A DNA stretch of 56,526 nucleotides from an uncultured Oscillospiraceae bacterium. GTDB lineage: Bacteria; Bacillota; Clostridia; Oscillospirales; Oscillospiraceae. Below, piece by piece: positions 1-56,526 of this stretch (its first letter is position 1; the number at the start of each line of letters is the position of its first letter). Both the position numbers and the translations under genes were made by a program. The stretch is from the NCBI GenBank assembly GCA_944385475.1, contig CALWXJ010000029.1:1-56526 (forward strand). Direction: 5' to 3'. Below the pieces are notes generated by a model, which searched no databases, was not told the origin of the DNA, and worked only from the letters and a program-made list of their open reading frames with translations.

Positions 1-885
1 ATGGATCCCATTTCCATTCTGGTGTCTTTGAATGCAGCGTATATCCCCCAGCTCCAAGTGATGTTGACCTCCATCTACTGGAACAATCCCGGGGAGCAGT
101 TTGATCTCTATCTGCTCCACAGCGGAATCCCGGAGTCCGCTCTCTCCCCTGTGGAGCGCCAGTGCCGGCAGCTGAACTATCCCTTTCACCCCATTTTGGT
201 GGAGGATTCCCTCTTCGCTGATGCCCCCACCACCAGGCAATACCCCAAGGAGATGTACTACCGCCTGCTGTCGGGCTCCCTCCTGCCCGGGGATCTCAAA
301 CGGATCCTCTACCTGGATCCCGACATTTTGGTCATCAACGCCCTAAGGCCCCTGTGGCAGACAGATGTGAGCCGCCACCTGTTCGCCGCGGCAGCCCATA
401 CCGGCAAGACGGAGCTTGCCAACAGCGTCAATCGCCTGCGGCTTGGAACCAAGCATGACTATTACAATTCCGGCGTCCTGCTGATCAACCTGGAGGCATG
501 CAGGAAGTATATCTCCTCCCAGCACATCTTCCAATATGTGAAGGAGCACGGAAAAGAGATGCTGCTGCCGGACCAGGATCTTCTCAACGCGCTTTACGGG
601 GACTGGATCCTGCCCCTAAACGACGCCATCTGGAACTATGACGCCCGGAATTACAACACCTACCGCCTGGCCAGCTCCAGCCAGTACAATATCAACTGGG
701 TGATGCAGCACACGGCGATTTTGCATTTTTGCGGCAAGGCCAAGCCCTGGAAACCCGGATATCTCTACCGGTTCGGCATCTTGTATCTGCATTACGCCCA
801 AATGACCAGCCGGTATTTTGACACGGCTGAGGAAAGCGGATCCCATCTCTCGCCACCGGAGAACGGGGCTTTGCCGATTCTTTAA
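1..885 (+). CDS. Family 8 glycosyltransferase
   Basis: A 294-residue GT8 (GT-A fold) enzyme, expected to move a sugar from an activated nucleotide donor to a cell-surface glycan or glycolipid in the cytoplasm. The metal/nucleotide-sugar DxD motif is visible as YLDPD (residues 104-108). The C-terminal GT8 signature H-x-x-G-x-x-K-P-W lies at residues 242-250 (HFCGKAKPW). The N-terminus (ISILVSLNAAYIPQLQVMLTSI) is a typical GT8 beginning, so the ATG at base 1 may be the true start, but the contig begins there and no ribosome site can be checked. It ends just before two hairpins that act as terminators. Donor and acceptor cannot be read from the sequence. Confidence 0.85.
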   Translation: MDPISILVSLNAAYIPQLQVMLTSIYWNNPGEQFDLYLLHSGIPESALSPVERQCRQLNYPFHPILVEDSLFADAPTTRQYPKEMYYRLLSGSLLPGDLKRILYLDPDILVINALRPLWQTDVSRHLFAAAAHTGKTELANSVNRLRLGTKHDYYNSGVLLINLEACRKYISSQHIFQYVKEHGKEMLLPDQDLLNALYGDWILPLNDAIWNYDARNYNTYRLASSSQYNINWVMQHTAILHFCGKAKPWKPGYLYRFGILYLHYAQMTSRYFDTAEESGSHLSPPENGALPIL

Positions 886-895
886 AAAACAGGGC

Positions 896-927
896 AAGGG
901 CCCCGGGACAACTTGTCCGGGGCCCTT
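896..927 (+). terminator. GC-rich hairpin after the glycosyltransferase gene
   Basis: Arms AAGGGCCCC and GGGGCCCTT, with a bulged extension to GGACA/TGTCC, begin 10 bases after the stop codon. No long T run follows, so this hairpin probably works together with the next one. Confidence 0.55.
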
Positions 928-942
928 CCCTGATTTATTCCC

Positions 943-975
943 AAAGCCGCCCCGGCGCTCCCGGGGCGGCTTTTT
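943..975. terminator. Intrinsic terminator between convergent genes
   Basis: A 13-bp perfect stem (AAAGCCGCCCCGG / CCGGGGCGGCTTT) is followed on the plus strand by TTTTT. It lies between the convergent glycosyltransferase gene and the CmpB-like gene, whose stop codon begins at 975. Confidence 0.85.
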
Positions 976-1979
976 CATCCAGACTGCTGGGGCGTTTCCT
1001 CCACAAACTCCAAATTGGCAAAGATCTTCTGCATCCTGGCATCCGGATAATGGCGGTCCATCCACTCTTCAAAGGCGCTGTGAGGAGGATCTCCCTCCCT
1101 GCGGTCAATCCAGCGCAGCACTGTGGCGGCAGTCATAAAGCTGTTGAACACCATAAATATCAGCAGCACCCAGGTGAGGGGCTTGCCGATCTTGTTGGGG
1201 ATCTTCAAGATCCACTTTGCCGCCCGGGGATATATCTCCTTGATCCAAAGCACCCCCAGGACTCCCCAAAACAAGGAGTACACAAGACAGATCCGCCCAT
1301 TGAGGTTAAAGGGCATATTGCTGTAATCCCAGGAGGTGGAGCCAAGCACCGTCTCCTGGAACCAAGAGCAAAGATACTCGATCACGCTGCCGATGACAAA
1401 GCCCCCCAGAAACGAGAAAAAGGGGTTTCGGTTTCGATAGCGGTACAATGCCGCGGACAGCGCCCATGCCCCCAGGCCATAGACCAGATTAAAGGGGCCG
1501 TAGATCAGCCCCACTCGGCTTTCATAGTGCCCCCGGGTGATGAAGCACCAGGCCACTTCCACCACCACGCCGGCAAAGCAGCCCATAAAAAAGATCCAAA
1601 ACAGCTTGTAAAATGTAATCCCCTGGGCAAAGTGGCGGCTTTTCTTCTCCGCAAGGTCGATCTGGGCATTGGTGGGCGCCGGTTTAATCAGCCGGGGACG
1701 CCGCATTCTCCGCCCCCTTTGGCGGGACTCCCGCAGCTGCGTCTCAATTTCGTCTGCCAGCTCCGCACAGCTCCTGTGCAGCTTTTGATGCAGCTCCCCG
1801 GCCCGTTTGAGGCTCTCTGCCTCGCTTTTCAGGGTGCTGCCCAGGCCCCCCTCTTCAAAAACGCCCTCTTCCGTGTTGGCAGCGAGCTGCTCCAACTGCT
1901 GAGAGACGATTCGCCGGGTGTCTTTTTCCAGCACCGTCATGTGTGTTTCCATGGACGAAAACCGCTCTTCCAGTTTCAC
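975..1979 (-). CDS. CmpB-like membrane protein with N-terminal coiled coil
   Basis: 334 residues. The first ~110 residues are charged and heptad-like (a probable coiled coil, SMETHMTVLEKDTRRIVSQQ...). About five membrane segments follow in the pattern of the putative ABC-transporter permease family CmpB (PF06541): FWIFFMGCFAGVVVEVAWC, SRVGLIYGPFNLVYGLGAW, FFSFLGGFVIGSVIEYLCSW and later helices. The family's function is not established. I chose the GTG start at 1979 because it has a GAGGAGG ribosome site 10 bases upstream (1990-1996) and leaves a normal leader after the promoter at 2067-2095. A longer TTG-started form reaching 2054 would begin almost on the promoter and adds an arginine-rich tail. 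Confidence 0.7.
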   Translation of the reverse strand: MKLEERFSSMETHMTVLEKDTRRIVSQQLEQLAANTEEGVFEEGGLGSTLKSEAESLKRAGELHQKLHRSCAELADEIETQLRESRQRGRRMRRPRLIKPAPTNAQIDLAEKKSRHFAQGITFYKLFWIFFMGCFAGVVVEVAWCFITRGHYESRVGLIYGPFNLVYGLGAWALSAALYRYRNRNPFFSFLGGFVIGSVIEYLCSWFQETVLGSTSWDYSNMPFNLNGRICLVYSLFWGVLGVLWIKEIYPRAAKWILKIPNKIGKPLTWVLLIFMVFNSFMTAATVLRWIDRREGDPPHSAFEEWMDRHYPDARMQKIFANLEFVEETPQQSG

Positions 1980-2066
1980 CTGCCACTGTCCTCCTCGTAG
2001 TCGTATCCGGTTTCGTTCCCGCCGGGCGTTCCTGGCCCGACTCCGGTGGAACAAAGTCCTTTTCCT

Positions 2067-2095
2067 GTTATACCACAGCCGGCAGGCAAGCGCAA
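2067..2095 (-). promoter_or_regulatory. Sigma-70-type promoter for the CmpB-like gene
   Basis: On the minus strand TTGCGC (2090-2095) and TATAAC (2067-2072) are separated by 17 bases. Read by eye from consensus. Confidence 0.55.
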
Positions 2096-2384
2096 CGCCA
2101 GGGGTGTGGGAGCGCCTTCAGAATGGGAGGAACTGGCCCTTGCCAGCCTGCCCGCCTCCGCCTATAATCAATGTAACCCCGGGGAGCTCCCTGTCCTCCC
2201 CTTCCCCTGATGCCCCTGGCCCCGGCCGGGGCCTGCGCCGACATTCAGGGCCTGCTTTCCGGATATTTCGGGCACCTTTCCAACCATGACACATAATTTT
2301 TTCTCCCAGAGTGAGACGCCGCGTCTTTCCCGGACGTTCTCCTTATAAACGCCATCTTTGGAATCACGACAGGAGGCGAAGGCG
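2096..2384. other. Intergenic region before the sigma factor gene
   Basis: Nearly 290 bases between divergent genes. Apart from a self-complementary GGCCCCGGCCGGGGCC (2218-2233) and a TATAAA at 2344-2349 that could be a -10 element, I see no gene, RNA or repeat. Confidence 0.4.
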
Positions 2385-2912
2385 TTGCTGACCATATATC
2401 TTTTGACACTGGAGAGCGAGGCGGACCGGGCGCGGTTCACCCGGCTTTATCAGGCCCACGAAAAACGGCTCTACGGCGTCGCCCTGCAGATCCTCCGGGA
2501 CCCCACTCAGGCGGAGGACGCCGCCCAGCAGGCCTGGCTTCAGGTGCTGCGCAGCTGGGCGAGGGTGCGGGGCCTCTCCTGGGAGGAGGCGCAGAAATAT
2601 CTCGCCGTAGCAGCAAAGAATGCGGCGCTGGATCTTTTGCGGAAGGAGCAGTGGACCTCCTCTTTTCCGGAGGAGTGGGACCCCCCTGCCCCGGAGTCAG
2701 GGGAGGGGGAATACCGCTATCTCGTGGCACTGATCCGCTCTCTTCCATCCCCGTACCGGCGAGTACTGGAGCTGAAATTTGTTGAGGAGCAGACCAATCA
2801 GGAAATCGCCCGCCGCCTGGGTCTGAAGGAGTCCACCGTCTCCACCAAGGTGCAGCGGGGGCGAAAACTGCTGATGGAGGCTATGAAGCGGGAGGGATAT
2901 TGCTATGGCTGA
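2385..2912 (+). CDS. RNA polymerase sigma factor, ECF-like
   Basis: 175 residues. Region 2 is seen as FTRLYQAHEKRLYGVALQIL followed by the acidic DPTQAEDAAQQAWLQVLRSW, with KNAALDLLRKEQ at its end. Region 4 is LPSPYRRVLELKFVEEQTNQ then the helix-turn-helix EIARRLGLKESTVSTKVQRG. It would direct core polymerase to a small regulon. The start is TTG at 2385, giving MLTIYLLTLES, because AGGAGG (2371-2376) lies 8 bases upstream; the TTG at 2358 has no ribosome site. Its stop overlaps the start of the next gene by 8 bases, so the two are translationally coupled, as is usual for a sigma factor and its membrane anti-sigma partner. Confidence 0.88.
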   Translation: MLTIYLLTLESEADRARFTRLYQAHEKRLYGVALQILRDPTQAEDAAQQAWLQVLRSWARVRGLSWEEAQKYLAVAAKNAALDLLRKEQWTSSFPEEWDPPAPESGEGEYRYLVALIRSLPSPYRRVLELKFVEEQTNQEIARRLGLKESTVSTKVQRGRKLLMEAMKREGYCYG

Positions 2913-4076
2913 GAGATCCTCTTTTGACACGATGCTGTCCCAAGCCCTGATGGAGGCCGTCTGGGAGGAGTACTGCCAGGCCCCGGAGGACGAGGTGCTC
3001 CCCCCCCCTTCTCCCAGCGGTATCTGCGCTGGCGGACAAGGCTCCTCTCCTCCCCCTTCGCCGTGGCAAAAAAGCAGTTGCGGCCCCTGTGGGTCCGGGG
3101 TCTGCGGGCCGCAGCCTGCTTTTTACTGGTATGCGCCCTGGCTCTGGGATCCTTGATGGCGGCCAGCCCTGTGGTCCGGGCCACCGTGCTGAACTGGCTG
3201 CGGGAAATCTCGGGGGATGATGTTTTCTATTATCAATGGGAAAAAACCGGTCAGGCGGTCTCCCCCTCCTACCGTCCCACCTGGCTGCCGGAAGATTTTG
3301 TTATCACGGATGTCCAATCCAAGGGTGCCCATGACTGGTGGAATTTTGAAAGCCAGGATGACAGCGCCACCGGCTTGACCTGCGCCTGCTTCGGCCCTGC
3401 TTCCAACGGTATCGGGACCTCCCTGCAGGATGCCCAAGACATTCGAAAAACCGTTACCATCCAGGGCCGGACCGCCGACTACTATGACACCGGCACCACC
3501 CGCCTTCTGGTCTGGGAGGATGCGGAGGGAAACCTTCTGTATGTCTCCTCCTCGGGAGATGTGGAGAAGGCGGAGCTCATGAAGGTGGCCCAGAGCATGA
3601 CCCCTTACCGCGACGCCTCCGCGTCTTACCGCCTGGAAACTGTTCCGGAGGGCTATGAGCCGTTTTGGCGCTATGAGACATGCGGGGCTATGCAGGAGGA
3701 GTGGATCAAAGACGGAACCGTCCTCACCTGGATGTACGTCACCGATCCCATCTGCTGGTGGCAGGTGCCGGAGAGGGCTTCCGAGGCCCTCTCCATCCAG
3801 GGCATGGGGGCACAGTACTGGGCCAGTGAAATCCCGGAGGAAGCCGATGACACCGTCATCACCGTCAACGGCCAGACCATATCCGGGAGCCAGACAGTGG
3901 AGGTGGGGGGTGTATCCATTACCTCCGGTACCGTCCATGGCGTGGAGGAGTCCGGCATCCTCACCTGGGAGGATCCAGAGAGCAACACGCAGTTTTTCAT
4001 CAAGGGCGCGGTGTCAAAAGAGGAGCTTTTGGAAATGGCCCAGAGCATCACGTCCATAGCCCTCCAAAAGGATTGA
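2905..4076 (+). CDS. DUF4367 membrane protein, probable anti-sigma partner, broken at a C9 tract
   Basis: The ATG at 2905 begins MAERSSFDTMLSQALMEAVW, a typical N-terminus for sigma-linked regulators. Nine C residues at 3000-3008 shift the frame. From 3009 another frame continues smoothly (FSQRYLRWRTRLL, then KKQLRPLW) into one membrane segment (ACFLLVCALALGSLMAA) and a long exported part with two similar units, YRPTWLPEDFVITDVQ... and YRLETVPEGYEPFWRYE..., each ending in a KxELxxxAQS segment. This is DUF4367 architecture. A -1 slip (or one extra C) on the tract restores a ~390-residue protein; as written, an internal start at 3063 gives only the membrane and exported part. It probably holds the upstream sigma factor at the membrane until a signal releases it. 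Confidence 0.65.
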
Positions 4077-4147
4077 TGGCCCTTGTAAAGGCCTCTTTCT
4101 TCCCCCTGCTCCACGGCTTTTAGGCTGCCAAACATCTGGAAGCATAT

Positions 4148-4192
4148 AAAAAGACAAGGGCGCGCCTTCTTGTTCGCGCCCTTGTCTTTTTT
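4148..4192. terminator. Bidirectional intrinsic terminator
   Basis: A 17-bp stem (AAAAAGACAAGGGCGCG / CGCGCCCTTGTCTTTTT) around a 10-base loop, with T runs on both strands. It separates the sigma operon (plus) from the alr gene (minus). Confidence 0.9.
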
Positions 4193-4242
4193 GTTTTTCC
4201 ACTTTCAAGGCCCAGCTGCCGCCGGGTCTTCAGGGGCCCGGT

Positions 4243-5403
4243 TTACCCCTCCTGGTGGAGATATACCCGGGGCACCCGGGGACGGATGTTGCAGGTAACA
4301 GAGCTGGGACCCAGATCCAGGGGGCGGAAGATCCACTCGCAGGGGACCTCCCCATCCTGATCCCGCCCCAAAAGCAGCACCTCGTCCTCCTCCTGAATAT
4401 CGGGGAAGTCCGTCACATCCACCATGAACATATCCATGCACACCCTACCCACCACCGGGCAGATATGGCCCCGGATGGACACCCGGCCCAAGTTGGTCAG
4501 CTGCCGCATATATCCGTCTGCGTCTCCGGCGGTGATGACCGCCAGGCGGGTATCCCGCCCGGTCACTGCCAGGCGGTTATAACTGACGGCACTGCCCTTG
4601 GGCGCCGGGCGGATGAGCCCCACCCGGGCTTTCCAGGTCATCACCGGACGAAAGTCCACCTTGCGCAGCTTGGCGCTCTCCGGCAGAAGGCCATAAAGCA
4701 CCGTGCCGGCACGGCACATGTCCAGAGCAAATTCCGGACAGTTCACGGTGGCGGCGGAGTTGGCACAATGCCGCAGGCCCGGTTGGATCCCCATGTCCGA
4801 AAGGCCCTGACACACCTGGGAAAACCGCTGAAACTGCATCTGGGTATAGGCCTCGTCCTCCTCCCCATGCAGGTATGCGCTGGAGAGGTGGGTAAAGATC
4901 CCGGTGACCTCCACGCCCTTCATTCCATAGGCCTGGGCCGCCTGGGAGATGGTCTTGTCAATATGGTTGGGATGGCACAGATATCCCACACGGGTCATGC
5001 CCGTATCCAGCTTCAGATGGGCCTGCACCGTCACCCCCGCCGTCTGGGCCGCAGCAGCCAGGCGCTGGGTATAGGCGGCGGAGAGCAATGCCTGGGTCAG
5101 CTGGTTTTCCGCCAGCTCCCCCGCTCTTTTGGGGGATGTCCACCCCAGGATCAAAATGGGCTGACGGATACCGGCTTCCCGCAGTTCCAGTCCCTCTTCC
5201 ATGGTGGCCACCCCAATCCAGTCCCCAGGGAAGAGGCCCTCCAGAGCCCTGGCCACAGGGACTGCCCCATGGCCGTAGGCATCGGCTTTTAAAACGGTCA
5301 AAAGCCGTCCCCCCGGCGGCAGGAGGGAGTGGAGTTGCCGGCAGTTATACCGCAGGGCATCCAGGTCGACTTCCGCCCAGCAGCGCCATGTGGATCGATC
5401 CAT
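4243..5403 (-). CDS. alr: Alanine racemase-family PLP enzyme, divergent active site
   Basis: 386 residues, fold-type III PLP racemase. The PLP lysine sits in LTVLKADAYGHG, the catalytic-tyrosine segment is AVSYNRLAV, and GRVCMDMFMVDVTD matches the usual GRVCMDxxMVDV. The C-terminus PRVPRVYLH is canonical. Two conserved segments are altered: the usual GYADGY is AGDADGY, and the usual INYExxCxISPRVPR reads PSSVTCNIRPRVPR, so the tyrosine known as Tyr354 in the Geobacillus enzyme is Ser. It probably racemises alanine for peptidoglycan, but another small amino acid is possible. The start has AAGGAGG 7 bases upstream. It stands alone behind the terminator of the transporter gene. Confidence 0.85.
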   Translation of the reverse strand: MDRSTWRCWAEVDLDALRYNCRQLHSLLPPGGRLLTVLKADAYGHGAVPVARALEGLFPGDWIGVATMEEGLELREAGIRQPILILGWTSPKRAGELAENQLTQALLSAAYTQRLAAAAQTAGVTVQAHLKLDTGMTRVGYLCHPNHIDKTISQAAQAYGMKGVEVTGIFTHLSSAYLHGEEDEAYTQMQFQRFSQVCQGLSDMGIQPGLRHCANSAATVNCPEFALDMCRAGTVLYGLLPESAKLRKVDFRPVMTWKARVGLIRPAPKGSAVSYNRLAVTGRDTRLAVITAGDADGYMRQLTNLGRVSIRGHICPVVGRVCMDMFMVDVTDFPDIQEEDEVLLLGRDQDGEVPCEWIFRPLDLGPSSVTCNIRPRVPRVYLHQEG

Positions 5404-5435
5404 AACACGCCTCCTTCTTTTGTCTTAAAAAACGG

Positions 5436-5477
5436 GCGGAGGCCGGCCAGCTAAATACTTAGCGTGCCGGCCTCCGC
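5436..5477 (-). terminator. Terminator downstream of the NhaC-type transporter
   Basis: 12-bp stem GCGGAGGCCGGC / GCCGGCCTCCGC. On the minus strand it is followed by CCGTTTTTTAAG. It lies between the transporter gene and alr. Confidence 0.85.
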
Positions 5478-5532
5478 TCGTATGCAAGCGTCGGACAATC
5501 AAACTGTAATGACAGGAAGAACTCGCAGCTTC

Positions 5533-6906
5533 TTATTTCTTCAGTGCGATAACTTCCTCATTCTCATCGTACATCTTGATGCCTTCCTTCTCTTCCTTCG
5601 TCCGCATCAGACCGAACTGGATGGTAGCGAGGGAGACCACCGCCAGGATGTACACATAGAAGTTGGCACCCATGATGGCAAAGGGAGACAGCTCTGTCAA
5701 AGTGATGCACAGCAGGATCTGACCGCCATGGGGGATGATGCCCTGAACAATGCAGGAGAAGATATCCAACAGGGAGGCCATCCGCTTGGGGGCAATGTTA
5801 TGCTCTGCGGCAAGGGGCCGCACCAGGGGAGAGGCCATCAGGATGGCAATGGTGTTATTGGCCAGGGCCAGATCGAACAAAGACACCATGCCGGCGGTCA
5901 TGTACTCCGCGCCCTTGCGGGTCTTGACGCGGCTGACCATCTTGCCCACCATCCAGTCGATGGCGCCCAGCTCCTCAGCAACACCGCCGATGCCCCGCAT
6001 CAGCAGCGTCACGATGCAGATCTCATACATGCCGGCCATACCGTTGGTAATGGCCTGGGCAAAACCAGGAAGGGTAAACGCTCCCGTAGCAAAGCCGATA
6101 ACGCCTGCCACAATTACGCCCGCCAGCAGCAGCACAAACACGTTGCAGCCAGTCAGCGCGAAGACCAGAATAAAGAGATAGGGGATGACCTTGACGATGT
6201 CATAGGAGAAATCGCCGGTCAGCTCTGCGCCGGGGCTGACAATGGTCAGCAGGACCACTGTCACGATGGCGGCGATCAGGGCCATCAGGCCGTTCATCTT
6301 GAACTTGTCCCGCATCTCGCAGCCGCAGCCCCGGGTGGCGGCGATGGTGGTATCGGAGATCATGGAGAGGTTGTCGCCGAACATAGCGCCGCCCAAAACG
6401 GAACCAATGGCGATGGCCATATTCAAATTGGCACCCTCAGCCACTGCCACCGCGATGGGGCCGATGGCAGAGATCGTGCCCATGGAAGTACCCATGGCCG
6501 TCGCGGCAAAGGCAGAAATCAGGAAAATGCCGCCCATCAGGAACTGGGCCGGTACCAGGCTCAGGCCCAGATTTGCCGTGGCCTCCACACCGCCCATGGC
6601 CTTGGCCACGCCGGAGAAGGCGCCGGCCAGCAGGAACACGGCGATCATGATCATGGTGCCTTCATTGGCCATGCCTTTGCAGAAGGTATCCATCCGGTAC
6701 TCCAGGTTGCGCTCCTTGCCGCCCATCAGCATGGATACCAGCAAAGCAGCCACCAGACCCGTTACACGGGGAACCTGTTTAAATGCGTCGCCCCCCAGGC
6801 CCATAGCCGTATAGAAAAGGCCGCTGCCCAGGTACACCAGCAGGAACACTATCAGCGGGAAAAAGCCTTTCCAACCATAACTTTTCTTCTTGGTTTCCAC
6901 AAACAT
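5533..6906 (-). CDS. NhaC-superfamily antiporter, probable amino-acid (methionine?) transporter
   Basis: 457 residues with about 11-12 membrane segments. The NhaC signature GAMFGDNLSMISDTTIAATR is intact, followed by GCGCEMRDKF; other conserved parts are AATAMGTSMGTISAIGPIAV and the late GIIPHGGQILLC. Members exchange Na+ or H+ for each other or for organic solutes, and an NhaC-superfamily branch (MetT) has been proposed to import methionine. It lies 265 bases downstream of a methionine gamma-lyase-type gene on the same strand, which favours import of a sulfur amino acid for that enzyme. The ATG start follows GAGAGAGGAAGCG. Substrate is inferred only from the neighbour. Confidence 0.8.
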   Translation of the reverse strand: MFVETKKKSYGWKGFFPLIVFLLVYLGSGLFYTAMGLGGDAFKQVPRVTGLVAALLVSMLMGGKERNLEYRMDTFCKGMANEGTMIMIAVFLLAGAFSGVAKAMGGVEATANLGLSLVPAQFLMGGIFLISAFAATAMGTSMGTISAIGPIAVAVAEGANLNMAIAIGSVLGGAMFGDNLSMISDTTIAATRGCGCEMRDKFKMNGLMALIAAIVTVVLLTIVSPGAELTGDFSYDIVKVIPYLFILVFALTGCNVFVLLLAGVIVAGVIGFATGAFTLPGFAQAITNGMAGMYEICIVTLLMRGIGGVAEELGAIDWMVGKMVSRVKTRKGAEYMTAGMVSLFDLALANNTIAILMASPLVRPLAAEHNIAPKRMASLLDIFSCIVQGIIPHGGQILLCITLTELSPFAIMGANFYVYILAVVSLATIQFGLMRTKEEKEGIKMYDENEEVIALKK

Positions 6907-7171
6907 CGCTTCCTCTCTCTAAAAATGATTCACACAGATTCGCGCGGGTTCGAAGGGATGCGGGGTTCTCATCTACTCTTGTACAGGTTTGACAAGCACG
7001 CCTGGCAAATTCGACTTTTGACTCCGATTCAATTGTGCCGGCTGGGAATCCGCTGCCTGTTTTTTGAGAGGTGTTTGCGGTACCCCCCCTCCCCACAGAC
7101 CTGCGGAGAGGGAGGGACGCCAAACCTATACAAGCAGATTTTTATGGAATTCGCGGAAGATCTTTTTAAAA
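6907..7171. other. Intergenic region between lyase and transporter genes
   Basis: 265 bases, no convincing ORF. It contains an imperfect G/C-rich hairpin (about 7085-7117, CCCCCCTCCCC against GGAGAGGGAGG) without a T run. I found no clear promoter or riboswitch, so co-transcription of the two genes is likely but unproven. Confidence 0.35.
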
Positions 7172-8395
7172 TCAGATGGCGGCGAAAGCCTGCTCAAAGT
7201 CGTTGATGAGGTCCTTGGCAGACTCCAGGCCCACAGACAGGCGGATCAGGCCATCGGTGATGCCGGCAGCCAGGCGGTCCTCCTTGGACACGCCGGCGTG
7301 GGTCATGGAGGCGGGGTGCTCGATCAGGGTATCCGGATCGCCCAGAGACACGGCGATGGCAGGAATCTTCAGGTTGTTCAGGAGCTTCTTGCCAGCTTCA
7401 AAGCTGCTCATGCCCTTGACGTCGTCAGCCAGCTCGAAGCTCACCATGCCGCCGAACATGCCGTTTTCCATCTGACGGCAGGCCAGCTCATGACCGGGAT
7501 CGCTCTCCAGGCCAGGATAATACACCACCTTGACATAGGGGTTGGCATCGAGATACTTGGCGATGGCCATGGCGTTGTCGCAGTGCTGCTTCATACGCAG
7601 AGCCAGGGTCTTCATGCCCCGCAGCACCAGATAGCTGTTGAAGGGAGAGGGCGGGCAGCCATTGATCTTGGTCATGCACTTGCCCCGGACCAGAGCCATA
7701 TCAGCGGCGGAACCCACCACGATGCCGCCCAGAGCGTCGCCGTGGCCGTTGATGTACTTGGTGATGCTGTGCAGCACGATATCAGCGCCCAGCTTCAGAA
7801 CATGCTGAACAGGAGGGGGTGCGAAGGTGGCGTCCACCACTACCCGGATGTTCTCGCCGGCAACCTTCTTCACAGCGGCCACGTCCGTGACCTTGATCAT
7901 GGGGTTGTTGGGCGTCTCGAAATAAATGATCTTGGTGTTGGGCTTAATGGCGGCCTTCAGAGCCTCCAGGTCAGCGGTATCCACCCGGGAGACCTCGATG
8001 CCCAGGGCAGGCAGGTTGGTGCTGGCCACAGCATCGGTACCGCCATAGACGGAGGTATCAAAAATGACGTGATCGCCGGTCTGCAGGAAGGCCAGCAGCG
8101 TGGAACCTACAGCGCCCATGCCGGAAGCGGTGGCCACTGCGTCCTCGCCGCCCTCCATGGCCGCGCACTTGAGCTCAAAGGCCCGGGTGGTGGGGTTGCC
8201 GCTGCGGGAATACACGGGATGATAGCCGGGCACCTGCTTTGCAAACTTGGCAGCGCCCTCCTCCACGGTGTCAAAGCAGAACGTGGAGGTCTGATAGATG
8301 GGGGTGGCCAGGGCGCCGTACGCGGGGTCATGGTCCTGTCCAGCGTGGATGATCAGGGTTTCGAAATCGACGTTGCTGTAATCAATTTTGCTCAT
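7172..8395 (-). CDS. PLP-dependent C-S lyase, methionine gamma-lyase / cystathionine gamma-lyase type
   Basis: 407 residues of the Cys/Met-metabolism PLP family. Motifs: TPIYQTSTF, the phosphate-binding YSRSGNPTTRAFE, SGMGAVGSTL, and the PLP lysine in HSITKYINGHGDALGG. The last resembles methionine gamma-lyase, which cleaves methionine to methanethiol, ammonia and 2-oxobutyrate. However, the lyase's characteristic cysteine (YGCT) is glycine here (VYGGT, residues 116-120), as in cystathionine lyases, so the preferred substrate is open. The start at 8395 was chosen for its GGGAGGT ribosome site; longer forms add a hydrophobic non-family tail. It has its own promoter with a palindromic site at the start point, and a probable amino-acid transporter lies downstream. 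Confidence 0.85.
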   Translation of the reverse strand: MSKIDYSNVDFETLIIHAGQDHDPAYGALATPIYQTSTFCFDTVEEGAAKFAKQVPGYHPVYSRSGNPTTRAFELKCAAMEGGEDAVATASGMGAVGSTLLAFLQTGDHVIFDTSVYGGTDAVASTNLPALGIEVSRVDTADLEALKAAIKPNTKIIYFETPNNPMIKVTDVAAVKKVAGENIRVVVDATFAPPPVQHVLKLGADIVLHSITKYINGHGDALGGIVVGSAADMALVRGKCMTKINGCPPSPFNSYLVLRGMKTLALRMKQHCDNAMAIAKYLDANPYVKVVYYPGLESDPGHELACRQMENGMFGGMVSFELADDVKGMSSFEAGKKLLNNLKIPAIAVSLGDPDTLIEHPASMTHAGVSKEDRLAAGITDGLIRLSVGLESAKDLINDFEQAFAAI

Positions 8396-8432
8396 TTCAT
8401 TACCTCCCAAAATAATCATGAACATTATAAAT

Positions 8433-8449
8433 ATCAGACATCCTATGTC
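8433..8449. promoter_or_regulatory. Palindromic operator candidate at the lyase transcription start
   Basis: ATCAGACATCCTATGTC, containing the inverted repeat GACAT-CCT-ATGTC. It begins just downstream of the -10 element of the lyase promoter. 14 of 17 positions match a site at the start point of the KARI-like gene (13199-13215). Confidence 0.5.
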
Positions 8450-8453
8450 CAAT

Positions 8454-8482
8454 ATTGTATTCCTCATCCCTCTTTTTGTCAA
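8454..8482 (-). promoter_or_regulatory. Strong sigma-70-type promoter for the lyase gene
   Basis: On the minus strand a perfect TTGACA (8477-8482), 17-base spacer, and TACAAT (8454-8459). The leader to the ATG is about 50 bases. Confidence 0.8.
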
Positions 8483-8541
8483 TTATAACAAACGACAAGA
8501 GGAGTTTTTATTTTTTATTGGAATTCACAACAAATCTGTCC

Positions 8542-9708
8542 TCAGATCACCGGCCCCATGCAATAGATGTCCATGGATTTGCTGTAATAGATGCTCTCGC
8601 CCTTGCACTGCTCACCGGAGAGGGTCCGCAGCAGCTTGGCATACAGCTCCTCCCCCACCTGCTGAATGCTCTTTTCGCCCTTGATGATCAGCCCGGCGTT
8701 GAGGTCCATGTCGTTGATCATATGTTCATAGGTGTTGGGGTTGCCGCAGATCTTGATCACCGGCAGAATGGGGAAGCCCTGGGGGGCGCCCCGCCCGGTG
8801 GAGAAGGTGATGCACTGGGCACCGGCGGCAGCCATCCCGGTGAGGATCTCGATCTCCCGCCCCGGGGTCTCTTTGATCCAAAGGCCCTTGCCCCGGGCCA
8901 TCTCGGCGTAGTCCAGCACGCCCTCAATGGGACGGGACCCGGACTTCATGATGGCACCCAGGGACTTTTCCTCAATGGTGGTGAGGCCCCCGGCGATATT
9001 TCCGGGAGTGGGCTGGCCCTTGCGCATGTCACAGCCCAGGGACTTGGCCCGGTTTTCCATATCCTCCACGATCTTGAGGATCTTCTGCCCCACCTCAGGG
9101 GTGCGGGCCCGGCGTGCCAGAATATGCTCCGCGCCGATGAACTCCGTCACCTCGCCAAAGACCACGGTACCACCCTGGTCCACCACTTTGTCCGCCACAT
9201 ATCCGATGGCGCAGTTGCTGGCAAGGCCAGAGGTGGCGTCAGATCCGCCGCACTTGATCCCCATGACGAAGTGAGTGAGGTCGAAGGGCTGGCGCTGGAG
9301 GCCGGAGATCTCCATGCTCAGGCGCTGGGCCTTTTTGATGCCGTCGGCAATGGCGTTGGCCATACCGCCGATCTCCTGGATCCGGACGATGTCATAGGGC
9401 TTGCCTGTGGCGGCCACCGCCTCCAGCAGCCGGTCCACGTCCGTGCCCTCGCATCCCAGGCTCACCACCAGCACAGCGCCGGCATTGGGATGGCAGGCCA
9501 GGGAGATCAGGGTATCCGTCACCCGCTCCAGATCCGGGGGCAGCTGGCAGCAGCCCTGGTGATGCAGCAGAGGCCGGCAGTTCATCACCTGATTGGCGAT
9601 GGCCTCCACCACCTCATTGGCACACACGACGCTGGGAACGATGGCCACATAATTCCGGGAGCCGGCAGAGCCGTCAGGCCGGAGGTATCCATAAAACTGA
9701 TCTGCCAT
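8542..9708 (-). CDS. UxaA-family (altronate/galactarate dehydratase-type) large subunit
   Basis: 388 residues corresponding to the catalytic C-terminal half of altronate/galactarate dehydratases, which remove water from a sugar acid to give a 2-keto-3-deoxy acid. Seen: YLRPDGSAGSRNYVAIVPSV at the N-terminus, KCGGSDATSGLASNCAIG (usual form ECGGSDAxSG), GNIAGGLTTIEEKSLGA, and CITFSTGRGAPQGFPILPVIK near the end. Start at 9708: AAGGAG is 8 bases upstream and the stop of the small-subunit gene is 4 bases away. Third gene of the larA transcript. The substrate is not determined; altronate and galactarate are only the named family members. Confidence 0.85.
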   Translation of the reverse strand: MADQFYGYLRPDGSAGSRNYVAIVPSVVCANEVVEAIANQVMNCRPLLHHQGCCQLPPDLERVTDTLISLACHPNAGAVLVVSLGCEGTDVDRLLEAVAATGKPYDIVRIQEIGGMANAIADGIKKAQRLSMEISGLQRQPFDLTHFVMGIKCGGSDATSGLASNCAIGYVADKVVDQGGTVVFGEVTEFIGAEHILARRARTPEVGQKILKIVEDMENRAKSLGCDMRKGQPTPGNIAGGLTTIEEKSLGAIMKSGSRPIEGVLDYAEMARGKGLWIKETPGREIEILTGMAAAGAQCITFSTGRGAPQGFPILPVIKICGNPNTYEHMINDMDLNAGLIIKGEKSIQQVGEELYAKLLRTLSGEQCKGESIYYSKSMDIYCMGPVI

Positions 9709-9712
9709 GGTA

Positions 9713-10015
9713 TCACTCCTTCCAGTCGCCGCGGGCCCGGGCGCTGTCCAGGTTGTGGACGTGCACATAGTCTCCCCGCTTGATTTCTTTGGTGGCGATG
9801 CCGATGGACTCGCCGTATTTGCGCACCGTCTCCCCCACCGCGATGTCCCGCAGGGCCACCTTGTGGCCGTAGGGGATATCCTCATGGACAGGAATGGGGT
9901 CGATGCTGCCGTCCCGGGCCATCACCTCCACCGTGTCCCCGGCGCTGACCTGGGCGAAGATGGACGCCACATTGTCCTCGGGATTCACCTGCACCGCCAA
10001 TTTTCTCTCATTCAT
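9713..10015 (-). CDS. UxaA-family SAF-domain small subunit
   Basis: 100 residues matching the N-terminal SAF domain of altronate dehydratase, split here from the large subunit: AVQVNPEDNVASIFAQVSAG, then IPYGHKVALRDIAVGETVRKYGESIG, with the HKVAL..I..G..V.KYG.xIG pattern of the family. It probably forms the lid or substrate-binding part of the dehydratase. I chose the second ATG (10015), which has AAGGAG 10 bases upstream. The first ATG (10024) overlaps the larA stop as ATGA but has only one base after the ribosome site, so a 103-residue form is possible. Confidence 0.8.
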   Translation of the reverse strand: MNERKLAVQVNPEDNVASIFAQVSAGDTVEVMARDGSIDPIPVHEDIPYGHKVALRDIAVGETVRKYGESIGIATKEIKRGDYVHVHNLDSARARGDWKE

Positions 10016-10020
10016 GGGAA

Positions 10021-11307
10021 TCATTCTCCTTCCTTTCCCTCCCGCACGATGACGGACACGCCGTCCGGGATAACGGTGACGGAGGCGTCAGGGCCCTTGA
10101 TGGCAAAGGCCTTTTCCAGGGCCTCGTCAAAATCCCGGGCAGCCATAAAGCCCAGGGACTCGATCTCCTCTTTGGCCATGTGCTGGGAGACGATGATGAT
10201 GGGGTGGCGGAGCATCAGCTTAGAATAGATCTGGGCGCACCACTGCTCCGGGATGGATTCCTTGGGGGGGATCGCCTCCACCGTCTCCTTGATCTTCTGG
10301 GCGGACCCCAGGCGCATCAGCTTTTCAAAGTTGGTGCCTCCCACGCCGTCACACAGGGAAGCCCCCATGATGATGACGCCGTCCTCCCCGGCGCAGGCCG
10401 CCGCCGTGGACGCCCCCTTGGGGGACTGGTAGAGGTTTTGATCCAGGGGATAACCGCTGTTGGTGGTGATGACGATATCGCTGGTGACCTTGTCCACGCC
10501 GCACATGTCCGAGACGAACTGGCAGCCCCGGGCGTGGGCCTCCACGCAGTCTCCGGCAAAGGCGGCCACGATGTGCTTTTCCGCATCCATGGCCACATTT
10601 AAAATAAAGGCCAGACCCACCTTCCGGGCGGCAAACTCCATGTCTTCGTGGATGGGGTTGCCCCGGAGGACGCCGGTGGTGGCGTAGGGAGAGGCAATGG
10701 CTTTGGCAGAGTGATTTTCATTGACGGTCTCCGCTGAGCAGATGGCCGGCAGGATGCTCTTGCGGCCGCCGCTGAAGCCTGCGAAGAAATGGGGCTCGAT
10801 AAAGCCCTCCGCCACGATGAGATCGCTCTCCACCGCCAGGTGGTTGACGCTCAGCCCCGCCCCGGAGGGCAGCTCACAGACATAGTGCATGTCCTGGGCG
10901 GCAAAGGCGTCATGGACAACGATGTGCTCATGCTCCACAATCTCCTGGCCGAAGCGCCCCAGCAGTTCTTCCTGGGTGGTGGGGCGATGGAGCCCGGTCC
11001 CGATGAGGATGGTGATCTCCGCCTGGGGATTGCCCCGGCGGATTTCCTCCAACAACATGGGCATGGTGATGGAGGAGGGCATGCTGCGGGTGTGGTCGGA
11101 GGTAATGACCAGCACTTTCTGCTTGCCCTGCACCATCTCCCGCAGGGGCGGAGTACCGATGGGGTGGTCCAGCGCCTCCCGGACCACATCCCCTTCCGGC
11201 TTATCGGCCCGGAATTGCTCAGCCTTGTTCACCAATACATGGGCCAGGTTCTGATCCGGCACGTGCAGGGGCAAGGTCCCTTTGTAATAAGGCAACTGAA
11301 AATCCAT
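10021..11307 (-). CDS. larA: LarA-family nickel-pincer racemase/epimerase
   Basis: 428 residues of the LarA superfamily, which racemises or epimerises 2-hydroxy acids with a nickel-pincer nucleotide. Compared with L. plantarum LarA every key position is present with a uniform -1 offset: Asp71 and Arg74 (SDHTRSMPSS), His107 (GTGLHRPT), His173 (EPHFFAGF), the cofactor-bearing Lys183 (GGRKSILP) and nickel-ligand His199 (NENHS). It is therefore probably active. It is first in an operon with both UxaA-type dehydratase subunits, suggesting C2 inversion of a sugar or hydroxy acid before dehydration. The cofactor-making genes larB, larC and larE are not in this window. The promoter and a long leader with an inverted repeat lie upstream. 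Confidence 0.88.
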   Translation of the reverse strand: MDFQLPYYKGTLPLHVPDQNLAHVLVNKAEQFRADKPEGDVVREALDHPIGTPPLREMVQGKQKVLVITSDHTRSMPSSITMPMLLEEIRRGNPQAEITILIGTGLHRPTTQEELLGRFGQEIVEHEHIVVHDAFAAQDMHYVCELPSGAGLSVNHLAVESDLIVAEGFIEPHFFAGFSGGRKSILPAICSAETVNENHSAKAIASPYATTGVLRGNPIHEDMEFAARKVGLAFILNVAMDAEKHIVAAFAGDCVEAHARGCQFVSDMCGVDKVTSDIVITTNSGYPLDQNLYQSPKGASTAAACAGEDGVIIMGASLCDGVGGTNFEKLMRLGSAQKIKETVEAIPPKESIPEQWCAQIYSKLMLRHPIIIVSQHMAKEEIESLGFMAARDFDEALEKAFAIKGPDASVTVIPDGVSVIVREGKEGE

Positions 11308-11322
11308 ATGTAATGCTCCTTT

Positions 11323-11346
11323 TGCAAAGATCCGACATGCTTTGCA
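11323..11346. promoter_or_regulatory. Inverted repeat in the larA leader
   Basis: TGCAAAG - 10 bases - CTTTGCA, perfect 7-bp arms, between the larA promoter and its ribosome site. It could be an operator for one of the GntR regulators or an RNA stem. Confidence 0.4.
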
Positions 11347-11374
11347 CCTATTTGTGTTTTTTTAGTACATTTAT

Positions 11375-11404
11375 ATTGTAGTTCTGCCACCGGATTTTTG
11401 TCAA
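11375..11404 (-). promoter_or_regulatory. Promoter of the larA-uxaA operon
   Basis: On the minus strand TTGACA (11399-11404), 18-base spacer, TACAAT (11375-11380). A partial dyad TACA-N7-TGTA (11366-11380) overlaps the -10 element and is a possible repressor site. The leader is about 60 bases. Confidence 0.7.
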
Positions 11405-11454
11405 TCCATAGTTCTCATAAAAACCACCCCGCTTTTTATAGGAATTGTCAAAGA

Positions 11455-11488
11455 ACCCGCCGGCGGGCGCGATGCCCATCCGGCGGGT
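11455..11488 (-). terminator. Terminator of the minus-strand GntR gene
   Basis: 9-bp stem ACCCGCCGG / CCGGCGGGT six bases after the stop codon. Only TTCTTT follows on the minus strand, so strength is uncertain. Confidence 0.6.
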
Positions 11489-11493
11489 CCTCC

Positions 11494-12177
11494 TTACGGC
11501 GTCTCCTTCTTGTCGCAGGCGCTTTGTTTTTTCAAAAGGTACAGCACATTTTCCATGGCCTCATCCAGATGGTGGCGCATCACCGCCACGGCTGCAGAGA
11601 TATTCCGGGTCAACATCCCGTCGATCATGCCGATATGCTCGTCAATGGAGGCCTCGTACCGGTCCCGGGTGCTCAGGGAGAGCAGCCGCACCGACTGCAG
11701 CACGCTGTACAGCCGCTCGATCAGCTCCTTCAAAAAGAGGTTCCCGCTGAAGTCCACAATGGTATTGTGCAGCTCGATATCCAGAGCGATATACTCCTCC
11801 ATGTCCTCATAGGTACGAAAGGCCTCCAGCTTGGCCCGGAGGGAGACAAGATGCCGCTCCTCCGTCTGGCCCAGGCGAGGGATCGCCTGCTCCAGGGCAA
11901 AGCACTCCAGCAGCGTGCGCACCTGGAAGATGTCCTTGACATACTCCGCTGTCAAGACCTTGACCACCAGCCCCTTGCCGCCGCTTTCCAGCAGTCCGTC
12001 CTCCCGAAGGAGCTTCAGCGCCTCCCGCACCGGGGTGCGGCTGACGCCGAACAACTCTGCCAGGTCATTTTCCTGCAGATGAGACCCCTGGGGCAGCTGG
12101 CCGGTGATGATCATGGAGCGAATGCTCTCATATACCTGCTCCCGAATGGTTTTGATCTTGGGTACGGGCAAGTCCAT
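11494..12177 (-). CDS. GntR-family (FCD) transcriptional regulator
   Basis: 227 residues. The winged helix-turn-helix is seen in REQVYESIRSMIITGQLPQG, DLAELFGVSRTPVREALKLL and DGLLESGGKGLVVKVLT. The FCD ligand domain follows, with its conserved metal/ligand residues in ALDIELHNTIVDFSGN and late EHIGMIDGMLTRN...MRHHL. FCD regulators typically sense small organic acids. Start at 12177 for its AAGGAGG site 8 bases upstream. It is read away from a second GntR gene and towards the larA operon, which it most plausibly controls together with its own promoter; the direct target is inferred from position. Confidence 0.88.
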   Translation of the reverse strand: MDLPVPKIKTIREQVYESIRSMIITGQLPQGSHLQENDLAELFGVSRTPVREALKLLREDGLLESGGKGLVVKVLTAEYVKDIFQVRTLLECFALEQAIPRLGQTEERHLVSLRAKLEAFRTYEDMEEYIALDIELHNTIVDFSGNLFLKELIERLYSVLQSVRLLSLSTRDRYEASIDEHIGMIDGMLTRNISAAVAVMRHHLDEAMENVLYLLKKQSACDKKETP

Positions 12178-12208
12178 CGCTCCACCCTCCTTCTTTTTCC
12201 TGGTTTTC

Positions 12209-12237
12209 ATTATACCGTTCCCCTGCAAAAATATCAA
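12209..12237 (-). promoter_or_regulatory. Promoter of the minus-strand GntR gene
   Basis: TTGATA (12232-12237), 17-base spacer, perfect TATAAT (12209-12214) on the minus strand. It lies back-to-back with the plus-strand promoter 8 bases away. Confidence 0.8.
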
Positions 12238-12245
12238 GAAAAGAG

Positions 12246-12274
12246 TTGTGCCTCATGGCGGCATGTGGTACACT
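12246..12274 (+). promoter_or_regulatory. Promoter of the plus-strand GntR gene
   Basis: TTGTGC (12246-12251), 17-base spacer, TACACT (12269-12274). About 100 bases of leader containing GC-rich complementary segments precede the TTG start. Confidence 0.5.
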
Positions 12275-12380
12275 AACTTGGGATTTCACAATGTCCTCCC
12301 GCCGCAAGGGGCGGGAGGGCGCGCCCTCTTCCCAGAGAGAAAACGGGCCGGCAGCCGCGCCGGCTATTGAGGTGATAGAT

Positions 12381-13067
12381 TTGGAAAGCATAACTCCTTC
12401 CCAGCCCCGCAAGACCCTCTCCCGCCAAGTGCTGGAGTCCATTGAGCAGTGGATCCTGGAGCGGAAGCTGGGTCCCGGGGACATCCTGCCCACGGAGGTG
12501 CAGATCGCCGAAGAACTGCAGGTGAGCAAAAGCAGCGTCCGGGAGGCCATCAAAATGCTGGAGGTCTTAGGCGTGGTGGAGATCCGCCGGGGCCTTTGCA
12601 CCGTGATCAGTGCCAACCCTGAACAGGGGTATATGAACGTGCTGCTCTCCCATTTCTATCTCAACAGCGGCACTCCCCAGGAGGCCCGGGCCTTCCGCAA
12701 TACCATCGAGGTGGCGTATACCTGTCTGGCCATTGAAGAGGCAACAGACGCGGATCTGGAAGCCCTGCGCTCCTGCCTGGAGGAGTTCCGCCGCAAGGTC
12801 CGGGACGGCTCCGTCACCGCGGCGGACGACATCGCTTTCCACAACCAGATCCTGGAGTCCACCCACAACTCCTTCCTCATCGGCCTTGGAAAAGCCCTCA
12901 ACGCCCTGTTCCGCAACTCCATTGAGCTCTCCCTGCACCAAAACCCCCAGACAGCCCTTGCCGACCACGAGGCCATCTACCAGGCCATCATCCAGCGCAA
13001 CAAGGGCGCTGCCTCGGACGCTGTCCGCCGCAGCGCCGAGGGCTGGGCAAACTTCTTGTCTTTATAA
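12381..13067 (+). CDS. GntR-family (FadR/FCD) transcriptional regulator
   Basis: 228 residues. DNA-binding part: LSRQVLESIEQWILERKLGP, then EVQIAEELQVSKSSVREAIK and LEVLGVVEIRRGLCTVI. The effector domain is all-helical with DIAFHNQILESTHNSFL, the FCD histidine segment, and a late ADHEAIYQAIIQRN. Start: TTG at 12381, with GAGGTGA ending 5 bases upstream and in frame with the domain; an ATG-started longer form would add ~45 non-family residues from the leader. It ends in a terminator and is followed by the KARI-like and glycerate kinase genes, which it may control. The pair of divergent FCD regulators suggests that two effectors are sensed. Confidence 0.82.
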   Translation: MESITPSQPRKTLSRQVLESIEQWILERKLGPGDILPTEVQIAEELQVSKSSVREAIKMLEVLGVVEIRRGLCTVISANPEQGYMNVLLSHFYLNSGTPQEARAFRNTIEVAYTCLAIEEATDADLEALRSCLEEFRRKVRDGSVTAADDIAFHNQILESTHNSFLIGLGKALNALFRNSIELSLHQNPQTALADHEAIYQAIIQRNKGAASDAVRRSAEGWANFLSL

Positions 13068-13085
13068 CGCCTGCCCCTCGGGGCT

Positions 13086-13132
13086 GCTGCGGCCTCTGTA
13101 TCCCTTGGGGGAACAGGGCCGCAGCCTTTTTT
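13086..13132 (+). terminator. Terminator after the plus-strand GntR gene
   Basis: 9-bp stem GCTGCGGCC / GGCCGCAGC followed by CTTTTTTG. It separates the regulator from the KARI-like transcription unit. Confidence 0.8.
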
Positions 13133-13164
13133 GTTTAAAATGCAATATTTTTTTCAAAACACTA

Positions 13165-13192
13165 TTGACAATTTGTAGTTTTATGATATGCT
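13165..13192 (+). promoter_or_regulatory. Promoter of the KARI-like gene
   Basis: Perfect TTGACA (13165-13170), 16-base spacer, TATGCT (13187-13192). The surrounding sequence is much more AT-rich than its neighbours. Confidence 0.7.
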
Positions 13193-13198
13193 TTACTC

Positions 13199-13215
13199 AT
13201 CAGATGTCTTATGTC
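13199..13215. promoter_or_regulatory. Operator candidate at the KARI-like transcription start
   Basis: ATCAGATGTCTTATGTC, starting seven bases after the -10 element. It matches the site at the C-S lyase start point (8433-8449) at 14 of 17 positions. Confidence 0.5.
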
Positions 13216-13263
13216 GTAACCAAAGACGGTACATCAAACCAGCATCCAACTGCCGAAGCATCG

Positions 13264-13281
13264 TTACAAAACAATTTGTAA
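13264..13281. promoter_or_regulatory. Second inverted repeat in the KARI-like leader
   Basis: TTACAAA-ACAA-TTTGTAA, perfect 7-bp arms, immediately before the AAAGGAG ribosome site. Possible regulator binding site, or a stem that affects ribosome access. Confidence 0.4.
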
Positions 13282-13298
13282 AAAGGAGCACGATTATC

Positions 13299-14294
13299 AT
13301 GGGTAAGGTTTATTACGATCAGGACGGCCACATCGAGGCCATCAAGGACAAAGTCGTCGCCATCATCGGCTACGGCAACCAGGGCCGTTCTCAGGCTCTG
13401 AACATGCGGGATTCCGGCATGGAGCACATCATCGTGGGCAACATCCATGACGAATCCTGGAACACCGCCAACGAAGACGGCTTCCCCACCTATTCCATCG
13501 CCGAGGCCGCCAAGAAGGCCGATATCCTCTTCCTGCTGCTGCCGGACGAGGTTGCTCCCGAGATCTATGAAAAGGACATCGCTCCCAATCTGCATCCCGG
13601 TGCCGCACTGAACTTTGCCTCCGGCTACAACATTACTTACGGCTTCATCAAGCCCGCCGCTGATTTGGATGTCATCATGGTGGCTCCCCGGATGATCGGC
13701 AAGGGCGTGCGGGAGACCTATGAAAACGGCACCGGCTTTCCCACCTTCCTGGTGGTGAATCAGGATGCCACCGGCCATGCCAAGGAGATCGCCGTGGCCC
13801 TGGCTAAGGCCCTGGGCTCCACCAAGGCCGGCGCCATTGAGGTCACCTTCAATGACGAGACCTATCTCGACCTCATGAGCGAGCAGGCCATTTGGCCCCT
13901 GATCATGAACGTCATGGTCACCGCTTTCAACTTCTTTGAGGAGAAGGGCCTGCCTGCAGAGGCCATCCTCACGGAGATGTACATGTCCAAAGAGCCCATG
14001 GTCATGATGGAGAAGATGGCCGATGTGGGTCTTTTCAAGCAGCTGCCCATGCACAGCCGCACCAGCCAGTATGGCCAGATGTCCCGGTTCAAGATGGTGG
14101 ACAATTCCTCCATGCGCAAGTTCATCGAAGAGCAGTACAACAGCATCGTCAGCGGCGCCTTTGCCCACGAGTGGGAGAAGGTCAAGGCCAACGACATGAA
14201 GGAGTTCAACGAGCTGTGGGCTGAAGTGGATGAGCTGCCCATCTCCAAGGTGGAGGCCGAGGTCCGCAAGAATCTCTCCGGCGGCAAGAACTAA
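13299..14294 (+). CDS. Ketol-acid reductoisomerase homologue lacking key catalytic residues
   Basis: 331 residues, aligning along its length with class I KARI (IlvC). The NAD(P)-binding loop IIGYGNQGRSQALNMRDSG (from residue 22) is intact. The first metal pair is kept (Asp191 and Glu195 in DLMSE). However, the catalytic His of AHGFNIHYG is Ser108 (ASGYNITYG), the APKGPGH motif is APRMIGK (Lys to Arg131, His lost), and the second Glu of ExxxE is Ser230. Acetohydroxy-acid isomeroreductase activity is therefore unlikely. No ilvB, ilvN, ilvD or leu genes are nearby. With glycerate kinase downstream, a reductase or dehydrogenase acting on another hydroxy/keto acid is more plausible. Start at 13299 with AAAGGAG upstream. 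Confidence 0.75.
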   Translation: MGKVYYDQDGHIEAIKDKVVAIIGYGNQGRSQALNMRDSGMEHIIVGNIHDESWNTANEDGFPTYSIAEAAKKADILFLLLPDEVAPEIYEKDIAPNLHPGAALNFASGYNITYGFIKPAADLDVIMVAPRMIGKGVRETYENGTGFPTFLVVNQDATGHAKEIAVALAKALGSTKAGAIEVTFNDETYLDLMSEQAIWPLIMNVMVTAFNFFEEKGLPAEAILTEMYMSKEPMVMMEKMADVGLFKQLPMHSRTSQYGQMSRFKMVDNSSMRKFIEEQYNSIVSGAFAHEWEKVKANDMKEFNELWAEVDELPISKVEAEVRKNLSGGKN

Positions 14295-14312
14295 GTTTAT
14301 ACACCGTTTCAC

Positions 14313-14349
14313 GGGGCCGGCGCGCGGAAAGCGGCCGGCCCCCATTTTC
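14313..14349 (+). terminator. GC-rich hairpin between KARI-like and glycerate kinase genes
   Basis: 9-bp stem GGGGCCGGC / GCCGGCCCC followed by CATTTTCT. It may reduce read-through and set a lower level of the kinase. Confidence 0.45.
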
Positions 14350-14382
14350 TCCCAGGCGGGAGATCCATTGGGAGGGTTTATT

Positions 14383-15513
14383 ATGAAGCACATCATCATC
14401 GCGCCGGACTCCTTCAAAGGGACCCTGTCCGCCCAGGACATCTGTGAGATCGAAAAAAAGGTGGTTTTGCGCCACCTTCCCGACGCTGTGGTCCACACCA
14501 TCCCCATGTCTGACGGAGGTGAGGGGATGGTGGCCTCCTATCTGCGCTTTTTAGGAGGACGGGAAGTCCGCCTTTGCGTCACCGGGCCCATGGGTCAGCC
14601 GGTGGAGGCGGTATACGGCATCCTGCCTGACGGCAGCGCAGTGATGGAAATGGCGGCGGCAGCGGGCCTTCCCCTGGTGGAGGGGGAGAAAAACCCCCTT
14701 CAGGCCACCACTTACGGTGTGGGAGAGATGCTCCTCCATGCCCAGAGCCAGGGCGTGCGCAAAATCCTCCTGGGACTGGGGGGCAGCGCCACCAACGACT
14801 GCGGCATCGGCATGGCCGCGGCCCTGGGCTTTTCCTTCCTGGATCAGGAGGGCCGGCCCGTGGAGCCCCTGGCGGGAAATATGGGGCGCATCCACCAGAT
14901 CCTCCCCCCCAAAACGCCCCTTTCCTTTACCGTCACCGCCGCCTGCGATGTGAATAACCCCCTCACCGGGCCCAATGGCGCCACCTACATCTTCGGCCCC
15001 CAAAAAGGCGCCACGCCGGAGAAGCTGGGAATCCTGGAAGAGGGCGCCTGCCACATGGCCGCGCTGTTCCGGCAGCAGTTGGGGGCGGATGTGGAACAGG
15101 CTCCGGGAGCCGGTGCTGCCGGAGGCATGGGGGCCGCCGTGCTGGCCTTTTTAAAAGGCACTCTGCGGCCCGGCATTGACCTTTTGCTGGACGCCGCTGG
15201 GTTTGATACGCTTTTGCAGGATGCGGACCTGGTCCTCACCGGCGAGGGGCGCATCGACCATCAAAGCGTCCGGGGCAAGGTGCCCATGGGGGTGGGGATC
15301 CGGTGCAAAGCCCGGGGTGTCCCCTGTGTGGCCCTGTGCGGCTCCATTGGCTCCGGGGCAGAGGCCGTGTACGACTGTGGCATCACCGCTATTTTCAGCG
15401 CCGTCAAAGGTCCCACCACCATGGAGGCCATTGCACAGACCTGCCATCAGGATCTGGCGGATCTCACCGACGCAGTGCTGCGCCTGCTGCTCTCCCACTC
15501 TGACAGGCGCTGA
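14383..15513 (+). CDS. Glycerate kinase (GarK/GlxK family)
   Basis: 376 residues, usual family length. The N-terminus MKHIIIAPDSFKGTLSAQDI and IPMSDGGEGMV are family signatures, as are LLGLGGSATNDCGIGMAAALG, APGAGAAGGMGAAVLAFL and the late LTGEGRIDHQSVRGKVPMGV. It phosphorylates D-glycerate to phosphoglycerate, the last step of galactarate/glucarate and glyoxylate routes. It has GGGAGG 7 bases upstream and lies 88 bases after the KARI-like gene with a hairpin between. This order mirrors reductase-then-glycerate kinase pairs such as garR-garK, which supports an oxidoreductase role for the upstream gene. Confidence 0.92.
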   Translation: MKHIIIAPDSFKGTLSAQDICEIEKKVVLRHLPDAVVHTIPMSDGGEGMVASYLRFLGGREVRLCVTGPMGQPVEAVYGILPDGSAVMEMAAAAGLPLVEGEKNPLQATTYGVGEMLLHAQSQGVRKILLGLGGSATNDCGIGMAAALGFSFLDQEGRPVEPLAGNMGRIHQILPPKTPLSFTVTAACDVNNPLTGPNGATYIFGPQKGATPEKLGILEEGACHMAALFRQQLGADVEQAPGAGAAGGMGAAVLAFLKGTLRPGIDLLLDAAGFDTLLQDADLVLTGEGRIDHQSVRGKVPMGVGIRCKARGVPCVALCGSIGSGAEAVYDCGITAIFSAVKGPTTMEAIAQTCHQDLADLTDAVLRLLLSHSDRR

Positions 15514-15550
15514 GAGCAAAGGGCCCTCCCCCCAGCCGTCTTTTTCCGCA

Positions 15551-15592
15551 AAAAAGGAGAGCCGCCCCTAAAAGGGGCGGCTCTCCTTTTTA
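15551..15592. terminator. Bidirectional terminator
   Basis: Stem AAAAAGGAGAGCCGCCCC / GGGGCGGCTCTCCTTTTT with a short AT-rich loop, between the convergent glycerate kinase and M20 genes. Confidence 0.92.
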
Positions 15593-15599
15593 TACTGTT

Positions 15600-16766
15600 T
15601 TACCGGGCGTTGAAGTCGAATGCCACCTGGGCATAGAGCATGACGCTGTTGATCAGGGCATTCTCATCCACCTTATACTTGCCGGAGTGCTGGGGCCACA
15701 CGGCATCGCAGGCGGCGTTGCCCACGCCCATCAGAGCGATGGCGCCGGGCACCTTCTCCATAAAGAAGGCAAAATCCTCTCCTCCGGAGATCCGGTCGAT
15801 CCCCACGGGGGCCTCCTCACCCATCACCTTCTTGGCAGAGGCAATGGCCAGATCCGTCATAGCCTCGTCGTTGATGGTGGGGGGCACCAGCCGGATGTAT
15901 TCCATCTTGGCTTTGGCGCCGAAGGTGGCGGCGGTATTGTCCACCACCCGCTGCATCATTTCAGGGAGAGACTTTTGCAGCTCCCGGCTGAAAAAGCGGG
16001 TGGTGCCCTCCAGATGGGCATACTCCGCCACCACGTTCCAGCGGCTGCCGGCAGTCATGGTGCCCACAGTGATCACGGCGGGATCCCCGGGATCCGTATT
16101 ACGGCTGACCACAGTTTGGAGATTATTCACCATGGCGGCGGCGGTGACCACCGCGTCGATGCACTGATGGGGTGCGGAGCCGTGGCCCCCCTTGCCCTGG
16201 ATGTCAATGATGAACTGGTCGGCGGCGGCCATCCGGGGACCGGCGGCCAGGGCCACCTTGCCTGCGGGGATATCGGACCAGACATGGATGCCGAAGCACC
16301 CGTCCACACCATTTAGTGCGCCGTCTTCGATCATGCCCTTGGCGCCGGCGGCGATCTCTTCGGCAGGCTGGAAGGCCAGCACCACCGTGCCGCAAAGCTC
16401 CTCTTTCAGGTCGTTTAAGACCCGGGCGGCGGTGAGCAGCGTCGCGGTATGGCAGTCGTGTCCGCAGGCGTGCATCACGCCGGGATTCTCGCTGGCATAG
16501 GGCAACCCCGTCTCCTCCTGGACCGTCAGGGCATCCATGTCTCCCCGGAGCAGGATGGTCCTGCCGGGCTTGGCACCCTTGATGGTGGCCAGGACACCTG
16601 TCTCCAGGCCGCAGGGCCGCCAGGCAATGCCCATCTTGTCCAGCTCTTCCTTGATGCGCTTGCTGGTCTCATACTCCTTGCCGCTGGGCTCGGGATGAGC
16701 GTGGAAATGCCGACGCATCTCCATGAGGTAATCGCTGTATTTGGCTGCAGTTTCTTGGATATTCAA
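15600..16766 (-). CDS. M20-family metal-dependent amidohydrolase
   Basis: 388 residues of the M20D aminoacylase/hippurate hydrolase/IAA-amino-acid hydrolase group. Metal and catalytic motifs: RGDMDALTVQEETGLPY, MHACGHDCHTATLL, the FQPAEE glutamates, HGSAPH in the lid domain, and the C-terminal GGEDFAFF. It should hydrolyse N-acylated amino acids or small peptides in the cytoplasm. Start: TTG at 16766 behind AAAGGAG; the in-frame ATG at 16787 lies before the ribosome site. Last gene of a three-gene minus-strand unit that begins with another M20 enzyme and has a transporter between. Confidence 0.88.
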   Translation of the reverse strand: MNIQETAAKYSDYLMEMRRHFHAHPEPSGKEYETSKRIKEELDKMGIAWRPCGLETGVLATIKGAKPGRTILLRGDMDALTVQEETGLPYASENPGVMHACGHDCHTATLLTAARVLNDLKEELCGTVVLAFQPAEEIAAGAKGMIEDGALNGVDGCFGIHVWSDIPAGKVALAAGPRMAAADQFIIDIQGKGGHGSAPHQCIDAVVTAAAMVNNLQTVVSRNTDPGDPAVITVGTMTAGSRWNVVAEYAHLEGTTRFFSRELQKSLPEMMQRVVDNTAATFGAKAKMEYIRLVPPTINDEAMTDLAIASAKKVMGEEAPVGIDRISGGEDFAFFMEKVPGAIALMGVGNAACDAVWPQHSGKYKVDENALINSVMLYAQVAFDFNAR

Positions 16767-16812
16767 CGTAATTGATACTCCTTTCATCAGGCGCAGAAAA
16801 CGGGGCTCCCAC

Positions 16813-18021
16813 TCAGAACAAATTGGTGAAGAAGCCCGCAATGATCACAGAGGTGATGGTAACGGTGGTAAAGCCGCCCACGATCATGGCGGGGAACATC
16901 TCGCCCATGAGATAATCCTTCTCCTCCGGAGTCTGGGCCAGAGCGGAGCAGGTGGACTCGGTGATGATGGCATTGGGGGGGAAGCCGTACAGGGCCGTCA
17001 GTGCCGTAGCCATAGCCATGGGGAAAGAGATTTTCAGAATCTTGGCCACGATGAAGCACAAAATCGCCATGCCCAGCACGCCGATGATGATGAGCTCCAC
17101 CATGGGCAGGATGATATTGCCCAGCATCTCCGGGGTGCAGTCTTTCAGTCCGTCAAAGACATACATCATCAGGGCAAAGATCAAGATGCCATAGGAGTTG
17201 GCCTTGTTCAGGGAATTTTCGTCCAGGAAGCCGATGCTGGTGAAAATCACGCCCAGCACCAGGGCCCACACGGCGCCGCTGATGGTGCCGATGCCGGGGA
17301 ACTTGATGGTGCCCAGCATGGTGGCGAACCACCCAACCAGGGCCAGCTTGCCCAGGATCAAAATGGGGGAGTTCCACTTCTCGGGCACGGCGGGAATCAG
17401 CTTTTTCTTGGCGGAGGCGGACTCCAGCTTGCCGTTGACAGCGTCCACAGAGCCGGCAGCCTTGGCGCTGACCTTGCCGGAACGGTAGTCCCGCAGCAGC
17501 CGTCTGCCCTCAAACTGCAGGCACACAGCGGTGAGGGGATAGCCGGCAAAGCCCTGGACACAGTACATGGCGATGGCGAACACCGCCGCCTCCTGCAGTC
17601 CCGCGGCCTCTGCGGCGTCTTTCATGGTGGTGGCTGCCACAATACCGCCGGTCAGCGGGGGCAGACCTGCCACCACCAGCTCCCGGTCCATGATCATGGG
17701 GCAGATCACCAGGGCCAGAACGCACATGCCCAGAAGCCCCGCAAGACACACCACGATGATCTTCCACTGCTCCAGCAGCTGCCGCACACTGATTACAGTG
17801 CCCATATGGGTGATGAGCAGATAGATGCCGATGGTGCTGCCGAAGGGGATCAGCACAGAGTCACTCACCAGGTCGTGGGGCAGGATGGTCCAGTAGCCCA
17901 CCAAGGTGACGGCAGCGGTTACAAACACAGAGGGAATCCAGGCCTTGGTCAGCGTGGAGACCCAGTCGCCGATTAAAAACAGCAGGGCGCAGATCACAAA
18001 CGCAATTGCAAAGTTATACAT
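16813..18021 (-). CDS. Polytopic membrane protein, probable secondary transporter, family not recognised
   Basis: 402 residues, about 10-11 hydrophobic segments starting directly at the N-terminus (YNFAIAFVICALLFLIGDW). The two halves show related re-entrant-like glycine/proline segments: LPPLTGGIVAATTMKDAAEAAG near residue 130 and ALYGFPPNAIITESTCSAL near residue 350. A polar linker with many Lys/Glu lies near the middle (SGKVSAKAAGSVDAVNGK). I do not recognise the family with certainty; the inverted-half layout resembles ESS/GltS-type carriers. Its position between two M20 amidohydrolases suggests it carries their substrate or product, such as an acyl-amino acid or a small peptide. Confidence 0.6.
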   Translation of the reverse strand: MYNFAIAFVICALLFLIGDWVSTLTKAWIPSVFVTAAVTLVGYWTILPHDLVSDSVLIPFGSTIGIYLLITHMGTVISVRQLLEQWKIIVVCLAGLLGMCVLALVICPMIMDRELVVAGLPPLTGGIVAATTMKDAAEAAGLQEAAVFAIAMYCVQGFAGYPLTAVCLQFEGRRLLRDYRSGKVSAKAAGSVDAVNGKLESASAKKKLIPAVPEKWNSPILILGKLALVGWFATMLGTIKFPGIGTISGAVWALVLGVIFTSIGFLDENSLNKANSYGILIFALMMYVFDGLKDCTPEMLGNIILPMVELIIIGVLGMAILCFIVAKILKISFPMAMATALTALYGFPPNAIITESTCSALAQTPEEKDYLMGEMFPAMIVGGFTTVTITSVIIAGFFTNLF

Positions 18022-18071
18022 GTTCTCTCCTCTTCTTTATTGTTTTCTATTCAAAAACCGCGCCCACCCTC

Positions 18072-18103
18072 CACACGGCTCAGGCAGCCAGACAAGCCGT
18101 GTG
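18072..18103 (-). other. Stem-loop in the M20-transporter gap
   Basis: CACACGGCT - 14 bases - AGCCGTGTG, perfect 9-bp arms in the 115-base gap after the upstream M20 gene. On the minus strand a TTTTT follows 13 bases after the stem. Possible mRNA-stabilising stem or partial terminator. Confidence 0.45.
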
Positions 18104-18136
18104 CTCCCAGGGGACGGGGATTTGAATCTTGCATCC

Positions 18137-19327
18137 TCAGCGGTTGAGGTAGGTAATGGCGGCGTTGGCCATAGCCCGGATCCCATAGGGCATGGCCTCT
18201 TCCTTCAAAATGATCTTGGGGTTGTGCAGAGGATAGAGCTGGTCGCCTCCCTGCCCCCCGTAGAGCATGAAATAGGCGGAGGGCACACCGGTCATCTGCC
18301 CGAAATAGCTGAAGTCCTCGCTGAAGGGCATGGGGGCAGGCAACTCCACCACCGCCTCAGGGCCCAGCTCCTCCCGGACGGCGTCCCGCACAACGTCCAT
18401 CAGCTCCGGGTCGTTATATGTAGTGGGATAGCCCTCATAATGGTGGATGTGGACCGTGCAGCCGGAGATATCCTCCATCCCCTTAGCGATGTCAAACATC
18501 TGCTTGCGCATGACCTCTCTGGCAGAAGCGGTATAGGCCCGGGCAATGCCGCTGAACTTGGCTTCCCCGGGAATGACATTGGGGGCATCGCCGCTGTGAA
18601 TACTGCCGATGGACAAGATGGCGGTGTCCAGCGGATCCACCCGCCGGGCCACGATCTGCTGCATCAAAACGATCATCTGGCAAGCCACCAAGATGGGGTC
18701 CTGCGTGGTATGGGGCGCGGAGCCGTGGCCTCCCTGGCCGGTGACAGTGACGTCGTAGAGGTCCACCGATGTGGTCACCGGTCCGCTGCGCACGGCAATC
18801 TGCCCCACCCGCTGGGCGTCGGGCATCATATGCATGGCCAAAATGGCGTCTACCTTTGGGTTTTCCAGCACGCCTTTTTCCACCAGCTCCTTGGCTCCGC
18901 CAGGGAGGGTATCTTCACTGTGCTGGAAGATGAGCTTCACCGTGCCGGGGAACTTGTCCCGGTTTTGGCATAATACCTTGGCCACCCCCAGGAGCATGGA
19001 CGCATGCATATCGTGGCCGCAGGCGTGCATCATGCCCGGAATCTCGCTGGCAAAGGGCAGCCCCGACTCCTCCTGCACCGGCAACGCGTCAATGTCCGCC
19101 CGCAGGGCCACACACTTGCCTTCTCCGGCGCCGCCGTAAATCAGGCCCACCGTAGCCGTGGGGCAGGGTGTCTCGATCTTGTCCACCCCGTATTCTTTCA
19201 GCTTCTCCCGGATAATGCCGGCGGTGCGCACCTCTTTGCGTCCGATCTCCGGGTGGCGGTGAATGTCCCGCCGGATGGAGATGATCTCCTCCATGCAGGC
19301 CTCTACGGCCTTCTTTATATCTTCCAT
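18137..19327 (-). CDS. M20-family metal-dependent amidohydrolase
   Basis: 396 residues, M20D group: RRDIHRHPEIGRKEVRT, ALRADIDALPVQEESGLPFA, MHACGHDMHASMLLG, FQHSEDTLPGGAKELVE (the usual QPAEE is QHSED here), HGSAPHTTQDP and PFSEDFSYF. It should deacylate N-acyl amino acids or similar amides. The changed QxxEE segment keeps one acidic residue after the Glu, so activity is expected but specificity may differ from the downstream M20 enzyme. The ATG at 19327 has GGGAGG 5 bases upstream. First gene of the unit, with a clear promoter upstream. Confidence 0.88.
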   Translation of the reverse strand: MEDIKKAVEACMEEIISIRRDIHRHPEIGRKEVRTAGIIREKLKEYGVDKIETPCPTATVGLIYGGAGEGKCVALRADIDALPVQEESGLPFASEIPGMMHACGHDMHASMLLGVAKVLCQNRDKFPGTVKLIFQHSEDTLPGGAKELVEKGVLENPKVDAILAMHMMPDAQRVGQIAVRSGPVTTSVDLYDVTVTGQGGHGSAPHTTQDPILVACQMIVLMQQIVARRVDPLDTAILSIGSIHSGDAPNVIPGEAKFSGIARAYTASAREVMRKQMFDIAKGMEDISGCTVHIHHYEGYPTTYNDPELMDVVRDAVREELGPEAVVELPAPMPFSEDFSYFGQMTGVPSAYFMLYGGQGGDQLYPLHNPKIILKEEAMPYGIRAMANAAITYLNR

Positions 19328-19420
19328 AACTGCCTCCCAATTGTTTCTCCGGCGCCGGCGGGGTCCCTGCCCCCCGCTCCCGGCGTCGTCTGGGCTCTGT
19401 CCTATGGGGTTGCTGTGAGT

Positions 19421-19449
19421 ATTATAGTAGAAACCTTCCCCCGGTTCAA
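19421..19449 (-). promoter_or_regulatory. Promoter of the M20-transporter-M20 unit
   Basis: TTGAAC (19444-19449), 17-base spacer, perfect TATAAT (19421-19426) on the minus strand, with about 90 bases of leader. Confidence 0.75.
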
Positions 19450-19546
19450 GGGATTTTCCTCGGCGATTTACACAAGCTCTTTCCCCATTTTTCAATTTTT
19501 TTCGCTGTGCCGTTAAATATTTAAAGTGAAAAAGACTCCCGGCATT

Positions 19547-20464
19547 TCAGCAGCACCCGCCGTCCAAAAAACGGCAGGCAGCCATGGCGGCCGCGGCGCC
19601 GTCCCCCACAGCGGTGGTGAGCTGGCGGACGGTCTTTTTCCGGCAGTCCCCGGCGGCAAATACCCCCGGAATGTCCGTGGCGGTATCCTCCCCCGCCAGG
19701 AAATACCCTGCCTCGTCCATGGCCACCCGACCAGCAAAGGCCCCGCTGTGGGGCACCTGACCCACGGCCACAAACAATCCCTCTGCCATCAGCACCCGGG
19801 AGGGGCCGCCCTTTACATCCCGCAGCTCCAGGCCCGTCAGCACGCCGTCCTGCTGACGCAGGGCCTCCACGGTGTGGTTGGTGAGGATCTCCACATTGCT
19901 TTGCTGGCGCAGCTGCTGCAAAAGCCGCTGCTCTCCCCGGAACTGTTCCCGCCGGTGGATCAAGGTGACCTTGGCGCAGATGGGTGCCAGGAACAGTGCC
20001 TCCTGCAGTGCGGTGTCTCCTCCCCCTACCACCGCCGTGTCCCGGCCGCGGTAAAAGGCCCCGTCGCATACGGCGCAGTAGGAGACCCCGGCACCGATCA
20101 GATCCTCTTCCCCGGGAAGTCCCAAGCGGCGATGGCTGACACCGGTGGCCAGCACCAAAGACCGCCCCCGGCGTTCTCCGCCGCTGGTGCGCAGGCAAAA
20201 CGGCGACTCACCGGGCAACAGTGCCTCTGCTGTCTCCGGCAGGATCTCTACCTCCAGATCCCGGACCTGCTGTTCCAGCCGGGCGGCAAATTCCGCCCCC
20301 GCCATACCGGGCAGGCCGGGGTAATTCTCCACCCGGGGAGCATAGACGATCTGCCCGCCGGGGGTGTCCTGCTCCAACACGGCCACACGCTTTCCAGCCC
20401 GGGCGGCATACAGTGCCGCCGTCAATCCCGCGGGGCCGCCGCCTACTACCAAAATATCGTACAT
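19547..20464 (-). CDS. trxB: Thioredoxin reductase-family flavoprotein
   Basis: 305 residues. FAD-binding GGGPAGLTAALYAARAG at the N-terminus, redox pair CAVC in GVSYCAVCDGAFYRG, second nucleotide site VVGGGDTALQEALFL with HRRxxFR (LIHRREQFRGEQ), and the late FAD motif GVFAAGDCRKKTVRQL. It transfers electrons from NAD(P)H to a redoxin. The C-terminus ends in -GGCC, an extra cysteine pair that typical TrxB lacks. Start at 20464 for AGAGGAG upstream. It follows nrdD by 75 bases with a hairpin between, which fits reduction of the redoxin domain fused to NrdD. Confidence 0.92.
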   Translation of the reverse strand: MYDILVVGGGPAGLTAALYAARAGKRVAVLEQDTPGGQIVYAPRVENYPGLPGMAGAEFAARLEQQVRDLEVEILPETAEALLPGESPFCLRTSGGERRGRSLVLATGVSHRRLGLPGEEDLIGAGVSYCAVCDGAFYRGRDTAVVGGGDTALQEALFLAPICAKVTLIHRREQFRGEQRLLQQLRQQSNVEILTNHTVEALRQQDGVLTGLELRDVKGGPSRVLMAEGLFVAVGQVPHSGAFAGRVAMDEAGYFLAGEDTATDIPGVFAAGDCRKKTVRQLTTAVGDGAAAAMAACRFLDGGCC

Positions 20465-20487
20465 CGTCTTTCTCCTCTCTGGCGGAA

Positions 20488-20514
20488 AAGCGGCCCCGAG
20501 GATCGGGGCCGCTT
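20488..20514 (-). terminator. Hairpin between nrdD and trxB
   Basis: Perfect 12-bp stem AAGCGGCCCCGA / TCGGGGCCGCTT with a 3-base loop, followed on the minus strand by TTCC after CTTTT. It probably gives partial termination before trxB. Confidence 0.65.
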
Positions 20515-20539
20515 CCATTTTCATTGGGTCTTTCCGCGT

Positions 20540-22927
20540 TTATCCTACGTTGGAAGCGCCATGGGCCTGGATATAGGCCCGCACCGCCCCAAGGCCCACA
20601 GCCTTAAAGCCATCCCTGGCGCCCTCTTCCGCCAGGGTGGGTGCCTGGCGCACGCCATAGCGGGCGGCGGTTTCCGGCTCCTCCTCCGCCAGGACCTTGC
20701 GGTAGGGGATCCCCGCCTGCTGCAGCAGGCTCTCCGCCTGGCGGCAGTTGGGGCAGGTCCGGGTGGCAAAGAGCAGCAGCTGGCCCCTGGGGGCGGAAAT
20801 ATCTTCGGCGCAGGCCGTCACCGTGCTGCCGGCGGCGCCGGCGCGGCGCAGGTGGGAGTGGCTGATATCATACACCTTGCGGTCTTTAAACTCCTGTGCC
20901 TTGCCGTCGTTCCAGTTCTGCACCGGGCGGTAGTAGCCGGTGATGCGGCTGTACACCTCAGCGGGCTTGCCGCAGATGGGGCAGGTGAACTGCTCTCCGG
21001 CGAGATAGCCGTGGTCGGCGCACACGGAATAGGTGGGAGACAAGGTATAATAGGGCAGCTTGTAATTTTCCGCGATCTTGCGCACCAGGCCTGCCGCCGC
21101 CTTCCAGTCCGGCAGCTTCTCTCCCAAAAAGGCGTGGAACACCGTTCCGGAGGTGTAAAGGGTCTGAAGCTCATCCTGGATGTCCAGGGCGGAGAAAATG
21201 TCCTCAGTATAGCCCACAGGCAGGTGGGAGGAGTTGGTGTAATACGGCGTGCCGTTTTCGTTGGCAGTGATGATGTCGGGGAACTCCTCCTTGTCGTGCT
21301 TGGCGAAGCGGTATGTAGTGGACTCGGCGGGAGTGGCCTCCAGGTTGTAGAGGTCGCCGTACTCCTCCTGATAGTCGGACAGGCGCTCACGCATATGGTT
21401 TAGAACATCCCTGGCAAACTTCTGGGTCTGGGGATGGGTGAGATCTGCCCGCAGCCATTTGGCGTTGAGCCCCACCTCGTTCATGCCGATGAGGCCGATG
21501 GTGGAGAAGTGGTTGGCAAAGGTGCCCAGATACCGCTTGGTATAGGGGTAGAGCCCGGCGTCCAAAAGCTTGGTGATGACGGTGCGCTTGGTCTTCAGGC
21601 TCCGGGCGGCGATGTCCATAAGCTTGTCCAGCCGCTGGTAAAAGTCCGCCTCATCCTTGGCAAGATACGCGATCCGGGGCAAGTTGATGGTGACCACGCC
21701 CACGGAGCCCGTAGACTCGCCGGAGCCGAAGAATCCGCCGGACTTTTTCCGCAGCTCCCGCAGATCCAGGCGCAGCCGGCAGCACATGCTGCGCACGTCG
21801 GAGGGCTCCATATCGGAGTTGATATAGTTGGAAAAATAGGGGGTGCCGTACTTGGCGGTCATCTCGAAGAGGAGGCGGTTGTTCTCCGTCTCGGACCAGT
21901 CAAAGTCCCGGGTGATGGAGTAAGTGGGAATGGGATACTGGAAGCCCCGGCCGTTGGCGTCGCCCTCAATCATGATCTCGATGAAGGCCTTGTTCACCAT
22001 ATCCATCTCTTTTTTGCAGTCCCCATAGGTGAAGGGCTGCTCCTTGCCCCCCACGATGGCAGGGAGGTTCTCCAGGTCCTTGGGCACGGTCCAGTCCAGG
22101 GTGATGTTGGAGAAGGGAGCCTGGGTGCCCCAGCGGCTGGGGGTGTTCACCCCATAGACAAAGGACTGGATGCACTGCTTGACCACTTTTTGGTTCAAAT
22201 TGTCCTTTTTTACAAAGGGCGCCAGATAGGTGTCGAAGGAGGAGAAGGCCTGTGCCCCCGCCCACTCGTTTTGCATGATGCCCAGGAAGTTCACCATCTG
22301 GTTGCACAGCGTGGAAAGATGGCTGGCAGGAGAAGAGGTGATCTTGCCGGGAATCCCCCCCAGTCCCTCCTGGATGAGCTGCTTGAGGCTCCACCCGGCG
22401 CAGTAGCCGGTGAGCATGGAGAGGTCGTGGAGGTGGATCTCCGCGTTGCGGTGGGCCTGGGCCACCTCCTGGTCATAGATCTCGCTGAGCCAGTAGTTGG
22501 CGGTGATGGCGCCGGAGTTGGAGAGGATGAGCCCTCCCACGGAGTAGGTGACGGTGGAGTTCTCCTTCACCCGCCAGTCATTGATCTGAAGATAGTCGTC
22601 CACCAGATCTTTGTAGTTGAGCAGCGTGGAGCCCACGTTGCGCACTTTCTCCCGCTGCTTGCGATAGAGGATATAGGCCTTGGCCACATCGGCATAGCCC
22701 GCCTCAGAGAGCACCTTCTCCACGCTGTCTTGAATGTCTTCCACGTTGATCAGACCGTCCTTCACCTTGGAGGCGAAGTCCGCTGTCACCCGCAGCGCCA
22801 GCATGTCGATCACACTGGGATGAGACTCCTTTTCCATGGCGTCAAAGGCCTTGGTGATGGCGGCGCTGATCTTGGAAATATTGAATTCGGCGATGGTGCC
22901 GTCCCGTTTTGTCACCTGATACATCAT
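20540..22927 (-). CDS. nrdD: Anaerobic (class III) ribonucleoside-triphosphate reductase with fused redoxin domain
   Basis: 795 residues. An N-terminal ATP-cone (VTKRDGTIAEFNISKISAAI) is followed by the ten-stranded reductase barrel. The zinc site is in SVCADHGYLAGEQFTCPICG and the glycyl radical is Gly664 in SRITGYYRPVQNWNDGK. From about residue 701 an extra domain follows: a hydrophobic strand, TRTCPNCRQAESLLQQAGIP (CPNC at 725-728), and a cis-proline loop QAPT. This is a glutaredoxin/thioredoxin-like fold. It reduces NTPs to dNTPs. The built-in redoxin and adjacent trxB suggest that NADPH-derived thiol electrons, not formate, are the reductant. It has its own promoter after nrdG. Confidence 0.93.
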   Translation of the reverse strand: MMYQVTKRDGTIAEFNISKISAAITKAFDAMEKESHPSVIDMLALRVTADFASKVKDGLINVEDIQDSVEKVLSEAGYADVAKAYILYRKQREKVRNVGSTLLNYKDLVDDYLQINDWRVKENSTVTYSVGGLILSNSGAITANYWLSEIYDQEVAQAHRNAEIHLHDLSMLTGYCAGWSLKQLIQEGLGGIPGKITSSPASHLSTLCNQMVNFLGIMQNEWAGAQAFSSFDTYLAPFVKKDNLNQKVVKQCIQSFVYGVNTPSRWGTQAPFSNITLDWTVPKDLENLPAIVGGKEQPFTYGDCKKEMDMVNKAFIEIMIEGDANGRGFQYPIPTYSITRDFDWSETENNRLLFEMTAKYGTPYFSNYINSDMEPSDVRSMCCRLRLDLRELRKKSGGFFGSGESTGSVGVVTINLPRIAYLAKDEADFYQRLDKLMDIAARSLKTKRTVITKLLDAGLYPYTKRYLGTFANHFSTIGLIGMNEVGLNAKWLRADLTHPQTQKFARDVLNHMRERLSDYQEEYGDLYNLEATPAESTTYRFAKHDKEEFPDIITANENGTPYYTNSSHLPVGYTEDIFSALDIQDELQTLYTSGTVFHAFLGEKLPDWKAAAGLVRKIAENYKLPYYTLSPTYSVCADHGYLAGEQFTCPICGKPAEVYSRITGYYRPVQNWNDGKAQEFKDRKVYDISHSHLRRAGAAGSTVTACAEDISAPRGQLLLFATRTCPNCRQAESLLQQAGIPYRKVLAEEEPETAARYGVRQAPTLAEEGARDGFKAVGLGAVRAYIQAHGASNVG

Positions 22928-22998
22928 GTTTCCCCCTCTTTTGGAACTGGGCCTCCGCCATATCCGCCCCTGGGTGCCGGAGGACCCGCAGTACCCAC

Positions 22999-23027
22999 AC
23001 TATACCACAGAAGCGGCCATTCGTCAA
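22999..23027 (-). promoter_or_regulatory. Promoter of nrdD
   Basis: TTGACG (23022-23027), 17-base spacer, TATAGT (22999-23004) on the minus strand, about 75 bases before the start codon. nrdG lies upstream, so nrdD can be expressed on its own. Confidence 0.65.
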
Positions 23028-23081
23028 TATATGGAATTGTTATAGGTGCTCTTCCACTATATCTTGTTGTCTTATGGCTCC

Positions 23082-23777
23082 TCACGCCCCCCGGAGGGAA
23101 ACCTCCCCCACATATTGTGAGGCGATGCGGACGAAGCGCTGCAGCTGGGCGGCGTCCGGCGGGCAAAGGCCCGGACACAGCACGCTCTCCCGGTCCACAA
23201 AAGGCTGGATGAAATACCGCCGGGCCCCCTGGATCCACGCCCCGATGCCCCGGATAGCCGCCTCATCGTGGAGCTGCGCCACCACAGTGGTGCGGAATTC
23301 ATAGTCCACGGTACCCTGGAGCAAAAACGCCACGCTCTGACGGATGGGGCCCAAGTCCATGGCCGCCAGTCCCGCCGTCTCGGCATAGCGCTCCGGACAG
23401 TTCTTCACGTCCATGGCCACATAGTCCACCACCCCCGCCTCCACCATCTCCCGCAGGCGCTGGGGATGGCTGCCGTTGGTGTCCACCTTTACCAAAAAGC
23501 CCAAATCCTTGATTTGCCGGGCCAGCTGGGGAAGCTCCGGCCGCAGCAGCGGTTCCCCTCCCGTGAGGCACACCCCGTCTAAAAGGCCCCGGCGTTTTTT
23601 CAAAAAGGCCAGCAGCCCCTCCTGGTCCATCACTGCCGGTACGGTGCCCTCCACCAGATCCCGGTTGTGGCAGAAGGGGCAGCGGAAATCGCAGCCGCTG
23701 AAAAATACGGTGCAGGCCACCGCCCCGGGATAGTCCAGCAGCGTCAGTTTTTGAAGGCCGTGAATCTCCATCCCCAT
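23082..23777 (-). CDS. nrdG: Anaerobic ribonucleotide reductase activase (radical SAM)
   Basis: 231 residues. The radical-SAM cluster motif is CDFRCPFC in TVFFSGCDFRCPFCHNRDLV, the SAM-binding GGE is CLTGGEPLLRPEL, and DTNGSHPQRL and VDYVAMDVKN follow. It is longer than E. coli NrdG and matches the second NrdG type (about 190-230 residues). It generates the glycyl radical on NrdD using SAM and an electron from flavodoxin or ferredoxin. Start at 23777 with AGAGGAG 7 bases upstream; the next ATG six bases on is an alternative. It lies directly upstream of nrdD on the same strand. Confidence 0.9.
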   Translation of the reverse strand: MGMEIHGLQKLTLLDYPGAVACTVFFSGCDFRCPFCHNRDLVEGTVPAVMDQEGLLAFLKKRRGLLDGVCLTGGEPLLRPELPQLARQIKDLGFLVKVDTNGSHPQRLREMVEAGVVDYVAMDVKNCPERYAETAGLAAMDLGPIRQSVAFLLQGTVDYEFRTTVVAQLHDEAAIRGIGAWIQGARRYFIQPFVDRESVLCPGLCPPDAAQLQRFVRIASQYVGEVSLRGA

Positions 23778-23902
23778 GTCCTCGCTCCTCTCCTTGATCG
23801 GTTTTTTCATTGTAGCCCCTCCCCCCTGCCAGTGTCAACCGCCTCTCCCCTGCCGGAAGCCGGGGGGAAAGGACGGGGGCGGCAGCTTTCCCTGCGCCCC
23901 TT

Positions 23903-23947
23903 ATGAAAACCCCGCCGGGATGCTCTGCATCCCGGCGGGGTTTTCAT
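23903..23947. terminator. Strong bidirectional terminator
   Basis: A perfect 21-bp inverted repeat (arms 23903-23923 and 23927-23947) around a 3-base loop. It carries A-rich and T-rich ends on both strands. Confidence 0.9.
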
Positions 23948-23975
23948 GAAGATGGCAGGGGTCCACTGTCGGGGA

Positions 23976-24004
23976 AAAAACAGCGCGGCGAGAAATCGCC
24001 GCGC
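23976..24004 (-). terminator. Terminator of the pyr operon
   Basis: Stem GCGCGGCG / CGCCGCGC with a 6-base loop. On the minus strand it is followed after TG by TTTTTT. It lies 23 bases after the pyrI stop. Confidence 0.9.
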
Positions 24005-24026
24005 CGTCCGTAAAAACAAGGAGACG

Positions 24027-24461
24027 TCACTCCCCGCCCTCTCCCCGGGGGGCTTCGCTTTCGCAATAGATGCAGCGGTAGATCTTCTTTGCCCGGTCTG
24101 TCAGGCGGAACTCCTGCACCAGCTCCTGCTCCGTGGAGGTGATGCAGCGGGGGTTTTTACAGCGGATGATGCCGGTGACCCGCTCCGGAAGGGACAGGTG
24201 CTCCCGCTTGGCCAGGGCCCCGTCCCGGATGATGTTGACAGTGATGCCCGGGTCGATATAGCCCAGCACGTCAAAGTCCAGATCGATCACCTGGCCGATC
24301 TTGATGATATCCTTCTTGCCCTTTTTCACGCTGTCGGCGTTTTTGATCATGGCCACGGTGCAGTCCAGCTCCCCCAGGCCCAGGATGTTGTAGATCTCCA
24401 TCCCCCGCCCGGCGGTGATGTGATCCAGCACGATGCCGTCTTTGATCTGTCCGATGATCAT
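24027..24461 (-). CDS. pyrI: Aspartate carbamoyltransferase regulatory chain
   Basis: 144 residues. The allosteric nucleotide domain starts [20 protein letters not shown], and the zinc domain holds the four ligands as CKNPRC and CIYC ([26 protein letters not shown]). It binds CTP/ATP and holds catalytic PyrB trimers in the dodecameric enzyme. Its start overlaps the pyrB stop as ATGA. Last gene of the pyr operon, followed by a strong terminator. Feedback control by nucleotides is therefore built into the protein complex. Confidence 0.95.
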
Positions 24462-25375
24462 ACCTTCACCTCCAGCAGTTTCAAAATCAGAGCCATACGC
24501 ATGTACTTGCCGTTGAGGACCTGTTTGAAATAGCAGGCCCGGGGATCGGCGTCCACCGCCACGGAGATCTCATTCACCCGGGGCAGCGGGTGGAGGATGC
24601 AAAGATCCCCCCTGGCGCTGCGGAGCTTCTCCGGGGTGAGGATGTAGGTGTCCTTAAGGCGCACATAATCCGCCTCGTTGAAAAAGCGCTCCTTCTGCAC
24701 CCGGGTCATATAGAGGATATCCAGATCCGGCATGGCCTCCTCCAGATCCCGCACCTCCCGGTAGGGGATGCCCTTGGGTTCCAGGATGTCGGTGCGGACG
24801 TACTCCGGCACCCGCAGCTCCTCCGGAGAGATGAGGACGAACTTCACCCCGGCATAGCGGCTCATGGCGGCGATGAGGGAGTGGACGGTGCGGCCGAACT
24901 TCAAGTCGCCGCAAAGGCCCACCGTCAGGTTTTCAAAGCGGCCCTTCTCCCGCCAGATGGTCAGCAGGTCCGCCAGGGTCTGGGTGGGATGGTTGTGCCC
25001 CCCGTCCCCGGCGTTGATCACCGGCACGCCGGCGGTGCGGGCCGCCACCAAAGGCGCCCCCTCCTTGGGGTGGCGCATGGCGATGATGTCGGCATAGCAG
25101 CCCACCACCCGGGCCGTATCCGCCACACTCTCCCCCTTGGAAGCGGAACTGCTCTGGGCCTCGGAAAAGCCCAGCACCTGCCCCCCCAGCTCATACATGG
25201 CGGCCTCAAAACTCAGCCGGGTGCGGGTGGAGGGCTCAAAAAACAGCGTGGCCAGCTTTTTGCCGTGGCACACCTCGGCGTACTTTTTCGGATTGGCGAT
25301 GATATCCTCCGCCACGGCGATGAGCTCCGAGAGCTCCTCCCGGGAAAGCTCCATGATGTCAATAAGATCTCTCAT
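24458..25375 (-). CDS. pyrB: Aspartate carbamoyltransferase catalytic chain
   Basis: 305 residues. Carbamoyl-phosphate motif [13 protein letters not shown], the loop [26 protein letters not shown], and the aspartate-binding HPLPRVNEI are all present. It condenses carbamoyl phosphate with aspartate. It overlaps pyrE and pyrI by 4 bases each (ATGA). Confidence 0.97.
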
Positions 25376-26019
25376 CGCGCCCCTCCCCCGATCCAGCTCT
25401 CGTCAGAGGGGCAATCCCGGAAGGCCATGAGCCGCGCCTGGTCCTGGGGCTGGATATACCCCTCCCGGGCGGCAATGGGGACAATGACGTCGAAATTGGT
25501 GAGGCTGTGGTTTTCCACTCCCGCCTGGGCCAGGCGGTCCAGCCCCCGCTGCATGCCATAGGTGAAGATGGACACGATCCCCAGCACGTCCGCGCCGGCC
25601 TCCCGCAGGGCCTCCACCACCTCCACACAGCTGCCGGCAGTGGAGATGAGGTCCTCCACCACCACCGCCTTCTGTCCCGGCAGCAGCTTGCCCTCGATCC
25701 GGTTGCCCCGGCCGTGGTCTTTGTTGCCGGAGCGCACATAGCCCATGGGCAGCCTCATGAGATGGCCCACGATGGCGGCGTGGGCGATGCCGGCGGTGGA
25801 GGTGCCCATCAGGATCTCCGCCTGGGGGTAATAGGTGCGCACCAGCTCCGCCAGGCCCTCCTCCACATGGCCCCGGACCGTGACGTCTGACAAGGTCAGG
25901 CGGTTGTCGCAGTAAATGGGGCTTTTGATCCCGCTGGCCCAGGTAAAGGGCTCATCCGGCCGCAAAAACACGGCCCCGATGCGCAAAAGGTCCTTTGCGA
26001 TCTGTTCACTCAATTGCAT
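25372..26019 (-). CDS. pyrE: Orotate phosphoribosyltransferase
   Basis: 215 residues. It has the PRPP motif [18 protein letters not shown], the flexible-loop [15 protein letters not shown] and [16 protein letters not shown] near the N-terminus. It makes OMP from orotate and PRPP. It starts 18 bases after the pyrF stop, with GGAGGAG upstream. Confidence 0.96.
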
Positions 26020-26037
26020 CTTGTCTCCTCCTTTGCT

Positions 26038-26736
26038 TCAGCCAACGAATTCCTCTTTGCAGCGCCGCCAGGCCGCCACAGGGTCGGCGGCGGCGGTAAT
26101 GGGCCGGCCCACCACGATGTAGTCCGAGCCCAGTTCCCTTGCCCTTGCCGGGGTGGTGATGCGCACCTGATCCCCCGCGTCCCCGCCGGCAAACCGGACC
26201 CCGGGAGTGACAGTGAGGAAGTCCCCGCCGCAGTGGCCGTGGATCTTCCCCGCCTCCAGGGGAGAACACACCACGCCGTCCAGCCCCGCCCGGCGGGCAT
26301 TGTCGGCATAGTGCAAAATCACCTCGTCCATGGGGCGGCAGATCCACAGGTCCTCCTCCATCCGCTTTTGGTCCGTGGAGGTGAGCTGGGTGACGGCGAT
26401 GAGCAGGGGGCGGGTACCATCCTCCCGGGTCAGGCCCTCCAGCGCGGCCTCCATCATGGCCACCGTGCCGGCGGCGTGGAGATTGCAGATATCCACGTCC
26501 AGCCGGGACAAAACCGCCATGGCCTTTTTCACGGTATTGGGGATGTCGTGGAGCTTCAGATCCAAAAAGATCTTGTGGCCCCGGGCCTTGAGATCCCGGA
26601 CGATGGCCGGTCCCTCCGCATAGAAAAGCTCCATGCCGATCTTCACAAAGGGCCGCTCCTGCCCGAAGCGGTCCAGGAAGGCCAGGGTCTCCTCCTTGCC
26701 GGCAAAATCACAGGCGATAATGACGTCTTTTCCCAT
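26038..26736 (-). CDS. pyrF: Orotidine 5'-phosphate decarboxylase
   Basis: 232 residues. The catalytic Asp-Lys-Asp segment is FLDLKLHDIPNTV; the phosphate-binding end is DYIVVGRPITAAADPV. Type 1 (short) enzyme, making UMP. Its ATG shares one base with the pyrD stop (TGATG), so translation is coupled. Confidence 0.96.
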   Translation of the reverse strand: MGKDVIIACDFAGKEETLAFLDRFGQERPFVKIGMELFYAEGPAIVRDLKARGHKIFLDLKLHDIPNTVKKAMAVLSRLDVDICNLHAAGTVAMMEAALEGLTREDGTRPLLIAVTQLTSTDQKRMEEDLWICRPMDEVILHYADNARRAGLDGVVCSPLEAGKIHGHCGGDFLTVTPGVRFAGGDAGDQVRITTPARARELGSDYIVVGRPITAAADPVAAWRRCKEEFVG

Positions 26737-27647
26737 CAGTGGGCACCTCCAATGATATCGTTGAGTGTTTCGATGCCATAGCGCTCCATGGCGTTTGGCA
26801 GCTCTGCCACCAGATCCCGGCAGGCATAGGGGTCCACCAGGTTTGCCGCCCCCACCTCCACAGCGGTGGCGCCGGCCAGCATCATCTCCAGAACATCCTC
26901 CGCCGTGGTCACGCCTCCCATGCCCACCACAGGGATGTCCACCGCCTGGGACACCTGGTACACCATCCGCACCGCCAGGGGGAAGATCCCCGGGCCGGAC
27001 ATGCCCCCGGTGGTATTGGCCAGCAGGGGGCGGCGGCGCTTCAAGTCAATGCGCATGCCCAGCACCGTGTTGATCAGGCTCAGGGCGTCGGCGCCGGCAT
27101 CGGCGCAGGCCCGGGCGATGGCGGTGATATCTGTGACATTGGGAGAGAGCTTCATGATCACCGGCTTGGTGGTCACCGCCTTCACCGCCGCCGTGACGGA
27201 GGCGGCCATGGCGGGGTCGGTGCCAAAGCTCATGCCGCCGCCGTGGACATTGGGACAGCTGATATTCACCTCCAGCCACCCCACCTGGGGGCACTGGTCC
27301 AGCTTGCGGCAGACGGTGACATATTCCTCCACGGAAAAGCCGCTGACATTGGCCATCACGGGCTTGGAAAAGCACCGCTCCAGCTTGGGCAGCTCCTCCC
27401 CGATCACCTTGTCCACCCCGGGGTTCTGCAGCCCCACGGCGTTGAGCAGCCCCCGGTCATACTCGGCGATCCGGGGGGTGGGGTTGCCAAAGCGCTCCTG
27501 GGCAGTGGTGCCCTTGAAGGAGAACGTCCCCAGGCAGTTGATGTCATAGATCTGGGCAAACTCATGGCCGTAGCCGAAGGTGCCGCTGGCGGGGATGATG
27601 GGATTATCCAGCGGGATGCCGCACAGCTCTACGCGGGTATTCACCAT
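26736..27647 (-). CDS. pyrD: Dihydroorotate dehydrogenase, class 1B catalytic subunit
   Basis: 303 residues. FMN barrel with IIPASGTFGYGHEF, the catalytic cysteine in EVNISCPNVHGGG (class 1 uses Cys), KLSPNVTDI and the glycine-rich FMN phosphate site GMGGVTTAEDVLEMM. Paired with PyrK it passes electrons to NAD+. The start at 27647 has AAGGAGG 7 bases upstream and overlaps the end of pyrK by 7 bases. Confidence 0.95.
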   Translation of the reverse strand: MVNTRVELCGIPLDNPIIPASGTFGYGHEFAQIYDINCLGTFSFKGTTAQERFGNPTPRIAEYDRGLLNAVGLQNPGVDKVIGEELPKLERCFSKPVMANVSGFSVEEYVTVCRKLDQCPQVGWLEVNISCPNVHGGGMSFGTDPAMAASVTAAVKAVTTKPVIMKLSPNVTDITAIARACADAGADALSLINTVLGMRIDLKRRRPLLANTTGGMSGPGIFPLAVRMVYQVSQAVDIPVVGMGGVTTAEDVLEMMLAGATAVEVGAANLVDPYACRDLVAELPNAMERYGIETLNDIIGGAH

Positions 27648-28375
27648 ACGATCTCCTCCTTTTCCAGCACGGGGCCGTCCTTGCAGATGCGCTTGGAGCC
27701 GTATTTGGTCTTGCAGGAGCAGCCCATACACGCCCCGAACCCGCAGCCCATCCGCTCTTCAAAGCTGAACTGGCCGGAAGTCCGGCACGCTTGCCACACC
27801 GCCCGGAGCATGGGCTCGGGGCCGCAGGTGTAAAGATAGCTGTACGGCCCGATCTGGGCCATGGCGTCCGTCACCATGCCCCGGATCCCGCAGGATCCGT
27901 CCACCGTGGCCACCGCCGTCTGCACCCCCAGCTCGCAGAACTTCTCCACATAGAACATCTCCCGCTCCGTGTTGAAGCCCAGCACCGCCCGCACCTCTTT
28001 CCCCTGGGCGCGAAGGCGCCGGGCAAGGCCATACAGCGGGGGGATGCCCACGCCCCCGCCCACCAGCAGCGGCTGGGGGCCGCTTTTGTCCATGTCATAG
28101 CCGTTGCCAAGGCCGGTGAGCAGGTTCATGGTCTCCCCGCTTTTGCGCTGGGTCATGGCCTGGGTGCCCCGGCCCAGCACTTTGTACAAAATGGTCACTG
28201 TCTCTTCCGTCCAGTCGCACACGGAAATGGGCCGGCGCAGATAGAACCCCTCCAGCTGGAAGTTCAAAAACTGCCCGGGGCGGGTGATGTGGGAGGTGTC
28301 CCCCACCAGAACCATCTCATAGATCCCCTGGGCCAGAGGGCGGTTCACCAAGATCCTGAAATCCTGTTTTTCCAT
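27641..28375 (-). CDS. pyrK: Dihydroorotate dehydrogenase electron-transfer subunit
   Basis: 244 residues. FAD-binding FYLRRPISVCDW, nucleotide site LLVGGGVGIPPLYGLARRL, and a C-terminal [2Fe-2S] cluster whose four cysteines are seen in MGCGFGACMGCSCKTK and later RICKDGPV. It carries electrons from PyrD FMN to NAD+. I chose the ATG at 28375 (MEKQDFRIL); a GTG four codons earlier touches the ribosome site. Confidence 0.94.
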   Translation of the reverse strand: MEKQDFRILVNRPLAQGIYEMVLVGDTSHITRPGQFLNFQLEGFYLRRPISVCDWTEETVTILYKVLGRGTQAMTQRKSGETMNLLTGLGNGYDMDKSGPQPLLVGGGVGIPPLYGLARRLRAQGKEVRAVLGFNTEREMFYVEKFCELGVQTAVATVDGSCGIRGMVTDAMAQIGPYSYLYTCGPEPMLRAVWQACRTSGQFSFEERMGCGFGACMGCSCKTKYGSKRICKDGPVLEKEEIVW

Positions 28376-28397
28376 GGCGCTTTGCACTCCTCCTTTT

Positions 28398-31300
28398 TCA
28401 AGCGTCGATGGTAGATACGGGAATGGTCATCTCCTCCAGCACATCCAGCACGATGCGCACCGTGTCCAGAGCGGTGAACATGGTGACGTTGTTCTCCACA
28501 GACAGCCGCCGGATGAGGAAGCCGTCCTTGGCCTGGTCCATGGAGCCGATGTCCCGGGTGTTGATGACATAGGCGATGTGGCCCTGGCGCAGGGCGTTGG
28601 GAATGTCCTCGCTGCCCTCGCTGATCTTTTTCAGCGCCCGGGTGCGGATGCCGTTGGCCCGGAGGAATTTGGCGGTGCCCTCCGTGGCCTCGATGTTGAA
28701 GCCCAGGTCATAGAACCGGCGGATGAGAGGCAGCGCCTCGGCCTTGTCCTTTTCCGCCACGGTGGCCAGCACAGTGCCGTAATTTTGCAGCTGCATGCCG
28801 GAGGCCTGCAGCGCCTTGTACATGGCCCGGTAGAGTTTGTCGTCGTAGCCGATGGCCTCGCCGGTGGACTTCATCTCCGGGGAGAGGTAGGCGTCCAGCC
28901 CCCGGATCTTGGCGAAGGAGAACACCGGCACCTTCACATACCAGCGCTTCTTCTCCGCGGGATACAGGTCGAACACCCCCTGCTCTTTCAGGCTGGTGCC
29001 CAGGATGACGTTGGTGGCGATATCCGCCAGGGAATAGCCCGTGGCCTTGGAGAGGAAGGGCACCGTCCGGGAAGAGCGGGGATTGACCTCGATGATGTAG
29101 ACATCCTCCTTCTCGTCCACGATGAACTGGATGTTGTAAAGGCCCACGATATGCAGCCCCAGCCCCAGCTTTTTGGCATAGGTGAGGATGGTGCCCTTGA
29201 CCTTGTCGCTGATGCTGAAGGGAGGATAGACGCTGATGGAGTCGCCGCTGTGGATGCCGGTGCGCTCCACCAGCTCCATGATGCCGGGGACGAACACGTC
29301 CCGCCCATCGCAGATGGCGTCCACCTCCACTTCCTTGCCCAGGATGTAATGGTCCACCAGGACGGGCTTGTCAGCGTCGATCTCCACGGCGGTCTTGAGG
29401 TAGCGGCGCAGCTGCTCTTCATTTGCCACCAGCTGCATGGCCCGGCCGCCCAGCACAAAGCTGGGGCGCACCAGCACGGGATAGCCCACCTCGGCGGCGG
29501 CCTTTACCCCGTCTTCAATATTGGTGACGGCCCTGCCGGCGGACTGGGGAATGTGCAGCTCCTCCAGCACCTTTTCAAATTTGTCCCGGTCCTCGGCGTT
29601 GGCAATGGCCTCCACCCGGGTGCCGATGATCTCAATGCCCCGCTCCATCAGGGGCTGGGCCAGGTTGATGGCCGTCTGGCCTCCCAGGGAGGCGATGGCC
29701 TCGCTGGCCTCCTCATAGGCCATGACGTTCATCACGTCCTCGGTGGTCAGGGGCTCGAAGTAGAGCTTGTCAGCGGTGGTGTAATCGGTGGAGACGGTCT
29801 CGGGGTTGTTGTTGATGATGATGGCCTCATAGCCGGCCTTGCGGATGGTCTGCACAGCGTGGACGGTGGAGTAGTCAAACTCCACCCCCTGCCCGATGCG
29901 GATGGGACCGGCGCCCAGCACCACCTTTTTGGCCTTGTCCGTCACCACAGAGGCGCTCTTTCCCGTGTAGCTGGAGTAGAAATAGGGGATGTAGGCCCCG
30001 GTGTGGCAGGTGTCCACCATGCGGTATACCGGCATGACCCCCTCTCTCCGGCGCTGGTTCCAAACCTGCTCCTCCGGCACGTCCCAGAGCTTTGCGATGT
30101 ACTTGTCGGAAAAGCCCATCTTCTTGGCCGCCTTCAGTGTCTCCAGGTCCCCGGGATGGGCGGAGAGGACTTTTTCATAGTCGGTGATCTTCTTGATGGA
30201 CTCCAGGAACAGCGGGGTGATCATGGTGACTTCGTAAAGCTTTTCCACGCTCTCCCCCAGACGCAGCAGCTGGGCGATGGCATAGATGTTGTCGTCCCGG
30301 AACGTGCCCACATATTCCAAAAGCTCCTCCCGGCTCATGGCATCAAACTTGGCCATGTGGAAGTGGCACACCCCGATCTCCAGGGAGCGCACCGCCTTGA
30401 GCAGGCACTCTTCCAGGTTGCTGCCGATGCCCATGACCTCGCCGGTGGCCTTCATCTGGGTGCCCAGGGCGTTGCTGGCGGAGGCGAACTTATCGAAGGG
30501 GAAGCGGGGGAGCTTCGCCACCACATAGTCCAAAGAGGGTTCAAAGGCGGCGTTGGTGTTGGCAATGGCGATGTCCGCCAGATCCATGCCCACGGCCACC
30601 TTGGCCGTCACCCGGGCGATGGGATAGCCGCTGGCCTTGGAGGCCAGGGCGGAGGAGCGGGACACCCGGGGATTGACCTCAATGAGGAAGTACTCCGAAG
30701 AGGTGGGGTTCAGGGCAAACTGGACGTTGCAGCCCCCCTCGATCTCCAGCGCCCGAATGATCTTGATGGCGCTGTCGTTGAGCATCTTCATGTCGTGGTC
30801 GCTGAGGGACATGATAGGCGCCACCACGATGGAGTCGCCGGTGTGGACGCCCACAGGGTCCACATTCTCCATACCGCAGATAGTGATGGCGTGATCCGTG
30901 GCGTCCCGCATCACCTCAAACTCAATCTCCTTATAGCCCTTGACGCTCTTTTCCACCAGCACCTGGTGCACCGGGGAGAGGCGGAAGGCATTGGTGGCCA
31001 CCTCCACCAGCTCCTCCTCATCATAGGCAAAGCCGCCGCCGGTGCCTCCCAGGGTGAAGGCGGGGCGCAGCACCACGGGGTAGCCGATGGTCTTGGCCGC
31101 CTCCCGGGCCTCGTCAATGGAGTAGGTGATCTGGGAGGGGATCACCGGTTCGCCGATCTCCTGGCACAGCTCCTTGAAGAGCTCCCGGTCCTCCGCCCGC
31201 TCGATGCTGCGGCTGGAGGTGCCCAGCAGCTCTACCTGGCACTCTTTCAAAATCCCCTTTTTCTCCAGCTGCATGGCCAGGTTCAGCCCTGTCTGGCCGC

Positions 31301-31571
31301 CGATGCCGGGAATAATGGCGTCCGGGCGCTCGTGGCGGAGGATCCGGGCCACATATTCCAGCGTCAGCGGCTCCATGTACACCTTGTCGGCGATGGCGGT
31401 GTCCGTCATGATGGTGGCAGGGTTGGAGTTCACCAGCACCACCTCATACCCCTCCTCCTTCAAGGCAAGGCAGGCCTGGGTGCCGGCGTAGTCGAACTCC
31501 GCCGCCTGGCCGATGACGATGGGGCCGGAGCCAATGATCATGATCTTTTTCAAATCCGTTCTCTTTGCCAT
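28398..31571 (-). CDS. carB: Carbamoyl-phosphate synthase large chain
   Basis: 1057 residues, full length, with two homologous ATP-grasp halves. The first starts KKIMIIGSGPIVIGQAAEFD, the second VVLGAGPIRIGQGVEFDYST. The C-terminal MGS-like allosteric domain ends the protein. It makes carbamoyl phosphate from bicarbonate, ammonia and two ATP. The glutaminase chain carA is absent from this operon and the window, so it must be encoded elsewhere or free ammonia is used. Gaps: 45 bases from pyrC and 22 bases to pyrK. Confidence 0.97.
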   Translation of the reverse strand: MAKRTDLKKIMIIGSGPIVIGQAAEFDYAGTQACLALKEEGYEVVLVNSNPATIMTDTAIADKVYMEPLTLEYVARILRHERPDAIIPGIGGQTGLNLAMQLEKKGILKECQVELLGTSSRSIERAEDRELFKELCQEIGEPVIPSQITYSIDEAREAAKTIGYPVVLRPAFTLGGTGGGFAYDEEELVEVATNAFRLSPVHQVLVEKSVKGYKEIEFEVMRDATDHAITICGMENVDPVGVHTGDSIVVAPIMSLSDHDMKMLNDSAIKIIRALEIEGGCNVQFALNPTSSEYFLIEVNPRVSRSSALASKASGYPIARVTAKVAVGMDLADIAIANTNAAFEPSLDYVVAKLPRFPFDKFASASNALGTQMKATGEVMGIGSNLEECLLKAVRSLEIGVCHFHMAKFDAMSREELLEYVGTFRDDNIYAIAQLLRLGESVEKLYEVTMITPLFLESIKKITDYEKVLSAHPGDLETLKAAKKMGFSDKYIAKLWDVPEEQVWNQRRREGVMPVYRMVDTCHTGAYIPYFYSSYTGKSASVVTDKAKKVVLGAGPIRIGQGVEFDYSTVHAVQTIRKAGYEAIIINNNPETVSTDYTTADKLYFEPLTTEDVMNVMAYEEASEAIASLGGQTAINLAQPLMERGIEIIGTRVEAIANAEDRDKFEKVLEELHIPQSAGRAVTNIEDGVKAAAEVGYPVLVRPSFVLGGRAMQLVANEEQLRRYLKTAVEIDADKPVLVDHYILGKEVEVDAICDGRDVFVPGIMELVERTGIHSGDSISVYPPFSISDKVKGTILTYAKKLGLGLHIVGLYNIQFIVDEKEDVYIIEVNPRSSRTVPFLSKATGYSLADIATNVILGTSLKEQGVFDLYPAEKKRWYVKVPVFSFAKIRGLDAYLSPEMKSTGEAIGYDDKLYRAMYKALQASGMQLQNYGTVLATVAEKDKAEALPLIRRFYDLGFNIEATEGTAKFLRANGIRTRALKKISEGSEDIPNALRQGHIAYVINTRDIGSMDQAKDGFLIRRLSVENNVTMFTALDTVRIVLDVLEEMTIPVSTIDA

Positions 31572-31616
31572 ACTTTTTATCCTCCGCTATTCAAAATATA
31601 AAATATGTAAAACTAC

Positions 31617-32891
31617 TTATAAATGGCCTTCCATGTCCCACGTTCCGTCGCTCCAGGCCGTCCGGCCCCCCACCGCCGTGAGGCGGCAGGCGCCCTGCAC
31701 CCGCCATCCGGCAAAGGGCGTGCTGCGGCCCTTGGAGAGGAAGTTCCCCGGATCCACCGTCCACTCCGACGAGAGGTCGTAGACCGTGAAGTCCGCCGCC
31801 TGCCCCGGGGCGATGCCGCCCCCCAGGCCGAACCGGCGGCAGGGCGCATCGTGCATCAGCTCCATCAGCTTTTCCAGCGTGAGAATTCCTGGCCGCACCA
31901 GGTAGGTGTAGAGCAGGGGAAAGGCGGTCTCCAGCCCTACGATGCCCATGGCACTGCCCGCCAGCCCCCTGGATTTTTCCTGGGCGCTGTGGGGGGCGTG
32001 GTCGGTGGCGATCATGTCGATGGTCCCATCCTGCACGCCTTCTATCAGGGCCTCCCGGTCCTCCGGAGCCCGCAGGGGCGGGTTCATTTTAAACCGCCCG
32101 TCCTCCTGAAGCATGGTCTCATCCATCAAAAGATAGTGGGGCGCGGTCTCGCAGGTGACATCCAGCCCCGCCGCCTTGGCCTTCCGGATCAGGGCCACGC
32201 TCTCCTTGGTGGAGACATGGCAGATGTGGTAACCGCAGCCCGTCTTGGCCACCAGCTCCAGATCCCGGGCGATCTGCCCCCACTCCGATTCCGAGCAGAT
32301 GCCCCTGTGCCCGTGGGCTGCGGCATAGGCCCCGTCGTGGATATAGCCCCCCCGAAGCAGGCGGTTATCCTCGCAGTGGGCCACGATGAGCTTCCCCAGG
32401 GACCGGGCCTTCTCCATGGCCCGGCGCATCATATCCCCGTCCTGCACCCCCCGGCCGTCATCGGAAAAGGCCACCACATAGGGCGCCAGGGCCTCCATAT
32501 CGGAAAGCTCCCGCCCCCCCTCGTCCCGAGTAATGGTACCATAGGGCACCACCCGTACCCGGGCGTCTTTTTCAATGGCGTCCGTCTGCACCCGCAAATG
32601 CTCCAGGCAGTCCGGCGCGGGGGAGAGGTTGGGCATGGTGCAAACGGTGGTATAGCCCCCGTGGGCCGCCGCGGCGGTGCCGGTGGCAATGCTCTCCTTA
32701 TATAAAAAACCCGGCTCCCGCAGATGAACGTGTACATCTACGAAACCGGGTAAAAGGAAATAAGAAGAACAGTCAAAACGGGGGAAATTCCCGTCCCCAC
32801 GAGAGGCAAATACTCCGCCGGAAATGGAGACATCCTCTTGAAGAAGCATTCCGTCGCGGTAGACCGTGCCGCCCAACATCGTATACCCCAT
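31617..32891 (-). CDS. pyrC: Dihydroorotase
   Basis: 424 residues, class I amidohydrolase. Metal ligands in FVDVHVHLREPGFLYKE, the histidines IVAHCED and YHICHVSTKES, and ATDHAPH near residue 300. It cyclises carbamoyl aspartate to dihydroorotate. First gene of the operon. The ATG is preceded by AAAGAGGGGTGTCCTT. Confidence 0.95.
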   Translation of the reverse strand: MGYTMLGGTVYRDGMLLQEDVSISGGVFASRGDGNFPRFDCSSYFLLPGFVDVHVHLREPGFLYKESIATGTAAAAHGGYTTVCTMPNLSPAPDCLEHLRVQTDAIEKDARVRVVPYGTITRDEGGRELSDMEALAPYVVAFSDDGRGVQDGDMMRRAMEKARSLGKLIVAHCEDNRLLRGGYIHDGAYAAAHGHRGICSESEWGQIARDLELVAKTGCGYHICHVSTKESVALIRKAKAAGLDVTCETAPHYLLMDETMLQEDGRFKMNPPLRAPEDREALIEGVQDGTIDMIATDHAPHSAQEKSRGLAGSAMGIVGLETAFPLLYTYLVRPGILTLEKLMELMHDAPCRRFGLGGGIAPGQAADFTVYDLSSEWTVDPGNFLSKGRSTPFAGWRVQGACRLTAVGGRTAWSDGTWDMEGHL

Positions 32892-33011
32892 AAGGACACC
32901 CCTCTTTTACAAATTCACAAAATAAAAAGCCCCGCACCGCAGAGCTCCGCGCTGAAATCTGATGCATGGGCCGCGCCAACCCCCGCGGTATTTCATTGTG
33001 GCATTTTTATC

Positions 33012-33040
33012 AAGATACCACGCCGGGGATCAGAAATCAA
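33012..33040 (-). promoter_or_regulatory. Probable pyr operon promoter
   Basis: TTGATT (33035-33040), 17-base spacer, TATCTT (33012-33017) on the minus strand. The ~110-base leader contains a small stem CCGCG/CGCGG (32971-32988) and GGGGCTTTTTATTTT shortly before pyrC. The latter is suggestive of an attenuator, but I could not fold a convincing stem. Confidence 0.45.
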
Positions 33041-33267
33041 GGAAAATCTCAAAAAAGTGAAAAGCTTGGATAAACCGCCGGAAAACTTGCCGGATCCCCC
33101 CTCGTTCCCCGCCGTTTTGACAAAAAGCCGCGCCCCGGAGCGAAAGAGAAATGCCCCAGGGTTTCCCGTAGTTTTTTCCAGCATTTTTTACAGGCAATTC
33201 GCCTCCTTTTTATAAAATCCATACAAGGATTTTACCGTTTCCAGGAAAAAATAGTCGTTTTCCCGGA
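33041..33267. other. Spacer between the divergent pyr and pur promoters
   Basis: About 225 bases without an ORF, hairpin or repeat that I can support. No PyrR-like or T-box element was recognised. Confidence 0.4.
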
Positions 33268-33296
33268 TTGACTTGCCAGAATCCCCTTGCTACAAT
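33268..33296 (+). promoter_or_regulatory. Promoter of the purine operon
   Basis: TTGACT (33268-33273), 17-base spacer, TACAAT (33291-33296), about 140 bases before purE. The long leader holds the riboswitch. Confidence 0.8.
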
Positions 33297-33308
33297 GAAG
33301 ATAGAATA

Positions 33309-33385
33309 CAGATCGTATGCGGCCATTGGCGGGTGCGGGACCAGGCAGTCCCCGCGCATCAGGACAGCTGACCGCCCGGGCAGAC
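33309..33385 (+). promoter_or_regulatory. Probable ZTP (pfl) riboswitch
   Basis: The leader contains TTGGCGG (33326-33332), a middle stem-loop around GTGCGGGACC...GTCCCCGCGC, and the near-invariant 3' segment ACCGCCCGGGCA (33371-33382; family form CCGCC(U)GGGCA). GGCGG can pair with CCGCC as in the conserved pseudoknot. The class senses the AICAR-derived alarmone ZTP/ZMP and switches on purine and folate genes; purE is a classic location. The 3' segment overlaps the following terminator stem, so ligand binding would prevent termination. Identified by eye, not by a covariance model. Confidence 0.72.
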
Positions 33386-33422
33386 TTCTGGAACACGCGC
33401 AAGTCTGTCTCTTTTCATTTTT
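33378..33422 (+). terminator. Regulated terminator of the purine leader
   Basis: Stem CAGACTT / AAGTCTG extended by GG/TC pairs, followed by CTCTTTTCATTTTT. Its 5' arm is shared with the riboswitch 3' segment, giving a mutually exclusive fold. Confidence 0.7.
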
Positions 33423-33436
33423 AAGAGGAGGTAGCC

Positions 33437-33928
33437 ATGAAAAAAGTTGGAATCGTGATGGGCAGTACCAGCGATCTCCCCGTGGTGGAGAAGGCCGTGG
33501 CCGTACTGCAGGAATATGGCGTTCCCATGGAGGTTCGCGTCTTATCCGCTCATCGGTGCCCGAATGAAGCAAGGGAGTTTGCTATCTCGGCGCGCCAGAG
33601 CGGATTTTCTGTTCTTATCGCCGCCGCCGGCATGGCGGCCCACCTGGCAGGCGCCCTGGCGGCCAACACCACCCTGCCGGTGATCGGCATCCCCTGCAAG
33701 GGCGCCAGCTTTGATGGGATGGACGCGCTGCTCTCTACGGTGATGATGCCCTCGGGGATCCCGGTGGCCACCGTGGCGGTGGACGGGGCCAAAAACGCCG
33801 CGCTGCTGGCCATCCAGATCATGGCCGTTACAGACCAGGATTTGGCCGCCAAGCTGGAAAAGGCCCGTCAGGAGGGAACCGAGGCCGTTTTGAAGGCCGA
33901 CGCCCAGATGCGGGCAAAATACGTCTGA
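33437..33928 (+). CDS. purE: N5-carboxyaminoimidazole ribonucleotide mutase
   Basis: 163 residues, class I Pur[18 protein letters not shown] and [11 protein letters not shown] at the N-terminal active site, [15 protein letters not shown] and [17 protein letters not shown] later. It interconverts N5-CAIR and CAIR. GAGGAGG precedes the ATG by 6 bases. No purK is in the window, so N5-CAIR formation is either encoded elsewhere or replaced by direct carboxylation. Confidence 0.96.
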
Positions 33929-34011
33929 ACTTTCTTTTCCCCTTGGTATTGAGATGTTGTTCAAATATTTATTTTCATAATACCTTACATAAAAAACAGG
34001 AGGAACTTCAC

Positions 34012-34692
34012 ATGGATCTTATCTACACCGGCAAGACGAAAAACGTCTACGCCCTGGACAACGGCAACTATCTGCTGAAATTCAAAGACGACTGCACCGG
34101 CAAAGACGGCGTATTTGACCCCGGTGAAAACTCCGTGGGCCTCACCATCGAGGGGGTGGGCGCTGTAAATCTGCGGATGTCCGTCTATTTCTTCGAAAAG
34201 ATCCATGCCGCCGGCATCAAGACCCACTTTGTCAAGGCCAATATGGAGGACGTCACTATGGAAGTGCTGCCCGCCAAGGTCTTCGGCCAGGGGCTGGAGG
34301 TCATCTGCCGCCACAAGGCAGTGGGCAGCTTCTTCCGCCGCTATGGCCAGTATATCGCCGAGGGAGCCGATCTGCCCGCCTATGTGGAGACCACCTTTAA
34401 AAATGACGCCCTGGGGGATCCCCTGGTGACCAAGGACGGCCTGGTGGTACTGGGCGTGATGACGGAAAAGCAGTATGACGATATCAAGGCCCAGACCCAG
34501 AAGATCACCCAGATCGTGGCTGACGAGATGGCCAAGCGGGGCATGGTCCTCTATGACATCAAGTTCGAGTTCGGTTATGACGCCAACGGCGATGTCATGC
34601 TCATCGACGAGGTGGCTTCCGGCAACATGAGAGTCTATAAGGACGGCAAGTACGTCGATCCCATGACCCTCTCCCAGCTCTTTTTTGCCTGA
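34012..34692 (+). CDS. Divergent SAICAR synthase-like protein
   Basis: 226 residues, PurC fold: [19 protein letters not shown] at the N-terminus, [29 protein letters not shown] and [20 protein letters not shown]. The canonical motif [12 protein letters not shown], which holds substrate-contacting residues, is [13 protein letters not shown] here, and KAV-G-S-F replaces the usual RN-x-(A/S)-G-S. The window also has a canonical PurC (36177-36896), so this copy may use another substrate or be a back-up enzyme. AGGAGG lies upstream of the ATG, and its stop overlaps the following PurF-like start (TGATG), so the two are made together. Confidence 0.75.
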
Positions 34693-36116
34693 TGGGCGGG
34701 TTTTTTGGTGCGGTCTCCAAGCGGGACGTAACGCTTGATTTGTTTTTTGGCGTGGACTATCACTCCCACCTTGGCACCCGGCGGGGCGGCATGGTCCTCT
34801 TTGATCAGAAAAACGGATTCCAACGCCAGATCCACAATATTGAAAACTCCCCCTTCCGGACGAAGTTTGAACATGACTTGTCTGACTTTTCCGGCTGCAG
34901 CGGTATTGGCTGCATCTCCGATACGGATCCCCAGCCGCTGCTGGTCCGCTCTCACCTGGGCCTCTATGCCATCACCACCGTGGGCATCATCAATAACGCT
35001 GAGGACCTGGTGAAGACGTACTTTGCCGATCACGACCACCAGTTCATGGCCATGAGTTCCGGGGCGGTGAACTCCACAGAGCTTACCGCCGCCCTGATCA
35101 ATCAAAAGGAGGACCTGGTCTCCGGCATTCTCCACGCCCAGGACATGATCCAGGGCTCCATGACCATCCTCATCCTCACCGATGAGGGGCAGATCATTGC
35201 CGCCCGGGACAAGCTGGGGCGCCTGCCGGTCCTGGTGGGACAGAACGAGGATGGCTGCTGTGTCTCCTTTGAGTCTTTCGCCTATCAAAAGCTGGGCTAT
35301 TCCAACGCCTATGAGCTGGGCCCCCGGGAGATCGTGCGCCTTACCCCCCAAGGGTTTGAGACCCTCTCCCCCGCCGGGAAGGAGATGCGCATCTGCGCGT
35401 TTTTGTGGACGTATTACGGCTATCCCAACTCCAATTATGAAGGGGTAAACGTGGAGGTCATGCGCAACCGCAACGGTGAGATCATGGCCCGGGACGAGGC
35501 AGCCAAAGGTGCCTTGCCCGACGTGGACTATGTGGCGGGGGTCCCGGATTCCGGCCTGCCTCACGCCATCGGCTTTGCCCACGGCAGCAAAAAGACTTTT
35601 TTTCGCCCTTTTGTGAAATACACGCCAACCTGGACCAGCTCCTTTATGCCCGCCAACCAGAGCGTGCGCAACCAGGTGGCCAAGATGAAGCAGATCCCCG
35701 TGCCGGAGCTGATCGAGGGGAAAAAGCTCCTCTTTGTGGATGATTCCATCGTCCGGGGCACCCAGCTGCGGGAGACAGTGGAGTTCCTTTACAGCTCCGG
35801 CGCCAAAGAAGTCCATATGCGCTCTGCCTGTCCTCCCATTATGTACGGGTGCAAGTATCTCAACTTCTCCCGCAGCAACTCTGATATGGAGCTGCTCTCC
35901 CGCCACACCATCCAGGAGATCGAGGGAGACGAGGGTCAAAAGCACCTGGAAGAATATGCCGACAGCACCACAGAGCGGGGCAAGTGCTTACTGCGCACCA
36001 TCTGTGAGAAGCTGGGATTTGACTCTTTGGGTTATCAGTCTCTGGACGGGCTTCTGGAGGCCATCGGCATCGATAAAAATAAGATCTGCACCTATTGCTG
36101 GACAGGGCGGGAATAA
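34692..36116 (+). CDS. purF: Amidophosphoribosyltransferase homologue without the glutaminase cysteine
   Basis: 474 residues. The Ntn glutaminase domain is recognisable (FFGAVSKRD, YHSHLGTRRGGM, AITTVGIINN, SSGAVNSTEL), but the catalytic N-terminal Cys of MCGxFG is Gly: the protein starts MGGFFGA and no upstream start restores it. The phosphoribosyltransferase domain is intact, with PRPP motif LLFVDDSIVRGTQ (Asp350-Asp351). Four cysteines at about 235, 379, 466 and 469 (RICAFLW, SACPP, CTYC) fit the [4Fe-4S] ligands of B. subtilis PurF. It can be expected to make phosphoribosylamine from PRPP and free ammonia rather than glutamine. Coupled to the divergent PurC. Confidence 0.85.
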   Translation: MGGFFGAVSKRDVTLDLFFGVDYHSHLGTRRGGMVLFDQKNGFQRQIHNIENSPFRTKFEHDLSDFSGCSGIGCISDTDPQPLLVRSHLGLYAITTVGIINNAEDLVKTYFADHDHQFMAMSSGAVNSTELTAALINQKEDLVSGILHAQDMIQGSMTILILTDEGQIIAARDKLGRLPVLVGQNEDGCCVSFESFAYQKLGYSNAYELGPREIVRLTPQGFETLSPAGKEMRICAFLWTYYGYPNSNYEGVNVEVMRNRNGEIMARDEAAKGALPDVDYVAGVPDSGLPHAIGFAHGSKKTFFRPFVKYTPTWTSSFMPANQSVRNQVAKMKQIPVPELIEGKKLLFVDDSIVRGTQLRETVEFLYSSGAKEVHMRSACPPIMYGCKYLNFSRSNSDMELLSRHTIQEIEGDEGQKHLEEYADSTTERGKCLLRTICEKLGFDSLGYQSLDGLLEAIGIDKNKICTYCWTGRE

Positions 36117-36176
36117 CCCCATTTTCCCCCCCCCATTGTCTATCCTAATTTTACAGAAGATTAAGAGGCGACCGCC

Positions 36177-36896
36177 ATGGAACAATTGGAGCAAGTTTAT
36201 GAGGGCAAGGCCAAAAAGGTCTTCCGCACCGATGACCCGGCGCTGTACATCGTGGAGTACAAGGATGACGCCACCGCCTTTAATGGGCTGAAAAAGGGCA
36301 CCATCGCAGGCAAGGGCGTCATCAACAATCAAATGACCAACCGCCTCATGGCAAAAATGGAAAAGGCGGGCATTCCCACCCACTTTGTCCGGGAGCTCTC
36401 CCCCCGGCAGACCCTGGTGAAGAAAGTGTCCATCGTGCCTTTGGAGGTCATCATCCGCAACATCTCCGCCGGCTCTTTCGCCAAGCGCTACGGCGTGGAG
36501 GAAGGGATCGTGTTTGACCAGCCCACCATTGAATTCTCTTACAAAAACGATGCTCTGGGAGATCCCCTGATCAACTCCTATCACGCCCTGGCCCTGAAGC
36601 TGGCCACGGCAGAGGAGCTGGACACCATCCGGCGCTATGCCTTCGCCGTCAACGACACCCTCAAGGCCTTCTGGGCCGAATGCGGCGTGACGCTGGTGGA
36701 TTTCAAGCTGGAGTTCGGCCGTCTGGAGGACGGCACCATCGTCCTGGCTGATGAGATCAGCCCCGACACCTGCCGCCTGTGGGACAGCAAGACCCAAAAG
36801 AAGCTGGACAAGGACCGTTTCCGCCGGGACCTGGGCGGCGTGGAAGACGCCTATCAGGAGATCATGGAGCGCCTGCTCTGCCACGACGCCGACTAA
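36177..36896 (+). CDS. purC: SAICAR synthase (canonical)
   Basis: 239 residues, usual length. [75 protein letters not shown] and [12 protein letters not shown] are all standard. It joins CAIR and aspartate using ATP. The ATG has a GAGG site. It lies 60 bases after the PurF-like gene. Confidence 0.96.
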
Positions 36897-37097
36897 ATTT
36901 CCCGGGCTGCCTTCCTGCCGGGAGGAGCCCTCTTTACCGGAGCGCCACATTCTCAGAGAATGCGGCGTTTTCGGCGTCTATGCGGGCAGTTTTCCGCCCG
37001 TTCTCCCGCCCCGCCTTTTATGGCGGGGCCCCTTCCCATCGCCGCTTTGCCGGGAGCTCCCCGGCCGGCGAAATACTGAAAAGGGAGCAATGTAAAC
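36897..37097. other. purC-purM spacer packed with hairpins
   Basis: 200 bases without an ORF, holding four stem-loops: CCCGG/CCGGG (36901-36922), CGCCACATTCTC/GAGAATGCGGCG (36943-36967, followed by TTTTC), CGGGC/GCCCG (36983-37000) and GCCCCGCC/GGCGGGGC (37008-37029). The second resembles a weak terminator. The region may process or stabilise the long pur mRNA. Confidence 0.5.
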
Positions 37098-38132
37098 ATG
37101 CGTAGTTTTTCTGACAGCTACCGCGCTGCCGGCGTGAATATCGAGGCCGGCTATGAGGGCGTCAAGCTCATGAAGCAGCACGTGGAGCGCACGGTGATCC
37201 CCGGCGTGGTATCCGACCTGGGGGGCTTTGGCGGCCTGTTCGCCCCGGACCTCTCCGGCATGAAAGAGCCGGTTTTGGTCTCCGGCACCGACGGCGTGGG
37301 CACCAAGCTGCGCATCGCCATTTTGATGGACAAGCACGATACTGTGGGCATCGACTGCGTGGCCATGTGCGTCAACGACATCATCTGCTGCGGGGCAAAG
37401 CCGCTGTTTTTCCTGGACTACATCGCCATCGGCCGCAACGACCCGGAAAAGGTGGCCTCCATCGTTTCCGGCGTGGCGGAGGGCTGTGTCCGCTCCGGCT
37501 GTGCCCTCATCGGCGGAGAGACCGCGGAGCACCCCGGCATGATGCCGGCGGAGGACTATGATCTCGCGGGTTTTTCCGTGGGCATCGTGGATCGTTCCAA
37601 AGTGGTGGACAACCAGAGGATGCAGCCCGGGGACGTGATCCTGGCCCTGCCCTCCTCCGGCATCCACTCCAACGGGTTTTCCCTGGTGCGGAAGGTCTTT
37701 GACGTGGAGTCCGCCGACCTGGGGCAGTATTCCCAGGAGCTGGGCACAACCCTGGGGGAGGCGCTGCTGACCCCCACCCGGCTGTATGTCAAACCGGTGC
37801 TGGCCGCCCTGGAACATGCCGACATCCGGGGCATCAGCCACATCACCGGCGGCGGCTTCTATGAGAATATCCCCCGGTGCCTTCCCAAGGGGCTCACCGC
37901 CAAGATCGACAAGGCCGCCATCCGGATCCCTCCCATCTTCTCCATGATCCAGTCTCTGGGCAAGATCCCGGAGCACGACATGTTCAATACCTTCAACTGC
38001 GGCGTGGGCATGGTGGTCATCACCAGCCGAGACACCGCCGACCGGGCATCTGCCGCCCTGGCAGCCCAGGGCTGCGAGGCCTATGTGCTGGGCGAGGTGG
38101 TCCAGGGAGAGGAACGGGTGGTCCTATGCTGA
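37098..38132 (+). CDS. purM: Phosphoribosylformylglycinamidine cyclo-ligase
   Basis: 344 residues. SYRAAGVNIEAGYEGVKLMK at the start, SGTDGVGTKLRIA, the metal/ATP-binding AMCVNDIICCGAKPLFFLDY, GCALIGGETAEHPGMM and GIHSNGFSLVRKV. It closes the imidazole ring to give AIR. It overlaps purN by 7 bases. Confidence 0.96.
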   Translation: MRSFSDSYRAAGVNIEAGYEGVKLMKQHVERTVIPGVVSDLGGFGGLFAPDLSGMKEPVLVSGTDGVGTKLRIAILMDKHDTVGIDCVAMCVNDIICCGAKPLFFLDYIAIGRNDPEKVASIVSGVAEGCVRSGCALIGGETAEHPGMMPAEDYDLAGFSVGIVDRSKVVDNQRMQPGDVILALPSSGIHSNGFSLVRKVFDVESADLGQYSQELGTTLGEALLTPTRLYVKPVLAALEHADIRGISHITGGGFYENIPRCLPKGLTAKIDKAAIRIPPIFSMIQSLGKIPEHDMFNTFNCGVGMVVITSRDTADRASAALAAQGCEAYVLGEVVQGEERVVLC

Positions 38133-38749
38133 GCCCCGCCCGCATCGCGGTGCTGGTCTCCGGCGGCGGCACCAACCTCCAGGCCCTGATGGATGCCCAG
38201 TCCGCCGGGAAGCTCCCCCACGGGCAGATCGTGCTGGTGATCGCCTCCAACCCGGAGGCCTATGCCCTGGAGCGGGCCAAGAAGGCGGGTATCCCCGGAT
38301 ATGTGGTCTGCCGGAAGGCCCTGGGCTCCCAGGAGGCCTTTGAGGCGGGCATTTCCGCCCTGCTAAAAGAGTATCAGGTGGATCTCATCGTCCTGGCGGG
38401 CTTTTTGAGCATCCTCTCCCCCGCCTTCACCAAGTGCTGGCCGGAGCGGATCCTCAATGTCCACCCCTCCCTGATCCCGTCTTTTTGCGGCAAGGGGTAC
38501 TACGGCCTGAAGGTCCACGAGGCCGCTTTGGAAAAGGGCGTGAAGGTCACCGGCGCCACCGTTCACTTCGTCAACGAGATCCCCGACGGGGGAGAGATCC
38601 TGCTGCAAAAGGCGGTGGAGGTCCTCCCCGACGACATGCCGGAGATCCTGCAGCGCCGGGTAATGGAGCAGGCGGAGTGGGTGTTGCTGCCCCAGGCCGC
38701 GGAGATGATCGCCGCCAAAATCGTAAAAGAAAGAGAGGACGCCTTATGA
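38126..38749 (+). CDS. purN: Phosphoribosylglycinamide formyltransferase
   Basis: 207 residues. IAVLVSGGGTNLQALMDA, the active-site strand VLAGFLSILSP, LNVHPSLIPSFCGKGYYG and GATVHFVNEIPDGGEIL (catalytic Asp). It uses 10-formyl-THF, supplied by fhs at the operon end. The ATG at 38126 lies within the last codons of purM; the stop overlaps the next gene as ATGA. Confidence 0.95.
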   Translation: MLSPARIAVLVSGGGTNLQALMDAQSAGKLPHGQIVLVIASNPEAYALERAKKAGIPGYVVCRKALGSQEAFEAGISALLKEYQVDLIVLAGFLSILSPAFTKCWPERILNVHPSLIPSFCGKGYYGLKVHEAALEKGVKVTGATVHFVNEIPDGGEILLQKAVEVLPDDMPEILQRRVMEQAEWVLLPQAAEMIAAKIVKEREDAL

Positions 38750-39456
38750 ACATCTATGAAATCGCCTCTTTGACGCAGCTGCTGCAGGACAACCCCTATC
38801 CCGGCCGGGGCATCGTGCTGGGAAAGACCGCTGACGGCAGGCAGTCTGTGGCGGCCTACTTCATCATGGGCCGCAGCGTCAACAGCCGCAACCGCATTTT
38901 TGTGGAGGAGCCGGACGGCATCCGCACCGAGGCCTACGATCCCTCCAAGCTCTCGGACCCCAGCCTCATTATCTACCATCCCGTCCGGCAGATGGGCCGG
39001 GGGCTCATCGTCACCAACGGCGACCAGACAGACACCATTCTTTCCTTTTTGGAGCGGGGCCTGCCCATGGAACAGGCCCTGCGCACCCGGGAGTTCGAGC
39101 CGGACGGCCCCAACTGGACCCCTCGGATCTCCGGCCTCTTAAGCCCCGACGGCAGCTATAAGCTCTCCATTTTGAAGTCCGCCGATGCCCAGGGCTCCGC
39201 CTGCGTGCGAGAGACTTTCGAGTATCCCGGCCAGGCGGGTGTGGGGCACTTCCTCCACACCTATGTCACCGACGGCAATCCCATCCCCACCTTCCAGGGT
39301 GAGCCGGAGCGGGTTGCCATCTCCGGGGATATCGAAACCTTCACCCAGGCACTTTGGGAGAGCCTCAATAACGACAACAAGGTCTCCTTGTTCGTCCGCT
39401 ACACGGACCTGGAGACCAACGCCTATATCCAGCGCATTGTCAACAAAAATCAGTAA
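38746..39456 (+). CDS. purO: PurO-type IMP cyclohydrolase
   Basis: 236 residues of the IMP cyclohydrolase-like (PF07826) family first known from archaea: NPYPGRGIVLGKTADGRQSV, AYFIMGRSVNSRNRIF, IYHPVRQMGRGLIVTNGDQT and late RYTDLETNAYIQRIVNKNQ. It closes FAICAR to IMP. It is fused to nothing and stands directly before a separate AICAR formyltransferase, so the two activities of bifunctional PurH are split between unrelated chains here. The start overlaps the purN stop (ATGA). Confidence 0.9.
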   Translation: MNIYEIASLTQLLQDNPYPGRGIVLGKTADGRQSVAAYFIMGRSVNSRNRIFVEEPDGIRTEAYDPSKLSDPSLIIYHPVRQMGRGLIVTNGDQTDTILSFLERGLPMEQALRTREFEPDGPNWTPRISGLLSPDGSYKLSILKSADAQGSACVRETFEYPGQAGVGHFLHTYVTDGNPIPTFQGEPERVAISGDIETFTQALWESLNNDNKVSLFVRYTDLETNAYIQRIVNKNQ

Positions 39457-39470
39457 AAGGAGCGGGACAC

Positions 39471-40649
39471 ATGAACGAACTGGAACTCAAATACGGCTGC
39501 AACCCCAATCAAAAGCCCGCCCGCATCTTCATGCGTGACGGCAGCGACCTGCCCATCACGGTCCTCAACGGCAAGCCCGGCTATATCAATTTGCTGGATG
39601 CGCTGAACTCCTGGCAGCTGGTCCGTGAACTGAAGGAGGCCACAGGCCTGCCCTCTGCCGCCAGCTTCAAGCATGTCTCCCCCGCCGGCGCCGCCGTGGG
39701 ACTGCCCCTTTCCGATGTGGACAAGAAGATCTACTTCGTGGATGAGGCGGCGGACCTGAGCCCCATCGCCTGCGCCTATATCCGGGCCCGGGGCGCCGAC
39801 CGCCTGTGCTCTTACGGCGACTGGGCGGCCCTCTCCGACGTGTGCGACGCCGCCACCGCCCGGTACTTGAAATATGAGGTCTCCGACGGGATCATCGCCC
39901 CCGGCTATACCGATGAGGCCCTGGAGATCCTGAAGACCAAGAAAAAGGGCAATTACAACGTAGTAAAGATCGACCTGGGCTATGTTCCTGCTGCGGAGGA
40001 GTATAAAGACGTCTTCGGCGTCACCTTCCAGCAGGGCCGGAACAACTTCAAAATCGATGAGGCCCTCCTCTCCAACATCGTCACCAAAAACAAAGACCTG
40101 CCCCGGCAGGCCAAAATCGACATGATGGTGGCCCTTATCACCCTCAAGTACACCCAGTCCAACTCCGTGTGCTATGTCAAGGACGGACAGGCCATCGGCG
40201 TGGGGGCCGGGCAGCAAAGCCGCATCCACTGCACGCGCCTTGCAGGCAACAAGGCGGACAACTGGTACCTCCGGCAGCATCCCAAGGTCCTGGGATTGCA
40301 GTTCGTGGAGGGGATCCGCCGCCCCGACCGGGACAACGCCATCGACATCTACACCTCCGACGAATATGAGGATATCCTGGCCGACGGCGTGTGGCAGCAG
40401 ACCTTTACCGTCAAGCCTGAGGTGCTGACGGCGGAGGAGAAAAAGGCCTGGATCGCCACCCAGTCCGGCGTCACCTGCGGGTCCGACGCCTTCTTCCCCT
40501 TCGGCGACAATGTGGAGCGCGCCCGCAAGTCCGGCGTGGCGTACATCGCCGAGCCCGGCGGCTCCATCCGGGACGACCATGTGATCGAAACCGCGGATAA
40601 GTACGGCATGGTGATGGCCTTTACCGGAATGCGGCTGTTCCACCACTAA
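39471..40649 (+). CDS. AICAR formyltransferase (PurH C-terminal domain, stand-alone)
   Basis: 392 residues. LKYGCNPNQKPARIF at the start, SFKHVSPAGAAVGLPL with the catalytic Lys-His, TLKYTQSNSVCYVKDGQAIGVGAGQQSRIHC and FFPFGDNVERARKSGV are PurH formyltransferase signatures. The MGS-like cyclohydrolase half of PurH is absent; the upstream PurO-type enzyme supplies it. It uses 10-formyl-THF. AAAGGAG lies upstream of the ATG. Confidence 0.95.
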   Translation: MNELELKYGCNPNQKPARIFMRDGSDLPITVLNGKPGYINLLDALNSWQLVRELKEATGLPSAASFKHVSPAGAAVGLPLSDVDKKIYFVDEAADLSPIACAYIRARGADRLCSYGDWAALSDVCDAATARYLKYEVSDGIIAPGYTDEALEILKTKKKGNYNVVKIDLGYVPAAEEYKDVFGVTFQQGRNNFKIDEALLSNIVTKNKDLPRQAKIDMMVALITLKYTQSNSVCYVKDGQAIGVGAGQQSRIHCTRLAGNKADNWYLRQHPKVLGLQFVEGIRRPDRDNAIDIYTSDEYEDILADGVWQQTFTVKPEVLTAEEKKAWIATQSGVTCGSDAFFPFGDNVERARKSGVAYIAEPGGSIRDDHVIETADKYGMVMAFTGMRLFHH

Positions 40650-40654
40650 CTCGT

Positions 40655-40691
40655 CGCAAGCTCCATATCCCTTGCTTCCGGGCACAGCCCG
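40655..40691 (+). repeat. 37-bp direct repeat, copy 1
   Basis: 37 bases starting CGCAAGCTCCATATCCCTTG and ending CACAGCCCG, just after the formyltransferase stop. Identical to 40773-40809. Confidence 0.9.
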
Positions 40692-40722
40692 CAAGCGCGC
40701 TCATTCCGCTGCTCCTCATTTT

Positions 40723-40755
40723 CCCCAGGCAAACGCTTCGCTGGTTTCCCTGGGG
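40723..40755. other. Stem-loop between the 37-bp repeats
   Basis: CCCCAGG...CAAAC / GTTT...CCTGGGG pairing around a GCTTCGCTG loop, centred between the two direct repeats. There is no T run. Confidence 0.5.
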
Positions 40756-40772
40756 AGGAAGCGGGAGAGATG

Positions 40773-40809
40773 CGCAAGCTCCATATCCCTTGCTTCCGGG
40801 CACAGCCCG
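40773..40809 (+). repeat. 37-bp direct repeat, copy 2
   Basis: Identical to 40655-40691, offset by 118 bases, ending 57 bases before purD. Confidence 0.9.
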
Positions 40810-40865
40810 GGTACGAAAGCACCTTGAAAATATCCCTTAACCTTTGATTGATTTGGGAGGTTGCC

Positions 40866-42140
40866 ATGAATCTTCTGGTCATCGGCGGCGGAGGCCGCGA
40901 GCATGCCATTATCAAAAAGCTGAAGGAAAACCCGGAGGTGGAGGTGATCTACGCCCTGCCCGGCAATGGCGGAATTGCCGCCGATGCCGTCTGCGTGCCG
41001 CAGATCGGCGCCAAGGACATCCCACAGCAGGTGGAATTCGCCAAGTCCCACGGCGTGGATTACGCCGTAGTGGCCCCTGACGATCCCCTGGCCCTGGGGG
41101 CGGTGGACGCCCTGACGGCGGCAGGCATTCCCTGCTTCGGTCCGGAGGCCAAGGCCGCCGTCATTGAAAGCAGCAAGGTCTTTTCCAAAAGCCTCATGAA
41201 AAAGTACCACATCCCCACCGCCGCCTATGAGACCTTTTCCGACCCCGCCGCCGCCTGCGCCTATGTGGAGCAGTGCTCCGTGCCGGTGGTGGTAAAGGCC
41301 GACGGGCTGGCCCTGGGAAAGGGCGTCACCATCGCCCAGACCCGCCAGGAGGCCAAGGACGCCATCCACGCCATGATGGAGGACAAAGTCTTCGGCGAAT
41401 CCGGCAGCCAGGTGGTCATTGAGGAGTTCCTCACCGGGCCGGAGGTGTCGGTTCTCTCCTTCACCGATGGGGAGACCCTTGTCCCCATGGTCTCCTCCAT
41501 GGACCACAAGCGGGCTTTGGACGGTGACCAGGGCCCCAATACCGGCGGCATGGGCACCATTGCCCCCAACCCCTTCTACACCCCGGCTGTGGCGGACTAC
41601 TGCATGAAGGAGATCTTCCTGCCCACCATCCGGGCCATGAAGACCGAGGGGCGGACCTTCCGGGGATGCCTGTACTTCGGCCTGATGCTCACCCCGGACG
41701 GGCCCAAGGTCATCGAATACAACTGCCGCTTTGGGGACCCGGAGACCCAGGTGGTGCTGCCCCTTTTGAAAAGCGACCTCTTGACAGTGATGCGGGCCAC
41801 CACAGAGGGCACGCTGGCCCAAACGCCGGTGGAGTTCTCCTCCGGGGCCGCCTGCTGCGTGGTGATGGCCTCCCAGGGCTACCCCGGCAAGTACGAAACC
41901 GGCTTCCCCATCACCATGACTCCGGAGGCCGCCGCCCACACCTATGTGGCCGGTGCCAAGCTGGAGGACGGACAGCTGCGCACCTCCAGCGGCCGGGTAC
42001 TGGGGGTCACCGCCACGGCGGACACCCTGCCCCAGGCCATAGAGGCCGCCTATGCCCTGACCCGGGACATCCATTTTGAAAACGCCTATTGCCGCAAGGA
42101 TATCGGCCAGCGGGCCCTGCAGGCAGCAAGGGAGAGATGA
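40866..42140 (+). CDS. purD: Phosphoribosylamine-glycine ligase
   Basis: 424 residues. LLVIGGGGREHAIIKKL at the N-terminus, ATP-grasp segments VVKADGLALGKGVTIAQT and DHKRALDGDQGPNTGGMGTI, and EYNCRFGDPETQVVLPLL near the metal site. It joins phosphoribosylamine, the product of PurF, to glycine. TTGGGAGG precedes the ATG. Its stop overlaps the purL start region. Confidence 0.96.
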   Translation: MNLLVIGGGGREHAIIKKLKENPEVEVIYALPGNGGIAADAVCVPQIGAKDIPQQVEFAKSHGVDYAVVAPDDPLALGAVDALTAAGIPCFGPEAKAAVIESSKVFSKSLMKKYHIPTAAYETFSDPAAACAYVEQCSVPVVVKADGLALGKGVTIAQTRQEAKDAIHAMMEDKVFGESGSQVVIEEFLTGPEVSVLSFTDGETLVPMVSSMDHKRALDGDQGPNTGGMGTIAPNPFYTPAVADYCMKEIFLPTIRAMKTEGRTFRGCLYFGLMLTPDGPKVIEYNCRFGDPETQVVLPLLKSDLLTVMRATTEGTLAQTPVEFSSGAACCVVMASQGYPGKYETGFPITMTPEAAAHTYVAGAKLEDGQLRTSSGRVLGVTATADTLPQAIEAAYALTRDIHFENAYCRKDIGQRALQAARER

Positions 42141-42142
42141 TG

Positions 42143-45100
42143 ATGGTTTACAGAGTCTTTGTGGAAAAACGCCCCGGCCTGGCGCCGGAGGCCGCCGGCC
42201 TTCTGGGGGACTGCCACTCCTTCCTGGGCCTGGCGTCTTTGCAGGATGTGCGCATCCTCAACCGCTACGACGTGGAGGGGATCGAGGAAGACCTCTTTGC
42301 TTATGCCCGCACCGCTGTTTTCTCTGAGCCCCAGCTGGACATCGTGAGCGACACGCCGGACTTTTCCGGCGCCCGGGCCGTCTTCGCCGTGGAACCCCTT
42401 CCCGGCCAGTTTGACCAGCGGGCGGACTCCGCCGCCCAGTGCATCCAGCTCCTCAGCCAAAAAGAGCGGCCCACCGTCCACTCCGCCAAGGTCTATGCCC
42501 TGTACGGCGATTTGACGGGAGCGGACGTGGAGGCTGTGAAGCACTATGTCATCAACCCTGTGGAGTCCCGGGAGGCATCTTTGGACCTCCCTGAGACGCT
42601 GCGTCTGTCCCACCCGCAGCCTGACCGTGTGGAGACGGTGGAGGGCTTCACCGCTTTGGATCAGGCGGGTCTTCGCGCCCTTTTGGAGCGCCTGGGCCTT
42701 GCCATGGATCTGGATGACCTTTCGTTCCTCCAGTCCTATTTCCGGGATGAAGAGGGCCGGGACCCCACTATTACGGAGATCCGGGTGGTGGACACCTATT
42801 GGTCCGACCACTGCCGCCACACCACCTTCTCCACCCATATCGACGCCGTGGAGATCCTGGATGAGCCGGTGGCACAGGCCTACCGGCGCTATCTTGCCGC
42901 CCGGGAAGAGGTCTACGGCCCGGAGAGGGCCGCCGTGCGGCCCCAGACGCTGATGGATCTTGCCACCATCGGCGCCAAGGTGCTGAAAAAGCGGGGCGGG
43001 CTGAAGAATCTGGACGAGAGCGAGGAGATCAACGCCTGCTCCATCCACGTCACCGCCACCGTGGACGGCCAGCCTCAGGACTGGCTTTTGATGTTTAAAA
43101 ACGAGACCCATAACCACCCCACGGAGATCGAGCCCTTCGGCGGCGCCGCCACCTGCATCGGCGGATGCATCCGGGATCCTCTTTCCGGCCGGGCCTATGT
43201 CTATCAGGCCATGCGCCTTACCGGCGGCGGCGATCCCCGCTCTCCCCTGGATAAGACCCTGGAGGGAAAGCTCCCCCAGCGCAAGATTGCCACCACCGCC
43301 GCGGCGGGCTATTCCTCCTACGGCAACCAGATCGGCCTTGCCACCGGCCATGTGGCGGAGGTGTACCACGAGGGGTACGTCGCCAAGCGCATGGAAGTGG
43401 GGGCCGTGGTGGGCGCCGCCCCGTCGGAAAATGTGGTGCGTCAGCGTCCCGCTCCCGGGGATGTGGTGATCCTGCTGGGGGGCCGCACCGGCCGGGACGG
43501 CATCGGCGGCGCCACCGGCTCTTCCAAGAGCCATAACCTCAAGTCCCTTGCCACCATGGCTTCGGAGGTGCAAAAGGGCAACGCCCCGGAGGAACGGAAG
43601 ATCCAGCGGCTCTTCCGCAACGGGGATGTCACCCGGATGATCAAGCGCTGCAATGACTTTGGCGCCGGCGGCGTGTCCGTGGCCATTGGGGAGCTTGCCC
43701 CGGGCCTGCGGATCGACCTGGACGCCGTGCGGAAGAAGTACGAGGGCCTGGACGGCACGGAGCTGGCCATCTCCGAGAGCCAGGAGCGTATGGCCGTAGT
43801 GGTGGCCCCGGAGCATGTGGAGGCCTTTTTGGCCGCTGCCGCCGGAGAAAATCTGGAGGCGTATCCCGTGGCGGAAGTCACGGAGGAAGCCCGGATGGTG
43901 ATGCACTGGAAGGGGCAGACCATTGCCGACCTCAGCCGCGCCTTTTTGGATACCAACGGTGCCAGCAAGCACACCACGGTGGCGGTATCGGCCAAGGACC
44001 GCTCCGGGAGCAAGGACGCCTCCTTTACCTCCCTGCGTCAGATGGCCGGCAGCCTCAAGTGCGCCTCCCGCCGGGGGCTGACGGAGCGCTTTGACTCCTC
44101 CATCGGCGCCGGCACCGTCCTCGCCCCCTTCGGCGGGGCTTACCAGTCCTCTCCCGCCCAGGCAATGGCGGCGCTGCTGCCGGTGCTGCCCGGCCACGAG
44201 ACACAGGATTGCTCGGTCATGGCCTGGGGCCTGGACCCCGAGGCCATGACGGCGGATCCCTATACCGGTGCCCGGGACTCGGTGGTGACCTCCGTTGCCA
44301 AGCTGGTGGCCGCGGGGTGCGACTACCAGGGAGCCTATCTCACCTTCCAGGAGTATTTTGAAAAGCTCCGCACAGACCCCCACCGCTGGGGCAAGCCCTT
44401 TGCCGCTTTGCTGGGGGCGCTGGACGCCCAGCTGGGGCTGGGTCTGGCCGCCATCGGCGGCAAGGACTCTATGTCCGGCTCCTTCTTAAACCTGGATGTG
44501 CCCCCCACCCTCATCTCCTTTGCCGTGGCGCCTGCCAAGGCTCCGGAGATCCTCTCTACCGCCTTCTCCGCCCCGGGCCACCCCGTTTGCCTGTTCCAGG
44601 CGGAGGGGGAGGATGTCTCCCGGTGGAAGTCTGTCTGGCAGCAGTTCCATAAGCTGTGCCAGGCGGGCAAGGTGAAATCTGCCTGGGCTGTGGAAAACGG
44701 CCTGGCGGAGGGCGTGATGAAGATGTCCTTCGGCAACCGGGTGGGCTTTTGTGCCCAGGGGGAGGCAGACTGGTTTACCCCCATGCCCGGCGCCATCATC
44801 GCCGAGCTGACGGAGGTGCCCCAGGGGGTGCCCTGTCTGGGGCACACCACTGCCCAGCCGGTGGTGGATCTGGGGAACGACAGCGCCCCCATTGAGGAGC
44901 TGTCGGCGCTGAATGACGGCGTGCTGGAAGGGGTCTATCCCACCCGCAGCGCCGACAGCGGCGGCAGTGTGGAGGCCTTCTCCTTCCCCTGCCGGGAGCG
45001 GCGTGCCCCGGCGGTGAAGACCGCCCGGCCCCGGGCCCTCATCCCCGTGTTCCCCGGCACCAACTGCGAGTACGATACCGCCCGGGCCCTGATAGCGGCG

Positions 45101-45823
45101 GGAGCGGAGGCGGAGATCTCCGTTTTGCGCAACCTCACCGCCGACGACGTCTCCCGGAGTGTGGAGCGCTTTGCCCGGCAAATGGCCCAGGCCCAGATGG
45201 TGGTGATCCCCGGCGGCTTCTCCGGCGGCGATGAGCCTGACGGCTCCGCCAAATTCATTACCGCCTTCTTCCGCAATCCCGCGGTAAAAGAGCAGGTCGC
45301 CGCCCTTTTGGAGCGGCGGGACGGATTGATGCTGGGGATCTGCAACGGCTTCCAGGCTCTCATCAAGCTGGGACTGGTGCCCTACGGCAAGATCCTGGAC
45401 ACCGACGAGACCTGCCCCACCCTCACCTATAACACCATCGGCCGCCATCAGTCCAAGATGGTGCGCACCCGGATCTGCTCCAACAAGTCCCCCTGGCTCT
45501 CCGCCACCCAGGTGGGGGAGATCTTCACCGTCCCCGTCTCCCATGGGGAAGGGCGCTTCCTGTCCTCAGAGGCATTGGTGCGCCAGCTGGCGGAAAACGG
45601 GCAGATCGCCACCCAGTATGTGGATCTGGCAGGCGCCCCCTCCATGGACACTGCCTTCAACCCCAACGGCTCCCTCTTCGCGGTGGAGGGCATCACCTCC
45701 CCCGACGGCCGGGTGCTGGGGAAGATGGGCCACTCCGAGCGCATCGGCCGCCACCTCTACCGCAACATCCCCGGGGAGTATGACATGAAGCTGTTTTCCT
45801 CCGCGGTGGCTTATTTCCGCTGA
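42143..45823 (+). CDS. purL: Phosphoribosylformylglycinamidine synthase, single chain
   Basis: 1226 residues. Long PurL with synthase and glutaminase in one chain: [48 protein letters not shown] and, at the C-terminus, [17 protein letters not shown] and the glutaminase nucleophile in [11 protein letters not shown] with SHGEGRF. Three ATGs in a row (42137, 42140, 42143) follow GGGAG. I prefer the third by spacing (8 bases), but the others overlap the purD stop and cannot be excluded. Unlike the PurF-like protein, it keeps its glutaminase cysteine. Confidence 0.93.
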
Positions 45824-45876
45824 GGCGGCACGGAGTTTCATCACATTTTAAAAAACAAGGAAAAGAGGAGCTCTTT

Positions 45877-47550
45877 ATGAAGATCCTTTCGGATATTGAG
45901 ATCGCCCAGGCCTGCACCCCCCGGAAAATCACAGAGGTGGCCCGCAGCGCCGGCATCGACGAGGAATATCTGGAACTTTACGGCAACTACAAGGCCAAAG
46001 TGGACTACCGCCTGCTGCGGGAGTGCCAGCGGCCGGACGGGAAGCTGATTCTGGTCACCGCCATCAACCCCACCCCCGCCGGGGAAGGCAAGACCACCAC
46101 CACCGTGGGCCTTGCAGACGCCCTGCACCAGATGGGCAAAAATGTGGTGGTGGCTCTGCGGGAGCCCTCTTTGGGCCCTGTGTTCGGGGTGAAGGGCGGC
46201 GCTGCCGGCGGCGGCTACGCCCAGGTGATCCCCATGGAGGACATCAACCTCCACTTCACCGGTGACTTCCACGCCATCGGGGCGGCCAACAATCTCTGCG
46301 CCGCCATGCTGGACAACCACATCCAGCAGGGCAATGCCCTGGGGATCGACGTCAAGCGCATCGTCTGGCGCCGCTGTGTGGACATGAACGACCGCCAGCT
46401 GCGCAACATTGTGGACGGCCTGGGAGGCCGGATGCAGGGCGTGCCCCGGGAGGATGGATTTGACATCACCGTGGCCAGCGAGATCATGGCGGTGCTGTGC
46501 CTGGCGTCGGACATCCCCGACCTCAAGGCCCGCCTGGGCCGCATGGTCATTGCCTACACCTATGACGGCAAGCCCGTCACCGCCCACGACATCAAGGCCG
46601 AGGGGGCCATGGCGGCCCTGCTGAAAGATGCCCTGAAGCCCAACCTGGTCCAAACTTTAGAGGGCACCCCTGCCTTTATCCACGGCGGCCCCTTTGCCAA
46701 CATCGCCCACGGCTGCAACAGTGTCATGGCCACCCGCATGGCCATGCGTCTGGGGGATTACGCCGTGACGGAGGCAGGCTTCGGCGCGGACTTAGGCGCG
46801 GAGAAGTTCCTGGACATCAAATGCCGCCTGGCAGGGCTCAAGCCCTCCGCGGTAGTGGTGGTGGCCACCGTCCGGGCCCTGAAAAACCACGGGGGCGTGG
46901 CCAAGGCGGACCTGGGACAGGAGAATCTCGCGGCTTTGGAAAAGGGCCTGCCCAACCTGCTCCAGCATGTGGGGAACATCACCAAGGTCTATGGCCTGCC
47001 CTGTGTGGTGGCCATCAACGCCTTCCCCACGGACACCCCCGCCGAGCTGAAGCTGGTGGAGGACAAGTGCCGGGAGCTGGGAGTGAATGTGGCTCTCAGC
47101 GAGGTGTGGGCCAAGGGCGGCCAGGGCGGCCAGGCGCTGGCCCAGGAGGTGCTGCGCCTGTGCCAGCAGGAGAGCGACTTCCGCTTTGCCTACGACCTTC
47201 AGGACTCCATTGAGAAAAAACTCACGGACATCTCTCAGCGCATCTATCATGCCGATGGAGTGGTCCTCACCCCCGCTGCCCGCAAGCAGATGGCGGAGCT
47301 GGAGGCCCTGGGCTACGGCGGCCTGCCCATCTGCATGGCCAAGACCCAGTATTCCTTCTCTGACGACGCCTCTCTCCTGGGAGCTCCCCGGAATTTCACC
47401 ATCACGGTGCGGAATCTGAAGGTCTCCGCCGGCGCCGGGTTCCTGGTGGCCCTGACCGGCGACATCATGACCATGCCGGGCCTTCCCAAGGTCCCGGCAG
47501 CGGAGAAGATCGACGTGGATGAGAACGGCCGCATCACAGGCCTGTTCTGA
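45877..47550 (+). CDS. fhs: Formate-tetrahydrofolate ligase
   Basis: 557 residues. P-loop-like [65 protein letters not shown] and [13 protein letters not shown] are all typical. It makes 10-formyl-THF from formate and ATP for PurN and the AICAR formyltransferase. It starts 53 bases after purL, with GAGGAG upstream, and is closed by a strong terminator, so it is probably the last gene of the purine operon. Confidence 0.97.
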
Positions 47551-47580
47551 TTTTCTCCCCTCTTGGACAGAGACATCAAA

Positions 47581-47624
47581 GATGCTCCCGGCGCGGCAGC
47601 TGCCGCGCCGGGAGCATCTTTTTT
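47581..47624. terminator. Terminator between fhs and the feo genes
   Basis: 18-bp perfect stem GATGCTCCCGGCGCGGCA / TGCCGCGCCGGGAGCATC with a 2-base centre, then TTTTTT on the plus strand. Confidence 0.92.
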
Positions 47625-47633
47625 GAAGAGAGA

Positions 47634-47816
47634 TTATCCGTGGGGAGGGGTCTTTCCCTTGGCAGGTCCCCGCCCGCCGTGGCAGCCGCGGCAGCTGCTG
47701 CAGTCACCGGTGCAGCAGCTGCCGGCCTTATGGCCCCGCCAAAGGGCACGGATGATCAGAACCACCATCCCTGTCAGAATGAGGACCACCAGGGCCTCCC
47801 CTATATTCGCAGGCAT
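47634..47816 (-). CDS. FeoB-associated Cys-rich membrane protein
   Basis: 60 residues. One membrane helix (IGEALVVLILTGMVVLIIRAL) is followed by a short cytoplasmic tail with CC-x-x-D-CSSC-x-x-C (AGSCCTGDCSSCRGCHGG) and a Gly/Lys/Pro end. This matches the small FeoB-associated Cys-rich family (PF12669), proposed to assist Fe(II) passage through FeoB. It begins 18 bases after the feoB stop with AAAGGGGG upstream, so it is the last gene of the feo unit. Confidence 0.88.
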   Translation of the reverse strand: MPANIGEALVVLILTGMVVLIIRALWRGHKAGSCCTGDCSSCRGCHGGRGPAKGKTPPHG

Positions 47817-47834
47817 ATACCGTCCCCCTTTAAA

Positions 47835-50039
47835 TTATTTCATAGCGGCGGAGACGGAGGTGAGATGGTGGGTCTCCGGTTCCCCCTGGCAGCCCCTGCG
47901 CACCAGCAGATACAAAATGCCCGCCAGCGCCGCCATGGCCACCACGCTCCACACGCCGAAGGTCACTTCGCCGGTGATAAGGCCGCCCAGCTGATAGACG
48001 ATCATGGATACCACATAGGCAAAGCCGCACATATAGCCAATGGCACCCAGGGTCCACTTGGGGTTGTTCATCTCCCGCTTGATGGCGCCCATGGCGGCAA
48101 AGCATGGGGCGCACAGGAGGTTGAAGATCATAAAGGAGTAAGCGGACAGAGGGGTGAAATCCGCAGCCACCAGCGCCCAGATGGGGGAGCTGTCCTCCAT
48201 GAGGTCAATGTCCCCGGCATAGTGGTACAAAACGCCGAAGGTATTCACCACTTCTTCCTTGGCGATGAGGCCGGTAAAGGTGGCCACGGCGGCCTTCCAG
48301 GCCCACTGGCCCACCCAGCCCAGAGGATAGAAGATCCAAGCGATGGCATTGCCGATGTCCGCCAGCAAGGAGTCGTTGTTGTCCGCAACCGCCTGGAACA
48401 CACCGTCCACAAAGCCATAGCCCTGGAGGAACCACAGCACAATGGTGGAAAGGAGGATCACGGTGCCGGCCCGCTTGATAAAGCTCCAGCCCCGCTCCCA
48501 GGTGGCCCGGAGCACATTGCCGGGGGCAGGGGCGTGGTAGGCGGGCAGTTCCATGACGAAGGGGGCAGGCTCTCCGGCAAAGGCCCGGAACTTTTTCAGC
48601 ATGATGCCGGAGAGCACCACGGCAGCTACGCCGATGAAATAGGCGGAAGTGGCCACCCAGGCGGAGTTCCCAAACAGGGCGCCGGCAAACAGGCCGATGA
48701 TGGGCATTTTAGCGCCGCAGGGGATGAAGCCGGTGGTCATGATGGTCATTTTCCGGTCCCGGTCCTGCTCAATGGTGCGGGAGGCCATGATCCCCGGCAC
48801 ACCGCAGCCCGCGGCCACCAGCATGGGGATAAAGCTCTTCCCGGAGAGGCCAAAGCGCCGGAAGATCCGGTCCATGATGAAGGCCACCCGGGCCATATAG
48901 CCCACATCCTCCAGAATGGCCAGCAGGAAAAACAGCACCAGCATCTGGGGCACAAATCCCAGCACGGCACCCACGCCGGCCACGATGCCGTCTTGCACCA
49001 GGCCATAGACCCAGCTGCTCTCTGCCACTCCCAGGACTCCCAGGAGACGGTCAAACACACCAGGGACCCACTGTCCAAAGAGGACGTCATTGGCCCAGTC
49101 GGTGCCCATGGTACCGATGGAGACAGACCAGCCGCCCATAGCCACGGCGTAAATGAGGAACATGATCCCCACAAAGATGGGCAGAGCCAGAAGACGGTTG
49201 GTCACCACCCGGTCGATCTTGTCGGAGGTGGAGAGGCCGTGCTTTTGGGCCTTTTTCTTCACGGACTTGGCCACGATGCCGTTGATATAGGTATAGCGCT
49301 GGTTGGTGATGATGCTCTCAGCGTCGTCATCCAGCTCCGCCTCACAGTCGGCGATATGGGATTCCAAATGGCTGGCCAGACCACTGTCCAGATTCAGCTC
49401 CGCCAGTACCTTTTCATCCCGCTGGAACACTTTGATGGCGTACCAGCGCAGGTGCCGCTCTTCCACCCGTCCCTCCAGGGACTCCTCGATATGGGCAATG
49501 GCGTGCTCCACACTGCCGGCAAAGACATGGGGCAGCTGCCTCGCCCCCTTTGCCTGGGCCAGCTCCACAGCCCGCAGGGCGGCTTCCATGCTGCCCTCCC
49601 CTTTCAGGGCGCTCATCTCCACCACCTCGCACCCCAGTGCTTTGGCCAGGGCGGCAAGGTCGATGCAATCACCGTTTCTGCGCACCAGATCCATCATATT
49701 CACCGCCACCACCACCGGCAGTCCCAGCTCCATGAGCTGGGTGGTGAGGTACAGGTTCCGCTCGATGTTGGTCCCGTCCACAATGTTGAGGATGGCGTCA
49801 GGCCGTTCTTTCACCAGGTAGTTCCGGGCCACCACCTCCTCCAGCGTGTAAGGGGACAGGGAGTAGATGCCAGGCAGGTCCTGGATGATCACATCCCTGC
49901 GGCCTTTCAGCCGTCCCTCCTTCTTCTCCACCGTCACGCCGGGCCAGTTGCCCACATACTGATTGGAGCCGGTGAAGGCGTTAAAAAGCGTCGTCTTCCC
50001 GCAGTTTGGGTTGCCGGCCAGTGCGATTTTCAGTTCCAT
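47835..50039 (-). CDS. feoB: Ferrous iron transporter FeoB
   Basis: 734 residues. The N-terminal G-protein domain has GNPNCGKTTLFNAFTGS (G1), DLPGIYSLSPYT (G3) and VNMMD (G4). Then come a helical domain and about ten membrane helices with the two Gate motifs, including GFVPQMLVLFFLLAILEDVGYMARVAF, VAAGCGVPGIMASRT and a later LLCAPCFAAMGAIKRE. It imports Fe(II). GGAGAAC lies before the ATG. A palindrome GTTAG-N6-CTAAC lies 17 bases upstream of the start. Confidence 0.96.
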   Translation of the reverse strand: MELKIALAGNPNCGKTTLFNAFTGSNQYVGNWPGVTVEKKEGRLKGRRDVIIQDLPGIYSLSPYTLEEVVARNYLVKERPDAILNIVDGTNIERNLYLTTQLMELGLPVVVAVNMMDLVRRNGDCIDLAALAKALGCEVVEMSALKGEGSMEAALRAVELAQAKGARQLPHVFAGSVEHAIAHIEESLEGRVEERHLRWYAIKVFQRDEKVLAELNLDSGLASHLESHIADCEAELDDDAESIITNQRYTYINGIVAKSVKKKAQKHGLSTSDKIDRVVTNRLLALPIFVGIMFLIYAVAMGGWSVSIGTMGTDWANDVLFGQWVPGVFDRLLGVLGVAESSWVYGLVQDGIVAGVGAVLGFVPQMLVLFFLLAILEDVGYMARVAFIMDRIFRRFGLSGKSFIPMLVAAGCGVPGIMASRTIEQDRDRKMTIMTTGFIPCGAKMPIIGLFAGALFGNSAWVATSAYFIGVAAVVLSGIMLKKFRAFAGEPAPFVMELPAYHAPAPGNVLRATWERGWSFIKRAGTVILLSTIVLWFLQGYGFVDGVFQAVADNNDSLLADIGNAIAWIFYPLGWVGQWAWKAAVATFTGLIAKEEVVNTFGVLYHYAGDIDLMEDSSPIWALVAADFTPLSAYSFMIFNLLCAPCFAAMGAIKREMNNPKWTLGAIGYMCGFAYVVSMIVYQLGGLITGEVTFGVWSVVAMAALAGILYLLVRRGCQGEPETHHLTSVSAAMK

Positions 50040-50055
50040 ATGTTCTCCTTTCTAA

Positions 50056-50075
50056 GAGTTAGATATAGCTAACTC
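50056..50075. promoter_or_regulatory. Iron-regulator operator candidate before feoB
   Basis: GAGTTAG-ATATAG-CTAACTC, a perfect 7-bp dyad. Its core GTTAG-N6-CTAAC is shared with the site before the second feoA gene and resembles DtxR/IdeR-family operators (TTAGGTTAGnCTAACCTAA). Confidence 0.6.
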
Positions 50076-50112
50076 CCGGATTTAAAAATGGACGGCCCCT
50101 GCCACCTGTGGG

Positions 50113-50334
50113 TCACGATACCTCGATCATTTCCGCGTCCGCCTTGCGCAGGGACAATTCATATCCCCGCAGATTCAGCTCCATGGGGTCTCCCAGGGGC
50201 GCCACTTTCCGCACATGGATCTCCACACCTTTGGTGATCCCCATGTCCATAATCCGGCGCTTAACGGGACCTTCTCCCCGCAGCCTCGCCACGGTGACCG
50301 TCTGCCCCACCTTGACATCTTTCAGTGTTCTCAT
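50113..50334 (-). CDS. feoA: FeoA-domain protein
   Basis: 73 residues. An SH3-like FeoA domain: TLKDVKVGQTVTVARLRGEG, the conserved KRRIMDMGITKGVEIHV and DPMELNLRGYELSLRKADAE. It acts with FeoB at the cytoplasmic side. It lies between the second FeoA gene and feoB; GGAGGAAGGAAC precedes the start. Confidence 0.93.
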   Translation of the reverse strand: MRTLKDVKVGQTVTVARLRGEGPVKRRIMDMGITKGVEIHVRKVAPLGDPMELNLRGYELSLRKADAEMIEVS

Positions 50335-50364
50335 GTTCCTTCCTCCTGCCAGTACCTCCGGCGG

Positions 50365-50577
50365 TCACACCATGATTTTCCGGGCCAGCTCCTCACTGAC
50401 GGCCACCCGGGACTCCTTCACCTTGACGATCAGATTCCCGCCGTTGGCGGAAATGACCGTCACCTTCTCCCCCGGTACAAACCCCAGATTCTCCAGATGC
50501 TGCCGGGTCTCCGGCCTCCCCCCTACCCGCCTGATGAAGCACGCCTGGTGGGGATCGGCCAATATCAGCGGAATCAT
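50365..50577 (-). CDS. Second FeoA-domain protein
   Basis: 70 residues. LENLGFVPGEKVTVISANGG followed by NLIVKVKESRVAVSEELARKIMV is the second half of a FeoA domain; the first half (DPHQACFIRRVGG) is less usual. Probably a partner or regulator of FeoB. Start at 50577 for AAGGAGG; the longer reading to 50652 would run through the operator. First gene of the feo unit. Confidence 0.88.
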   Translation of the reverse strand: MIPLILADPHQACFIRRVGGRPETRQHLENLGFVPGEKVTVISANGGNLIVKVKESRVAVSEELARKIMV

Positions 50578-50622
50578 GGCATTCCCTCCTTGGAATCTCT
50601 GCCGGAATTTTTCCGGCCTTTG

Positions 50623-50638
50623 GTTAGCTTTAACTAAC
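50623..50638. promoter_or_regulatory. Iron-regulator operator candidate at the feo promoter
   Basis: GTTAG-CTTTAA-CTAAC, ten bases downstream of the -10 element, where a bound repressor would block transcription start. Same core and spacing as 50058-50073. Confidence 0.65.
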
Positions 50639-50647
50639 TTCTGCTTC

Positions 50648-50676
50648 ATCATAGCCGCTTCCTCTGGGTTTGTCGA
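50648..50676 (-). promoter_or_regulatory. Promoter of the feo operon
   Basis: TCGACA (50671-50676), 17-base spacer, TATGAT (50648-50653) on the minus strand. Confidence 0.55.
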
Positions 50677-50722
50677 TAGGGCTGGGGAAAATTTTCCTTG
50701 GGGACAGAGCCCGATTTCCTCC

Positions 50723-50753
50723 TTGACTCTGTAATCGTTATAACGTTTATACT
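50723..50753 (+). promoter_or_regulatory. Promoter with internal palindrome for the trans-sulfuration enzyme gene
   Basis: TTGACT (50723-50728) and TATACT (50748-50753), 19-base spacer, which is long. The spacer holds the perfect palindrome CGTTATAACG (50736-50745), suggestive of a regulator that reshapes the spacer, as MerR-type activators do. Confidence 0.5.
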
Positions 50754-50809
50754 GAAACCATCAGGGGGACGTCCGGGGTCCCCGGATTTTTCAGAAAAGG
50801 AGTCCAGAT

Positions 50810-51994
50810 ATGAGCAATTACTCACAAGCCACTGCGCTTTTATATGAGGGGACCGAGGTCCGGGGCCTTGATTTTTACAAGCCCCTGAGCATCCCCTATT
50901 ACTGTACCACGGCCTTCAAGGCCACCACTCTGGAGGAGATGCAGCAGATTGCCGCCACGAAATTCTCCTATGTCCGCTTCAGCAATCCCAACCGGGAGGC
51001 CCTTGCCAAGGTGGTCTCTTACCTGGAACAGGGGGAGAAGAGCCTGATCTTCTCCGCCGGTATGGGGGCCATCACCACCACACTGATGACGCTGCTGCGC
51101 CCTGGAGATGAGGTGCTGTGCAGCCGTGCCATCTATGGCGAGACCTTCCAGGTGATGACGGATATCCTGCCCGCCTTTGGCATCCATGTGGTCTTTGCCG
51201 ACTTCCGGAACACGGAAAATGCAGAGAAAGCCGTCACTGACAAGACGAAGATGATCTACACCGAGGTGTGCTCCAATCCGGTGCTGCGGATGGCGGATAT
51301 CCCCGCCCTGGCCCAACTGGCCCATGCCCACGGCGCCCTCTTGATGGTGGACAATACTTTTACTACCAATATTGCCATCAAGCCCATCACCCTGGGAGCG
51401 GACATCGTCATCAACAGCCTTACCAAATTCATGAACGGCCACTCTGATGCCATTGGGGGGTCTATCACCGCCTCAGCGGAGATCATCCAGAAGTTGGAGT
51501 ACTTCCGCCCTCTCTACGGCACCGCCGGAGATCCCTATGCCTCTTTCACCATGTACAAAAACTTCGGCACCATGGACCTGCGGGTACGCCGGCAGATGTC
51601 CAACGCCGCCGCTCTGGCCGCCTTTTTGGAAAAGGATCCCCATGTGCGGGTGGTGAATCACCCCAGTCTCAAAAGCCATCCCCAGCATGCCCTTGCCATG
51701 CGCCTGTTCCCCAATGAGCAGACTATGTCCGGCATGCTGAGTTTTGCCCTGGACGAGGACATCGCCCTTTTGAACAAGTTCACCTCCCATTTGAAATTCG
51801 TTCACTTCGCCTCCACCCTGGGGGGCATCCACACCACCTTGATGCACCCCTGCACCTCCTCCCACGCCGATGTGCCCGACGCTGACCGCCGGGACATGGG
51901 CATCACCCCGGGCCTTTTGCGGGTGTCTGTGGGAATTGAAGATCCCCAGGACCTCATCGAAGAGTTCCGGCAGGCCCTGGCCGCTCTGGACTGA
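50810..51994 (+). CDS. Trans-sulfuration-family PLP enzyme
   Basis: 394 residues of the Cys/Met-metabolism PLP family. PYYCTTAFKATTLEEM, the phosphate site YVRFSNPNREALAKV, FSAGMGAITTTLMTL, the PLP lysine in INSLTKFMNGHSDAIGG and the C-terminal LRVSVGIEDPQDLIEEF. The active-site tyrosine is in AIYGETFQ, where methionine gamma-lyase has YGCT and cystathionine enzymes YGGT, so specificity is unclear; lyase or sulfhydrylase are both possible. AAAGGAG lies upstream. Single gene with its own promoter and terminator, only distantly similar to the lyase at 7172-8395. Confidence 0.85.
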   Translation: MSNYSQATALLYEGTEVRGLDFYKPLSIPYYCTTAFKATTLEEMQQIAATKFSYVRFSNPNREALAKVVSYLEQGEKSLIFSAGMGAITTTLMTLLRPGDEVLCSRAIYGETFQVMTDILPAFGIHVVFADFRNTENAEKAVTDKTKMIYTEVCSNPVLRMADIPALAQLAHAHGALLMVDNTFTTNIAIKPITLGADIVINSLTKFMNGHSDAIGGSITASAEIIQKLEYFRPLYGTAGDPYASFTMYKNFGTMDLRVRRQMSNAAALAAFLEKDPHVRVVNHPSLKSHPQHALAMRLFPNEQTMSGMLSFALDEDIALLNKFTSHLKFVHFASTLGGIHTTLMHPCTSSHADVPDADRRDMGITPGLLRVSVGIEDPQDLIEEFRQALAALD

Positions 51995-52013
51995 GGCCTG
52001 TTCTCCTTCTCTT

Positions 52014-52053
52014 AGATCTGCCGCCGACCCCTCTCTTCGGCGGCAGATCTTTT
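52014..52053. terminator. Terminator after the trans-sulfuration enzyme gene
   Basis: 13-bp stem AGATCTGCCGCCG / CGGCGGCAGATCT followed by TTTTC, between convergent genes. Confidence 0.88.
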
Positions 52054-52091
52054 CGCGCAAAAAAGGGAGCGGCGGCAAAGCCGCCTCTCCC

Positions 52092-52703
52092 TCACGGTGC
52101 AAAGGCAATGGGGCCCAGCCCCAAGGCCTCCGCCCGGGCCACGTCCCGGGGGGTATTCAAATTGTAAAACACCTGGGGAGGAAACACGCCGGCGGTATCC
52201 GCCGCTGCCCAGCCCGTCTGTTCCAAAAAGCGGTACATCCGGTATTCCCCCTGCCCAAGCTGTTTCTGGGCCAGGGGCAGCAGGGCGCGGCTGTAAATGC
52301 CGCACAGGGGGTGTACCCGCCCTTCCCCATCCCGACAAACCAAGGCCTCCGCCCCTCCGTCAAAGCCCGCCAGAAGAAAATCCACCACCTGGGGGGTGAG
52401 CCACGGCAAGTCGCACGGCAGGCACAAAAGCCAGGGCTTCCGGGCCGCCTGCAAAGCGCTGCAAAGCCCCCCCAGGGGGCCGGCGTCTGCCAGGACGTCC
52501 GCCACCACCTCCATGGAAAGCCCCGCCCCCACAGTGGGGTCATTGGCCGAGAGGAGCCGCTGGCCAAAGCCCTCCGTCATGCGGCAAAGACGAGGCAGCA
52601 GCGCCTGGCCCGCCACCACAAGGCGGGTCTTGTCCCGGCCCATCCGACGGGAGTGCCCCCCCGCCAGGATCACAGCGGCACAGTCTTCACGGGCAAGGGC
52701 CAT
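52092..52703 (-). CDS. mobA: Molybdenum cofactor guanylyltransferase
   Basis: 203 residues. Nucleotidyltransferase signature VILAGGHSRRMGRDKTRL, then CDLPWLTPQVVDFLL (metal-binding Asp) and HPLCGIYSRALLPLA. It transfers GMP to molybdopterin. I chose the ATG at 52703, six bases after GGAGG; an ATG two codons earlier abuts the site. It overlaps the end of moeA by 17 bases. Confidence 0.9.
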   Translation of the reverse strand: MALAREDCAAVILAGGHSRRMGRDKTRLVVAGQALLPRLCRMTEGFGQRLLSANDPTVGAGLSMEVVADVLADAGPLGGLCSALQAARKPWLLCLPCDLPWLTPQVVDFLLAGFDGGAEALVCRDGEGRVHPLCGIYSRALLPLAQKQLGQGEYRMYRFLEQTGWAAADTAGVFPPQVFYNLNTPRDVARAEALGLGPIAFAP

Positions 52704-53910
52704 AGCCATCCTCCAACCCCTGCCAGACCCGCACCTCATCCCCGGGGCGGACAGGAGGCGCCCCCGCCGGGATATCCGCCAGGCAGTTGCATCCTATCAT
52801 GCTGCGCATCTGGCCGTTGGCCTGGCCGCCGGGCAGCCAAAGGCGCCCGGAGCAGAGGCGCCCCCGCAAAAAGCGGCGGCTGGGACTGGGCTTTTCAAAA
52901 GCTGTCTGCGCCACTGCCACCCCGGGCCGCAGAGCCAGACCATCGTCCCCAGTCATCTTCCCCAGCAAGGGCCGGGCCAGCAGCTCAAAGGGCACCGCCG
53001 CGGAAAAAGGATTGCCGGAAAGGCACAAGAAAGCTGTTCCCCCCAGGCGGGCAAACAAGGTGGGCATACCAGGCTTGATGGCCACGCCGTGGAAGACGAT
53101 CTCCGCCCCGATGGCGGACAGGGCCTTGGGCAAAAGATCCTTTTGCCCCACAGATACGCCTCCTGTGGTCACCACCAGATCCGCCTGCCCGGCAAAGCCT
53201 GCCAGGGCGGACTCCAGAGCCTGAAGGTCGTCTCCCACCCGGCACGCCGCCGTCACCTGGGCCCCCATCTTCTCCAGCCGGGCCTGGAGATACGGGGTAT
53301 TGACGTCATAGACCGCGCCGGGCCGCAGCGCCGCTCCCGGAGGGCAGATCTCATCCCCTGTGGCTACAAGCGCCGCCCGGGGACGACGAAATACCTCCAG
53401 GGTCTCCTGCCCCGCGCCGGCGGCCACTGCCGCCGCCGCCGCGTCGATCCTCTGCCCCTTGGGGATCAGGAGCTCCCCTTTTTGATACTCCTCCCCCTGG
53501 CGGCACACATTTGCCCCCGGAGGAACGGGGACATAGATCTCCACCTCATTTTCCCCGCCGTCGGTGTCCTCCTGGCGGACCACACAGTCCGCTCCCGGAG
53601 GCAGCATGGCCCCGGTCATCAGACGCACTGCCTCTCCCGGGCCCACCGCCACGCCGGGGCAGTCCCCGGCATAGCGTTTGTCCACCACCCGCACGCGGAC
53701 GGGGGTTTCCCGCCGCGCCCGGGAGATATCCGATCCCCGCAGGGCGTATCCATCCAGGGGCGAACGGGAGAAGGGGGGCTGATCCATGGGAGCGCGCAGC
53801 TCCCGGGCCAGCACCCGCCCAATACACGCCGTCAGGGGCGCTCTCTCCGGCGGCAGGGTCGAGACCCCCTCCGTCACCCGTTCCAGCGCCTCCTCCAAAG
53901 AGCAGCTCAC
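52687..53910 (-). CDS. moeA: Molybdopterin molybdenumtransferase
   Basis: 407 residues. DQPPFSRSPLDGYALRGSDI, GEAVRLMTGAMLPPGADCVV, the ATGDEI segment, VYDVNTPYLQARLEKMGA and TTGGVSVGQKDLL, then LSGNPFSAAVPFELLARPLL. It inserts molybdate (or tungstate) into adenylylated molybdopterin. The start is GTG at 53910, with GGAGG 9 bases upstream, overlapping the mobB stop as GTGA; longer readings add low-complexity residues. Confidence 0.93.
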   Translation of the reverse strand: MSCSLEEALERVTEGVSTLPPERAPLTACIGRVLARELRAPMDQPPFSRSPLDGYALRGSDISRARRETPVRVRVVDKRYAGDCPGVAVGPGEAVRLMTGAMLPPGADCVVRQEDTDGGENEVEIYVPVPPGANVCRQGEEYQKGELLIPKGQRIDAAAAAVAAGAGQETLEVFRRPRAALVATGDEICPPGAALRPGAVYDVNTPYLQARLEKMGAQVTAACRVGDDLQALESALAGFAGQADLVVTTGGVSVGQKDLLPKALSAIGAEIVFHGVAIKPGMPTLFARLGGTAFLCLSGNPFSAAVPFELLARPLLGKMTGDDGLALRPGVAVAQTAFEKPSPSRRFLRGRLCSGRLWLPGGQANGQMRSMIGCNCLADIPAGAPPVRPGDEVRVWQGLEDGYGPCP

Positions 53911-54401
53911 AGCTTTCCCCCTCCCTTCACAATGCCGGCCAGGGCCCGTGCCAGCGGCCGGGGATCTCCCAGGGGGAATACCGGGCACGGGGCCTGGAGG
54001 GGCTCGTCGGATACAATGGCGAAGCACTCCTCCATGGGCACCGCCAGGCTCCGGCCCGACCCCTTCCGCAGCAGGGCGATCTTGGGCCAGGGCCCGGTCT
54101 TGAATCCCTCTGTTAAAATCAGGTCCACGCCATGGATGTGGGAGAGGGCCTCCTGCAAAGTGGCCTGGCGGTGGTCAAATACCGCCAGGGTATCTCCGGA
54201 GACTGCCGCCACCACATCTGCCCCGGCGGCACTAAAGCGCCAGGTGTCCTTCCCCTCCGTATCAAATTCCAGCTGGTGTGCATCGTGTTTTACCACTGCC
54301 ACCCGGAGTCCCGCCTCTTTCAAATAGGGGATCAGGGATTCCAGATAGGTGGTCTTCCCCGTTCCGGAATAAGCCGCGAAGGTAAAAACAGGTGTGTCCA
54401 T
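53907..54401 (-). CDS. mobB: Molybdopterin-guanine dinucleotide biosynthesis GTPase MobB
   Basis: 164 residues. P-loop AYSGTGKTTYLESLIPYL, VAVVKHDAHQLEFDTEGKDTWRF and LILTEGFKTGPWPKI are MobB signatures. It assists MobA in making the dinucleotide cofactor. It lies 27 bases after the oxidoreductase gene and is translationally coupled to moeA. Confidence 0.93.
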   Translation of the reverse strand: MDTPVFTFAAYSGTGKTTYLESLIPYLKEAGLRVAVVKHDAHQLEFDTEGKDTWRFSAAGADVVAAVSGDTLAVFDHRQATLQEALSHIHGVDLILTEGFKTGPWPKIALLRKGSGRSLAVPMEECFAIVSDEPLQAPCPVFPLGDPRPLARALAGIVKGGGKL

Positions 54402-54428
54402 GGCGTCTTCCTCTCCTCCATCCGCCCT

Positions 54429-55709
54429 TTACATCTTCATCTGACGCAAATAGGCGCTCATGGCAAAATACTTTTCCGGGAAGCGGATGAATTCCTCCCG
54501 GTCCGTGCCCTTGAGGTCCACCGTGGCTCCCTTGCGGATCTGGGCATAGAGTTCATTGGCCCCTTCCAGCGTATTGACCATCTGGAAGCCCACGATCTTG
54601 TGATTTTGCAGCAGGACCTTGCGGTAGCTGTCCTCCTGCCGATCCTCCAGCACCGTGTAGCGCTTGCCCTTCAGGGCCCCCTCGGTATAGCCGTAGGAGC
54701 AGGCAGGGGCATCTCCCACATAGGTCAAAAACAGGAGCTTTCCTCCCTCATAGCCCTCCTCCGGCACGTCGCCCCCGGCAAGATAGGTCCCCACAAAGGT
54801 GCCCTGTTCCGTGGCAGTGCGCCAGAGCATATTGGCCATGGGCCGCTGATAGAACTCATCATAGGGCTCTGTGCAGTCCCCCACGGCGTAGACATCCGGC
54901 AGATTGGTGCGCATAAAGGCATCCACTTCAATGCCCCCGCTCTTGCTGAGGCAAACGCCCATGGACGCGGCAAGGTCTGTCACCGGCCGCATGCCGATGC
55001 CCCAGAGCACCAGGTCGCAGGGGATGGACCGCTTTTCCGTCCGCACCCCGGTGACCCGGTCCACCCCTTCCACGGCGGTGATGGCCTCTCCCGTGAGGAC
55101 ATGGACCCCAATGTCTGCAAAGGCCTTTTTCATATAGTCAGAAGCAGCCCGGTCAAAGCACTTGGGGTTGATCCACTCCAGGGCCTCCACCAGTGTCACT
55201 TCCTCCACGCCCCGCTCTTTCAGGGAGGAGGCTCCCTCCAGGCCGATGGCGCCGGTGCCCACCACCACCGCCCGCCGGGCGGGGGCCTTTGCCAGGGCGT
55301 CTGCGTCCGTGACACGTTTTAACACATGGTTGCCCGGCAGAGCCGTGCCCTCCATCCGCCTCAGGCGGATGGGCTCGCTGCCGGTGGCCAGCACCAGGGC
55401 GCCGTAGCGCAGCGTCCGTTCCCGGTCGGTGGTGACGGTGTGCTTCTCCGGGTCGGCGGATACCACCCGCTCCCCCAGAGAAAGGTGGATCCCCTTCTCC
55501 CGGAAAGTCTCCTCCCGGGCAACAAACACGTTCTTCCGGGGAATGTGCCCGGCGATGTAGTCCGGCAGGCAGGGAGCAGAACAGGTGGTCTCCCGGTCCG
55601 CGGAGAGGATGAGGACCCGCAGGTCGGGATTCGTCTCCCGGGCGGAGAGGGCCGTGTGGTAGCCGGCGATGCCGCCGCCCACTACAATGAGGTCATATTG
55701 CTGGCTCAC
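54429..55709 (-). CDS. FAD/NAD(P)-dependent oxidoreductase
   Basis: 426 residues, pyridine nucleotide-disulfide oxidoreductase fold: LIVVGGGIAGYHTALSARET, LVLATGSEPIRLRRMEG, second Rossmann VVVGTGAIGLEGASSLKERG, and DVYAVGDCTEPYDEFYQ. A cysteine occurs in TTCSAPCLPDYIAG, the position of the redox Cys in NADH oxidase/CoA-disulfide reductase relatives. It could pass electrons between NAD(H) and an associated oxidoreductase. The start is GTG at 55709 (ribosome site AAAGGAG 10 bases upstream), overlapping the upstream stop as GTGA. Such flavoproteins are common partners of tungsten/molybdenum aldehyde oxidoreductases, which fits the neighbours. Confidence 0.85.
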   Translation of the reverse strand: MSQQYDLIVVGGGIAGYHTALSARETNPDLRVLILSADRETTCSAPCLPDYIAGHIPRKNVFVAREETFREKGIHLSLGERVVSADPEKHTVTTDRERTLRYGALVLATGSEPIRLRRMEGTALPGNHVLKRVTDADALAKAPARRAVVVGTGAIGLEGASSLKERGVEEVTLVEALEWINPKCFDRAASDYMKKAFADIGVHVLTGEAITAVEGVDRVTGVRTEKRSIPCDLVLWGIGMRPVTDLAASMGVCLSKSGGIEVDAFMRTNLPDVYAVGDCTEPYDEFYQRPMANMLWRTATEQGTFVGTYLAGGDVPEEGYEGGKLLFLTYVGDAPACSYGYTEGALKGKRYTVLEDRQEDSYRKVLLQNHKIVGFQMVNTLEGANELYAQIRKGATVDLKGTDREEFIRFPEKYFAMSAYLRQMKM

Positions 55710-56434
55710 GCTTCCCACACTCCTTTCACCGTCTGGGCCAGTGCATCGGCAATGGCCGCCTCATCATCGGCGGACACCCGCTGTCCTTTTACAGCATACA
55801 ACAATTCCCACGCTTTGGGAAGCCCCCCCAGACGCCGGGCGTGTTCTCCCCAATAAAGCCCCAGGGCGGAGAGGAGCATCTGCTCCCGGTCCTTTGCCCC
55901 CAGGGGCCTCTGGGCAGTACGGGGCTGGTCTTTGCACGCCCCCGGCGTGATGGACAAATACTCCCCGGGGCACTGGGCGTCTCCCGCCGGGGTATCTTTC
56001 CAGCTCCCCCGCTCCATCCAAAGCTCCCGGCACAGCCGGCACAGGTCCTGGGGGTCGGCGGCGTCCACACCGGCGGAGCCGTATACGCTTAAAAACTCCA
56101 CCCCCATGGCCCGCAGCTCCTCCGCCACGGCTCTTCCGGAGATGAAAAACAAGTCGTCTTCCAGCACGCCTCCCCGGGCGGGCACAGCGATCACCCCATC
56201 CCCGTGGGGACGGCTGCCCAGGGCGTCTTGATAGGCGTGGTGGCTGGCGCTGCGGCCAGGGGCCTGCCGCCATGTCACCCGGATGCGGCCGTTTTCAACG
56301 TGTACCTGGGCCTGTTTTCCCTCCGGAGCGGCCTCCGTCAGGAAAAGATGGTCCACCCCCGCCAGGCGCAGCATGGCTCCCAGGCGGCCCTCCGCAGGGT
56401 AGAAGCGGCGCTCCTCCCCCCAGAAAACCCCCCC
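55706..56434 (-). CDS. Aldehyde:ferredoxin oxidoreductase N-domain-like protein, partial at contig edge
   Basis: The frame is open from the stop at 55706 to at least 56434 and then enters the artefact zone, so the 5' end is missing (the first ATG, 56374, is internal). Visible pattern: GVFWGEERRFYPAEGRLGAM, LRLAGVDHLFLTEAAPEGK, HVENGRIRV, then SGRAVAEELRAMGVEFLSVY and GVDAADPQDLCRLCRELW. This follows AOR domain 1 (GGxFG-xxLKxAGxDxxxxxGxA..., GRGGLGAVMGxKxLKAIxV, VADPExLxxLxxEL). The protein ends about 100 residues later, so the cluster-binding CxxCxxxC and the C-terminal domains are absent. It could be a truncated gene or a small AOR-like accessory protein. Weak resemblance judged by eye. Confidence 0.45.
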   Translation of the reverse strand, partial: GGVFWGEERRFYPAEGRLGAMLRLAGVDHLFLTEAAPEGKQAQVHVENGRIRVTWRQAPGRSASHHAYQDALGSRPHGDGVIAVPARGGVLEDDLFFISGRAVAEELRAMGVEFLSVYGSAGVDAADPQDLCRLCRELWMERGSWKDTPAGDAQCPGEYLSITPGACKDQPRTAQRPLGAKDREQMLLSALGLYWGEHARRLGGLPKAWELLYAVKGQRVSADDEAAIADALAQTVKGVWEA

Positions 56435-56526
56435 GGTCCTCCCCCCCCCCCCCGGCCTCCCCCCCCCCCGACAGGGCCCCGGGGCCCGCGCCCCCCCCCG
56501 GCCCCCGGGCGCCCCGGCCGCCCCCC
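56425..56526. other. Low-complexity contig end, probable sequencing artefact
   Basis: Nearly uninterrupted runs of C (several of 9-14) with a few G, A and T, unlike any other part of the window. Read on the other strand these are poly-G runs, the usual failure signature of two-colour short-read chemistry. Confidence 0.8.

What the first reader, a model, noticed from the sequence alone, without database searches (positions are those of the whole stretch)
34012..36116. PurF without its glutaminase nucleophile, coupled to a divergent second PurC
The PurF-like protein begins MGGFFGA where active PurF has Met-Cys-Gly, so it lacks the N-terminal cysteine that releases ammonia from glutamine, while the PRPP loop and four Fe-S cysteines are kept. 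Its start overlaps the stop of a PurC-like gene whose DEISPDTCR motif is changed to DEVASGNMR, and a canonical PurC follows. The operon thus holds a coupled PurC-like/PurF-like pair inside an otherwise complete purine pathway. Inference: first-step amination uses free ammonia, or the pair handles a different amine. I recall similar MGGFFG proteins in other Clostridia, so this may be a widespread unstudied variant.
Basis: partly seen in the sequence, partly recalled or inferred. Interest (0 to 1): 0.72.

Follow-up and report, generated by a model that had tools for sequence, protein, structure and literature searches.

The report
Purine-synthesis enzymes probably running on ammonia
A bacterium related to gut Clostridia makes its purines with a first enzyme that has lost the part that takes nitrogen from glutamine, beside a second unusual enzyme that seems to have lost part of its grip on aspartate, which suggests that both textbook steps can run on plain ammonia.

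Summary
Window 34692-36116 encodes a PurF relative (PurF2) with Gly where PurF has its catalytic Cys. It overlaps by one base a PurC relative (PurC2, 34012-34692); a normal purC follows. PurF2 also lost the glutamine pocket but keeps the PRPP loop and four cluster cysteines; none of 55 aligned PurF2 has the Cys. Of 117 genomes of the order, 57 have PurF2; in 25 of them it is the only PurF found, and 23 of these 25 have PurD. Best reading: a stand-in PurF using free ammonia.

The two genes are no fixed pair. PurC2 gave the surprise: it keeps most reported CAIR/ADP contacts but lacks a C-terminal Lys/Arg stretch linked to aspartate binding. Where PurC2 (or sister PurC3) is the only PurC, PurB is missing in 24 of 30 genomes and PurA in 25 of 30, against 2 of 80 each where ordinary PurC exists. 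Nine such genomes hold an otherwise complete IMP cluster; five have no detectable fumarase-superfamily lyase. By inference PurC2 amidates CAIR straight to AICAR. How those cells make AMP is unexplained. Nothing was assayed.

The parts
34692..36116 (+). PurF2: PurF-like protein without the Cys nucleophile (MGGFFG), 474 aa; Ntn-like domain about 1-230, PRTase domain about 231-474
   Evidence: (TIGR01134 166.3 bits, cut-off 350)
34695..34697 (+). codon 2 of PurF2 (GGC, Gly) where canonical PurF has the Cys nucleophile
34012..34692 (+). PurC2: divergent PurC-like protein, 226 aa, DEVASGNMR motif, no C-terminal LDKDRFRRD stretch
   Evidence: (TIGR00081 122 bits, cut-off 189.9)
33998..34003 (+). AGGAGG ribosome-binding-like site before PurC2; none seen just before PurF2
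   Evidence: read by eye
36177..36896 (+). canonical PurC ([18 protein letters not shown])
   Evidence: TIGR00081 253.9 bits, over the cut-off
33437..33928 (+). PurE, upstream gene of the same operon
   Evidence: name recalled from the sequence; relatives recur there
37098..38132 (+). PurM
   Evidence: name recalled
38126..38749 (+). PurN
   Evidence: name recalled
38746..39456 (+). PurO-like IMP cyclohydrolase
   Evidence: name recalled
39471..40649 (+). AICAR formyltransferase (PurH-like)
   Evidence: name recalled
40866..42140 (+). PurD (TIGR00877 509.5 bits)
42143..45823 (+). PurL, large form with glutaminase domain (LGICNGFQ)
   Evidence: name and motif recalled
45877..47550 (+). Fhs-like formate-tetrahydrofolate ligase
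   Evidence: name recalled

Best explanation
PurF2 is a drop-in replacement for PurF that makes 5-phosphoribosylamine from PRPP and free ammonia. The PRPP-transferase half is kept and should work as in PurF; the glutaminase half has lost both nucleophile and glutamine pocket, yet stays conserved, so it probably serves as scaffold, ammonia entry or regulatory site. PurC2 is a separate drop-in replacement for PurC that should bind ATP and CAIR but has probably given up aspartate. Where it is the only PurC it most likely amidates phospho-CAIR with ammonia directly to AICAR, so that PurB is not needed for IMP. Shown: the sequence losses, the single clades, the operon positions and the gene presence/absence patterns. 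Inferred: both enzyme activities and the use of ammonia.
For: PurF2: no Cys at position 2 in 55 of 55; Arg27, Asn97 and Asp128 of the canonical pocket replaced and the RY.TTG stretch absent (roles of these residues recalled). PRPP loop, PPi loop and four cysteines kept. PurF fold by AF2 (mean pLDDT 89.4; TM 0.80 to 1ao0). Only PurF found in 25 of 57 PurF2 genomes; 24 of these 25 are at least 90% complete, 23 have PurD over the cut-off, and 18 have PurF2 in a purine cluster (and the window). E. coli PurF with its Cys changed to Ala or Ser still uses ammonia (as told in PMC3261824 section 6), and yeast PRPP amidotransferase uses ambient ammonia too (PMC12017579, passages). PurC2: seven CAIR/ADP contacts listed for E. 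coli PurC are kept, matched by motif (K8, K10, R100, S106, D182, E186, R207). LDKDRFR is in 19 of 19 PurC1 sequences held and a KD.[FY]R stretch in 0 of 35 PurC2/PurC3; Lys228/Arg232 of human PAICS help bind aspartate (mapping recalled). In the 30 genomes where PurC2/C3 is the only PurC, PurB is missing in 24, PurA in 25, both in 24; with PurC1, 2 of 80 each. Nine of the 24 hold PurE-C2-F2-M-N-O-H-D-L in one stretch. Five PurC2 genomes have no Lyase_1 match at E 0.001. Second sample: PurB over cut-off in 7 of 24 genomes with PurC2 beside PurF2 against 20 of 25 with PurC1 there.
Against: No activity is known for either protein. The former glutaminase domain of PurF2 is about as constrained as that of PurF1 (41 of 230 invariant against 38 of 221) and has new invariant residues (D22, Y23, H24, R56, D77), which suits a new donor or ligand as well as a dead scaffold. 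32 genomes keep PurF1 and PurF2 together, and in 18 of 54 fetched stretches (one at a contig end), among them 7 of the 25 PurF2-only genomes, no other purine gene was found beside PurF2. PurC2 keeps the Thr and Lys that also touch aspartate in PAICS (T29, K184; mapping recalled). The C-terminal Arg that PurC2 lacks is named a CAIR contact in E. coli PurC (Arg215), and Brown et al. thought a PurC truncated before it may still make SAICAR. Six of 30 PurC2/C3-only genomes keep PurB; PurC3 splits 2 and 2. PurA is missing too, and a recognised Apt is over cut-off in only 1 of 40 genomes, so AMP in those cells is unexplained. Most genomes look like drafts, and purC1-purA-purB often lie as one cassette, so one missed island would remove all three. 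Fisher values are not corrected for kinship.
Confidence: 0.6

Rival explanations
1. The Ntn-like domain of PurF2 still delivers ammonia, but from another donor or by another nucleophile, for instance through the new conserved pocket (D22-Y23-H24-x-H26, C74, D77).
For: D22, Y23, H24, D77 invariant and C74 in 54 of 55 in PurF2, with other residues there in PurF1; the domain is not decaying.
Against: No N-terminal nucleophile Cys (Gly or Ser instead); glutamine-site residues gone. No partner gene was identified beside PurF2, though the neighbours were only grouped by BLAST and few were named. Conserved residues alone do not show a donor.
Confidence: 0.15
2. PurC2 and PurF2 form a dedicated pair that handles a different amine or makes a different product.
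For: One-base overlap in the window; PurC2 directly before PurF2 in many operons; PurC2/C3 in 21 of 25 PurF2-only genomes against 2 of 32 with both PurFs.
Against: 34 of 57 PurF2 genomes have no PurC2/C3 and 12 of 35 PurC2/C3 genomes have no PurF2. In eight genomes each is the only member of its family found beside an otherwise complete cluster to IMP.
Confidence: 0.07
3. PurF2 is a regulatory or inactive subunit of a PurF1-PurF2 complex.
For: PurF1 and PurF2 are neighbours in several operons (L036-L039, L043, L064, L066).
Against: 25 of 57 PurF2 genomes have no PurF1 over the cut-off, and the PRPP site is intact.
Confidence: 0.06
4. PurC2 is an ordinary aspartate-using SAICAR synthetase with a rearranged aspartate site; SAICAR is opened by an unrecognised lyase, and the loss of PurA/PurB reflects adenine salvage or missed islands in draft genomes.
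For: Thr and Lys of the aspartate site kept (mapping recalled); truncated PurC as only PurC noted in an archaeon; purC1-purA-purB form one cassette in four genomes that also have PurC2; 6 of 30 PurC2/C3-only genomes have PurB.
Against: Five PurC2 genomes have no Lyase_1 match at E 0.001, and four of these have the IMP cluster in one stretch. The loss repeats within six genera, each also holding a relative with PurC1, PurA and PurB (g8, g19, g22, g28, g39, g49; genus labels).
Confidence: 0.35

Closest known systems
PurF, glutamine PRPP amidotransferase (EC 2.4.2.14; 1ao0, 1gph, 1ecb, 6lbp)
   Same: Two-domain fold (TM 0.78-0.81 to the 17 PurF chains listed), PRPP and PPi loops, four cluster cysteines, often the purF place in the operon
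   Different: No Cys nucleophile, no glutamine-pocket residues, remodelled flexible loop (KYTPTW.RSF), below the NCBI purF cut-off
PurF' of Crenarchaeota (Brown et al. 2011, PMC3261824)
   Same: PurF relative without the N-terminal Cys, near purine genes; those authors already proposed ammonia use
   Different: There each genome studied also has a normal PurF; here PurF2 is the only PurF found in 25 of 57 genomes. Kinship to PurF' was not tested
PurC, SAICAR synthetase (EC 6.3.2.6; 4fe2, 2ywv, 2gqr, 6yb8)
   Same: Same fold (TM 0.83-0.85 to 4fe2, 2ywv, 2gqr and 6yb8), seven reported CAIR/ADP contacts kept
   Different: No C-terminal Lys/Arg stretch, SPDT changed to ASGN, a seven-residue insertion near [11 protein letters not shown]; separate clade; usually without PurB where it is the only PurC
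Truncated archaeal PurC (Thermococcus TK0432, TGAM_1268; M. labreanum Mlab_0676; PMC3261824)
   Same: They end before the C-terminal Arg (Arg215 of E. coli PurC), which I match to the stretch PurC2 lacks
   Different: Discussed there as possibly active SAICAR synthetases or inactive copies; no link to loss of PurB in the section read; kinship not tested

Membership tests
PurF (glutamine PRPP amidotransferase) | N-terminal Cys nucleophile | tested here: not met
   Gly in the window; G 47, S 8, C 0 of 55 PurF2; C in 26 of 29 PurF1 rows, gap in 3 rows read from a later start (PurF1 rows repeat some genomes)
PurF (glutamine PRPP amidotransferase) | glutamine-binding residues (Arg, Asn, Asp and the RY.TG loop) | tested here: not met
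   R to L 55 of 55; N to V/I/T; D to S/A/P/Q and others; RY..TG absent from the PurF2 consensus (roles recalled)
PurF (glutamine PRPP amidotransferase) | PRPP loop, PPi loop, four cluster cysteines | tested here: met
   (sequence only)
PurF (glutamine PRPP amidotransferase) | NCBI equivalog cut-off TIGR01134 (350 bits) | tested here: not met
   166.3 bits; one of 14 control genomes also has no match over it
PurF (glutamine PRPP amidotransferase) | two-domain PurF fold | tested here: met
   AF2 model, 1ao0 TM 0.80
PurF (glutamine PRPP amidotransferase) | glutamine-dependent activity | not testable with these tools
   needs an assay
PurF' of Crenarchaeota | no N-terminal Cys, near purine genes | tested here: met
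   (36 of 54 fetched stretches have other purine genes)
PurF' of Crenarchaeota | a Cys-bearing PurF in the same genome | tested here: not met
   none over the cut-off in 25 of 57 PurF2 genomes, the window's included
PurF' of Crenarchaeota | common descent with PurF' | not tested
   no PurF' sequence was fetched
PurC (SAICAR synthetase) | CAIR and ADP contact residues of E. coli PurC | tested here: inconclusive
   seven kept by motif match, Arg215 lost, Gln69 not checked
PurC (SAICAR synthetase) | aspartate-binding C-terminal Lys/Arg | tested here: not met
   LDKDRFR 19 of 19 PurC1 held, KD.[FY]R 0 of 35 PurC2/C3; role from PAICS, mapping recalled
PurC (SAICAR synthetase) | NCBI equivalog cut-off TIGR00081 (189.9 bits) | tested here: not met
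   122 bits
PurC (SAICAR synthetase) | PurB in the same genome to use SAICAR | tested here: inconclusive
   missing in 24 of 30 PurC2/C3-only genomes, present in the window's own genome

The most novel reading that the evidence does not exclude
Many gut Clostridia run a purine pathway in which aspartate-fumarate chemistry is dispensed with: PurF2 makes phosphoribosylamine from ammonia, PurC2 turns CAIR directly into AICAR with ammonia and ATP, no SAICAR or PurB is needed, and AMP is made by a still unknown route that replaces PurA and PurB.
Probability: 0.4. Interest if true: 0.88.

Novelty: new variant of a known kind. Interest (0 to 1): 0.74.

Why it matters
De novo purine synthesis is drawn as nearly fixed from PRPP to IMP, with glutamine and aspartate as amide donors, and PurB is reported as the one enzyme of the pathway that E. 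coli needs even in rich medium (PMC10912719, passage). A clade that lost the glutaminase of PurF, and a PurC clade that goes with loss of PurB and PurA, would mean two donor steps can be swapped for ammonia. Annotation that names these genes purF and purC would assign the wrong nitrogen source and, for many genomes, a lyase step for which no gene was found. It also leaves a sharp open question: how these cells make AMP.

Tried and rejected
Sequencing error or wrong start for PurF2: rejected; the N-terminus is conserved across 55 sequences and no upstream in-frame ATG, GTG or TTG exists. Canonical PurF elsewhere in the own genome: not found, but the genome is 85.86% complete. PurC2 and PurF2 as an obligate pair: rejected. 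A recurrent unknown gene beside PurC2 or PurF2 that could supply nitrogen or make AMP: none identified. The ORFs of the fetched stretches were only grouped by BLAST (the 45 largest groups shown; unlabelled groups 0 and 2 lie, by the coordinates of their representatives, antisense to purM and the AICAR formyltransferase gene; most others were not named); ten proteins were named by Pfam. A CofE-like gene (PF01996) lies beside PurC2 and PurF1 in L113, beside PurF2 in L082 and near PurF2 in L206; no further copy was hit in the ORF sets of L036-L209 or the window. Apt (TIGR01090) as AMP source: over cut-off in 1 of 25 PurA-less and 0 of 15 other genomes, and that model is over cut-off in only 6 of 14 control genomes, so this says little. 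AICAR from histidine synthesis: rejected by reasoning (needs ATP first). Print: searches listed no paper on this clostridial PurF or on a PurC that bypasses PurB; several listings were cut at 20 titles, and only that open-access library was searched. Papers: sections 6 and 12 of PMC3261824 and section 9 of PMC9376930 read; passages only of PMC12017579, PMC7056826, PMC6501894 and PMC10912719; of the others, listings.

Limits of the counts: the order sample is 117 genomes, 116 of them at least 90% complete and at most 5% contaminated, plus the own one. PurF2 was counted at over 300 bits to the window protein, PurF1 at 350 bits or more. PurC1 is 238 bits or more in PF01259 and PurC2/C3 155 or less; a 145-bit fragment at a contig end of G024, which also has a full PurC1, was left out. 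The 30 PurA-less genomes are the 117 less the 87 with a match, 20 of them named in the listing. PurF1 rows repeat G016, G025 and G115. PurF2 of G103 and G092 are fragments, counted as present but not aligned. PurC1 sequences aligned are 19 from the fetched stretches, not all 80 genomes. PurB in G054 is a fragment below the cut-off and is counted as missing. In one search, 49 of the 80 named genomes were searched (the 31 without a PurC beside PurF2 were left out); three of the five PurC1-side misses (G151, G154, G164) are broken fragments; their completeness is not told; one (L138) has the same PurF2 as a genome of the first sample.
Full report
What is there. The window holds a purine operon on the + strand. 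PurC2 (34012-34692, 226 aa) and PurF2 (34692-36116, 474 aa) share one base at their junction; a canonical PurC follows at 36177-36896, then PurM, PurN, a PurO-like cyclohydrolase, AICAR formyltransferase, PurD, PurL and Fhs, with PurE upstream (gene names recalled from sequence except PurD, PurF2 and the two PurCs, which were tested). The own genome also has PurA and PurB on contig C63, outside the window. No other PurF was found in it, but it is only 85.86% complete.

PurF2 has lost the glutaminase, not only its Cys. In an alignment of 55 PurF2 and 29 PurF1 rows (some PurF1 genomes repeated), position 2 is Gly 47 and Ser 8 in PurF2, Cys 26 and gap 3 in PurF1. The Arg of HRGQE is Leu in 55 of 55, the Asn of HNGN is Val, Ile or Thr, the Asp of SDTE is Ser, Ala, Pro, Gln or another, and the RY.TTG stretch is absent. 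Which residues bind glutamine is recalled. The PRPP loop, the PPi loop and four cysteines are kept. PurF2 scores 166.3 bits against the NCBI purF model whose cut-off is 350, while Pfam GATase_7 is just over its cut-off. AlphaFold2 gives a confident model (mean pLDDT 89.4, weak at 312-317 in the flexible loop) whose best PDB matches are PurF structures, TM 0.80 to 1ao0. PurF2 is one side of a fully supported branch.

PurF2 stands in for PurF. In 117 genomes of the order, 57 have PurF2 and 84 have PurF1 over the cut-off: 25 PurF2 only, 32 both, 52 PurF1 only, 8 neither. Of the 25, 24 are at least 90% complete and 23 have PurD over its cut-off (G018 lacks it, G106 has a part). In 18 of the 25, the window included, PurF2 lies in a purine cluster, commonly between purE or purC and purM. 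In the other 7 (G018, G029, G032, G050, G056, G069, G109), and in 18 of all 54 fetched stretches (one at a contig end), no other purine gene was found beside it. Two short PurF2 fragments (G103, G092) were counted but not fetched.

Mechanism of PurF2. E. coli PurF with Ala or Ser for the Cys no longer uses glutamine but still uses ammonia (told in PMC3261824, section 6 read). With PurD present and no other PurF found, the simplest reading is ammonia plus PRPP giving PRA. The former glutaminase domain is not decaying: 41 of 230 positions invariant against 38 of 221 in PurF1, with new invariant residues such as D22, Y23, H24, R56 and D77. It therefore has some job left; what job is not shown.

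PurC2 is a separate story. PurC2 and a sister form, PurC3 (DEITPDIWR), make one side of a supported branch against PurC1. Matched by motif, PurC2 keeps seven of the nine residues that Brown et al. name as CAIR or ADP contacts in E. coli PurC (K8, K10, R100, S106, D182, E186, R207, invariant in 18 sequences). Arg215 is lost and Gln69 was not checked. All 19 PurC1 sequences held have LDKDRFR near the end; none of 35 PurC2/PurC3 has a KD.[FY]R stretch there. In human PAICS, Lys228 and Arg232, with Thr40 and Lys191, hold the two carboxylates of aspartate (PMC9376930, section 9 read); that the first two map to LDKDRFR and the last two to kept residues (T29, K184) is my recall. The lost Arg is thus called a CAIR contact in one paper and, if the mapping holds, an aspartate contact in the other. 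The AF2 model of PurC2 (pLDDT 90.6) is a plain SAICAR-synthetase fold with no added domain.

Where PurC2 or PurC3 is the only PurC, PurB goes missing. Of 30 such genomes, 24 have no PurB over the cut-off, 25 no PurA, and 24 neither; of 80 genomes with PurC1, 2 lack PurB (one is a fragment) and 2 others lack PurA; the 5 genomes with both PurCs, the window's among them, have both (Fisher 1.6e-16 and 1.2e-17, not corrected for kinship). Of the 24, 22 have PurD and 23 some PurF over threshold. The contrast repeats inside six genera (g8, g19, g22, g28, g39, g49); g11 and g50 do not follow it and g20 does so in part. Nine of the 24 hold PurE, PurC2, PurF2, PurM, PurN, PurO, AICAR formyltransferase, PurD and PurL (some cut at the stretch end) in one fetched stretch. 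In five PurC2 genomes (G015, G033, G048, G059, G086) no Lyase_1 match was found at E 0.001; a sixth genome without one, G097, has no PurC either. In a second, named sample PurB was over the cut-off in 7 of 24 genomes with PurC2 beside PurF2 and in 20 of 25 with PurC1 there; whether those 24 have a PurC1 elsewhere was not tested.

Reading. If CAIR becomes SAICAR, these cells have no known lyase to go on to AICAR. The pathway is kept, often as an operon, so PurC2 most likely makes AICAR itself, and ammonia is the simplest amine because PurC2 has no amidotransferase domain. PurL keeps the GICNGFQ motif in 6 of the 6 PurA/PurB-less genomes whose fetched PurL reaches it (four others are cut off before it), so this is not a general loss of glutamine use; GlmS of the own genome keeps MCG. 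PurC2/C3 goes with PurB loss in PurF1 genomes too (8 PurF1-only genomes lack PurA and PurB), so the two replacements are independent, though PurC2/C3 is far commoner in PurF2-only genomes (21 of 25) than in those with both PurFs (2 of 32).

What does not fit. Six of 30 PurC2/C3-only genomes keep PurB, and PurC3 splits 2 and 2. AMP cannot come from PurA and PurB in the others, and Apt over the cut-off was found in 1 of 40 genomes (1 of 25 PurA-less, 0 of 15 others), so AMP is unexplained. purC1, purA and purB lie together as a cassette in G013, G075, G094 and G108, so one lost or unbinned island could remove all three from a draft genome; 24 cases make this unlikely as the whole answer. Brown et al. 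thought a truncated PurC may still make SAICAR. No enzyme here has been assayed.

Known or new. PurF without its Cys was described in Crenarchaeota as PurF', beside a normal PurF in each genome, with ammonia use proposed. A sole, Cys-less PurF in a large clostridial clade, and a PurC clade tied to loss of PurB and PurA, were not seen in the listings of ten paper searches. I rate it a new variant of a known kind.

Noticed in passing
G015 G018 G019 G020 G025 G032 G033 G048 G049 G050 G059 G063 G066 G073 G076 G084 G086 G089 G090 G095 G099 G101 G106 G107: These genomes lack PurA and PurB over threshold and, but for G025, an Apt over cut-off, so the source of AMP is unknown.
   Followed up: partly
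window 35637-35639 (PurF2 residue 316): The window protein has Ser where 53 of 55 PurF2 and 29 of 29 PurF1 rows have Arg in the flexible PRPP loop.
   Followed up: no
L069 6566-7222, L062 6373-7029, L053 4625-5239, L058 10693-11304: A formate/nitrite transporter family gene (PF01226, tested for L069 only; the others alike by eye) sits between purM and purN in some PurF2 operons, perhaps a formate supply for Fhs.
   Followed up: partly
L113 7017-8204, L082 3282-4463, L206 2939-4144: A CofE-like amide ligase (PF01996, tested for L113) lies beside PurC2/PurF1 (L113), beside PurF2 (L082) or near PurF2 (L206).
   Followed up: partly
G013 C52, G075 C43, G094 C45, G108 C2: purC1-purA-purB lie together as one cassette in four of the five genomes that also have PurC2, as if gained or lost as a unit.
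   Followed up: partly
L110, L121, L123, L127: A third PurC type (DEITPDIWR, also without the C-terminal Lys/Arg stretch) is the only PurC of G009, G101, G032 and G087; PurB is present in G009 and G087 and absent in G101 and G032.
   Followed up: partly
L160, L161, L164, L167-L173, L192: PurF2 also occurs in contigs titled as Coriobacteriia relatives (Adlercreutzia, Enterorhabdus, Olsenella, Collinsella, Thermophilibacter and others), there with no other purine gene found in the fetched stretch.
   Followed up: no
L179 (Evtepia gabavorous KLE1738): PurF2 starts MGGFCG, with a Cys at position 5 instead of the usual Phe.
   Followed up: no
G019, G047: PurC2 is present but no PurF of either kind over threshold.
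   Followed up: no
window 28374-31601 and other antisense stretches: Very long open frames antisense to real genes (1075 aa opposite the 1057-aa ORF at 28398-31571, which I take for CarB by recall), probably a by-product of GC-rich coding.
   Followed up: no
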